Virus record (IMG/VR): IMGVR_UViG_3300025928_000022
Coordinates: 1 to 37,869 of that record
Reading direction: 5' to 3' (one strand)
From: a virus
DNA length: 37,869 nt
Each line of letters starts with the position of its first letter. Position 1 is the stretch's first letter. The notes under the pieces were generated by a model. The model was not told the origin of the DNA and ran no database searches. It worked only from the letters and a program-made list of their open reading frames with translations. A program made the translations under genes and the position numbers. Shown here piece after piece: positions 1 to 37,869 of the stretch.

Positions 1-132
1 TAGAATGCGCACGGCTCGATCGAATCGCATACTGCGGGCCTCGCGATCGCCGGGTAGCATCCAGTCTTGTGGCCGGGATGCTCCGCACCACCGTACACAT
101 CATATCCCACTTCGCGCAACTGGGAATTATGC
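1..132. other. left edge, no confident gene
   Basis: I see no supportable gene here. Frames on both strands are open to the window edge, but none resembles a known protein and none has a ribosome binding site. The + frame that would continue the truncated gene at the right end of the window is open up to about base 150, which matters only if the two ends are joined. Confidence 0.4.
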
Positions 133-339
133 CTATGTTGCGGCAGTCTTGACTGATCCCGAGATTTCTCCGGCGCAGTCGATTGCCCAGTTCTCTAATG
201 CACGGAAGGCTATTCGTAGCTGCTCGGGCGTGAAAGTCTCCTGGCTCAAGGCGTTGTTGAATTCCCGGGTCATGGTAGTGAACACCGGTTTGAGGCCTTT
301 GGGAAGATTATCCAAAGGGAACGGCTTTACTTTCTTCAT
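133..339 (-). CDS. small hypothetical protein
   Basis: A 68-aa protein starting MKKVKPFPLDNLPKG, with a credible soluble composition and a predicted helical centre (around ETFTPEQLRIAFRALENW). No family is recognised. There is no clear Shine-Dalgarno before the ATG. It lies alone on the minus strand, diverging from the capsid gene block, and could belong to a neighbouring leftward unit cut off by the window edge. It is kept because its codon use reads as protein, unlike the opposite-strand frame. Confidence 0.45.
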   Translation of the reverse strand: MKKVKPFPLDNLPKGLKPVFTTMTREFNNALSQETFTPEQLRIAFRALENWAIDCAGEISGSVKTAAT

Positions 340-420
340 GGAGAGTAGTTTACACCAAACGTGATTTCAAGCTGATGGGTTGACGCTCTTCAGAACTATC
401 GATCGCAGGGCGGCTTGGGA

Positions 421-503
421 GCGTTCGCGCTCTGATGCTATTTGCTGCAAGAAGCGTCGACATCTGAGCCCATTTGTATTCTCATGACCCTCCTTCGATA
501 TCT
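421..503 (+). promoter_or_regulatory. putative phage promoter, late-type copy 1
   Basis: TTGTAT (474-479) and GATATC (497-502) are separated by exactly 17 nt, ending 11 nt before the ATG at 514. The blocks CATTTGTATTCT and TCGATATCT recur with the same 24-nt offset at 27313-27345, and the upstream block GCGTTCGCGCTCTGA (421-435) recurs at 27296-27310. Conservation of sequence and spacing upstream of two rightward genes supports a promoter. Assigning it to late transcription is inference. Confidence 0.55.
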
Positions 504-513
504 TCTATAGCCC

Positions 514-942
514 ATGCCTTCCCTACCTTTACCCATCCCCTCCAAAGCCAGACAAGCCGAAATGATCGACGAATTCGGAGACCTGGCGCGCGAAATCGAG
601 CGCTTCAAGCCCACCAAGGACCGGCACGAGCAGCTGCGCGGCCAGATCCAGAGCTGGTACGACGCCAAGCCGGCCACGGAGGCCTTCATCCAGGAAGGCG
701 CGCGCTACTCGCTCGAAATCTCGGAGAAGGCCAACAAGCGCTCCATCACCAAGATGCCGGCGCTGTTCAAGCTGCTGGGTCAGAAGTTGTTTTTGAAATT
801 GTGCGGCTTCGCGCTGGCCGACGTCGACGAAAATATCCCGATCGGGCGCCACAAGGAGTTTCTGACCGAGGCCCAGACCGGACCGCGCAAATTGAAGGCG
901 GTCGCCAAGGTTCAGGCCATCGACGAGCGGAAGGCGGCGTAG
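514..942 (+). CDS. hypothetical protein preceding capsid gene
   Basis: A 142-aa, charged, probably helical protein; the stretch from about residue 15 to 60 (EMIDEFGDLAREIERFKPTK...) looks amphipathic. It sits 1 nt before the capsid gene and is the first gene after a repeated promoter, so it is probably virion-related (scaffold or head accessory), but no family is recognised. The ATG at 514 lies only 11 nt from the -10 element, so the transcript would have almost no leader. An internal ATG (MIDEFGD, base 562) is an alternative start. Confidence 0.6.
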   Translation: MPSLPLPIPSKARQAEMIDEFGDLAREIERFKPTKDRHEQLRGQIQSWYDAKPATEAFIQEGARYSLEISEKANKRSITKMPALFKLLGQKLFLKLCGFALADVDENIPIGRHKEFLTEAQTGPRKLKAVAKVQAIDERKAA

Positions 943-943
943 C

Positions 944-1807
944 ATGGAGAAATTAGAAGACAACACCGCGGTATGGCTGTTGAAAGTTCTGACAGCAATG
1001 GCGGCGCCGACACTTCTTCAAAACCTCACAATTGGCAGCTTGGTGCTTCGGGACTACGACACCTATATGGCCCAGGCCGGCGACACCGTGAATGTCCCGA
1101 TCATGCCTATCTTGTCTTCGCACACGAACGCTCTGCCGATCGGAAACGCCCAAGTCGTGCTCAACCGGCACATGGAGGCCAGTTTCTCTATTCCAGACAT
1201 GACGGAGTGTCTTGCTAATCCGAAGAGATTAGAAATCTACTTAGCGCCCGCGCTGCTCGCCCTCGCACAGAGTATTGACGGCGATCTGGCGCGGCTGTGG
1301 TCAGGCTTTACTTCAAATCTGCCGATCTCAGCCGCGGCGCTGACGGAGGGCGTGATCGATGACGCCGAAACCGCGTTGTACCTGGCGAAAATTCCCCTGG
1401 CTGAACCCAAATTTATCCTGGCCGATACAAGCATGTACCGCCAGGCTCGTCAAAGCCCTCGATTCGACGACGAGACCGGAAATTTCAAAGGATTACGCGT
1501 TGTCCGTTCGTTGGCCGTAGTTAAAGATTTGGCGCCGCCGGTGACTCACGGGATCGCGTTCGCAGGCGCGGCGATGGGATTGATAAGCCGCCGCCCTCCA
1601 CCGCGGCCTTCTGATTATCCGGGTAAAGAATTCGTTGAGGGGCACTCCGAACTCGCGGACATCGGACTCAGGGTCAGATTGTATCCGGACCCGGCCGTAT
1701 TGCACCAATCTGGATCCGTCGAATGTCTTTATGGCGTCGGGGTGTTGCGGGAAAAGTTTGGCCTGCAGATCAATGTGTCGGCCGCTGAACAACAGAAGGC
1801 GGCGTAG
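944..1807 (+). CDS. major capsid protein, P22 coat-like
   Basis: A 287-aa protein resembling the P22 coat-protein family (HK97 fold) that assembles the phage head. Visible hallmarks are the N-terminal stretch LTAMAAPTLLQNLTIGSLVLRDYD, the AGDTVNVP motif at about residues 46-53, the helix LAPALLALAQSIDGDLARLW, the RRPPP loop and the C-terminal LYGVGVLREKFGLQINV strand. It is shorter than P22 coat (430 aa) and lacks room for a large inserted domain. It follows the 514 gene by 1 nt, and the next gene starts within its stop (TAGTG). The identification is from pattern memory of the family; no alignment was run. Confidence 0.72.
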   Translation: MEKLEDNTAVWLLKVLTAMAAPTLLQNLTIGSLVLRDYDTYMAQAGDTVNVPIMPILSSHTNALPIGNAQVVLNRHMEASFSIPDMTECLANPKRLEIYLAPALLALAQSIDGDLARLWSGFTSNLPISAAALTEGVIDDAETALYLAKIPLAEPKFILADTSMYRQARQSPRFDDETGNFKGLRVVRSLAVVKDLAPPVTHGIAFAGAAMGLISRRPPPRPSDYPGKEFVEGHSELADIGLRVRLYPDPAVLHQSGSVECLYGVGVLREKFGLQINVSAAEQQKAA

Positions 1808-2121
1808 TGAGCGGCAGCCGCGCCAAAGCATTGCGCCGCGCATTCGTCCAGAAGCACGGGCGTGTTGCGAATCGCACGACGGTCCAAAAAGGCTCAGCGC
1901 TCGGGCCGGCGTTTCCAGGAAACGAAGGCGGCAAACGCGCCTGGCTGGACGTAATCAAAATCGCGCCCACGCGCATCAGAAAGATTTTCTCGCTGGACAA
2001 GGGACGCGTTGAATCGATCCCAGAGATATTCGTCCGCAAAATCTTCGCCGTCACGACCGTCGAGCCATCGGAATGGCGCCGCTGGAAGAAAGACTGGAAG
2101 CGGAGCCGGAGAAATCCCTGA
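1807..2121 (+). CDS. basic hypothetical protein
   Basis: A 104-aa strongly basic protein (many Arg and Lys) with a GTG start overlapping the capsid stop by one base (TAGTG), which implies translational coupling. No family is recognised. Its position directly after the capsid gene suggests a head-completion or DNA-binding virion accessory, but this is inferred from position only. Confidence 0.55.
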   Translation: MSGSRAKALRRAFVQKHGRVANRTTVQKGSALGPAFPGNEGGKRAWLDVIKIAPTRIRKIFSLDKGRVESIPEIFVRKIFAVTTVEPSEWRRWKKDWKRSRRNP

Positions 2122-2364
2122 ATGATCACGCTGGCAATTCGCTGTACATTGATGTTGATCCTCTTCGCGGTGGTCTGGAGGCATGCGCATTGGTCGGTGG
2201 CCCTGTGTCTGACGCTGCAGGGCCTGGCGATCGAGACAACCGGGCTGATCCGCGCCATGAAGGCGCGCCATGAGCGCTTGAGAGCGCAGGCTCTGGCAGC
2301 GGCCTTAGCCGGACAGCAGGAAGCCGAACAGAAAAAGTTTTGGACGTCATTCGAACCCAAATGA
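2122..2364 (+). CDS. small two-helix membrane protein
   Basis: 80 aa. Residues about 1-19 and 24-44 are hydrophobic and fit two membrane helices; the tail is charged and helical (KARHERLRAQALAAALAGQQEAEQKK). The ATG follows the previous stop without a gap, and the endolysin comes next. Size, topology and position just before an endolysin fit a class II holin, but holins are not recognisable by sequence, so this stays an inference. Confidence 0.55.
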   Translation: MITLAIRCTLMLILFAVVWRHAHWSVALCLTLQGLAIETTGLIRAMKARHERLRAQALAAALAGQQEAEQKKFWTSFEPK

Positions 2365-2383
2365 TGGACCCGGCCCACGTCAC

Positions 2384-2782
2384 GTGACCACCCTCGAACA
2401 ATTCGAAAACGTGTTGACTGCGCTGGCGATCTGGCGCGAGGCCCGCGGGGAATCGCTCGCGGCCCGTGACGGGGTCTATCACGTGATCCGCAACCGGACG
2501 CTGGATGCGGCCAATCGCTGGCCCAAGACTTTTTCCGGGGTCATTCTCCAGACTCTGCAATTTTCCAGTTTCAACGCCCATGATCCCAACGCGGCGAAAA
2601 TTCCGACGGCAACGGACGGGGCGTTTATTCAATGTTGCGCGATCGTGGATTCTCCAGGCGCGGATCCGACCTCGGGCGCAAACCACTATCTCAGCATACC
2701 GGCCGGGGATCCGCTTCCGAGCTGGGCGGACTCGAACAAAATAACATGCACGATCGGACCGTTCACTTTTTATAGGTTTTGA
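2384..2782 (+). CDS. SleB-type cell wall hydrolase (endolysin)
   Basis: A 132-aa single-domain protein matching the SleB / Hydrolase_2 family of lytic transglycosylase-like cell wall hydrolases. The start has the typical ALAIWREARGES motif (the family's catalytic Glu is in this EARGE segment, here E19 or E23), followed by GVYHVIRNR, a W-P-x-x-F-x-GVILQ segment and the QFSSFNAHDPN motif. GTG start. There is no signal peptide, so export would depend on a holin; the preceding two-helix protein is a candidate. Expected role: peptidoglycan cleavage at lysis. Confidence 0.8.
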   Translation: MTTLEQFENVLTALAIWREARGESLAARDGVYHVIRNRTLDAANRWPKTFSGVILQTLQFSSFNAHDPNAAKIPTATDGAFIQCCAIVDSPGADPTSGANHYLSIPAGDPLPSWADSNKITCTIGPFTFYRF

Positions 2783-2784
2783 AA

Positions 2785-2886
2785 ATGCGCGCTTTGAGCA
2801 GGGCGGCACTCTTATCGAAAGGACGCGCAGACGTCCCGGAGAGAGAGGATCGGGGCCGCTCTGCTGAAGGCGTGAAAGGGAAATAA
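2785..2886 (+). CDS. possible 33-aa leader ORF
   Basis: A 33-codon frame (MRALSRAALLSKGR...) starts 2 nt after the endolysin stop and ends in TAATG, overlapping the next ATG by one base. The overlap fits translational coupling, like the neighbouring joints. The highly basic product has no known relatives and there is only a weak ribosome binding site, so it may not be translated. Confidence 0.3.
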   Translation: MRALSRAALLSKGRADVPEREDRGRSAEGVKGK

Positions 2887-3239
2887 TGGCGAACAACAAT
2901 TATGCAGAGAGATTAAAACTCGGCCAATCCTGGGAGAATCGCTCAGGCGCGGAATGCGGCGCCGCCGAGAGGCCAGCGACCAACGCGGCGATCGGCGAGA
3001 TATCGATCGGTCTCCAGCGCCTCGAGAAATCACTCCACATGGGCGGGGAGACTCTCGACGAGCTGGAGCGCCGCCTGACGCCGGTGCTTCGGCCGATCGG
3101 GGTAGAAACCCTCAAGGGCCTCAATAAGCTCGTGGACGGCCCGATCACAGCACACGGGGAAACCCTGCGGGGCCTGGGCGAACGCGCGGAACAGATGTTC
3201 ATCATGCTCTCTGACATTCTGGCCCGGCTGGAGCTGTAG
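2886..3239 (+). CDS. hypothetical helical protein
   Basis: A 117-aa protein with a polar N-terminus and a long predicted amphipathic helical part (from about residue 36: IGEISIGLQRLEKSLHMGG...). Start: AAAGGGAAATAATG, with a reasonable Shine-Dalgarno. No family is recognised. It sits between the endolysin and a small membrane protein in the lysis-type cluster. Confidence 0.55.
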   Translation: MANNNYAERLKLGQSWENRSGAECGAAERPATNAAIGEISIGLQRLEKSLHMGGETLDELERRLTPVLRPIGVETLKGLNKLVDGPITAHGETLRGLGERAEQMFIMLSDILARLEL

Positions 3240-3244
3240 GACAA

Positions 3245-3376
3245 ATGGACAATCTGGTGATCGGTCTCGGCATCATTGCTGTCGGAGGGACGATCTATTT
3301 TCTGTTTAACAGCGCCTGGGGCCCGGCCGCGGGCTGTGCCGTCATTTGGTTTGTGTGTTTTCTGTTGTCGAGGTGA
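3245..3376 (+). CDS. 43-aa membrane protein
   Basis: ATG at 3245 with AGGA just upstream; 43 aa, almost entirely hydrophobic, with two possible membrane helices (LVIGLGIIAVGGTIYFLF and AGCAVIWFVCFLLS) around a short NSAWGP turn. The stop lies 4 nt before the next ATG. It could be a holin or antiholin alternative to the product at 2122. Confidence 0.5.
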   Translation: MDNLVIGLGIIAVGGTIYFLFNSAWGPAAGCAVIWFVCFLLSR

Positions 3377-3380
3377 AGAG

Positions 3381-3551
3381 ATGCGAATTCTGATCTGTTT
3401 CCTATTGACGTTGCTGCTCTTCGCGGCAGATGCGCCGCAGAGCGATCTCACCGACAAGCAAAAGGTCGAGATGTGGGAACTACTCGGTCAGATGAATGCC
3501 CTGCAGCGCAAGGCGCAAATCCTCCAGCAGGAGATGCAGACGCTCGCATAA
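3381..3551 (+). CDS. small exported coiled-coil protein
   Basis: 56 aa with an N-terminal hydrophobic segment (MRILICFLLTLLLFAADAPQ) that can act as signal peptide or anchor, followed by a Gln-rich coiled-coil-like helix (KVEMWELLGQMNALQRKAQ). AGGTGAAGAG precedes the ATG. An anchor plus periplasmic coiled coil next to an endolysin is the layout of inner-membrane spanins (Rz-like), although at 56 aa it is very short for one. Confidence 0.5.
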   Translation: MRILICFLLTLLLFAADAPQSDLTDKQKVEMWELLGQMNALQRKAQILQQEMQTLA

Positions 3552-3626
3552 CGCCGCTGGTTGTTCGCTGAGTTACGACCGGATGAATTGGGAAAACTGC
3601 AAAACGGTTGCGGGGAAAAAGTGAGA

Positions 3627-3830
3627 ATGACCGACCACGAAAAAGACCGGCGAAACTTTTGGGAGCATGCGGCGCTCGCGATCGCGCGCGGCGGCCAGGC
3701 CTCGCTCATGATCACGGCGGCATCGGAAGCCCTGAACGCGCGGGATGAATTGTGGCCGGCCGACAAACCGAAGAAGCACGGCAAGCACGCCAAGCACGGC
3801 GCACGCGGAAAGCACAAGGGGAAGAAATGA
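3627..3830 (+). CDS. small protein with His/Lys-rich tail
   Basis: 67 aa starting MTDHEKDRRNFWEHAAL; I prefer this ATG to an upstream TTG because the extra residues look non-coding. The C-terminal 20 residues are almost only K, H, G, R and A (KKHGKHAKHGARGKHKGKK), suggesting nucleic acid or metal binding. The stop overlaps the SPFH gene start as ATGA. Confidence 0.5.
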   Translation: MTDHEKDRRNFWEHAALAIARGGQASLMITAASEALNARDELWPADKPKKHGKHAKHGARGKHKGKK

Positions 3831-4627
3831 TTTTCAAAATACTGTACGTGTCCGCATTGCTATTGGCGATGGCCGGATGCGGTTATGTTTCGGCCGACGC
3901 GGGCCACGAAAAAGTGTTGATCGAAAAGCCCATGTTCTTCGGGCACGGCGGCGTGGATCCTGAGCCGGTCCGAACCGGCCGTCAGGTCGTCGCAGCCACG
4001 ACGGACGATGTGGACGTGATCATGCAGCCGCAACAGTTTCAAATCCATGTAACGGATTTAATGACGTCCGATGGTGTTCCGCTCACGTTCGACAGCATCA
4101 TCCGCGTGCGCGTGACAGATTCCGTTATGCTCGTCAAAAGCTTTGGACCTGAGTGGTACAAGAACAACATCGAAGCGGAGTTTTTGAATCGTGTCCGGCA
4201 GGCTGTTCGGAAGCACGGCATGAACGAGACCGCCATCAGCACCATCGCGATCGATGCCATCGATCAAGAGATAACCCAGGCGATGCAGCAGCATATCGAG
4301 CGCTCCAAAATACCTTTGGAACTTCTCAAAGTCACCGTTGGTAAAGCAAATCCACCGGACGCCATCAAAAATCAACGCGTCGAGACGGCCACCCAGCAGC
4401 AGCGGATCTTAAGCGAGCAGCAAAGGAAACTGGCCGAGGATCAACGCAAGGCCGCCGAAGCATCGCGCGCCGCGGCGGACAACGCTTACCGCGAGGAAAT
4501 GCAATTATCGCCCGATCAATTCCTGCGGCTGGAGCAAATCAAAATGCAGGGCCAGGTCTGCGCGCATGCGCAATGCACGTTCCTGTTTGGTGGCGGGGCG
4601 TCGCCGGTGATTCCGGTTGGACGATAA
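3827..4627 (+). CDS. SPFH/band 7 domain lipoprotein
   Basis: A 266-aa exported protein. Residues 1-17 form a lipoprotein signal peptide with lipobox AMAG-C18. Residues about 26-175 resemble the SPFH (stomatin/prohibitin/HflK-HflC) domain: VLIEKP start, central strands DGVPLTFDSIIRVRVTD, and a helix with NIEAEFLNRVRQAVRKH. Residues about 183-225 are a Gln/Arg/Ala coiled coil (QQQRILSEQQRKLAEDQRKAAE) as in the family. Such proteins form membrane-bound rings and often control proteases. It overlaps the preceding gene as ATGA and lies in the lysis-type cluster; its job in a phage is unknown. Confidence 0.7.
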   Translation: MIFKILYVSALLLAMAGCGYVSADAGHEKVLIEKPMFFGHGGVDPEPVRTGRQVVAATTDDVDVIMQPQQFQIHVTDLMTSDGVPLTFDSIIRVRVTDSVMLVKSFGPEWYKNNIEAEFLNRVRQAVRKHGMNETAISTIAIDAIDQEITQAMQQHIERSKIPLELLKVTVGKANPPDAIKNQRVETATQQQRILSEQQRKLAEDQRKAAEASRAAADNAYREEMQLSPDQFLRLEQIKMQGQVCAHAQCTFLFGGGASPVIPVGR

Positions 4628-4640
4628 ACAAGGAGACGCA

Positions 4641-4868
4641 ATGAAACCGACCATCGGCACAATCGTGATCTACAATCATCCGGGCTCGGCGGACGGAAAA
4701 TATCCGCCCACCCAATCCCCGGCGATCATTCAGAACGTGGCAGCGGACGGCTCGGTGCGCTTGTTCGTGTTCGGTCCCAAGGGCCAACACATGGACGACG
4801 GATTGACCCAGGGCGATGGTCCGTGCCAGTGGAACTGGCCAGAAATACAGCTCCAGGATTTACTGTAA
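4641..4868 (+). CDS. conserved small phage protein, SH3-like
   Basis: 75 aa; the AAGGAG eight bases before the ATG fixes this start. The pattern TIGTIVIYNHPG...PAIIQNV..DGSVRLFVFGPKG is that of a common small phage protein predicted as a short beta-barrel. No function is known. It is the last gene of this block before a 231-nt non-coding gap. Confidence 0.6.
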   Translation: MKPTIGTIVIYNHPGSADGKYPPTQSPAIIQNVAADGSVRLFVFGPKGQHMDDGLTQGDGPCQWNWPEIQLQDLL

Positions 4869-5099
4869 GCGAGTCTGTGCAACGTCCGCGCACGGAAAGG
4901 AAAAAGAATCTCGAACGGGTGGATGAGGCTATGCTGCGCGGGGAGATCCCGCGAGGGCCTTTTTGCTGGTCACGAAACACCTCGCCACCCGTTGGGGACT
5001 TTCGGCAAAAAAGAAGTGAAACCGCACACCCACTCGCGTGCCTCTATTCACATAGCAGGATCGAATCTTGCTGCCCCCGCCGTGGAGAGGGGTTAGCCG
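4869..5099 (+). other. non-coding gap with structured element
   Basis: No credible gene. It holds a nested inverted repeat (4914-4993, listed separately) and a second hairpin, GCAGGAT-CGA-ATCTTGC, at about 5058-5074. The Shine-Dalgarno-like GGAGAGGGG of the next gene follows. Confidence 0.6.
4914..4993 (+). ncRNA. putative structured RNA / terminator
   Basis: AACGGGTGG (4914-4922) pairs perfectly with CCACCCGTT (4985-4993), and GAGG (4925-4928) with CCTC (4980-4983). Inside is a perfect 6-bp hairpin CGCGGG-GAGAT-CCCGCG (4937-4953), followed after six bases by five Ts. The inner hairpin and T run could terminate transcription. The outer 13 pairs enclose it and would not be needed for that, so a small RNA or an attenuator is possible. 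Confidence 0.45.
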
Positions 5100-5564
5100 G
5101 TGGCGAAGGCCGGCTCTAAAGATAGTCAAGTCCCGGTCACCGCTGCTACACCCCAACCTTATTCGTTCGAACCGATCCCCACCGTAGAGCTGCCCGGCGC
5201 CTATCCGGTGCTCGACATCCTGGGATCCTTTCTCATGTGGGCCGACGAGCACCAGGCCCGTAAGCTGCTGGCCGAGCGCAAGGTGCAAATTCTGAGGCGC
5301 AAGAAGGGCAAGGGCAAGATCATCGGCCTGATGGTGATCCCCGATCCCGACATGCCGGCCGATCAGATCGTCAGCCAAAAGAAATTCTTCGGTCTACCGC
5401 ATAGGCGAGAAACCGAAGACAACCCCGCCAACGTCTGGACCCAGGACAAAATGGGATCCACCCGCAAGTCGATCCCCAACGCCCGGGCGCGCTGGTGCCG
5501 GAAGGTTTGTAAACAGGTCGTGCTCGATTGTCTGACGAAGAACGTCCAGAAGCGGGCCGCATAG
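5100..5564 (+). CDS. hypothetical protein
   Basis: 154 aa from a GTG preceded by GGAGAGGGG. A proline-rich start is followed by a helical middle (YPVLDILGSFLMWADEHQARKLL), a basic patch (RRKKGKGK) and a basic C-terminus with two Cys residues. No family is recognised. It begins a new gene block after the 231-nt gap. Confidence 0.55.
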   Translation: MAKAGSKDSQVPVTAATPQPYSFEPIPTVELPGAYPVLDILGSFLMWADEHQARKLLAERKVQILRRKKGKGKIIGLMVIPDPDMPADQIVSQKKFFGLPHRRETEDNPANVWTQDKMGSTRKSIPNARARWCRKVCKQVVLDCLTKNVQKRAA

Positions 5565-5575
5565 GAGAAAAGCTA

Positions 5576-5809
5576 ATGCACTACAAAAATGGACGGGAAG
5601 CAAAGAACGGCGACAAAGTTGTGCTGATGTCGACTTATGCCGCGCCCTTCGTTGGAATACTATACGACGCGACGGCAGGAAACGACTATTGCAACGGAAA
5701 GATCGCACCGATCAAACCGAATGATCCATGCCCGAATCTGAAGGAATGCCTGCATCTTGACGACGTGATCAAGGCCCTTCCAGCGGAAGTTCCCGACAGC
5801 TCGGCTTAA
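5576..5809 (+). CDS. small hypothetical protein
   Basis: 77 aa; AGGAG lies nine bases before the ATG, which decides the start. The N-terminal MHYKNGREAKNGDKVV is typical of small phage proteins with a short beta-barrel (KOW- or SH3-like), and the C-terminal part has two Cys residues (CPNLKEC). Function unknown. Confidence 0.55.
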   Translation: MHYKNGREAKNGDKVVLMSTYAAPFVGILYDATAGNDYCNGKIAPIKPNDPCPNLKECLHLDDVIKALPAEVPDSSA

Positions 5810-5814
5810 GCCCT

Positions 5815-6006
5815 ATGGCCGCGCCGATCTCGATCGATATCCGCGTCCTGTTCGCCGAAGAGCTGGCCGAGTTGCTGACGGCCTGCGCGCAGCTGATCGC
5901 ACGCAACCCGGAACATCCGGGCGTGCTGGATCTGATCGCGGCCTGCGAACGATTCACCGGTCAAGAGCCATTCGAGGTCCCCGAACTCCGGCGCTCGAGA
6001 AATTAG
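5815..6006 (+). CDS. small acidic helical protein
   Basis: 63 aa, mostly predicted helix (VLFAEELAELLTACAQLIARN), no recognised family. Its stop TAG shares its last base with the GTG start of the sigma factor gene (TAGTG), so the two are probably co-translated; an anti-sigma or sigma-accessory role is only a guess from that position. Confidence 0.5.
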   Translation: MAAPISIDIRVLFAEELAELLTACAQLIARNPEHPGVLDLIAACERFTGQEPFEVPELRRSRN

Positions 6007-6560
6007 TGACTGAAACTGAGTTTGCCCGCGAACTCGAAGCCGCATTGCCGATGATGGCGAAAACGGCCCACTTCTTTAAGGCGCCAGGCGACAATACAGA
6101 GGACATCGTCCAGCAGGCGGCCATGAAGGCGTGGGAGCATCGCGCGCGGTTTCGCGGGGGCTGCCAGATGACCACCTGGTTGTATAAGATCGTCCGGAAT
6201 GTAGTCTTCGACAAAAGCCGCAAGGCCAGAACGCGGCCGCATGAAATCCAGTTGCTGATTGCGAACAGCCACAAAACCAAATGGACGACCGGACCTGACC
6301 AATATATCGACCCGCCCGACGAGCGCATGGTCCCAGCCGATCTGCAGGCGTCAAAAAAGGAACAGCTCGGGAAACTGGACGGATTCATTCAGCGTTTGAG
6401 TGCAGGCGACCAAGCGGCCATACGGCTGATGCTCGCCGGCAAGATGAACCTGGAGCCAACAACCGGCGCCAAGACCCGCTATCACCGCGCGCTGCGCAAA
6501 CTGAAGCGCATGAATTTCTCGGCGTTCATCGCCTCGGAGCGCGCACGAACAAAAACCTGA
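6006..6560 (+). CDS. phage RNA polymerase sigma factor, ECF-like
   Basis: 184 aa. Residues about 10-75 match sigma-70 region 2: DNTEDIVQQAAMKAWEHRARFRGG (core binding and -10 recognition), then TTWLYKIVRNVVFDKSRKA. A linker with a Pro/Asp-rich stretch leads to a weak region 4 (about 125-170: LSAGDQAAIRLMLAGK...YHRALRKLKRM). The usual helix-turn-helix glutamate/serine pattern is degraded, so -35 recognition may be altered. GTG start coupled to the previous gene. It could direct host RNA polymerase to the TTGTAT-N17-GATATC promoters seen at 474 and 27316; that link is inference. Confidence 0.7.
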   Translation: MTETEFARELEAALPMMAKTAHFFKAPGDNTEDIVQQAAMKAWEHRARFRGGCQMTTWLYKIVRNVVFDKSRKARTRPHEIQLLIANSHKTKWTTGPDQYIDPPDERMVPADLQASKKEQLGKLDGFIQRLSAGDQAAIRLMLAGKMNLEPTTGAKTRYHRALRKLKRMNFSAFIASERARTKT

Positions 6561-6598
6561 TCCAACGCTGGCAAGCGTCGAAAGAAAAAGAGACTAAT

Positions 6599-6958
6599 TT
6601 GGCCGCTGCAATCATCCCCATCCTCTCCTCCGCCATACCGCTCCTGCGCCCCTACATTATTTCGCTCGTCACGCATGTAGAGCATCTGTTTGGACCCAAG
6701 ACCGGCCCGACCAAGTTCGACGCCGTATTGAAGGCGCTGCTCGACGCGGCCAGCAAACTATCGACTGCCGGCAAGCTTCCCGGCACGCTCGATCCAGGCT
6801 CGGCCGGATCGATGATTGAATCCATCGTGCAGGAATTGAAAGCTCTGGGAATATTGAATCCCGCCGGAGTCGCTCCCATCGTGCAGGCTGGATCCGTATT
6901 GCCGCCGGCGAGCGGGTCGATGCTGAAGATCGTGGGCGGAACGCTTCAGATCGGATGA
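6599..6958 (+). CDS. hypothetical protein with hydrophobic N-terminus
   Basis: 119 aa from a TTG start; no ATG is available upstream in frame. Residues 1-30 are hydrophobic (IIPILSSAIPLLRPYIISLV), followed by a predicted helix and a Gly/Pro/Ser-rich C-terminus. Composition resembles small phage membrane-associated proteins. No family is recognised. Confidence 0.5.
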   Translation: MAAAIIPILSSAIPLLRPYIISLVTHVEHLFGPKTGPTKFDAVLKALLDAASKLSTAGKLPGTLDPGSAGSMIESIVQELKALGILNPAGVAPIVQAGSVLPPASGSMLKIVGGTLQIG

Positions 6959-6988
6959 GCTGTTTCGCTTTGAAAAAGGAAATCTAAA

Positions 6989-7144
6989 ATGCTAGTGCTG
7001 ATCATCATTCTCATCCTGGTCTTCGGATTAGGCGGCGGCTATTACGGCCACACCAATTGGGGCACGCAAGGCGGTCTGGGCATCGGCGTCGGGACGGTGT
7101 TGCTGATCCTGCTGATCTGCTGGCTGCTGGGGCTGTTCCGATAA
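6989..7144 (+). CDS. DUF3309-like small membrane protein
   Basis: 51 aa: hydrophobic helix, a Gly/Tyr/His-rich turn (GLGGGYYGHTNWGTQGGLG) and a second hydrophobic helix. This layout and length match the DUF3309 family of tiny bacterial membrane proteins of unknown function. AAAAAGGAAA precedes the ATG; its TAA directly adjoins the next ATG. Confidence 0.6.
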   Translation: MLVLIIILILVFGLGGGYYGHTNWGTQGGLGIGVGTVLLILLICWLLGLFR

Positions 7145-7774
7145 ATGGCGCGGCGAAATAAAACGGAAACCGCCGTGGCGCCGGCGACATCGGATCCCCG
7201 GCCTGGCGGAGTACTCGCGCAGGACTACGAGCTGGTCGACGTCTCCCAGTTGCAGGTGCACCCCGACAATCCCCGGCAGGGCGATATCGGCGCGATCGCC
7301 AAATCGATCGCCATCAATGGATTCTTCGGCGCCGTCGTGGTGCAGAAATCCACCAGCCGGATATTGGCCGGCAACCATCGCTTCGAAGCCGCCAAGGGCG
7401 AGGGATTGAAGCAGATCCCGGTGATCTGGATCGATTGCGACGATGCCGCGGCCCTCAAGATCCTGCTGGCCGACAACAAATTATCCGACGATGCCGTGTA
7501 CGATGAAACGGCCCTCGCCACGCTGCTGATGGACGCCCGCAACCAGGGGAATCTGGAGGGAACGGGCTACACGGAAGTCGACCTGGGCGAATTGTTCAAA
7601 CGCATGGGCGACGAGATCCTGAAGGCGGCCGAGCCGGAGGAAAAGAAATCAGGCGAAGGCCGGACGGAGCTCGAGTACCGGGTGATCGTCGAATGCGAAT
7701 CGGAAGAACAACAGACGGAACTGCTCGAACGCTTCGAGGCCGAGGGTCTCGAATGCAAGCCACTCATTTCCTAG
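7145..7774 (+). CDS. ParB/Srx-fold domain protein
   Basis: 209 aa. Residues about 28-120 form a ParB N-terminal domain: VDVSQLQVHPDNPRQGD (DNPR 41-44), then IAINGFFGAVVVQ, and the GNHRFEAAK box (76-83), which in ParB proteins binds CTP or supports nuclease activity. No helix-turn-helix follows, so it is unlikely to be a classical centromere-binding ParB. The C-terminus is acidic. It is followed after 1 nt by the ABC-ATPase/GNAT fusion, so the two probably act together. Confidence 0.75.
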   Translation: MARRNKTETAVAPATSDPRPGGVLAQDYELVDVSQLQVHPDNPRQGDIGAIAKSIAINGFFGAVVVQKSTSRILAGNHRFEAAKGEGLKQIPVIWIDCDDAAALKILLADNKLSDDAVYDETALATLLMDARNQGNLEGTGYTEVDLGELFKRMGDEILKAAEPEEKKSGEGRTELEYRVIVECESEEQQTELLERFEAEGLECKPLIS

Positions 7775-7775
7775 C

Positions 7776-8939
7776 GTGAAAATCGATATAGCCGTCGAGA
7801 CGGAAATCTCGCAATCCACGCGGGCGAAACAGCTGTCGGCCATGTTCGATGTGCCGGCATCCAAGAAATGCTCGCTGCGCTGGTCAGGCGATCTGCCGAT
7901 CGAGGATTTCAACTGGAATGTTGGCTTGATCGTGGGGCCATCCGGATCCGGCAAATCGACCATCGCACGGAATCTGTTCGGTGAAAACTTCGATGTGCCG
8001 TTTGAATGGACGGGCAAGAGCGTCATCGATGATTTCTCGGCCCTGCATTCCATGCAGGAGATTTCAGAAGTCTGTCAGGCGGTCGGCTTCAACACCATTC
8101 CGGCGTGGCTTAGGCCCTACAAAATCCTATCGAACGGCGAGCGTTTCCGCGTCGACTTGGCGCGGCGGCTGCTGGAGCTTCCCAATCCGATCGTCGTGGA
8201 TGAATTCACGAGCGTGGTCGACCGCCAGGTGGCTCAGATCGGCGCGCACGCGGTCCAGAAATTCGCGCGGCGGCTCGATCGCCAGTTCGTCGCGGTCTCC
8301 TGCCACATGGATATCCTCGATTGGCTGCAGCCAGATTGGATCTTTCAGCCGGCGACGATGCACTTTGCCCGGAGGTCGCTTCAGCGACGCCCAACGCTCG
8401 ACGTCACGATCAGCCGGGTTCCTTACGCCGCTTGGAAACTGTTCGCTCCGTTTCACTATCTGACGGGGAATTTGCATCGCGCAGCGACGTGTTTTTGCCT
8501 GTTCATGGGCAATCGCCCGGCGTCTTTCGGGGCCATGCTGCATCGGCCTCATCCCAGGGTCCGGGACATCATGGGGCTTTCGCGATTGGTCACGCTGCCC
8601 GATTGGCAAGGGCTGGGGCTAGCCATGATCCTTGCAGACAAACTGGGCGCGGCTTATAAGGCCATCGGGAAACGCATGCACACCTACCCGGCGCATCCAG
8701 CATTGATTCGCAGCTTCGCAAAATCTGAAAACTGGCATCTGGAAAAAGCCGCCGGCACGTTCGCGCCCTCGACCGGCAACCGTCGACGCCTCGCATTGGG
8801 GCAGAAACTAGTGTCCTCGCGTGGCACTCAAAAGGCCATCGCGGGCGCTGCCGACATGGGCGGGCGTCCTTGTGCGGTGTATGAATACTGCGGCGAGCGA
8901 ATGGAACCGAAACAGGCGGGTCTGATGTTGGGCTTATGA
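7776..8939 (+). CDS. ABC-type ATPase fused to GNAT-like domain
   Basis: 387 aa, GTG start. Residues about 30-195 are an ABC ATPase: Walker A GPSGSGKS (54-61), signature LSNGE (118-122), Walker B PIVVDEF (137-143) and the H-loop SCH (175-177). There is no membrane domain, so it is not a transporter by itself. Residues about 205-387 look like a GNAT acyltransferase, with the acyl-CoA-binding type motif VTLPDWQGLGLA (272-283). Mu phage Mom, a DNA base modification enzyme, is a divergent GNAT protein, so base modification or protein acylation is possible. The partner is the ParB-like protein at 7145. Confidence 0.7.
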   Translation: MKIDIAVETEISQSTRAKQLSAMFDVPASKKCSLRWSGDLPIEDFNWNVGLIVGPSGSGKSTIARNLFGENFDVPFEWTGKSVIDDFSALHSMQEISEVCQAVGFNTIPAWLRPYKILSNGERFRVDLARRLLELPNPIVVDEFTSVVDRQVAQIGAHAVQKFARRLDRQFVAVSCHMDILDWLQPDWIFQPATMHFARRSLQRRPTLDVTISRVPYAAWKLFAPFHYLTGNLHRAATCFCLFMGNRPASFGAMLHRPHPRVRDIMGLSRLVTLPDWQGLGLAMILADKLGAAYKAIGKRMHTYPAHPALIRSFAKSENWHLEKAAGTFAPSTGNRRRLALGQKLVSSRGTQKAIAGAADMGGRPCAVYEYCGERMEPKQAGLMLGL

Positions 8940-9076
8940 TGATCGAATGGACCGAGGTGCTCGAATGGCCCTTCGCGGGCGATTCAAAAGAGGGGTTTCT
9001 GGGGATTGAGCTTCCCGAGCAATTCATCGTCGAGCCAAAACAACCCGAGCCGCCCGCGCATCGGGAAAAACTTTAA
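8936..9076 (+). CDS. possible 46-aa protein, convergent overlap
   Basis: ATG at 8936 overlaps the ATPase stop as ATGA, as in the other joints of this region. The product (MMIEWTEVLEWPFAGDSKEG...) is acidic and protein-like, with a proline-rich end. It overlaps the opposite-strand ASCH gene by 93 nt, which lowers confidence. Confidence 0.35.
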   Translation: MMIEWTEVLEWPFAGDSKEGFLGIELPEQFIVEPKQPEPPAHREKL

Positions 9077-9376
9077 CGGCTTTGGGTCGCTCAGGATCCA
9101 AGCGTAGGGGCCTTCAAACCAGGGGCTGGGATGTTGGAGCACGATTTCCCGCAGATTCACCTGGCCCACGATGCCGCCGCGCTCGAATTCGGCGGGCAGC
9201 GTGATGCCGCGTCCAAGGCACAGCCGCCGGATGCCGGCGACGTCCTTCGCCAGATGCGTACCGGCGTGAATCAGCAGCGGCCCGCGATGGCGCGTGTACC
9301 AAGTGCGGTTCTCCACCGACTTGTGGCCGTTGACGACCAGCCAGGCGTAGGGCTGTTTGATGCTGAGAATTTTCAA
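8984..9376 (-). CDS. ASCH domain protein
   Basis: 130 aa. The start MKILSIKQPYAWLVVNGHKSVENRTW and the HRGPLLIHAG motif (about residues 30-39), followed by GGIVGQVNL, are characteristic of the ASCH superfamily, RNA- or nucleoside-binding beta-barrels that include the N4-acetylcytidine amidohydrolase YqfB. About half of its residues match the ASCH part of the 19358-20092 gene, so the two are paralogues. It is the last gene of a leftward operon and overlaps the clamp-loader-like gene as ATGA. Confidence 0.75.
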   Translation of the reverse strand: MKILSIKQPYAWLVVNGHKSVENRTWYTRHRGPLLIHAGTHLAKDVAGIRRLCLGRGITLPAEFERGGIVGQVNLREIVLQHPSPWFEGPYAWILSDPKPLKFFPMRGRLGLFWLDDELLGKLNPQKPLF

Positions 9377-10260
9377 CGCGCGGCCTCGATCTGTGACCGC
9401 GTCCAGACCCAGCGGCGGCCGTGACGCACGGGCGCGGGCAGCCGTCCCTGTTTGAGTCTCATGTAGACAGTGGCCTGATGGATTCCCAATAGCATTCCCG
9501 CCTGGGCGGCGTCGACCACGTCACCCACTGACACGGATGCGACTGGAACACGCGCGGGCTTCGGCGGCCGCACAGCGCGTGGCTTTTGGTCAATCGCGCC
9601 AGACATGGCGGAATTGACGGAATCGCACGGTAAAGGTACAAAAGAGCCGCCTGCCAGCAGTTCCATTTCGAGCGTCATGATGGCGGATCGCACGTTGAAT
9701 TGATTGTCTCGCAGCATGGCTTCGAAATCGGGCTCCGCACGTCCGGGCGCTTCATTGGCCCAGATGTGTTTGAGCAGCTGGGCGGCCGGCGCGAGTAGCG
9801 TTGGATCGTTCGAGAATTTGACCGTGCGGCAGCGGCTCAGAAAACGCGCCTCAAGCAGATTCGTTTCGTTGGCCGTGAAGATGAAAATAGTTCGAGGCGG
9901 CGCCGCGGTGGTGTCGAGCTTGGACAGGAACGCGAGCTGAGCCGCGCGGCTCATTTGGTCCGCTTCGTCCACGATCACGACATGGAAGCCGGAATTCATA
10001 GGGACGAACCAGCACGAGTGGCAGACTTTGTCCACCGTTTCTAGATCGCACGTGCGGGAGGCGATGTGATGCACTTCGCCGTTGATGGCTTGTGCGAAGG
10101 CCAGCGCCATGGTGGTCTTGCCCAGGCCGGAAGGCCCGAGCAGCAGCCAGGCCGAGGGATAGGGATCGCGTGCCAGCGCAGTCAGCAGGGCGCGCGGGCC
10201 GGCGAGTCCGGCGAAAGCGTCCAGCGTCATCGGACGGTATTTCTCGACCAGGGGCGTCAT
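9373..10260 (-). CDS. clamp-loader-like AAA ATPase with C-terminal HTH
   Basis: 295 aa. Residues 1-200 resemble the small subunit of replication factor C / DnaX: start VEKYRPMTLDAFAGLAG, Walker A GPSGLGKT (42-49), Walker B VVIVDEAD (94-101), sensor 1 IFTAN (127-131) and an SRC motif (142-144) typical of clamp loaders. Residues about 243-293 form an excisionase-like helix-turn-helix (AAQAGMLLGIHQATVYMRLKQG...WVWTRSQIEAA). The clamp loader collar domain seems to be replaced by this DNA-binding domain. GGAGG precedes the ATG, which overlaps the upstream gene as ATGA. Confidence 0.72.
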   Translation of the reverse strand: MTPLVEKYRPMTLDAFAGLAGPRALLTALARDPYPSAWLLLGPSGLGKTTMALAFAQAINGEVHHIASRTCDLETVDKVCHSCWFVPMNSGFHVVIVDEADQMSRAAQLAFLSKLDTTAAPPRTIFIFTANETNLLEARFLSRCRTVKFSNDPTLLAPAAQLLKHIWANEAPGRAEPDFEAMLRDNQFNVRSAIMTLEMELLAGGSFVPLPCDSVNSAMSGAIDQKPRAVRPPKPARVPVASVSVGDVVDAAQAGMLLGIHQATVYMRLKQGRLPAPVRHGRRWVWTRSQIEAAR

Positions 10261-10532
10261 AGGCCTCCATTCGTGGGTTTGAACATCCCGGCGAACAGCA
10301 CCGGTTGAGCCGGGTGCGCGCGATCATGCCGGCGTTTCAGATAGCGCTGCCGCGCGGGGGAATTTTCGTTCAACGTATACACGAGGCGGAATTCGTCGCA
10401 TGGATCGTCCTCGGTGGCCTTGCGGACATTCTTCAGCGGGCCGAAGCGCGAGGCATGCTTGAGTCCGTAGTTCACGCATTGCGGATACTCGGCGAAGACC
10501 TCGCCCCAGGCGAAACTGGCCACGTAGTTCAT
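10257..10532 (-). CDS. hypothetical protein
   Basis: 91 aa, mixed charge, with two Cys residues and an aromatic-rich start (MNYVASFAWGEVFAEYP). No family is recognised. It overlaps both neighbours as ATGA, so it is a translated member of the operon. Confidence 0.55.
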   Translation of the reverse strand: MNYVASFAWGEVFAEYPQCVNYGLKHASRFGPLKNVRKATEDDPCDEFRLVYTLNENSPARQRYLKRRHDRAHPAQPVLFAGMFKPTNGGL

Positions 10533-10717
10533 ACGGTCTTCTCGCCAAGCTCGCGTTTCAGCTCTCTGAGTTTCTCGACGGCGTCATCCCAGGGTCCGTC
10601 CTCGCCGGCAATCTCGTTGGCTTTGTCGGCGCAGCTCGGGCAGAGTCCGTCGTAGCCGTCGCCCAGTTCGTAGCGATCGCCACAGACGCGGCAATCTTCG
10701 TGCAGGTTGTCTTTCAT
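10529..10717 (-). CDS. small zinc-ribbon protein
   Basis: 62 aa; AAAGGAGGCGT before the ATG fixes the start. Residues about 8-26 contain CRVCGDRYELGD...LCPSC, a four-cysteine zinc ribbon; the rest is a charged helix. Likely a zinc-stabilised DNA- or protein-binding accessory. Confidence 0.6.
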   Translation of the reverse strand: MKDNLHEDCRVCGDRYELGDGYDGLCPSCADKANEIAGEDGPWDDAVEKLRELKRELGEKTV

Positions 10718-11067
10718 ACGCCTCCTTTGCCGCCCTGCGCGCGCTGCATCATGAATCGCTCGCCCTGCGCCCGGCACTTGTCGCAGCAGCGCGGATACGA
10801 GCAGCCGAATATTTTACGTTGGCAATGCTGCGGCCTTTCCTGGTGACAGAAATCGCAGCGAAACGTGCCCTCAGTCGGCTGCAAAAACTGGGCATTGAAT
10901 TCCGACAGGCGGCCCGAATTCAGACGGACGTTGACCAGAGCCTGATTTTGATCGGCCGGGTCCGGGCGAACCGAGTCGACCTCGCCATAGAGCGGGATCT
11001 GGGTTTGCAGGTGATAGCGGACCTTGAGGCCCTTGATGAAGCGCGCGCGGGCAGTGCCGTAGTTCAT
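10714..11067 (-). CDS. hypothetical protein with Cys cluster
   Basis: 117 aa. The N-terminal part (to about 75) has a beta-rich look (KVRYHLQTQIPLYGEVDSVRPDP). The C-terminal part holds several cysteines (CDFCHQERPQHC and CSYPRCCDKC) that could bind two metal ions. ATG overlaps the upstream stop as ATGA. Confidence 0.55.
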   Translation of the reverse strand: MNYGTARARFIKGLKVRYHLQTQIPLYGEVDSVRPDPADQNQALVNVRLNSGRLSEFNAQFLQPTEGTFRCDFCHQERPQHCQRKIFGCSYPRCCDKCRAQGERFMMQRAQGGKGGV

Positions 11068-11276
11068 AGCGTGACCTCGCAGCAGATGGGATCGGAAATG
11101 CCGGCGACCTCGGCCATCATTTCGACATGCTCGCGGCTTGATCCGCAATGTTCGCAGTGAACGACCGCGCCGTCGCACAGGCAGCAGTTTTCGCAACGAT
11201 GGCATTCCGGGCATTCCTCAATCCCGCAATTGCAGTCGATGACGTCGGCGTGACAGCACCAGCACCAGGGGTTCAT
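11064..11276 (-). CDS. very Cys-rich small protein
   Basis: 70 aa with more than a dozen cysteines and several His residues (MNPWCWCCHADVIDCNC..., then CPECHRCENCCLC). Probably binds several zinc ions or other metals; it resembles no family I can name. ATG overlaps the upstream stop as ATGA. Its cysteine fraction is exceptional even for this cluster. Confidence 0.55.
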   Translation of the reverse strand: MNPWCWCCHADVIDCNCGIEECPECHRCENCCLCDGAVVHCEHCGSSREHVEMMAEVAGISDPICCEVTL

Positions 11277-11593
11277 AGCGCCCGGTCCATTTCCGCGTGC
11301 AGCGCCGCGCACCAGCGGCATTCGCACACGATCGGTTGCGAGGCGATTTCGAGCAACTCCGCGTCGGTGAAAAAGGGCTGGCCGTCTTTCTCGACACAGA
11401 TGGCCGCGATCAAGTTGTGGCAGCGTTCGCAGCGGCACTCGGCCGCGTGCGCTAGATGATTCAGATTCCGGCGTGCTTCCCGGTCGGCTAATGCGTTGGC
11501 TTGGTCCTCGCGCATCTGATCGTAAGCGTAATCGGGATCCGGCTCGCTGCGCGGGGGATCGAAGCCGGGGTCTTGAGCGCCGTAGGTGTTCAT
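11273..11593 (-). CDS. hypothetical zinc-binding protein
   Basis: 106 aa: an acidic, Pro/Asp-rich N-terminus, then CRCERCHN (about 54-61) and CECRWC (about 90-95), together a likely zinc site. The Shine-Dalgarno AAAAGGAGATGCAGC directly before the ATG is repeated before the gene at 11590-11796. Confidence 0.6.
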   Translation of the reverse strand: MNTYGAQDPGFDPPRSEPDPDYAYDQMREDQANALADREARRNLNHLAHAAECRCERCHNLIAAICVEKDGQPFFTDAELLEIASQPIVCECRWCAALHAEMDRAL

Positions 11594-11796
11594 GCTGCAT
11601 CTCCTTTTCGGACCAGCCGTCCATGTTGCGAGGCTGCGTTGCGGATCGCGCCGTCCAGGCTGTTTAGAGCCGAGCGCAGTTTCAGGGCGGATCGAGGGGC
11701 AATGTCGGGCGTAACGTCATCGCAAATATCGCGCAATCTGTCGCGCGCATGGACGAGCGTCTCCAGCTTTCTGAAGTAGCTCATATCTCGTTTCAT
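11590..11796 (-). CDS. small helical protein
   Basis: 68 aa, basic and predicted helical (RKLETLVHARDRLRDICDDV). It ends in the tail KGDAA, as does the protein encoded just upstream, because both genes finish with the same Shine-Dalgarno/ATGA joint. No family is recognised. Confidence 0.55.
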   Translation of the reverse strand: MKRDMSYFRKLETLVHARDRLRDICDDVTPDIAPRSALKLRSALNSLDGAIRNAASQHGRLVRKGDAA

Positions 11797-11987
11797 GCTG
11801 CATCTCCTTTTGGCTTTTCAGCCGGTTGAATCGCGCGGCCTGGCCGGCGCCGCACGTGCTCCAGATCGGGCTCGATCAGCCCCTCGAAGGGATCGCGCTG
11901 GTCTTCCGATTCCGGAATTTCTTCCTCGATGTCTTCCGACTCGGGCGCTTCGTCCACGTAGCCGGTGAGAAAATATTCAGACTGCAT
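11793..11987 (-). CDS. acidic small protein, leaderless start
   Basis: 64 aa starting MQSEYFLTGYVDEAPESED; the middle is strongly acidic (EDIEEEIPESEDQRDPFEG). First gene of its operon. The ATG at 11987 lies seven bases after the -10 element, so transcription should start at or beside the ATG and the mRNA should have no leader. No family is recognised; acidic phage early proteins often mimic DNA, which is speculation here. Confidence 0.55.
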   Translation of the reverse strand: MQSEYFLTGYVDEAPESEDIEEEIPESEDQRDPFEGLIEPDLEHVRRRPGRAIQPAEKPKGDAA

Positions 11988-11993
11988 GTGTCG

Positions 11994-12022
11994 AGTATAG
12001 ATCACTGCGCAGTGAGTGACAA
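11994..12022 (-). promoter_or_regulatory. promoter with palindromic operator (cysteine-rich operon)
   Basis: On the minus strand, TTGTCA (12022-12017), a 17-nt spacer and TATACT (11999-11994). The spacer holds the perfect 14-nt palindrome TCACTGCGCAGTGA (12002-12015). Related elements stand at 16709, 20359, 24256 and 24409. Confidence 0.75.
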
Positions 12023-12058
12023 CGTCACAGCCTAGCGTGTTTTCCGTATGTTCGGCGC

Positions 12059-12136
12059 GGTCTGTAGGTGGTCTTACATAGTGTTTACCGCGCATTAGGC
12101 TTGATCTGCCGGATCGGTTAGACAGTCGACACGCGA
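12059..12136. repeat. upstream intergenic repeat, copy 1
   Basis: GGTCTGTAGGTGGTCTTACA (12059-12078) is identical to 16777-16796. A second block, GATCTGCCGGATCGGTT then GACACGCGA (12103-12136), aligns with 16820-16853 with a few changes. Both copies lie about 65 nt upstream of a leftward palindrome-type promoter. Confidence 0.7.
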
Positions 12137-12195
12137 ACACGCGGGCATATGCGCGGACCGCATGGCGCATGGTCAAACGTCACGGCGCACAGGCC

Positions 12196-12242
12196 AAAAA
12201 AAGCCCAGCAGGCAAGGCGCATTTGCGCGATGCCCACCGGGC
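12196..12242 (-). terminator. probable terminator of ParB operon
   Basis: On the minus strand, GCCCGG (12242-12237) can pair with CTGGGC (12208-12203) around an inner GCGC-AAAT-GCGC hairpin, and seven Ts follow (12202-12196). It lies about 20-65 nt after the ParB stop. Confidence 0.5.
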
Positions 12243-12262
12243 GAGTGCCGAAGTTGGAAAAT

Positions 12263-13900
12263 CTATGCGGCCGTCTTCGCGGCTTTGATCTCGGCGCGCT
12301 TTTCCTTGGCGAGTTTTTCCTTGGCGCGTTCCGCCGCCCGATGCTGCGCGGCCTTTTGTTTGGTCCGGAGCTGGGCTGCGACCTCGGCGCGGATGACTTC
12401 CGGTTTCACCTTCCAGCGTTTGGCCGCCTGCATCAAATCGTCCGGATGACCGCCCCCGGAATAATAGTGCAGCCCTTCGCCCAGCGCGGCTTCAAAAATG
12501 AGCCGCATCAGATCGTCAGAAGACGCGGCGCGCATCCAGTCCGAAATGGCGTTCTTGTCGCCCAGGTAGCCCTCTTCCTTGCCGGTGCGTTTCTTCGAAA
12601 TCGCTTTGCGGGCGTCGCTGTTTCCCCAGCGCCCGAAAGCCAGCGCCGCGATCAATTGCAGATCGAGCGTTGAGGCTTTCTTCGGATCGAAGGCCGACGC
12701 CGTTTTATCGAGCACGATCTGCCGCGTCTCGCCGTCCACCTTGGAATCGAATTCGCGCTTCTGCTCGGCGGCCAGTTCCTTGGGCGATGAAACGCGCTGG
12801 CTGCTATAGCGGCCCGCGTGCATCGGACAACGCGGATTGGTGCACACGTCGAACTGAGCGCCCACGCGCTCGTCGCCGCGCACCACCAGGGCCGCTTTAC
12901 CGAACGCGCATTTGCCTTTCTTTTTGACTTCGGTCCAGCGATTCGATCCGAGCACCGGCTTGCCGTCGAGCGTTCCGCCGGCGTTTTCGTAGGCGGTCGA
13001 AACGAGGATCGGCTCCTCGCCGCGATTGGCCTCGGCCACCTGCCGGATCTGGATCTTGACGTAGGCCGATTTCTTGGCCTCGAAGCATTTGCGGTCCGTG
13101 CAGACGTCCTTCTTTTTGACGTCCGGAAAAAGCTCGGGCGTGAAGCCGGTCCGCTTCGGACAGACCGTGCAGGCTCCGGCGGCGGGAACCAGTTCGGCGT
13201 CATCTTTGGCGAACGCCGCCTGCGCCAGGTCGAGCATCAATTCCTGGGTGACCCAGTCGCGCAGTTCGCGGGCGGTCTTGATTTTCTGCCAGTTTTCTTT
13301 GCTGGTGATGCGCTTGAGCGCGGTCTTCTGATCCTCGGGCGTCAGACGGGCGATGATATCCGCCATGGCGATGTTGATCACGCCCTCCCAGAAAGCCTTG
13401 CGGGATTCGGCGATCAATCGCAGCAGCGACAGGCGCTTATAGATGTAGGCCAGATCCTTGCCGGTTTTACTCGAAATGACATTGGCGTCATAGCCGGGCC
13501 GCTTCAATAATTCCTGATAGCCCGAGGCTTCATCGAGCGGATGCACATCGACGTGCTGGAGATTTTCAACCAGCAACACTTCGAGGAATGCGTCGTCCGT
13601 CATGGGCTGGATAACGGCTGGCACGAATTCGAGCTTGGCGAGTTTGGCGGCGCGCAGACGGCGGTGGCCCGCTGCGATTTCGAAACCGTGAGCGCCCAGT
13701 ATTTCTTGTTCCGTAGGATCGAGCCAGGGCTTCGAGTCCCGGATCGGGCGGCAGAGAATCGGCGCCTTCACGCCGATGAGTTTGATATTCTCGGCCAGTT
13801 CGGCCAGTTTGACGGGGTCGAAATGCTTGCGATTGTTAAGCGGCGACTCGTGCAACTTCGCCACGGGGATCTGGGAGTAGACAACGGTGTGTGTGTTCAT
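12263..13900 (-). CDS. ParB/RepB/Spo0J-type protein with Cys-rich middle
   Basis: 545 aa. Residues about 7-105 are a ParB N-terminal domain (SPLNNRKHFDPVKLAELAENI, IAAGHRRLRAAK with GHRR at 78-81, then VENLQHVDVHPLDEA). A helix-turn-helix-like KorB/Spo0J middle domain follows (VISSKTGKDLAYIYKRLSLL). Further on is a cysteine cluster (CTVCPKRTGF, CTDRKCFE, later CTNPRCPMH) that may bind zinc. The C-terminus is a long Lys/Ala/Glu helix. Such proteins occur in phages and plasmids for partition or gene control. Last gene of the Ku operon, overlapping the methyltransferase gene as ATGA; no ParA is seen. Confidence 0.75.
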   Translation of the reverse strand: MNTHTVVYSQIPVAKLHESPLNNRKHFDPVKLAELAENIKLIGVKAPILCRPIRDSKPWLDPTEQEILGAHGFEIAAGHRRLRAAKLAKLEFVPAVIQPMTDDAFLEVLLVENLQHVDVHPLDEASGYQELLKRPGYDANVISSKTGKDLAYIYKRLSLLRLIAESRKAFWEGVINIAMADIIARLTPEDQKTALKRITSKENWQKIKTARELRDWVTQELMLDLAQAAFAKDDAELVPAAGACTVCPKRTGFTPELFPDVKKKDVCTDRKCFEAKKSAYVKIQIRQVAEANRGEEPILVSTAYENAGGTLDGKPVLGSNRWTEVKKKGKCAFGKAALVVRGDERVGAQFDVCTNPRCPMHAGRYSSQRVSSPKELAAEQKREFDSKVDGETRQIVLDKTASAFDPKKASTLDLQLIAALAFGRWGNSDARKAISKKRTGKEEGYLGDKNAISDWMRAASSDDLMRLIFEAALGEGLHYYSGGGHPDDLMQAAKRWKVKPEVIRAEVAAQLRTKQKAAQHRAAERAKEKLAKEKRAEIKAAKTAA

Positions 13901-15030
13901 GAGAATAGATTTCCTTGGGCTACGCCGCCAAACAGCGGGCTATCGGTGATGGGTTGTTTGCCCGCGTCGAGTGGACGCGCGCTTTTCTGTGCGAATTCGG
14001 CGCTGACGCGCTGGGCGTCGATGCGCGATTGATACTCAGGGTCAGGGACGCCGGCATCCATGCCGTAATTCGGATCCGGGTCAATGCGAACGGCAGGTCG
14101 ATAGGCGATCACGCGGCAGGCGGGCTTCACGAGGCGAATCAGTTTTCCTGGGCAGCCGGTCTTCTCGAAAGATCCAGAAGGCAGATCCTCGACGTCGGCT
14201 CCGATGCCTTCGATCCAGGACCGGAATTCCTCGGCCTTGGCCGTTGATCGGAAGAAGCCGCTCGGCCCCATCATGGCCACCAGCAGGCCGCCCGGCTTTA
14301 GAAGTTTGTAAGCGTGGACCACGTGGTCGATGTCCTGGAAGTTTTCAAAAGGCGGATTCATCAGCACGCGATCATAGAGACCGCTCTCGGGGCTCACGTC
14401 CAGGAAATCGTGCTCGGGTAACAGCGTGTGATGTTTGAGCGTCAGGATCTCCCGCAAGGACGGATTGATTTCGACCACGTCGACCAGCGCGCCAAGATCG
14501 CGGGCCCAGTCGGCGATCGCGCCCGCGCCCGCTGAAGGCTCCAGCACTTTCATTTCGACCCCGACGTCGGCCAGCTCCAGCATTCGCCGGACCGCCGCAG
14601 GCCGCGAAGGAAAGAAGCCGGGGATGTCGCGCAGCTTCACGTCGACCTCCAGGCGATGCAGCCGTTCTTTGGCCGGATCGACCGGGGTGAGCAAGCTGCG
14701 GATGGCCTTCTGCAATTCGCTCAGTTCGCGCTGCGGCGCGTTGGGATATTCTTCCCGTTCCCGGTCGCAGAACAAAAGGCCGCGGACCGGCACGTCGACG
14801 TCCGACACATAGCGGATCGCCTGGAAGATGTCCGGCAGCGCGCGCGAGTCATGCAGGTCCGCCACCTTGCGCAGAACCTCCTGCATCGTTTGGAGCGTGC
14901 GGCCCTCGCGACGCATATGCTGGTCCTCCTGGGCGCGTTTGCGCGTGTTGGTCAGCCGTTCGCGCAGGCAGTTGTCGATTTTGGGTTGCAGTGCGTCCGC
15001 CTTTTTGCGGAGACTGGTAGATGTGTTCAT
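13897..15030 (-). CDS. DNA N6-adenine methyltransferase (class I)
   Basis: 377 aa; GAAAGGAGC before the ATG decides the start. A helical N-terminal part (1-135) precedes a Rossmann-fold methyltransferase with SAM motif EPSAGAGAIA (164-173), acidic end of strand 2 (VVEINP) and catalytic NPPF (225-228), the signature of N6-adenine or N4-cytosine DNA methylases. No restriction endonuclease is adjacent, so it is likely an orphan enzyme protecting phage DNA or affecting regulation. Overlaps both neighbours as ATGA. Confidence 0.75.
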   Translation of the reverse strand: MNTSTSLRKKADALQPKIDNCLRERLTNTRKRAQEDQHMRREGRTLQTMQEVLRKVADLHDSRALPDIFQAIRYVSDVDVPVRGLLFCDREREEYPNAPQRELSELQKAIRSLLTPVDPAKERLHRLEVDVKLRDIPGFFPSRPAAVRRMLELADVGVEMKVLEPSAGAGAIADWARDLGALVDVVEINPSLREILTLKHHTLLPEHDFLDVSPESGLYDRVLMNPPFENFQDIDHVVHAYKLLKPGGLLVAMMGPSGFFRSTAKAEEFRSWIEGIGADVEDLPSGSFEKTGCPGKLIRLVKPACRVIAYRPAVRIDPDPNYGMDAGVPDPEYQSRIDAQRVSAEFAQKSARPLDAGKQPITDSPLFGGVAQGNLFS

Positions 15031-15368
15031 GAGGATGCTCCTTTCAGTTCCAACTGCTGTGCGGGTGGGACGGGCGTTAAGGTGTTTAGCCACTCGTATC
15101 TGAGGATCATCGAGTCGCATTGGCCGGTGATTGCCGGCCAATGCACTTCGAAACCGTTGTCTAGCGCGTAGACGCGGGCGTTTCTCAGATGGAGGCGGCT
15201 GGTGCCGGATCGGTATTCTGATCCGGACATGAGCACGCTGTAGGTGGTCGCTTGAATCACCGTGCGGCCTTGATTCTTGACGCCGTCGGTCGAACGCCAA
15301 ACCAGTTTCAATTGGACGCCGGGTTGCAAACGCCGGACGAGCTCGGCGCGGGTCATAGCGGTTTTCAT
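15027..15368 (-). CDS. hypothetical protein
   Basis: 113 aa, beta-rich look (GVQLKLVWRSTDGVKNQGRTVIQATTYS), no recognised family. Translated in the Ku operon, with ATGA overlaps on both sides. Confidence 0.5.
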   Translation of the reverse strand: MKTAMTRAELVRRLQPGVQLKLVWRSTDGVKNQGRTVIQATTYSVLMSGSEYRSGTSRLHLRNARVYALDNGFEVHWPAITGQCDSMILRYEWLNTLTPVPPAQQLELKGASS

Positions 15369-15859
15369 GAGACCTCCTTGGCATGTTCCGCGATGCAGCA
15401 GTCATCCGAATCGCACATCAGGCACCAATCGTCGGTTTCTTCGCCGAGCTGCTTGCGCAATTCGAGCGCTGTCCGGGGCGGGTTCATGTCGGCGTCCAGT
15501 CGATCCGCGCACTCGCGTAGTTCGGTGGCGGTCCAAGCTACGATGCCGGTCACGTAGTCGCGCGCGCGGCCCACCAGCGCGGCCGCTTCGTCGGCATCGT
15601 CGGCCTGCACGAAATCGTAAAGCGATTGATTCTCATCGCTGTAGTAGCTGGTGACGAGAAACTTGTCGCGTTCGGGCGTCACGATTCCCGGTTCGTCCTT
15701 GACGATGAATTCCCATTCGTCACCGGGCAGCGGCGTCATCACGAACCACTTGGACGCCTTGATGAGATTGGAAGCGAATAGGGCCGCAATAGCGGCCCCG
15801 ATCATGCGCAACATTAGATGGTCCTTGTACGGGCCGGTTGTGATTTTGGCCAGGGTCAT
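15365..15859 (-). CDS. hypothetical protein, possible membrane segment
   Basis: 164 aa. Residues about 17-34 are hydrophobic (LRMIGAAIAALFASNLI); the rest is soluble and acidic, with a Cys-rich end (CLMCDSDDCC). One base separates it from the Ku stop. No family is recognised. Confidence 0.5.
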   Translation of the reverse strand: MTLAKITTGPYKDHLMLRMIGAAIAALFASNLIKASKWFVMTPLPGDEWEFIVKDEPGIVTPERDKFLVTSYYSDENQSLYDFVQADDADEAAALVGRARDYVTGIVAWTATELRECADRLDADMNPPRTALELRKQLGEETDDWCLMCDSDDCCIAEHAKEVS

Positions 15860-15860
15860 G

Positions 15861-16628
15861 TCACGCCGCCTTTCTGGCAGCGAGTGACGCCTTGAGCGCG
15901 GCCATGATATCGACCGCCGCGGCTTGCGGCTTCTGGGCTTCGGGTTTGGGCGGCGCTGCGCCGGATTCCTTGGATGCGATCAAGGCCAGAATCTTTTCGC
16001 GATAGCCATCCGAGAATTTCGAGGCATCGAACGTCCCCGAATAGGCCGCAATCAGACTGGAAGCCAATTCCGATTCCGCCTCGCCGATCTGGCCCAGGTC
16101 GGTGCGGTACTCTTCCGTCGCGCGGGCTTCGTGCGCGTAGAAAAGCGTGTGCGCCACGATGCCCGATTTCCCGGCGCGGATCGCCAGGACGTGTTCGCGG
16201 CTGGACATGGTGATTTTGGCGATCGCCACCGCGCCCGAACGCTTCAGCCCGTCATAAAGCAGGGCGTAAGCCTTCGAGCCGCCCTCGTCGGGCGCGATCC
16301 AGTATGCGCTTTCATAGTTGACCGGATCGACCTGAGCGATCGGAACGAATTCCGTAATCTCGGCCACGTGCGCAGACGACGGTGCCAGGGCCTTGATTTC
16401 TTCCGGCGTCACGATCACCCAGCCTTTGCCGGTCTTGTAGCCCTTCACCACGTCGGCGGGAGCGATATCGGAGCCGTCCGATTTGACGTAGGACTTCCGT
16501 CCCACCGGTTCGAGATCCGATTTCCGGAGTTCATTGAAGCTGACCGATTCACTGCGGGCGGCACATGCTAATTTCACGGGCACGCTCACGAGTCCAAATG
16601 CGATGTGGCCTTTCCAAACGCTTGCCAT
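15861..16628 (-). CDS. ku: Ku DNA end-binding protein
   Basis: 255 aa; the start MASVWKGHIAFGLVSVPVKL is the standard bacterial Ku N-terminus, and FNELRKSD, GYKTGKGWVIVTPEEI (the lysine-rich Ku motif), AYWIAPDEGGSKAYALLYDGL and REHVLAIRAG follow in family order. The length fits bacterial Ku (about 260-300 aa). Ku forms a ring on double-strand ends and recruits a ligase in non-homologous end joining. First gene after a palindrome-type promoter. An in-frame ATG at 16700, eight bases after the -10 element, would add 24 residues; I prefer 16628 because it matches the family start and has AGAG upstream. Confidence 0.92.
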   Translation of the reverse strand: MASVWKGHIAFGLVSVPVKLACAARSESVSFNELRKSDLEPVGRKSYVKSDGSDIAPADVVKGYKTGKGWVIVTPEEIKALAPSSAHVAEITEFVPIAQVDPVNYESAYWIAPDEGGSKAYALLYDGLKRSGAVAIAKITMSSREHVLAIRAGKSGIVAHTLFYAHEARATEEYRTDLGQIGEAESELASSLIAAYSGTFDASKFSDGYREKILALIASKESGAAPPKPEAQKPQAAAVDIMAALKASLAARKAA

Positions 16629-16708
16629 TTTATTTGCTCTTTTCTCCCTCTGCATTGATTCGGGCTGGGGACCGGCTGGTTTGAAAAACCCAGGCTGCAT
16701 TACGAGCG

Positions 16709-16737
16709 AGTATATCTGACTGCGCAGTCAGTGACAA
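16709..16737 (-). promoter_or_regulatory. promoter with palindromic operator (Ku operon)
   Basis: On the minus strand, TTGTCA (16737-16732), 17-nt spacer, TATACT (16714-16709). The spacer contains the perfect 16-nt palindrome CTGACTGCGCAGTCAG (16716-16731). A protein bound there would block RNA polymerase. It aligns over about 70 nt with the promoter at 20359. Confidence 0.8.
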
Positions 16738-16750
16738 CACCGCATAGAAT

Positions 16751-16767
16751 ACGCGCTGTGCAATGAT
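16751..16767. repeat. upstream element shared with SWIM/ligase promoter
   Basis: ACGCGCTGTGCAATGAT is identical at 20401-20417, and in both places begins exactly 42 bases from the -10 hexamer edge. The fixed distance upstream of -35 suggests an activator site or a second operator. A shorter form, TGCACAGCG, lies at 24396-24404, just upstream of the rightward promoter. Confidence 0.65.
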
Positions 16768-16776
16768 CGAAAAGCT

Positions 16777-16853
16777 GGTCTGTAGGTGGTCTTACACTCA
16801 ACCGCCGCGTACCAGCCTCGATTTACCGGGTCGGTTTCGAGACTGACACGCGA
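16777..16853. repeat. upstream intergenic repeat, copy 2
   Basis: Second copy of the block at 12059-12136: the identical 20-mer at 16777-16796, then the diverged block at 16820-16853. The 20-mer includes a near-palindrome TGTAGG-TGGT-CTTACA. It lies between the end of the ligase operon and the Ku promoter. The 199 nt from 16701 to 16899 have no other content that I recognise. Confidence 0.7.
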
Positions 16854-16899
16854 CGTCTAGGGCAGGTCGGAGGATTGCACAGAACGCGCGGCTATGCGT

Positions 16900-17325
16900 C
16901 TAGGCGGGTGGTTTGGTGTTCGTCTCGCTGAGCACTTGCGCAATGCGCACGTAATCTTCGGTTGACACACCGAGGCGCGGCTCGGTTTTGACGGCGTTGA
17001 AAGTTCGCTCAAACGCCAGCCATCGGCAATCGGCCAGCGCCACGATGAGCGGATCTTCCAGCGCCGTCACGCGCGCGTTCCAGGCATCGATCAGACCGCT
17101 GCCGCACGCGCCCGCGATGTAGGCGGGCTCGACGACATTGTTAACGTAGTCGCGCAGGATCGCGCGTCGCGGTTTGCCGGTGATGATACGCTGCATCATT
17201 CCGGCCAGTCCTCCGAGCTGCGCAGCGAGCGCGATCGAGCGGGCTTTGTCTCGGGCGGGCAGTTGTTCCCATTCCCAATCGAGCGAAATGAGCAGACAAG
17301 CAGCCGGACGTTCTTTCAGTTTCAT
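16900..17325 (-). CDS. hypothetical helical protein
   Basis: 141 aa; CAAAGGAGAAGCC upstream decides the start. Predicted mostly helical, no family recognised. It overlaps the ligase stop as ATGA and ends the ligase operon, so it may be a ligase-associated factor. Confidence 0.55.
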   Translation of the reverse strand: MKLKERPAACLLISLDWEWEQLPARDKARSIALAAQLGGLAGMMQRIITGKPRRAILRDYVNNVVEPAYIAGACGSGLIDAWNARVTALEDPLIVALADCRWLAFERTFNAVKTEPRLGVSTEDYVRIAQVLSETNTKPPA

Positions 17326-18371
17326 TTGGCTTCTCCTTTGAATTTCAGTTGATCGATGGTGCACTCTGACGGTTCGATGTCTTCCCGCACGGCGAGAAAA
17401 ACGGACTGGCTGAGCGACCCGGATCGATGCGCGTAAAGATAACGCACTTCGACCACGGCCCCCACGGGCGGCGCGGTCTTGTTGGGCGGGATCGTGCAAC
17501 GTCCCAGCTCGGTGCCGTCAAAAAGCTTCATGTTGAAACTGGATTGCACGTTGTGAGCCGCCACGATGACCGAAGCCGTCGCGACGAATTTGTATTTGAG
17601 AGCCGGTCCGCCTGAATTGGGCCGTCCCGGTGTGTAGGGCGCAATGGCGTATTTCAGCACCACGCCTTCCCTGCCCTCGGATTTGCAGCGGGCGAACAGC
17701 GCGAGTTTGGAATCCGGATCGGTCGCCGTTTCCACCACGCGGATGCCGGATTGCGAGGATCCGAAAAGCGAATGCAGCAGCCCCAGGCGATCGCTGTAAC
17801 GGGACGCGCGCATGTCGGCGAGTCCGGCCAGCAGATCGAACGCCCAGATGATGTCGCCGATAATTTCGCCGTCAATGATGAAGGCCTCATACGGGCATTC
17901 GAGAGCGGCTTTGACGATAGTGCCGGGCAGCGTGTTGTTTACCCTGCCCGTCCGCGAATAGCTGGTTAGTCGGCCATCGCGCTTTTCTAAGATGATCCGG
18001 TTGCCGTCGAATTTCTCCTGGAAATAAATATCGGGATCGGGCGCGAGTGAAAGCAATTCCGCGTCCGTGATTTCGTTCAACAGCATGGGCTTCGGAACCA
18101 GCCTCGGACCGCATGGCTCGGGCTTGGCATCGAAGCCGACCGTTTCGAGCGGCGTCGCGTCTTCGCCGGGCGTATAGCCCTTGGCGAGTTTCTCGTTCAG
18201 CTTCGACTGATAAAGCGCGTTCGCGGCCGTCTCCGATGCGGCAGCCACGGTTTTGGTTTGCATCGTTCCTCCGCGCGGCCCCCAGGCGAATTGCACGGTG
18301 CCGTTATCGACGGAGGCGGTATAGACTTTGTCCGACCTCGAATCTTTGTAGTACAGGGTTTGGGTTTTCAT
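17322..18371 (-). CDS. ATP-dependent DNA ligase with N-terminal WGR domain
   Basis: 349 aa. Residues 1-66 resemble a WGR domain (LYYKDSRSDKVYTASVDNG, WGPRGG at 30-35), a nucleic acid end-binding module known from PARPs. Residues about 90-265 are the nucleotidyltransferase core: motif I EKFDGNR with adenylated K120, motif III DGE (168-170), motif IV EGVVLK (235-240) and motif V LKYKF (258-262). The C-terminal part (about 266-349) fits an OB fold. It seals nicks or breaks using ATP. All catalytic motifs are present, so it should be active. No polymerase or phosphoesterase domain, so it is not LigD. Ku lies about 0.7 kb downstream in a separate operon with a like promoter. Confidence 0.85.
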   Translation of the reverse strand: MKTQTLYYKDSRSDKVYTASVDNGTVQFAWGPRGGTMQTKTVAAASETAANALYQSKLNEKLAKGYTPGEDATPLETVGFDAKPEPCGPRLVPKPMLLNEITDAELLSLAPDPDIYFQEKFDGNRIILEKRDGRLTSYSRTGRVNNTLPGTIVKAALECPYEAFIIDGEIIGDIIWAFDLLAGLADMRASRYSDRLGLLHSLFGSSQSGIRVVETATDPDSKLALFARCKSEGREGVVLKYAIAPYTPGRPNSGGPALKYKFVATASVIVAAHNVQSSFNMKLFDGTELGRCTIPPNKTAPPVGAVVEVRYLYAHRSGSLSQSVFLAVREDIEPSECTIDQLKFKGEAK

Positions 18372-18559
18372 TTCGTTGCTCCTTCCGAAACTTCCGCCAT
18401 GAAGTCGTCACTGCCGCGATTGAAATTGTTGACGGCAATCGCGACGGCGCACGTCAGGCTATTGAACCGCGAAGAAGCCAGCAATGCTTCCACTTGTTGA
18501 TCGGTGACCTTAGCGCCGATTTTGGTTTTGACGGTGAATGTTGCCTCGTAGAGTTTCAT
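18368..18559 (-). CDS. small hypothetical protein
   Basis: 63 aa, start MKLYEATFTVKTKIGAKVTD, with a ferredoxin-like strand-helix pattern. GAAAGGACC precedes the ATG. Overlaps the ligase start and the upstream gene as ATGA. No family is recognised. Confidence 0.5.
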   Translation of the reverse strand: MKLYEATFTVKTKIGAKVTDQQVEALLASSRFNSLTCAVAIAVNNFNRGSDDFMAEVSEGATK

Positions 18560-19158
18560 TTCGTTGGTCCTTTCAGTGCGTATTCGGCGGCGTTTTCAAG
18601 ACACGCGCAGCCGATCATTTGGTTGTGGCAGACTGGGCAGCGCTCAACGTCGCAGCCCGGATGATGATAGTGGCCGATCTTGGCGCCGCAATCGCCGCAG
18701 CGGCCCGTTCCAGGGTCGTATCCGCCCGCGTAGGGCTGGCGGTCGTAGCGCTTGCCATCGATCACGAACCAGGTCTTGATGCAGCCGTCGACTTCGAGCA
18801 TGAAACCGTGGCACGTGTCGCACTTCGCGCCGTGATTGGTGGCGTCCGTTTCTGGCGACGGCACGATTCCGGCCCGCGCGTCGAGCACAGCGGCGGTCAT
18901 ATCGGACGTGAATTCGTACCAGAGATTGGAATGCACGTGGACGCAGTAGGAAGTCGGTCCGGTCTGCTGCAACTTAGTATGTCGCCCGATGCGCAGTTCG
19001 TATTTGAGCCATTCGGCGGGCGGCTTGACGGCATTCGGCCCGCCCATCGGCTGGCCGGTGAAATGGTTGTCGAGCGAATAGCATTTGAAGTCCCGCGCGA
19101 CGGCCAGGATGGCGTCGATCAGCTTCGTCCGATTCTTGGCGATGGTCTTGAGGTTCAT
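18556..19158 (-). CDS. hypothetical protein with C-terminal zinc ribbons
   Basis: 200 aa. An N-terminal domain of unknown type (1-110) is followed by CDTCH (about 114-118), then CGDCGAKIGHYHHPGCDVERCPVCHNQMIGCAC, enough Cys and His for two zinc sites. The end CPVCHNQMIGCAC is common in phage and plasmid proteins of unknown role. ATGA overlap on both sides. Confidence 0.6.
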   Translation of the reverse strand: MNLKTIAKNRTKLIDAILAVARDFKCYSLDNHFTGQPMGGPNAVKPPAEWLKYELRIGRHTKLQQTGPTSYCVHVHSNLWYEFTSDMTAAVLDARAGIVPSPETDATNHGAKCDTCHGFMLEVDGCIKTWFVIDGKRYDRQPYAGGYDPGTGRCGDCGAKIGHYHHPGCDVERCPVCHNQMIGCACLENAAEYALKGPTK

Positions 19159-19361
19159 ACAAAACTCCTTCGCAGCCCAAGCAGCAGGCTGCGCACTTCA
19201 TCGAGCGCCGTGATCTGGCCGAGCGTCCATTGAGCCATCTCCCGCTCCTGCGGGTTGGTAATTCGCTGCAATTCGTGAGCCAGGGACCCGGCGCGGAGCG
19301 CCAGTAGCTTTCCTTCGACTAGAGCGAGCAATTCTTTTCGAGTGACCGGTTTGCTTTTCAT
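19155..19361 (-). CDS. small helical protein
   Basis: 68 aa, predicted all-helical (LLALVEGKLLALRAGSLAHEL), no recognised family. Start overlaps the J-domain gene stop as ATGA. Confidence 0.5.
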   Translation of the reverse strand: MKSKPVTRKELLALVEGKLLALRAGSLAHELQRITNPQEREMAQWTLGQITALDEVRSLLLGLRRSFV

Positions 19362-20092
19362 AGCGATCCTTTCATGTGGTTGTGTTCGAGAATTTCAAAG
19401 GCGGCTTGGACGCGGCGAAATGCCGCTGCGTCGCCGCCCAAATCGGGATGATGTTGACGGGCCAGAGCGCGATAGGCGCGCTTGATTTCTTCCCACGTGG
19501 CGCTGATTAGCACGCCCAGGATGTCGTGCGGGGAATCGTCTTTCAAGTGGGCGCGCGCGGCGTCGATGCCCATGCGCCAGTTGAATGCGGCCTGCCATTG
19601 CGCGGTGGATCCGCGCGGGCCGTCGTGGGTCTTGTAACCGGACATGAAATCGCGTTTCATGGTCGAGCCTTTCTGTCGGGGTGATTTGGCTGTGGGTTTG
19701 GGCGTGAAGCGCGCTAGAATCAGTCCGGTGATTTCGGAATCGAATTCGTAATCGAAAAACCCGAGCCGCCCGGTGAGTTCAATGAAATCGAGCGGCTGGG
19801 CTTCAGCCAGTACGAATCCGTACTCGCCTTTGAACCAGACGCTCGGATGAGCGCTGACGCAGTCGGTCAGGATCACGCGGCCCACGATGCCGCCGCGCGC
19901 AAAATGATTGGGCAGCAAGATGCCGCGCTGCCCGCAGAGAATCCGGATCGATTCCATTTCCGGATCGAGCCGTTTGCCGGCGTGGATCGCGACCGGTCCC
20001 CGGTGATTGGTCGACCAATCGCGATTCTCGATATCCTTGTGGCCGTTAGCAATGAGCCAGGCCCACGGTTGACGAACAGACAACACTTTCAT
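19358..20092 (-). CDS. ASCH domain - J domain fusion protein
   Basis: 244 aa in one open frame. Residues 1-125 are an ASCH domain (MKVLSVRQPWAWLIANGHKDIENRDW, HRGPVAIHAG, GGIVGRV), a paralogue of 8984-9376. Residues about 188-238 are a J domain with helix II KRAYRALARQHH, the HPD motif (215-217) and DAAAFRRVQAAFEIL; HPD stimulates Hsp70 ATPase, so it could recruit host DnaK. Between them, ATG at 19660 is preceded by AGAAAGG, so a separate J protein (100 aa) may also be made. No stop separates the parts, hence the fusion call. Starts as ATGA overlap with the SWIM gene. Confidence 0.75.
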   Translation of the reverse strand: MKVLSVRQPWAWLIANGHKDIENRDWSTNHRGPVAIHAGKRLDPEMESIRILCGQRGILLPNHFARGGIVGRVILTDCVSAHPSVWFKGEYGFVLAEAQPLDFIELTGRLGFFDYEFDSEITGLILARFTPKPTAKSPRQKGSTMKRDFMSGYKTHDGPRGSTAQWQAAFNWRMGIDAARAHLKDDSPHDILGVLISATWEEIKRAYRALARQHHPDLGGDAAAFRRVQAAFEILEHNHMKGSL

Positions 20093-20343
20093 TTGCGCTC
20101 CTCGATCTTGGCTTCGTGCGGACGTTCGTAGCCCGGCAGCCCGAGCGCGTCGAGATGTTTGCAATGGCGGTGAATGCGCCACGCGGGGCACGAGCATCCC
20201 CAGTGCCGTTTGTCTTTGTTCTGCGAGATGACGTAAAGCCGATCGGAAGATTCCGACGCGATATGAAATCGATTGGTCCATTGCGCGTTGTCGGCTAACT
20301 TGACTTCGCGGCGGACGTACAATACGGGCGTGTTGTTCGGCAT
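20089..20343 (-). CDS. SWIM zinc finger protein
   Basis: 84 aa; CTCAAGGAGATCAGC before the ATG decides this start. The motif C50-S-C52 ... C61-K-H63 (WGCSCPAWRIHRHCKHLDAL) is a SWIM zinc finger, a DNA- or protein-binding module. It is the first gene of the operon that includes the ligase. Confidence 0.75.
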   Translation of the reverse strand: MPNNTPVLYVRREVKLADNAQWTNRFHIASESSDRLYVISQNKDKRHWGCSCPAWRIHRHCKHLDALGLPGYERPHEAKIEERK

Positions 20344-20358
20344 GCTGATCTCCTTGAG

Positions 20359-20387
20359 AGTATATCTGACTACGTTGTGACTGCCAA
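20359..20387 (-). promoter_or_regulatory. promoter with operator (SWIM/ligase operon)
   Basis: On the minus strand, TTGGCA (20387-20382), 17-nt spacer, TATACT (20364-20359). The spacer holds a decayed palindrome (20366-20381) with one intact half, CTGACTACG. The Shine-Dalgarno AAGGAG follows a few bases after the expected transcription start. Confidence 0.75.
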
Positions 20388-20424
20388 CACGGCGCAGAAA
20401 ACGCGCTGTGCAATGATTTGAAAG

Positions 20425-20442
20425 GCGGGCTTTGCAGCCCGC
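20425..20442 (-). terminator. terminator after metallopeptidase/VWA gene
   Basis: GCGGGCT-TTGC-AGCCCGC, a perfect 7-bp stem, directly at the stop of the 20442-21809 gene; only a short T-rich CTTT follows on the minus strand. Position fits an operon end, before the next promoter at 20387. Confidence 0.55.
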
Positions 20443-21809
20443 TAGATTAAACGGATCACCTGTCCGAACGGCGGCATGTGATCGATCCAGGCGGGCGTGA
20501 CCCATAGCACTGGGTAGTCGGGCTCGACCGGCGTATCAGACGATTCCAGATCCGTCAGATACACGGCGACGCGCGGGTGAATGTCGCGCTCCTCGACCCA
20601 ATCGAACACGGGTTGCAGGCGCGTTCCGCCGCCGCCCATGAATTCGAGCTTCACGTCATCGTCGGGCGTGAATTCGGCGGTGCCCTGGACGCGCGCGTCA
20701 CAGTAGACCGCGTGCAGGCGTTCGGGCTTGGCTTCCTGGATGATCGAGGTCAGTTCAGCGGCGAATTCGTCCAGCATCTCTTGCGAGACCGATGCGGACG
20801 TGTCGATGCCGGCGACGATCTCGCCGACCGTGTCGTGGATGGTACCGGGCAGATAGATCCCGCTCGAAATGAAACGGCGGTTGGGTGCGGTCCAGGAATA
20901 ATCGCTGGGCGCCGACTGCACGATGAATTCGCGCAGCACGGATTTCCAATCGACGATCGGTTCCCGTGAGCGTTTCAGTTCGCGCTGCAGGCCTCCGGGC
21001 AGTTCGCCCGAAGCGCGCGCGACGGCCGCTGCCTGTTCGGCGGCGATCGCCCAGTCTTCTTGCGTCATGGCTTCGTCGGCCTCCGGTTCCCCGGCCTCGA
21101 CCCCGTCCACGAATTCGCCGGTCGGACATCCGGGCATCGAACCACCTGGGGTTGAACCACCGGGCGTGGATCCGACTGTCTGACTCGCGCCGTCGTTGGC
21201 ATCGGGCGTCGAATCGTCAGTGGGATCATCCCCGCCGTTGCCGTCGGCTGTAGCGTCGCCGTCTTCCTCCTCTGATGTCGATCCATCATCGGAATCCTCG
21301 GACGCGTCTGAGCCGTCCTCTTGATCGTCTTCGTCTTCGTCGCCGTCTTCGTCCTCTTCGGGCTCCGGCTCAGGTTCGGGTTGCTGCATGGGCGGCTGTT
21401 CGGCCGCTTTGCGTTTGGCATAAATCTGCTCGGCGTACATGCCCTTGAATTCGGGGTCATTCAAAACGCCCGGCGGCAGTTCGAATCCGAATTCAACCAG
21501 CACCGGATTGATGGCGTGGTCGCAGGCGATGTTCCACTCCATCGGATCGCGCGCGCCACGGCGGTAGGGATGCAGCAGAGCGCAGTGCCAAACCTCGTGG
21601 GCGATGACGCCCAGCAATTGACGTTCGGGCAGGCTGCGGGCGAATTCGGGATTGAATTTCAAAACTGTCCCGTTGGTCTGCATGGTTTCAATCGATGGAT
21701 CCGGCATCAGCTTCAGCCGCATGGCCAGCGATCCGAAGAAGGGCTGTTCGAGCAGGAGGCGCGTGCGGGCACGCGCCATCATGAGTTCGTCTTGATTCAT
21801 GTTTGTCAT
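20442..21809 (-). CDS. metallopeptidase-like protein with VWA domain
   Basis: 455 aa. N-terminal zinc peptidase-like domain: HEVWH (71-75) with a likely third ligand in ACDHAINP (96-102), as in the putative metallopeptidase family DUF2201. Residues about 138-235 are a linker rich in Asp, Glu, Ser and Gly, with repeated TPGGS. The C-terminal von Willebrand A-like domain has MIDAS residues DTSAS (336-340), T396 in GGGGTRL and D420 in LTDLES. COG3864-like proteins with this architecture pair with MoxR-type AAA ATPases, and one lies two genes upstream. Substrate unknown. Confidence 0.75.
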   Translation of the reverse strand: MTNMNQDELMMARARTRLLLEQPFFGSLAMRLKLMPDPSIETMQTNGTVLKFNPEFARSLPERQLLGVIAHEVWHCALLHPYRRGARDPMEWNIACDHAINPVLVEFGFELPPGVLNDPEFKGMYAEQIYAKRKAAEQPPMQQPEPEPEPEEDEDGDEDEDDQEDGSDASEDSDDGSTSEEEDGDATADGNGGDDPTDDSTPDANDGASQTVGSTPGGSTPGGSMPGCPTGEFVDGVEAGEPEADEAMTQEDWAIAAEQAAAVARASGELPGGLQRELKRSREPIVDWKSVLREFIVQSAPSDYSWTAPNRRFISSGIYLPGTIHDTVGEIVAGIDTSASVSQEMLDEFAAELTSIIQEAKPERLHAVYCDARVQGTAEFTPDDDVKLEFMGGGGTRLQPVFDWVEERDIHPRVAVYLTDLESSDTPVEPDYPVLWVTPAWIDHMPPFGQVIRLI

Positions 21810-22684
21810 TGCAGATACCCCGACATTTTGCTGAGGATCTCGTCGGCGCGGCGCGCGGTGTCTTCCCGCACGATGGCTGAGTCTCGGAGCTCCTCGGGTG
21901 AATGGGCGGTCAGTTCGCGGCGGATCCGCTTACAGAACTGATCGATGGCAGGATCTTCGGTGATGTTGAGCAGTGGCACGATGTCGAGCAGGTCGATGAT
22001 GTTAGACACCAGCGAATCGCGAAAGGCGCTTTGGACGGGCGTGTCTTCGGTTGCGTCGGTGTAGGCGTGCAGGCGTTCCGACATTTTGCCGACCACGGAT
22101 GCAAGGCGCGTCCAGATATCTTTCACCGCGAATTCGATGGTGGACTGGACGTTCGATTCAATCTGCGATTTGATGCGCGCGGTTTCTGCGTCGCCCAGGT
22201 CGACGCGAAAATCAACCGCGTCCGGAATCGGATCGACCGACATGCAAAAAGCGAATTTGGATTCGATCTTGGATGGGCTCGGATATTCTTCCGGCTTGAA
22301 AAGCCCGTTCAGCAGACGCCGGGCATCCTCGACGTATTGAGCATAGTTGGGTTGGAACACGTTGCGGAATTCATTCCAGAAGGCGGTCTGGTGAGCCTTC
22401 ATGGTTTGGTTATATTTGAAGTACATGGGCGACGAAAGAATCCGTTTTCCTACGTCGGACCAAGGCAGCGTTAGTGTGTAGTGATCGTCTCGGGCGGCGC
22501 CGGCAATCTTTTGCAGGGAGGCCAGCGCTTCCCGGGCGAGCAAGCTCTTTCGATATTTGCCCATGGTCGGATCGGACGAATGGGTGCGGGCCACTTCGTC
22601 TGAAATCTTCTTGTCGGACTTGTAGCCACGCCATTGGCTGATGTTGAGCGACACCAGCATGGCTGATTCATTGATTCGATGCAT
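21806..22684 (-). CDS. conserved middle protein of MoxR-VWA set (DUF3150-like)
   Basis: 292 aa, soluble and largely helical. The beginning, LVSLNISQWRGYKSDKKISDEV, reminds me of phage proteins of the DUF3150 type found between AAA and VWA genes; this assignment is from memory and uncertain. CCAAGGAGAAATCACA before the ATG. It overlaps the VWA gene as ATGA and follows the AAA gene by 40 nt, so the three are one operon and probably one complex. Confidence 0.55.
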   Translation of the reverse strand: MHRINESAMLVSLNISQWRGYKSDKKISDEVARTHSSDPTMGKYRKSLLAREALASLQKIAGAARDDHYTLTLPWSDVGKRILSSPMYFKYNQTMKAHQTAFWNEFRNVFQPNYAQYVEDARRLLNGLFKPEEYPSPSKIESKFAFCMSVDPIPDAVDFRVDLGDAETARIKSQIESNVQSTIEFAVKDIWTRLASVVGKMSERLHAYTDATEDTPVQSAFRDSLVSNIIDLLDIVPLLNITEDPAIDQFCKRIRRELTAHSPEELRDSAIVREDTARRADEILSKMSGYLQ

Positions 22685-22724
22685 TGTGATTTCTCCTTGG
22701 ATTGAATTCGTTTCGGATTGGACG

Positions 22725-23804
22725 TCAGAACGTAACGTCGGAATGTTGAACGGCCCACTTGGTGAATTCGGGCGTGGACTGGAGTGAAGCGTCGCGCGTG
22801 ACGGCGTCGCGAATGGCGTAGACGTTGTACTCGACCGGTAGCCGTTCGAGATACGTCACGATGCGCGGGAAGTTTTTGTCGGACGCCCGGCGCGCTAACG
22901 CAGCCGAGATGGCATACAATACGTTGGCCTCCGTTGGCACCATCGCCTTTTTGGGATCGAGCAGGATGGCGTCGATGTTGGGCAGGCTGCGGAACAGTCT
23001 CAGGAACGCCGAATATTCGACCGCCGCGGTTTCGCCGACCGCGCCAGAGAACAGAGCGTGTTCCACTTTCGGCGCGGGGCTTTGAGCGGTGATCTGGCTC
23101 ACGAATTCCCAGGCTCGAGGATTGGGCGATACGCGCTGCTTGCGGTCGTATTGGTGAAGCAGTTCGGGGCGGAAGCGCAGGAAGGCGATCGTGACCGGCT
23201 CCCAATTGCGCTGCACGGCGAACTTACAGACGTCATCCAGATTCGTGCCCGCATCCAGATGAATGAAGCGCGCGAGCAATGCGCTGGACATTTTGGCGGC
23301 GCCGATATCGTTATCGTTGACGGCCGCTGCGGGGATCCACGTGGCGGGCATTTTGTACTCGCCAAGTTCGCCCGATAGCACGAGCGAGAAGCAGCCGTTG
23401 CGGACCATCTCCGTCCCGCGATTGATTTCGTCCAGGAAGAAAATGCCACCGCGCGGGTCGCGCGGCAGGAATTCAGGCTGCGCCCAATGCGCGCGGCCGC
23501 CGCCGTTGACTACCGGCAAGCCTCTGAGATCGACCGCGTCGAGCAGCGCGGCGCGAACGTCGCGAAACCAGGGACGGTCGGTAGTCGGATTGCCGGCGGC
23601 ATCGTGCAAATCGCCCGAGGCGTCGACGGAGCAACCGTAGCTTTCGGCGTACATCTGATCGGCGACGGATCGGGTGATATCCGATTTGCCGATTCCAGGG
23701 TCGCCGTGGATCATCGGCGCGCGGTGCGCGGCGAACAGAGTCTTCAGCGCCATCCCGAGTTCGGACGGCTTCAAGGCGTCATTGAGTTGGATCGTCGGTG
23801 TCAT
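22725..23804 (-). CDS. MoxR-type AAA ATPase
   Basis: 359 aa; AAAAAGGAGAACAAGCA before the ATG at 23804 decides this start, although the frame is open to 24020. Walker A GDPGIGKS (34-41), Walker B IFFLDE (121-126) followed by INRG, and arginine-containing ALLARFIHLD. MoxR-type ATPases act as chaperones or remodel partners that carry VWA domains. Its partner is likely the 20442-21809 protein. The start overlaps the preceding small gene as ATGA. Confidence 0.8.
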   Translation of the reverse strand: MTPTIQLNDALKPSELGMALKTLFAAHRAPMIHGDPGIGKSDITRSVADQMYAESYGCSVDASGDLHDAAGNPTTDRPWFRDVRAALLDAVDLRGLPVVNGGGRAHWAQPEFLPRDPRGGIFFLDEINRGTEMVRNGCFSLVLSGELGEYKMPATWIPAAAVNDNDIGAAKMSSALLARFIHLDAGTNLDDVCKFAVQRNWEPVTIAFLRFRPELLHQYDRKQRVSPNPRAWEFVSQITAQSPAPKVEHALFSGAVGETAAVEYSAFLRLFRSLPNIDAILLDPKKAMVPTEANVLYAISAALARRASDKNFPRIVTYLERLPVEYNVYAIRDAVTRDASLQSTPEFTKWAVQHSDVTF

Positions 23805-23917
23805 TGCTTGTTCTCCTTTTTGGAAATCTGAATTGTTTTGGGTTTGCCGATCGTGCAGAAAACGACGGTGCAGGCGATCAGCAGGAAACTGGCGAGCAGG
23901 GCGAAGTAGGGAATCAT
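23801..23917 (-). CDS. 38-aa membrane protein
   Basis: MIPYFALLASFLLIACTVVF, then a charged tail (KKENKQ): one membrane helix. It ends in ATGA with the AAA gene, and its last codons carry the AAA gene's Shine-Dalgarno, so its translation may control the AAA gene. The ATG has no strong ribosome binding site. Confidence 0.5.
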   Translation of the reverse strand: MIPYFALLASFLLIACTVVFCTIGKPKTIQISKKENKQ

Positions 23918-24255
23918 GTGAGGTTTCTCGGTTTGATTTCGGTGGATTGGTTTGGACGTCTCGCCCGGTCGGGCTAAACTGCGCGTCCTGGTCAGTTGCA
24001 TACTTGTTGGCTCGTTTCATCTGTCATCCGCTTCGCTGCATCGGGCCTCTACTTTCGCGTTGGGGATTCTAGCGGCGTCATCGCGACGCGGCGCTCCTAC
24101 ACTCGGCGATTGTTCGAGGCGGCTTGCTGTCTAACGCCCTGCGGCTCAGAAACTTGCCACTTCGTTATTCGTACCGTCGCGGTTCAAACTGCGAATCGTT
24201 TCGGTTTGATTGTCAAAGAACTGCGTTTCGTATCTCTCAAATACGTAACATCTAT

Positions 24256-24286
24256 AGTATGACACTGACAGCGTAGTCAGTGCCAA
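24256..24286 (-). promoter_or_regulatory. promoter with palindromic operator (MoxR-VWA operon)
   Basis: On the minus strand, TTGGCA (24286-24281), a 19-nt spacer and CATACT (24261-24256), so a weaker promoter than the others. It overlaps the 20-nt inverted repeat CACTGAC-AGCGTA-GTCAGTG (24263-24282) with perfect 7-bp arms. Confidence 0.55.
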
Positions 24287-24408
24287 CACGCAAGGAACTA
24301 TATTGCGCGCGGTTTCAAGGACTTAGCCATGCGCGATTCGCGCTGTAGCGCGTTTTCATGCGTTTACGGCGATACGACCGCGCTGTGGCGCGCGCTGCAC
24401 AGCGATAA

Positions 24409-24439
24409 TTGACAGTCACTGCGCACTGGATGTTATACT
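24409..24439 (+). promoter_or_regulatory. promoter with operator-like site (terminase unit)
   Basis: TTGACA (24409-24414) and TATACT (24434-24439) with a 19-nt spacer (18 to TTATAC). The spacer contains TCACTGCGCA (24416-24425), identical to the left part of the operator at 12002. It points rightward into the small basic protein gene and the terminase genes. Confidence 0.6.
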
Positions 24440-24451
24440 CGGGGTGCCAAA

Positions 24452-24670
24452 ATGCCGCGAGGAAAAAAGCCCATCTCTCCGGAAGCATCCGATGCCGCGC
24501 GACAATTGCAGGCGTTGAGAAAGCACCGCCGGGGCGGCGGCTCGGTCGCGCGCGTGCCGCACGTCAAAGGCCTGCCGATCGGATCGCGCAAATCGATCCG
24601 GGGCCAAGGCTACGCCTGCATGTGTCTCCGCTGTAGAATCGCTCGCGGGCATTACAAGCCCAAAAAATAA
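24452..24670 (+). CDS. small basic protein with Cys pair
   Basis: 72 aa, very basic, with a Gly-rich middle and a possible C-terminal metal site (CMCLRCRIARGHY). ATG twelve bases after the -10 element. First gene of the rightward unit and next to the terminase genes; a nucleic acid-binding or regulatory role is likely, but it shows no known fold. Confidence 0.55.
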   Translation: MPRGKKPISPEASDAARQLQALRKHRRGGGSVARVPHVKGLPIGSRKSIRGQGYACMCLRCRIARGHYKPKK

Positions 24671-24730
24671 CGGGCCGGACCGTTTCAATCCGGGAACCCA
24701 GGCCGCGCTGTCTCGCGGGTTTAGCTTGAT

Positions 24731-25324
24731 GTGTCTCCATTCCCTTTCCGTTCCGCCGCTGCCGGCGAATCCTCGCGCGCATACGCCGCCTTCACGCTGT
24801 ATCGCGACCTGGGCCCGGCGCGTTCGCAGCAATCCGCCTGGCGGGAACATCTCAAACGAGCGGGACGGGGCGAGGAAACGATTTCCTGCCCGCGCACCTG
24901 GCAGGATTGGTCCTCGAAATTCGAATGGGTAGGCCGGGCGGCCGCCTACGATCAGGAAATCGACGCGCAGAGGCTGAAAGCGCGCATCGAGAAAACCCGG
25001 GAGCTCGAGGAACGCCGCGCGCAATTTGAATTCGAAAACCAGGACAGGTTAGAGAAGCGGGTCCGCAAGGCGGAAGCGGTTCTCGACAAAGCCGATTCGG
25101 CGCCCATCACCGACGTCACCCAATCGAAGGAAGAAATAGTCAAGGGCAAAGCCACCAGCACCAAGACCAAGGTCAAGGGCATCAATTTCTCGGGCTACGC
25201 GGCGCTGATGAATAAAACCAACGAGACGGCCCGGCAGGCGATCACGGGCGTCCGCGCTGACAAAAACTCGGAATCGAAACCCGGCGCCGTCCAGGAAGTC
25301 GACGGTCTGATCTGGACGGAATGA
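24731..25324 (+). CDS. putative terminase small subunit
   Basis: 197 aa from GTG. The N-terminal part (YAAFTLYRDLGPARSQQSAW, then WQDWSSKFEWVGRAAAYDQE) follows the pattern of small-terminase-like proteins just before terminase large subunits, and a Lys/Glu/Arg coiled coil follows (about 75-120). Small subunits bind the packaging site and regulate the large subunit. The stop overlaps the large subunit start as ATGA. The start is uncertain: no clear ribosome binding site is seen. Confidence 0.6.
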   Translation: MSPFPFRSAAAGESSRAYAAFTLYRDLGPARSQQSAWREHLKRAGRGEETISCPRTWQDWSSKFEWVGRAAAYDQEIDAQRLKARIEKTRELEERRAQFEFENQDRLEKRVRKAEAVLDKADSAPITDVTQSKEEIVKGKATSTKTKVKGINFSGYAALMNKTNETARQAITGVRADKNSESKPGAVQEVDGLIWTE

Positions 25325-26763
25325 ATCGCCGAGAGTTTCTGGCGGCCACTGTCATGGCCGGGCAACTTCCCAAGCGTAAAATCCGGTACGCCATCGACCC
25401 TGATACGGGCGACGAGCGCAAGCCCTTCGAATGGCAGACGGCCTTTCACCGTTCGCCGGCGCGCTTCAAGGGATTCTCCGGACCGGTCGGATCCGGCAAA
25501 TCGCGCGCCTTGTGTTCGGAAGCTCTAAAACTGGCCTATTTGAATCGCGGCCGGACTGGCGTCATCGGCGCGCCGACGTATCCGATGCTGCGCGATTCGA
25601 CGCGCGCGTCGTTTCTGGAAATCCTGGAAGAGAACCGGATTCCCTACCGGCTGCATAAGTCGGAAAACTCGATCTATCTGCCGGAAGCCAGATCAACGAT
25701 CCTGTTCCGCGCTCTCGATTCCTTCGAACGGATCCGCGGCACGAATCTGAGTTGGTTTGGGGTAGACGAATTAACTTACTGCAAGCCCCAGTCCTGGCTC
25801 CGGCTCGAAGCCCGGCTGCGAGATCCCAAGGCCACGCATCTGTGCGGGTTCGGATCCTGGACGCCCAAAGGCTTCGATTGGGTTTATGACCGCTTCATCG
25901 GCCCCGATCGCAAGCCCGGCTATGAGGCTTTCCGCGCGCGGCAGAATCCGACGCTGGGAGATTATTACCAGCGCCTGCAGGAAAGCTACGATCCCAGGTT
26001 TTTCCAGCAGGAAGCCGAAGGCGAATATCTCAACGTCTTTTCGGGCCAGGTCTATTATCCGTTCAACCGCAAAGATCACTTGAGACAAATCGAATACTCG
26101 CCGGCGCATCCGATCTGGTGGGCGCTCGATTTCAACGTCAACCCCATGTGCTCGGTGATCGGGCAGACCTACGGCGGAATCATCCGGGTGTTGGACGAGC
26201 TGGTGCTCTCGAATTCGAATACGCTGGCCGCCTGCGAGGAATTCCTGGCGCGCACCGCACACATGCTCGCGGCCCGCAAAGTCCCGGAAGTTCCCGAAGA
26301 CTGGCTCGAGCAGCAGGGTGTAGGCTATCCGCTCGATCCGCCGGCGCCCTTGAACGTGTACGTCTACGGCGATCCGGCCGGCACGCAGCGCAAAACCTCG
26401 AGTTCGAGAACCGACTGGCAGATCGTGCGCGAGTTTTTCGGCCGCTACACCGATAAGTTCAAGGTGCAACTGCGCGTTCCCGAAGCCCATCCGCTGGTCA
26501 AGGACCGCGTGAACTGCGTCAACGCCATGCTGCTGAACTATGCCGGCGAGAAGCGCATGTATCTGGATTCCAAATGCCGCGAGCTCGCCAAGGATTTCGA
26601 GCAGCTGGCATGGAAGGCGGATCCGAACGGAAACCCGCTGTCGGAACTCAATAAATCCGATCCGATGCGATCGCATCTCTCGGACGCCTTGGGTTACATG
26701 ATCGTCCGCGAATTCCCGATGAAACGCAAAGCCGGCGAGCGATCGGGCCCGCCGCTCGTCTGA
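25321..26763 (+). CDS. terL: terminase large subunit
   Basis: 480 aa. ATPase part: Walker A GPVGSGKS (54-61), Walker B FGVDE (146-150). Nuclease part: RNase H-like strands with acidic residues D270 (ALDFNVNP), D351 (YGDPAGT) and D455 (HLSDALGY). It packages DNA into the prohead and cuts it. The first residues, MNRREFLAATVMAG, resemble a twin-arginine signal, unexpected for a cytoplasmic motor; a second start at M12 would remove it. Start overlaps the previous stop. Confidence 0.9.
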   Translation: MNRREFLAATVMAGQLPKRKIRYAIDPDTGDERKPFEWQTAFHRSPARFKGFSGPVGSGKSRALCSEALKLAYLNRGRTGVIGAPTYPMLRDSTRASFLEILEENRIPYRLHKSENSIYLPEARSTILFRALDSFERIRGTNLSWFGVDELTYCKPQSWLRLEARLRDPKATHLCGFGSWTPKGFDWVYDRFIGPDRKPGYEAFRARQNPTLGDYYQRLQESYDPRFFQQEAEGEYLNVFSGQVYYPFNRKDHLRQIEYSPAHPIWWALDFNVNPMCSVIGQTYGGIIRVLDELVLSNSNTLAACEEFLARTAHMLAARKVPEVPEDWLEQQGVGYPLDPPAPLNVYVYGDPAGTQRKTSSSRTDWQIVREFFGRYTDKFKVQLRVPEAHPLVKDRVNCVNAMLLNYAGEKRMYLDSKCRELAKDFEQLAWKADPNGNPLSELNKSDPMRSHLSDALGYMIVREFPMKRKAGERSGPPLV

Positions 26764-26829
26764 CACTCAACCTCGATTCACTGGCGTGAACAGCGCCAAA
26801 TCAAAAACTGAAAAGGAAACAACATCTAA

Positions 26830-27288
26830 ATGGCAGCCAATGGCCGCAAGTACGGTTTCTCCGGTTCCATCACCGGAGCCTCCACCAAGTCAATCGTGGG
26901 AATCACCGCCACCACGGCGGTCCGTCCCTATGTGATGGATCTCATGATCTCCTCCAACGCGACCCCGGCCGACAATTCGTCGGAGTGGTGGGTGTTGCGT
27001 TTCACCGTCAGCGCCACGACCTGCACCGTGGTCACCCCCGCGTTGTTCGATTCGGGCGATCCGGCCGCGGCCTCGGTTGCGTGGAAGAACGCCACCGGCG
27101 AGCCGACCTACGGCGCCGTCCCGGTGCTCGACATCGCTCACAACCAACGCGCCACCTTCCGCTGGGTAGCAGCGCCGGGCGAGGAAATCATCGCGCCTGC
27201 GACCGCCGCCAACGGCATCGGAGTCCAGTGCCAGGGCGTCGGCGGCTCGGGCGTCGTGGAACTTTGCAGCGTTGTGTTTGGGGAGTAG
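26830..27288 (+). CDS. putative virion protein (decoration-like)
   Basis: 152 aa, rich in Ala, Thr, Gly and Val with a beta-strand pattern, no charge clusters and no signal peptide: typical of head decoration or tail proteins. AAAAGGAAAC upstream. The C-terminal half (YGAVPVLDIAHNQRATFRWVAAPGEEIIA) resembles head-fibre or decoration domains, but no family can be named. Confidence 0.5.
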   Translation: MAANGRKYGFSGSITGASTKSIVGITATTAVRPYVMDLMISSNATPADNSSEWWVLRFTVSATTCTVVTPALFDSGDPAAASVAWKNATGEPTYGAVPVLDIAHNQRATFRWVAAPGEEIIAPATAANGIGVQCQGVGGSGVVELCSVVFGE

Positions 27289-27295
27289 TATTCCG

Positions 27296-27350
27296 GCGTT
27301 CGCGCTCTGAAGCATTTGTATTCTTCAGATCTCGCCTCGATATCTAAAGC
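27296..27350 (+). promoter_or_regulatory. putative phage promoter, late-type copy 2
   Basis: TTGTAT (27316-27321), 17-nt spacer, GATATC (27339-27344), six bases, ATG. Sequence and spacing match copy 1 (474-502), and the upstream GCGTTCGCGCTCTGA is identical, though 33 nt nearer. Transcription would begin at the ATG of the FkbM gene, giving a leaderless message. Confidence 0.55.
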
Positions 27351-28187
27351 ATGGGCCATCCTATCCAGAATCCTCCTGGGAGCCTAGTCAGCTCGTCTTC
27401 GGGGTGGCCTGTCATTTCCAAACCCTGCCGCTATGGCGAGATGAGTTTCTACGCCACCGATAAGTGGCTGGGGCGATCGCTCGATCTGTATGGCGAGTGG
27501 TCGGAAGGCGAAGCGGACCTGCTGCGCGCGGTGTTGAAGCCCGATGATTGTGTTGTCGAGGCTGGTTCGAATCTTGGAGCGTTGACGCTTCCGATGGCCG
27601 AGATCGTGCGCGAAGGGGCCGGGAAAGTGTGGGCGTTTGAGCCGCAGCCGGAGATCTTCGACATGCTGCTGCGGAATCTGTCAGCCTATCCGCACAGCGT
27701 GCATCCGAGCCGCCGCGTGTTAGGCAAAGCGAATGACGTCCGGATGCTTGCCCGCGTCGATTATTCGAAAGGCACCTGTAATCCGGGCGGCTTCGAGGCT
27801 CTCGAAGATTGCGAGACTGGAGTGCCCACGCCGGCAACTACAATCGATTCGCTCAATTTCGACCGACTGGATCTGATCAAGGCCGACGTCGAGGGCATGG
27901 AGCTGGATGTTCTCGCCGGCGCGCAGCGCACGATCCTCCACTATCGGCCCTTGCTCTACGTCGAAGATGACCGCGAAGAAAAACGGGCGGCGTTGCGAGC
28001 CTGGATCCTCGAGCAGGGCTACCGGATCTATTCGCACCAGCCGCTGCTCTACAACCCTGGCAATTTCAACGGCTATAAAGTCAATGTATTTCCGAACATC
28101 GTCTCCGCGATGCTGTTTTGTGTCCCGGTGGAACGGGGTCCGGAATTTCGGAACGTAACGAATCAGTTGGAAAGACTACGCGCGTGA
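27351..28187 (+). CDS. FkbM family methyltransferase
   Basis: 278 aa. SAM-binding motif VVEAGSNLGALTL (68-80), then VWAFEPQPEIFDML and the family motif IKADVEGMELDVLAGA (about 176-191). FkbM enzymes methylate hydroxyl groups of sugars or polyketides. A TPR-glycosyltransferase gene follows, so it may add a methyl group to a phage-encoded or host surface glycan. ATG directly after the repeated promoter; no ribosome binding site is visible. Confidence 0.8.
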   Translation: MGHPIQNPPGSLVSSSSGWPVISKPCRYGEMSFYATDKWLGRSLDLYGEWSEGEADLLRAVLKPDDCVVEAGSNLGALTLPMAEIVREGAGKVWAFEPQPEIFDMLLRNLSAYPHSVHPSRRVLGKANDVRMLARVDYSKGTCNPGGFEALEDCETGVPTPATTIDSLNFDRLDLIKADVEGMELDVLAGAQRTILHYRPLLYVEDDREEKRAALRAWILEQGYRIYSHQPLLYNPGNFNGYKVNVFPNIVSAMLFCVPVERGPEFRNVTNQLERLRA

Positions 28188-28639
28188 ACGATCCCGCCAA
28201 TCCCGTCATGTCGCAAGCGGTACCCGAGACGGCCGCGTCCTGGAATTTGAGTTCGATGCCGCGCTATGTCTGCCACAAGGAAGTGCGGGCGCTCAAGATC
28301 CTCGACATCCAGCACGATCGGAGGCCGCAATTCACGAAGGCGACCTGCAAAGGATGTTTCGCGCTGGGATCGGGCTGCGGGCATTGCGAGCGTTGTGCAT
28401 GGGAACGCGACACGGGCGGAAGACTCGGAGCGACGATCGTCGCCGATGATGCCCCAGCCGAATATCCCAACGCCCGCACCCGATTTCGTGTGAGTGCCGA
28501 GTACCTCGCGAAACACAAACCGACGTCCGGCGGTTACTACGTCGTCTACAAGGACGGCTACGAATCGTTTTCCCCGGCGCAGGCCTTCGAGGAAGGCTAC
28601 ACGCTTCAGGTGGAGTACAAGCATTTCAATGATCGGTAA
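28184..28639 (+). CDS. hypothetical protein with zinc cluster
   Basis: 151 aa from a GTG overlapping the FkbM stop (GTGA). Central CKGCFALGSGCGHCERC cluster (about 59-75) can bind zinc; the C-terminus is beta/aromatic (GGYYVVYKDGYESFSPAQAFEEGY), common in small phage proteins of unknown function. Confidence 0.55.
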   Translation: MNDPANPVMSQAVPETAASWNLSSMPRYVCHKEVRALKILDIQHDRRPQFTKATCKGCFALGSGCGHCERCAWERDTGGRLGATIVADDAPAEYPNARTRFRVSAEYLAKHKPTSGGYYVVYKDGYESFSPAQAFEEGYTLQVEYKHFNDR

Positions 28640-28673
28640 AGCGTCGACGTATTGAATTAAATACATAAAGAAA

Positions 28674-29006
28674 ATGCCATACGCAGAAGATCTAAAACCG
28701 GAAGACGTGCAATGGTGCGACACCTGCAGAGACCAGCAGGCGGGTCACTGCGGGGGCTGCAATCGCGAATTCGACGCCAGCGACCGCATGATCTACAAGT
28801 CGCAATCCTGCCACTTCCATCCGGGAACGGTGCTGGGAATTCCGGGCTCGATGGGCATCTACAAGAAATTGTGCGTGGAATGCTATCGAATCGATTTCGC
28901 CAAGGTATATCCGAAGACGCCGGTCCCGAGTCTTCCCGATCGGGTGCCTATTCCACGCCCCACGGGCGCGACGGTGATAGCGCCGCTAGCCCTGCCCAAA
29001 CTATGA
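28674..29006 (+). CDS. hypothetical zinc-binding protein
   Basis: 110 aa with CDTCRDQQAGHCGGC (about 15-29) and CVEC (about 67-70), a likely zinc-ribbon pair. Pro-rich end. Stop overlaps the next start (ATGA). An AT-rich stretch just upstream (ATTGAATTAAATACATAAAG) could be a promoter; this is not supported by a repeat. Confidence 0.5.
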   Translation: MPYAEDLKPEDVQWCDTCRDQQAGHCGGCNREFDASDRMIYKSQSCHFHPGTVLGIPGSMGIYKKLCVECYRIDFAKVYPKTPVPSLPDRVPIPRPTGATVIAPLALPKL

Positions 29007-30313
29007 CGCCTGCCGCTGAAAACCCGAACCGGCGGATCCTCGATCTTGTGATGGAACTGGCCTCCGGGGTCCGGCACCGCCAAGAAACGCTCGCGGCCGC
29101 GGTTCTCGAAACGGATCCCGGCAACATCAAAGCCCTCCAAATCCTGGGCCGAATCCGGGCCACTCAGGAGAAAGCGGATGTAGCGCGGCGATATTTCGAA
29201 CGGGCCCGGGAATTCGTCGATTTGAGCGTATTGCTGACCCGCGAGCGGAAATACGAAGAGGCCTTCGTGGCCGCCGAGCGCGCGATCGAATCGGATCCCG
29301 TCCGCGCCCACGCGCAGCTGGCCGGCCTCTATTCCGAGATCGGGGGCGCGCAGAGATCCATGCAGCGGCATACCGATCTGGGCCTGGCTCTAGCCCCGGA
29401 TCATGCGCAGCTCCGGATGTACCGCGCGATTCTGGCGCTGGGGCGTGGAGACTTCCCGGCCGGCTGGGCGGACCTGAAGTATCGCGCCTGGCATCAGCAG
29501 CTCGCGCAGAGCTGCCCCTGCCCGGAATGGAAGGGCGAGCCGCTCGAAGACAAAACCTTGCTCGTCATCGGCGAGGAAGGCATGGGCGACCAGGTCATGT
29601 ACGCCCGCTTTCTTCCGGTGCTCTGGAAATTCCATCCGCAGCGGATTCTACTGCGGCCCGGCGACGCGCTGGCACGTTTGTTCCATGAATCTTTTCAAGG
29701 CATCGAAATCGTGAACAGCCAGGGCGAGATGGAGGGGGCGGACGTCGATTACTGGATCGACACGGCCTCGCTCGGTGCGCTCGGGCTCGAGGATCGCGGA
29801 ACGGTCGGGATGGTCAGCCCGTATCTCCGGATAAACCCGGAATCCGGGCGACGCGCGGCGCGGCTGCTTGCCCTCCTGTCTCCTACAAGCGGCCGCCTGC
29901 GAGTTGGCCTGGTCTGGGCGGGACGGCCGGAACATCCGCAGGATCGCAACCGGTCACTCACGTTCCAAGATTTCGCGCCGCTGCTCGAGTTGGAAGGCGT
30001 GGACTTCTACTCGATGCAATTTGGCACGGCGGCAGCCGAGAACGATCGCATCCCGGATCTCGCTGGGCATTGTCTCGACGCCTATGATTCAGCGGCCATG
30101 ATGGAGAATCTGGACCTGCTGATTTCGGTCGACACGCTGCCGGTCCATATTGCCGGCGCGCTTGGGAAACCAGTCTGGGTTCTGGTCCGGAATCCGATCG
30201 ACTGGCGCTGGGGCAATCCCGAAGAACGCAACGACTGGTATCCGACGGTGCGGCAGTTCCGGTATCAACCGATGGAGCAAGTGGCCGAAGCCCTGCGGGA
30301 GCTGACCAAATGA
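29003..30313 (+). CDS. TPR glycosyltransferase-like protein (GT9-like)
   Basis: 436 aa. The N-terminal half (about 1-175) consists of TPR-like helix pairs (ALQILGRIRATQEKADVARRY). The C-terminal half has the pattern of TPR-linked glycosyltransferases: LRVGLVWAGRPEHPQDRNRS, FYSMQFG, DAYDSAAMMENLDLLISVDTLPVHIAGALGKPVWVL and a final WRWG...WYPTVRQFR. These are cytoplasmic enzymes thought to move a sugar onto proteins or lipids. Encoded between small zinc proteins, two genes after FkbM: probable glycan-modifying pair. The start overlaps the previous stop. Confidence 0.75.
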   Translation: MTPAAENPNRRILDLVMELASGVRHRQETLAAAVLETDPGNIKALQILGRIRATQEKADVARRYFERAREFVDLSVLLTRERKYEEAFVAAERAIESDPVRAHAQLAGLYSEIGGAQRSMQRHTDLGLALAPDHAQLRMYRAILALGRGDFPAGWADLKYRAWHQQLAQSCPCPEWKGEPLEDKTLLVIGEEGMGDQVMYARFLPVLWKFHPQRILLRPGDALARLFHESFQGIEIVNSQGEMEGADVDYWIDTASLGALGLEDRGTVGMVSPYLRINPESGRRAARLLALLSPTSGRLRVGLVWAGRPEHPQDRNRSLTFQDFAPLLELEGVDFYSMQFGTAAAENDRIPDLAGHCLDAYDSAAMMENLDLLISVDTLPVHIAGALGKPVWVLVRNPIDWRWGNPEERNDWYPTVRQFRYQPMEQVAEALRELTK

Positions 30314-30624
30314 GAGAACACGGCGCGATTATCGTCAACGGCATACAGACCGGGACGACTCAGAATTGTCCGCATTGTAATTCGCACTTTGTGGTTGCCT
30401 CCAATGGGACGCTAGCCGAAGCACGGCGCAGCGGACTGGGCGATCTGGCCAGGCCCCGCGTCTGGTGCCGAAAATGCGACCGGCTGACCTGCGGCCGACC
30501 AGGCTGTGATCCGGCGGTCGCCTGTATACCGTCCGAAGCGCGCCTAGAACACGTCGAAGGAAAAAAAACGCGCTACGACGATGACATTGACCGCCTGAAA
30601 GCGCGCGGCGCGCCGCTGCTCTAA
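30310..30624 (+). CDS. zinc-ribbon protein, phage conserved
   Basis: 104 aa. TQNCPHCNSHF (about 18-28), then WCRKCDRLTCGRPGCDP: four to six cysteines for a zinc ribbon; a basic/acidic tail follows. It overlaps the glycosyltransferase stop as ATGA. Function unknown. Confidence 0.6.
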   Translation: MREHGAIIVNGIQTGTTQNCPHCNSHFVVASNGTLAEARRSGLGDLARPRVWCRKCDRLTCGRPGCDPAVACIPSEARLEHVEGKKTRYDDDIDRLKARGAPLL

Positions 30625-30667
30625 TTCGTTAATTCGTTTCCACCAAAGACCAAAAGGAGTTCGTGTT

Positions 30668-30925
30668 TTGAGAAGAGCTATCGTTCTGTTGCTGGCCATC
30701 TGCCTCTCGATCCGCGCGCAGGGCAACTCTCATTCCGTCACGCTGTCGTGGACCTGGTCGCAGGGGACCGGTGATCTCCAGGTCGTCGCCGGAGCCACGT
30801 ATTATTACGTGATCACGGCCTTCAATTCCGGGGGTGATTCACCGTACAGTAACCAAGTTACTGCGGTGATACCCTTTCAAGTCCCATCCTCCGCACCCGT
30901 AGGCTTGACAGCCACGGTCAAATAA
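30668..30925 (+). CDS. exported Fn3-like fragment
   Basis: 85 aa from TTG preceded by AAAAGGAG. Signal peptide MRRAIVLLLAICLSIRAQ. The rest looks like a fibronectin type III domain with its central strands missing: an initial HSVTLSWTW joined to VVAGATYYYVITAFNSGGDSPYSNQVTAVIP, which normally lie about 30 residues further apart. Either a shortened functional domain or decay. Confidence 0.5.
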   Translation: MRRAIVLLLAICLSIRAQGNSHSVTLSWTWSQGTGDLQVVAGATYYYVITAFNSGGDSPYSNQVTAVIPFQVPSSAPVGLTATVK

Positions 30926-30933
30926 AACGCTCC

Positions 30934-32175
30934 ATGCATCTCCGTGTCGTCATCGGCATTTGCGCCTGCGCGTTGGCCGTGTCTGCGCAGAATCCCAATA
31001 CCGCGCGCTGGCCAGCCTTTAACGCGGGCGATCCCGATCTGTTCGTGGTCACCAACCGGGCGCAGACCAGTCTGACCGCGCCCATCGACAACGTCACTAC
31101 CACGTTTCCGGTGGCGAACATCTCTCTTTTTACTCCGCCCGTGATCGTGACCATCGAAACGGAAGTGATGCATTGTGCGGTCGCTGGCGGCGTGCTCCTG
31201 CAAGGCTGCGTGCGCGCCCAGGAAGGAACGGTGGCCGCGGCCCATCCCTCCGGCGCGTTAGTGTTCGGCTACTTCTCGGCCTGGCACTACAACCAGGTGG
31301 CGGCGGAGATCAAGGCCATCGAAGCCAACGCGACCAAACTGCCAGCCTTCAACAATCTGGGTACGCTATCGGGCACGCCCACGTTCCCGGTGACCGCACA
31401 AATTCAGACGTTCAAAATCACGCTCAACGGCGCCGTCACTTCCTCGACGCTGGGTACCCCGATCTCGAACGGTCTGGTTTATTTCGACGTCTGTCAGAAC
31501 GGCACGGGCGGATTCACGTTCGCCTGGCCGGCGGGATTTTCACTGGCGCAGATCGTCTCGCCGTCTCCCAATACCTGCAGCGTGCAGGGTTTTCAGTGGG
31601 ACGGCGCCGCGGCGATTCCTCTTTCCCCGGGAACCGCTACTGGCTCGACTTTCCCCGACGTGAAATACATGCCGGCGGCCGATTGCGTCAACGGGATGGC
31701 CGGTTCGGGTTGGTCGACGGGTCTCACCCCCGCCGCTCTTTGCCGAGCGGGCACGAACAATAAAGAGGCCTTGTTGAGCCCCTGGGGCGCGAGCGACACC
31801 GCGCAGCTTTCGATGCATTTGTCCAAAGATTGGAATTCCACGATCAACCCCTCGGTGAGCCTGGATGTGACCTCCACCGATGCGACGAACGGCCACACCA
31901 TCATCATGCAGCTGGCGACGGCTTGCGATAAGGGCGATGGATCGACCACCGACGACGTCGCGTTCAATTCGCCGCAATCGTTTTCGACCATCACGCTGAA
32001 CGGAAACGCCAACCGCACCTGGACTGCGACCTTAAACAACATCACCATGACGGGTTGCGCCGCGCCGGGGGTCTTGCGCCTTCAGCTCAGCCGTACAGCC
32101 GATACGGCCACGAATGTCGGAGTGATCGGACTCGCGATTACAGTCCCCAGAACGCTCATGCTACAGGCCAATTAA
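30934..32175 (+). CDS. Sec-exported beta-rich protein, fibre-like
   Basis: 413 aa. N-terminal signal peptide MHLRVVIGICACALAVSAQ (cleavage after AVSA). The rest is beta-rich, low-charge, with Thr, Asn and Gly, as in phage tail fibres; the segment TGGFTFAWPAGFSLAQI resembles a beta-sandwich module of tail proteins. An exported virion-like protein is unusual for a phage. Few cysteines. Function unresolved: fibre, adhesin or secreted binding protein. Confidence 0.55.
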   Translation: MHLRVVIGICACALAVSAQNPNTARWPAFNAGDPDLFVVTNRAQTSLTAPIDNVTTTFPVANISLFTPPVIVTIETEVMHCAVAGGVLLQGCVRAQEGTVAAAHPSGALVFGYFSAWHYNQVAAEIKAIEANATKLPAFNNLGTLSGTPTFPVTAQIQTFKITLNGAVTSSTLGTPISNGLVYFDVCQNGTGGFTFAWPAGFSLAQIVSPSPNTCSVQGFQWDGAAAIPLSPGTATGSTFPDVKYMPAADCVNGMAGSGWSTGLTPAALCRAGTNNKEALLSPWGASDTAQLSMHLSKDWNSTINPSVSLDVTSTDATNGHTIIMQLATACDKGDGSTTDDVAFNSPQSFSTITLNGNANRTWTATLNNITMTGCAAPGVLRLQLSRTADTATNVGVIGLAITVPRTLMLQAN

Positions 32176-32334
32176 ATGCCCGAAAATCAATCGGCTCAAT
32201 TGGACACGAGTGAACTCGGAACCTTCCTGCTGGGCGCCACCGGAGTATCGGCCTCGAGCGCACCTGCAGGCGTTCCATTCGTCGCCGAATGTCAGCCCGT
32301 GATTATTCAGAAACTCTACAGCTTCGTCGCTTGA
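32176..32334 (+). CDS. 52-aa hypothetical protein
   Basis: ATG immediately after the previous TAA; MPENQSAQLDTSELGTFLLG..., acidic at the start, a Ser/Ala/Pro-rich middle, ends KLYSFVA. Protein-like sequence without known relatives. The gap to 32385 contains only a short repeat, TTGACGCTTGACGC. Confidence 0.45.
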   Translation: MPENQSAQLDTSELGTFLLGATGVSASSAPAGVPFVAECQPVIIQKLYSFVA

Positions 32335-32384
32335 CGCTTGACGCTTCTTCACCGCTAAACACTTCCAACGCCGCGAATACTTTG

Positions 32385-34460
32385 ATGAAACTTCTTTTCG
32401 CACTATCGACGATCATCGGTTGCGCTTTTGCCCAACAGCAGGAAGTCCCGGCCGCCCCGCCCTACTGCCCGGATACCGGATCGGCCAATGCCATTGTCTG
32501 CAGCACAACCCTGGGCCTGGCGAATTACACCAAAGGCCAAACGATCCTCGTAAACGTTGCGGCCGCAAATACGACGGCCACCACGATCAATCTGAATAAT
32601 CTCGGAAGCAAGAATGTCACCAAAAACGGGAACGCCGCGCTGACTGGCGGCGAGTTGTCCGCAGGCGGGATTTATTTGATGAGCTACGATGGCCTTGAAT
32701 TCGTGCTGAACGGCGGCACGCCCAACGGGACGGTATTCCTCAACGGCGGCACCAACGTGATCGCTGCGGCGCTCGCGGCCAACACCACGATACGCATCAC
32801 CGCCGCTACTACGCAGAGCGTAGCGTTAGCCATAACGCAAGCCCACGTCAAACTGGTCTGCGATCCAGATGTTGTGCTGACCTTAAGCACTACGTCTTCG
32901 ATCATCACCGATACGGGGGATTATCTTGATTTCTCCGGCTGCATCATCGACGGGAACTCTCAGAACACTGCCAGCGCTCCTATCGTCATCAACGCCAATC
33001 ATTCCAGGGTGCATGGTTTGGTGAGCCAGAACATGGGGACGAATGCCTCTGATGGAGAGATTAAGGTCACTGGAGGACTGGACAATCACGTATACGACAA
33101 CAAGTTGATTGGCGTAGACCGGCTCATCTATCTCAATCCTTCCGCCGCTGTGATCGATTCTCCCTATGTCGAAGAAAACTATTTACAACAAACAACAGTC
33201 GGTGGCGCTATTGTCATGCAGTCTGGTACGAACGGCCTGCTTCATCCCTTCATTATTCACAACACCATCAGAACGGCCACAAGATGCGTTTATCTGTTTA
33301 CTGGTGCCGCAGGACTAGTTCACGACATTCATTGGTCCTCGAACGATTGCCTGTTAAACGGCACATCCGGTGACGAAGGCTATTCGACTTACGGCGCGAT
33401 AGCCGGCGAGATCGACGGCAACATCATGGACGACACCGGCTTCAGTCTGATCGGTAGCAATTTCTTTGGTCTCCATGATCTTGCTGAGGTTTCAATCACG
33501 CGCAACAATTGCCATGCCACCGGGAACCAAGGAAGCTGCTTCACTCTTCTGGATACACAGAGAGTGACGATGACCGGCAATGTGATTGGTGGCGGAATCT
33601 TAAGCTCCGGTGTGGTGTCGAACGGATTCGCGGCGGCTGGGATTGGGATTGACATGGTGCAATCGGCTGGCACGGTCAACTCGGGCGGCAATATCATCGC
33701 GAATAACACAATCGTTACGCCACTGAGTTTTACAGGAAAAGCGATCCGCGCCGGTTGTTTCGGGGCCAATACCGGATCGACTTGCTCGGGCGATATCATC
33801 GCCGACAATTACATCTTCGCATCGGGCGGAACTTGTATCGAGATTACGACCTCGGCGAGCAACACCAACGCTAGCTCGCAAACCGAACACAACCATTTGG
33901 AAGGATGCACGACCGGTATCACTGTGGACTCGGGGGTGACCAATGCGCGCATTGGTAATAACGAGATGATCGGGGTGACAACGGAAATCTCCGACGCCGG
34001 GACCGCGACCCACTTCGAGCCTCAGTGTCACGTCTACAACATCAGCAACTCGACTACGAATCTTGCGGTGACGCAGGATGGCGGCCCAGCTACGCTGACG
34101 ACGAAATTGGGCGCTCTTACACAGAGCCTTCCACTCTTCACAATGTCTCCGTTGATGGTCATTACCGGTTACACGATCAAGACCGTCACGGCTTTTACGG
34201 GAACGGCGACGCTCGTGAGCACATTCGGAGACTCGTCAGGGCCTTCGCCTACTGCATACAGCAGTAACACTTTCAACCTGCAAACCGCTGCTGGTCCTAC
34301 CATCTTTCAAGACCCCTCTGGCGGTGGCGTGACACTGCCAAAGCACGTAACGGAAGCGGGCTCAAACACCTTCAACCTCGTGCTAACGTCAACGACGCAA
34401 AACATCTCTTCGATTTCGGCGGGCAGTGTGGATGCAAGAGTCTGCTGGGAAGCGCCATGA
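32385..34460 (+). CDS. tailspike-like parallel beta-helix protein, exported
   Basis: 691 aa. Signal peptide MKLLFALSTIIGCAFAQ. Residues about 35-100 are a widespread tail fibre module (YTKGQTILVNVAAANTTATTINLNNLGSKNV...YDGLEFVL). Then a right-handed beta-helix of the pectate lyase type (about 105-560) is seen in repeats like IIDGNSQNTASAP, NHVYDNKLIG, RVTMTGNVIGGG, NIIANNTIV and HNHLEGCTTGI. A beta-sandwich-like end follows. This fold is used by phage tailspikes to bind or cut polysaccharide. The export signal is unusual. Base composition is visibly more AT-rich than the left half. It overlaps the next start. Confidence 0.7.
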   Translation: MKLLFALSTIIGCAFAQQQEVPAAPPYCPDTGSANAIVCSTTLGLANYTKGQTILVNVAAANTTATTINLNNLGSKNVTKNGNAALTGGELSAGGIYLMSYDGLEFVLNGGTPNGTVFLNGGTNVIAAALAANTTIRITAATTQSVALAITQAHVKLVCDPDVVLTLSTTSSIITDTGDYLDFSGCIIDGNSQNTASAPIVINANHSRVHGLVSQNMGTNASDGEIKVTGGLDNHVYDNKLIGVDRLIYLNPSAAVIDSPYVEENYLQQTTVGGAIVMQSGTNGLLHPFIIHNTIRTATRCVYLFTGAAGLVHDIHWSSNDCLLNGTSGDEGYSTYGAIAGEIDGNIMDDTGFSLIGSNFFGLHDLAEVSITRNNCHATGNQGSCFTLLDTQRVTMTGNVIGGGILSSGVVSNGFAAAGIGIDMVQSAGTVNSGGNIIANNTIVTPLSFTGKAIRAGCFGANTGSTCSGDIIADNYIFASGGTCIEITTSASNTNASSQTEHNHLEGCTTGITVDSGVTNARIGNNEMIGVTTEISDAGTATHFEPQCHVYNISNSTTNLAVTQDGGPATLTTKLGALTQSLPLFTMSPLMVITGYTIKTVTAFTGTATLVSTFGDSSGPSPTAYSSNTFNLQTAAGPTIFQDPSGGGVTLPKHVTEAGSNTFNLVLTSTTQNISSISAGSVDARVCWEAP

Positions 34461-36904
34461 TCAGAAAAGTAGTTTTATTCCTTCTCGTCGCTGGGTTGCC
34501 AGGTTTCGCGCAGAGCAAAGATGCTCTTGGCGGATTAAGCAGCGTTACCCTCTCGGGCCATCCGGCCAAGCAAGCCGCGACCTGTAGCCAGTCAAGTACC
34601 ACTCAGACCTGTACGGTTACAACCGGCTCGGCATTTCTTCTCAATGAACCGATAGTGATCTCAGGAAGCGGCACGGCGATGGACTGGGTATTCGATGGTA
34701 CGGATGCCCTGGTCGGCGCCAGCAAAATCACCAACATCGTTGGGAACACTTTGACGCTGACGGCCCATGCCTCGGCCACCGCAGGCTCGACCGCTGGCAC
34801 AATCGCTCCCGCTTTTTACTACCCCGAACTCAAGAGCGGAAGATGGTGGCTCGCCAATCCCTTTAACCACGGAATGTTCGTTGAAGGCGTCGGCCCAATT
34901 ACTCTGATCGGAACTTCAAAGTACGGCTGTGCGGGCGGTCAGTGCACTGCGGCGGCCAATGCCATTTTCAGCGAAATGAAGTCCTGGAACTTCAACGCCA
35001 TCGGTAATGACGTTAGTGGTTTCTTCTCCCCGGTTGGCGGCTCCTGTAGCGGAGCCTGCGGGCCGCTTCCCCAATTGATGAACGACTCGGGCGATCTCTA
35101 CTCGATTATCGCCACCATCCCAGGCGGGACGTTCGCGGCTTACGGCACTCACCCGGTAAAAGACTTGTCTCTGTGCATTAACCCCACGCAGATGACGGCC
35201 TCATTTGCCTCGTTCCTGGACTACTTCGATTCCGGGTTCTCCGCCTTCCTCACCCAGTTCTTCGCCGGGTTCGGAGGGGCGGTCGCGCTTAGCAACAACC
35301 CCATGATCATCGGCGTGTCGGTCGGAAGCGCGGATCAATTCTACGGGCTGGGGGCAGGGCCGGATTTCGATACCGTCCCGGCTGGCCGGAATCAAAGCGA
35401 CATGGGGCTTCTGGTGTCTGTCACTTCGCCGCTGCTGACCTTCACGTCCAACACTGCATATGCCGGTCTTTCGACTCCCTACGCTGACCCTAAGAATTAC
35501 TCACGCACAGGCGCGGCCTACAATCCTTACGGCAATTCAACGACTGGCTCTCCACCGGCTACCTGCCAGATCTCTACGCCCTGCACATATCGCGACTACA
35601 TGGCCAAGAAATACGGGACCATCGGGGCACTCAATACGGCCTGGGGAACGAGCTACACAACCTTCGACAGTTCGGCTACCGTAGTCACTGCCGAAACGTT
35701 CGGAACAGGGACCGGCGTTCAGCTTACCTTCAATCACACCTTTGCCTCAACGCCAGATCCCAATTCCATTCAGATCAAGTTAGCGGGAACTGTCATCGGC
35801 GGCGACTGCCCCGCCTTTCGAGCATTCAATCCTTGCGCGGCAGGAACCGGCAAAGGCTTCCTGGGTGGCACCAACATCACCCTCACGTCCAGTTCGGTAA
35901 CTTATGCGACCGGAGTCGCGACGATTGTGTTCTCAGCCGCGCCTGTCAATGGTGCGGCGATCACGGTCAACTACACCCATAACGGATGGGGGCCGAACGG
36001 TACTGGCTTAATGGATGAAGATGGCCGGAGCGCCACCCTCACAGGCCACAACGGTATTTGCCTGCTTCCGGTGGCCGACCCCACGACTCCTGGAACCGAT
36101 GGCTATGCCTGCCGTCCCGGCAATCCAGGGAGCCAGTTAGCGCCGGATGCCAACGCCACATTCGCCGCTGATGTAGAAGGCTGGATCTCTCAGTACGTCA
36201 GCCAATACGAAAGCTCCATTAAGACGAGTTTCAAGGCGGTCAATCCGCATCTGCTATTGTTTAGCCCCGAAACCACCGGCACCTGGGGTGCTCCTCCGAA
36301 CCGGCGCATTATCGACGGAATGGCTCCGTATGTAGACGTCTCGTTCCACAACGTTTTGATGACACAGCCTTCGACAGCGCAGGGGCAGGCTATGTACGCC
36401 TATATGTCGAAAGAGTTCACGGGTCCGATGTTCAATCTCGACTTTCCCAACGCCTGTAACGATTCGGCGACGGCGGGTGTGGAACTGGGGCTTAACTGTT
36501 CGAATGACTTCAATCAGGCCACGCAGCCTCTACGAGCAGCGCAATACTACTCGACTGTCAACGCCATGCTGAACAATCTCAGCTTCAATTCTACGCACCA
36601 ATGGATTGGCTTGGATTGGTGGCAGTTACACGACAACGACGGCCCCGACAACCCGATGAACAATTGGGGCCTGTGTGACGCGAGCGACAATTGTTACAAC
36701 GCTCACGATGCCGTAGCTGGCACAGTCGCTTGCGCCGCACCTCTCGCGGCCTTTACCTGCGGCTCCGAACCTGCTCCTGGTGGATCGGCAGTGCGGCCGT
36801 TCGGAGATTTATTCGGTGGATTAACCGGGGTTACGGCGGCCAATGCTTTGTGGTTTGGGTCGGTCCTGGCCGCGCCGCTCAATCAATTTCCCAGAGTCCA
36901 GTAA
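34457..36904 (+). CDS. exported glycoside hydrolase-like protein
   Basis: 815 aa. Signal peptide MIRKVVLFLLVAGLPGFAQ. After a beta-rich part (20-120), a TIM-barrel-like body: WWLANPFNHGMFVEGVGPI (about 130-150), MKSWNFNAIGND, then KKYGTIGALNTAWGTSY, a motif seen in GH42- and GH5-like sugar hydrolases. A beta domain of the virion type (about 415-510: VQLTFNHTFASTPDPNSIQIKL) interrupts the barrel; the barrel resumes with LLLFSPETTGTWG and QWIGLDWWQLHDND. Candidate catalytic acid E in SPETTG. Expected role: depolymerase of host surface polysaccharide. Confidence 0.6.
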   Translation: MIRKVVLFLLVAGLPGFAQSKDALGGLSSVTLSGHPAKQAATCSQSSTTQTCTVTTGSAFLLNEPIVISGSGTAMDWVFDGTDALVGASKITNIVGNTLTLTAHASATAGSTAGTIAPAFYYPELKSGRWWLANPFNHGMFVEGVGPITLIGTSKYGCAGGQCTAAANAIFSEMKSWNFNAIGNDVSGFFSPVGGSCSGACGPLPQLMNDSGDLYSIIATIPGGTFAAYGTHPVKDLSLCINPTQMTASFASFLDYFDSGFSAFLTQFFAGFGGAVALSNNPMIIGVSVGSADQFYGLGAGPDFDTVPAGRNQSDMGLLVSVTSPLLTFTSNTAYAGLSTPYADPKNYSRTGAAYNPYGNSTTGSPPATCQISTPCTYRDYMAKKYGTIGALNTAWGTSYTTFDSSATVVTAETFGTGTGVQLTFNHTFASTPDPNSIQIKLAGTVIGGDCPAFRAFNPCAAGTGKGFLGGTNITLTSSSVTYATGVATIVFSAAPVNGAAITVNYTHNGWGPNGTGLMDEDGRSATLTGHNGICLLPVADPTTPGTDGYACRPGNPGSQLAPDANATFAADVEGWISQYVSQYESSIKTSFKAVNPHLLLFSPETTGTWGAPPNRRIIDGMAPYVDVSFHNVLMTQPSTAQGQAMYAYMSKEFTGPMFNLDFPNACNDSATAGVELGLNCSNDFNQATQPLRAAQYYSTVNAMLNNLSFNSTHQWIGLDWWQLHDNDGPDNPMNNWGLCDASDNCYNAHDAVAGTVACAAPLAAFTCGSEPAPGGSAVRPFGDLFGGLTGVTAANALWFGSVLAAPLNQFPRVQ

Positions 36905-36910
36905 ACAACC

Positions 36911-37402
36911 ATGTCAACCGCTTCCGAACTCCTCGGCTCCAAAGTAAATCTGACCTTCGCGGCCGGCGCCCAGACGCTGGCGACGAGCGCTACTGTAGGC
37001 ACACAGGCGGCGGCGGTGGATGCAACGGCGGCCGGACCGTCCCTGCCACTCGACACGCAGATTCAGGGAACGATCACGGTGGGGGTGGTCTCGGGCAATA
37101 AAAGAATTCTGTTTTATGTCGCCGGCTCGTTCGACGGCGGAACAACGTATTCGCTTGGAAACGGCGCGAACGTGGTCACCCCGGGAGCGCAAGCGTTCAC
37201 GCGCGCCGATCCAGCCGGCAAAGCGGCCTTCATTCTGCCCGTGCCCAACGCCAGCGTACAGTACACGTTCGATTTTCCGGTGGCCTTGAATTTTTCGGGA
37301 TCTCATCCCGATCATTGGGCCCTCGCGGTCTTCAACGACTCCGGGGTAGCCATTACACAGATCGCCGCCTGGTACAAGGAAGTCCGCGTCAGCGTGGTTT
37401 GA
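36911..37402 (+). CDS. putative virion protein
   Basis: 163 aa, Ala/Thr/Gly/Val-rich, beta-strand pattern, no signal peptide; the style matches the 26830-27288 protein (both small, low charge), a likely structural protein. It begins 6 nt after the hydrolase gene. No family is recognised. Confidence 0.5.
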   Translation: MSTASELLGSKVNLTFAAGAQTLATSATVGTQAAAVDATAAGPSLPLDTQIQGTITVGVVSGNKRILFYVAGSFDGGTTYSLGNGANVVTPGAQAFTRADPAGKAAFILPVPNASVQYTFDFPVALNFSGSHPDHWALAVFNDSGVAITQIAAWYKEVRVSVV

Positions 37403-37424
37403 AAAACAAGGAATTCATTCACAA

Positions 37425-37869
37425 ATGTTGTCCTGCGTAACCTATCGGGATTTCGCCCAACTCGCCCAACGCGTGCCGGCTGGCCTTCGATTGCCAGTGG
37501 CGCACCCGGTTTACAGGGATCTGATCGTCGGTCATACGTTCCGCCGAAAATTTATCCCGAAATTCTCGGAGAGTTGGTACGCAGCGAGCCTCATGCGCAA
37601 CGCGATCACCAATTATGACGGGATCATTTCGGCCCGGGCTGCCGGTCAGCAGAACGATGTATGGGTTTTCAAAACGACATCCATCACCTCCGCTGCCGCG
37701 GCCACCTGGTATTCGCTCTTCAAATCAGCCGGCCAGCCCGCCGCCATAGCCCCGGCTGGAGTGACGGGAGGATCGGTGATGAACAGCGCGTCGACCGGAG
37801 CTATTCCGATTGCCGATCCGCCCAGCGGGAACCGTTATTTGTTGACAACCGGGGTTTCAGTCCCCTCGG
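37425..37869 (+). CDS. partial gene, virion-like protein
   Basis: An ATG at 37425 opens a frame of at least 148 codons without a stop up to the window edge. Sequence MLSCVTYRDFAQLAQRVP... then TTSITSAAAATWYSLFKSAGQPAAIAPAG: Ala/Thr/Ser-rich, resembling phage structural proteins. The C-terminus is missing. Confidence 0.55.
   Translation, partial: MLSCVTYRDFAQLAQRVPAGLRLPVAHPVYRDLIVGHTFRRKFIPKFSESWYAASLMRNAITNYDGIISARAAGQQNDVWVFKTTSITSAAAATWYSLFKSAGQPAAIAPAGVTGGSVMNSASTGAIPIADPPSGNRYLLTTGVSVPS

Follow-up and report, generated by a model that had tools for sequence, protein, structure and literature searches.

Four genes between positions 30668 and 36904 of the window, a 37,869-bp linear IMG/VR virus record analysed over its whole length, each begin with a Sec-type signal peptide (SP), as identified with a rule-based Sec scan (starts at 30668, 30934, 32385 and 34457). 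The best reading of these genes, to which we give slightly less than an even chance, is that they encode phage adhesins and hydrolases that are exported by the Sec system and probably join virions at lysis. Moreover, about 16 phage or prophage lineages have fibres or tailspikes with signal peptides (a manual count, uncorrected for shared ancestry), and the majority of these lineages are tied to Acidobacteriota.

The contig belongs to the tailed phages, where it is placed by its terminase large subunit (25321–26763, + strand; PF03237, E=1.5e-8; phrog_2, E=8e-45). A major head protein is encoded at 944–1807 (+ strand; phrog_283, E=1e-8) and has relatives in 79 loci, whereas no portal, tape measure or other tail genes were recognisable within the 37,869 bp. 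The head protein gene lies far from the terminase gene, although the two are only a few kilobases apart in relatives; given this spacing and the unrecognised portal and tape measure, part of the genome may be missing from the contig, or its gene order may be permuted or rearranged. As tail genes are unrecognised in the window, its synteny does not place the four genes in a tail module, and we infer the host of the phage only via relatives.

In the interval from the terminase to the leader-bearing genes, the window encodes an FkbM methyltransferase (27351–28187, + strand) and a TPR protein, one end of which is weakly glycosyltransferase-9-like (28712–30313, + strand); these two might modify fibres or host sugars. 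A Ku protein (15861–16700, − strand; PF02735, E=3e-36) and a nearby ATP-dependent DNA ligase with a WGR domain (17322–18371, − strand; PF01068) form a possible end-joining pair of the phage. Further genes encode a DUF2201 metallopeptidase/VWA-like protein (20442–21809, − strand), a protein that is AAA ATPase-like by eye and has no Pfam match (22725–24020, − strand), and an SPFH/Band 7 protein (3752–4627, + strand; PF01145) with a lipoprotein-like N-terminus and a match to PHROG 200 'lipoprotein'.

Signal peptides and background level of the Sec scan

All four leaders possess the n-h-c structure with small residues at −3 and −1, and in each a Q follows the predicted cleavage site. The leader of the 30668 ORF, MRRAIVLLLAICLSIRA (about residues 1–17; 30668–30718, + strand), has an SP score of 8.91 and is preceded by AAGGAG 8 nt upstream of a TTG start; its cleavage site is less clear than the others, with I at −3 if the cut falls before the Q. 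The 30934 gene carries an 18-residue leader, MHLRVVIGICACALAVSA (30934–30987, + strand), and those of the 32385 and 34457 genes are MKLLFALSTIIGCAFA and MIRKVVLFLLVAGLPGFA, respectively. The four N-termini quoted in an earlier note on this DNA are present in the sequence, with one start moved: the first ATG of the third ORF, at 32289, gives no leader, and translation probably begins at Met33 (32385). A small ORF of 52 aa (32177–32334, + strand) lies between the 30934 and 32385 genes and has no relatives among the loci searched.

The Sec scan evaluates n-region charge, h-region hydropathy and small residues at −3 and −1. Across the window and related phages, it flags 46 of 754 genes, with a false-positive rate of 0.6% per gene on shuffled N-termini. 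Of the 1,321 possible starts of ORFs of at least 80 aa in the window, 11 are positive, including those of the four leader genes. Among the control phages, the scan flagged one of 23 annotated proteins in lambda, namely Lom, which is truly exported, and none in Flavobacterium phage FCL-2 (0/27 annotated proteins) or Synechococcus phage S-H1 (0/23). The scan also has misses, one being an obvious leader at L140:8403, MRWLWSILLPAVLLA, which is followed by QNPN.

A chance run of four hydrophobic starts was rejected on the basis of the low background in shuffles and among window starts. Tat signals were rejected because the SRRxFLK-type motif is absent from all four leaders, and a lipoprotein reading because none has a lipobox cysteine at the cleavage site.

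Predicted products behind the leaders

The 30934 product (30934–32175, + strand; 413 aa) is tail-fibre-like. Its mature N-terminus, composed of the first ~115 mature residues (30988–31338, + strand), is a conserved particle-anchoring-type domain (alignment A4) that starts with QNPN directly after the cleavage site, and it is the only one of the four proteins with such a domain. The AlphaFold model of the domain is of moderate confidence (core pLDDT of 70–86, mean of 57) and matches 48 viral models at E<=1e-3, several named tail fibres included. The product also shows a weak match to the tail fiber family phrog_11439. A match of the domain to a Vibrio 'major capsid' entry was short and weak, and was discarded as evidence of relationship.

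The A4 domain is common to the 30934 product and the 864-aa fibre proteins of L114 and L115, which contain GGTGAS and phage-tail-repeat motifs, and it is also present in L140. In Bryobacterales genomes, it is found in prophage-type genes of L183, L184 and L185, all of which have leaders. Beyond this domain, the L183 and L185 proteins are pectate-lyase-type tailspikes (PF12708; tail-spike PHROGs), and their genes sit among head-tail or tail-like genes, as judged by eye. A phylum-wide search yielded a further leader-bearing case in a prophage-like context, L238. The same joint of leader and A4 domain is thus present in unrelated phages (the window, L114/L115 and L140) and in four prophages (L183, L184, L185 and L238). 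Elsewhere, the domain lies deep inside leader-bearing proteins (L235 and L242), in structural-type proteins without a leader (L236, L237 and L240) and in cellular proteins with FDFDGDRKADLAVFRP repeats (L241, L243 and L244); the last group suggests that phage fibres and host proteins have exchanged sequence. This distribution points to a virion-type module that also enters host proteins, with the leader as an addition to it. A Bryobacterales prophage-like block (L198:7959-11607) has four leader-like genes in a row, in an arrangement like that of the window, and one of them shares the middle domain of the 30934 product.

The 32385 product (32385–34460, + strand; 691 aa) is repetitive and beta-helix-like, with weak family matches only, including a NosD-type beta-helix match below the cut-off (E=0.0019); a tail-like body is plausible. 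Its first ~100 mature residues are also found in leader-bearing host proteins encoded beside polysaccharide-type genes in Bryobacterales cellular loci. The ORF at 30668–30925 (+ strand; 85 aa) comprises a leader and a partial fibronectin type III domain (fn3, E=0.0057, below the Pfam cut-off) and is possibly a remnant.

The 34457 gene (34457–36904, + strand) overlaps the stop of the preceding 32385 gene with its start and encodes an 815-aa GH50-like protein (clan GH-A type) with 19 Cys in the mature part. The joint profile of its family (A5) shows similarity to the barrel of the GH50 beta-agarase 4bq2 (E=6.3e-21); the best match of the ORF alone is to a beta-galactosidase (E=0.57), and its single-sequence AlphaFold model has a pLDDT of 33. 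The GH50 acid/base glutamate, the E of FIDNEK (Q in 4bq4, which we take to be a catalytic mutant), aligns with a GSA segment of the 34457 product, and this position is non-Glu in the protein and most of its relatives. Because this glutamate is unconserved, the protein was not filed as GH50, and an agarase identity was rejected. Its cellular relatives in Bryobacterales reach 1,270 aa and contain Ig-type repeats, one of them with a possible leader.

The tail-like bodies that the earlier note ascribed to these proteins are well supported for the 30934 product and plausible for the 32385 product; the 34457 product is predicted to be a GH50-like, hydrolase-type protein rather than a tailspike, and the short 30668 ORF is possibly a remnant. 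Exact-peptide scans of IMG/VR with the 32385 and 34457 products returned no relatives, nor did tblastn searches with the former in phages and the latter in plasmids. A reading as SP-bearing endolysins was rejected, as the four proteins have no muralytic Pfam or PHROG match.

Recurrence and maintenance of leaders in relatives

Relatives of the terminase led to seven long records (G001–G007), in which a conserved tail protein (alignment A1) closes the tail module. All of the A1-encoding genomes (12/12) are titled Acidobacteriota (Bryobacterales, Solibacteraceae, Acidobacteriaceae or Terriglobia). Directly behind A1 lies a fibre family, A3, which always bears a leader (L097, L099, L105, L106 and the Bryobacteraceae contig L136). 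The A1 proteins themselves start with MSETIYKLQPDRT or similar and are leader-less, except in L116 and perhaps L121. In L116 (5953–9459), a leader is fused directly in front of this core tail protein (MIKVISMLILGAVSTRA, then ADTVYKLQPDRT), which has gained it. A leader is also fused to a textbook fibre start, QSTPYIGLALPAQGTKNWNTALNNNFTVID, in L216, the host of which is unknown. In the relatives L097, L099, L136, L183 and L185, the leader-bearing genes lie within the tail module. Ten proteins from phages of other hosts, the majority homologous to the L183 tailspike, are all leader-less. The family phrog_11548 (pectate lyase), which is classed as moron by PHROGs, aligns to the L183 protein from residue 6 on.

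Tunturi 1 and Tunturi 2 are closely similar podoviruses of Tunturiibacter that were isolated in culture (PMC11924767); the paper makes no mention of signal peptides. In Tunturi 1, signal peptides are present on gp12, gp13, gp14, gp16 and gp17, that is, on five of six consecutive tail-region genes, leaving few large fibre candidates leader-less, and the same five have them in Tunturi 2. The annotations of these proteins include tail spike, tail fiber, pectin lyase and virion structural protein. The siphovirus Tunturi 4 has leaders on gp111 (from an upstream start), gp113 and gp114, whereas the Sec scan found none on the tail genes of Tunturi 3, and the trait is therefore not universal. Tunturi 1, 2 and 4 resemble the window in encoding consecutive large, Cys-rich tail-region proteins with leaders; however, the mature sequences differ apart from general fibre motifs.

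In two pairs of A3 proteins, the leaders are 38% and 35% identical, compared with 73% and 88% for the mature parts, and despite this drift the leaders retain their hydrophobic core and cleavage site. The leaders look functional because they are kept while their sequence drifts; an assembly element would conserve its sequence, and a passenger would decay. Among mature proteins of 400 aa or more, the median Cys content per 100 residues is 1.86 in those with an SP and 0.77 in those without (p=7e-7), and the number of Cys is even in 22 of 30 and 108 of 250 proteins, respectively. Both features would fit disulfides made outside the cytoplasm, although this argument is suggestive only, since leader-less tailspikes elsewhere reach 2.4 Cys per 100 residues. 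The recurrence suggests that Sec-exported adhesins are a recurrent route in Acidobacteriota phages.

Proposed export and virion docking, and comparison with known systems

In the mechanism that we propose, the four genes would encode Sec precursors that the host translocates during infection, signal peptidase would remove a leader of 16–18 residues, and the Cys-rich mature proteins would fold outside the cytoplasm. The 30934 product, and probably also the 32385 product, would act as host-recognition fibres or spikes. Since the cytoplasm is where heads and tails are assembled, contact between the adhesins and the particles would come only once lysis opens the envelope, and the adhesins would then dock via the N-terminal domain directly behind the cleavage site. 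The host-related 34457 product may bind or cleave sugars and would be exported likewise, either as part of the virion or as a free protein acting on envelope or matrix. In textbook tailed phages, fibres are built in the cytoplasm; finished particles of classical phages can, in extracts, still acquire fibres and spikes. As a general proposal, many tailed phages of Acidobacteriota may follow a two-compartment assembly, with Sec-exported, periplasm-oxidised fibres or spikes joining cytoplasmic heads and tails at lysis; this we put forward tentatively, as somewhat less probable than not.

The earlier note had proposed that the phage exports adhesins and depolymerases. Export has gained in weight, as the leaders look functional and recur in Acidobacteriota phages, isolates included; the note had missed a third option, that exported proteins are still virion parts and join the particle at lysis, which we rank first. 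This ranking rests on the scarcity of further large fibre candidates in Tunturi 1 and 2 and on the retention of anchoring-type domains. The main rival, close behind, is that the products are exported and processed but stay out of the virion, serving the infected or lysogenic cell as free adhesins or hydrolases. Free secretion is quite possible, if less likely than not, and could serve, for example, to block receptors against superinfection, loosen exopolysaccharide for release or change the host surface. The signals would be real in this case too, given the low background of the Sec scan; the 34457 product and part of the 32385 product resemble host proteins in cellular loci, and the moron-classed phrog_11548 aligns to the L183 tailspike. 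Furthermore, lambda lom, an exported non-virion gene among tail genes, is a precedent that counts against the virion reading. What free secretion leaves unexplained is why the mature N-terminus retains domains of the fibre-anchoring type, why signals are present on nearly all large fibre and spike candidates of Tunturi 1 and 2, and why the core tail protein of L116 has a leader.

Capture of host secreted proteins, also raised by the earlier note, is borne out insofar as the 34457 product and the first ~100 mature residues of the 32385 product match Bryobacterales cellular proteins, several with leaders. That the leaders came with such proteins or domains by recombination and are passengers without a role for the phage is nevertheless improbable: domains are indeed common to phage and cellular proteins, and the 30668 ORF resembles a leader with a truncated Fn3 domain, but passengers should decay, whereas the A3 leaders stay functional-looking amid their drift, and leaders recur on several unrelated fibre families. 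Least probable is that the hydrophobic N-termini act in the virion (for example in membrane insertion or assembly) or that the annotated starts are wrong, as the weak ribosome-binding sites of three of the four genes might suggest; against this stand the classic n-h-c layout, in which small residues precede the cleavage site and a Q follows it, a leader sequence that is unconserved, unlike an assembly element, and the clean Sec-scan controls.

If export followed by docking or free secretion is correct, this phylum-associated use of export signals on fibres and spikes would mean that assembly takes place in two compartments or that infected cells release a class of phage adhesins and hydrolases. 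Both possibilities would bear on the way in which soil phages locate hosts in a polysaccharide-rich matrix. Some 'viral carbohydrate-active genes' of soil would then be exported adhesins rather than metabolic genes. The question is directly testable, as Tunturi 1, 2 and 4 exist in culture. No prior report of this pattern of signal peptides on tail fibres or tailspikes was detected in the open-access literature searched, a scope that leaves novelty unproven.

In this literature, host Sec use by phage proteins is discussed for endolysins that carry a signal peptide or a SAR sequence (PMC6116005). The four proteins are likewise phage products with Sec signals, but are adhesin- or hydrolase-like and have no muralytic domain. 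The GH50 beta-agarases (4bq2 family) are similar to the 34457 product by the A5 profile (E=6e-21), and differ from it and most of its relatives in the acid/base residue, which is Glu in neither the product nor most of these relatives. Lambda Lom, an exported lysogenic-conversion protein, has a signal peptide and is encoded among tail-fibre genes; however, it is an outer-membrane protein of 206 aa, and neither a fibre nor a hydrolase. Phage tail fibres and tailspikes, such as the pectate-lyase-type tailspikes of Kuttervirus SE14, differ in that the known homologues tested are without a signal peptide (0/10), but share the anchoring-type N-terminal domain, the repetitive or beta-helix bodies and homologous modules.
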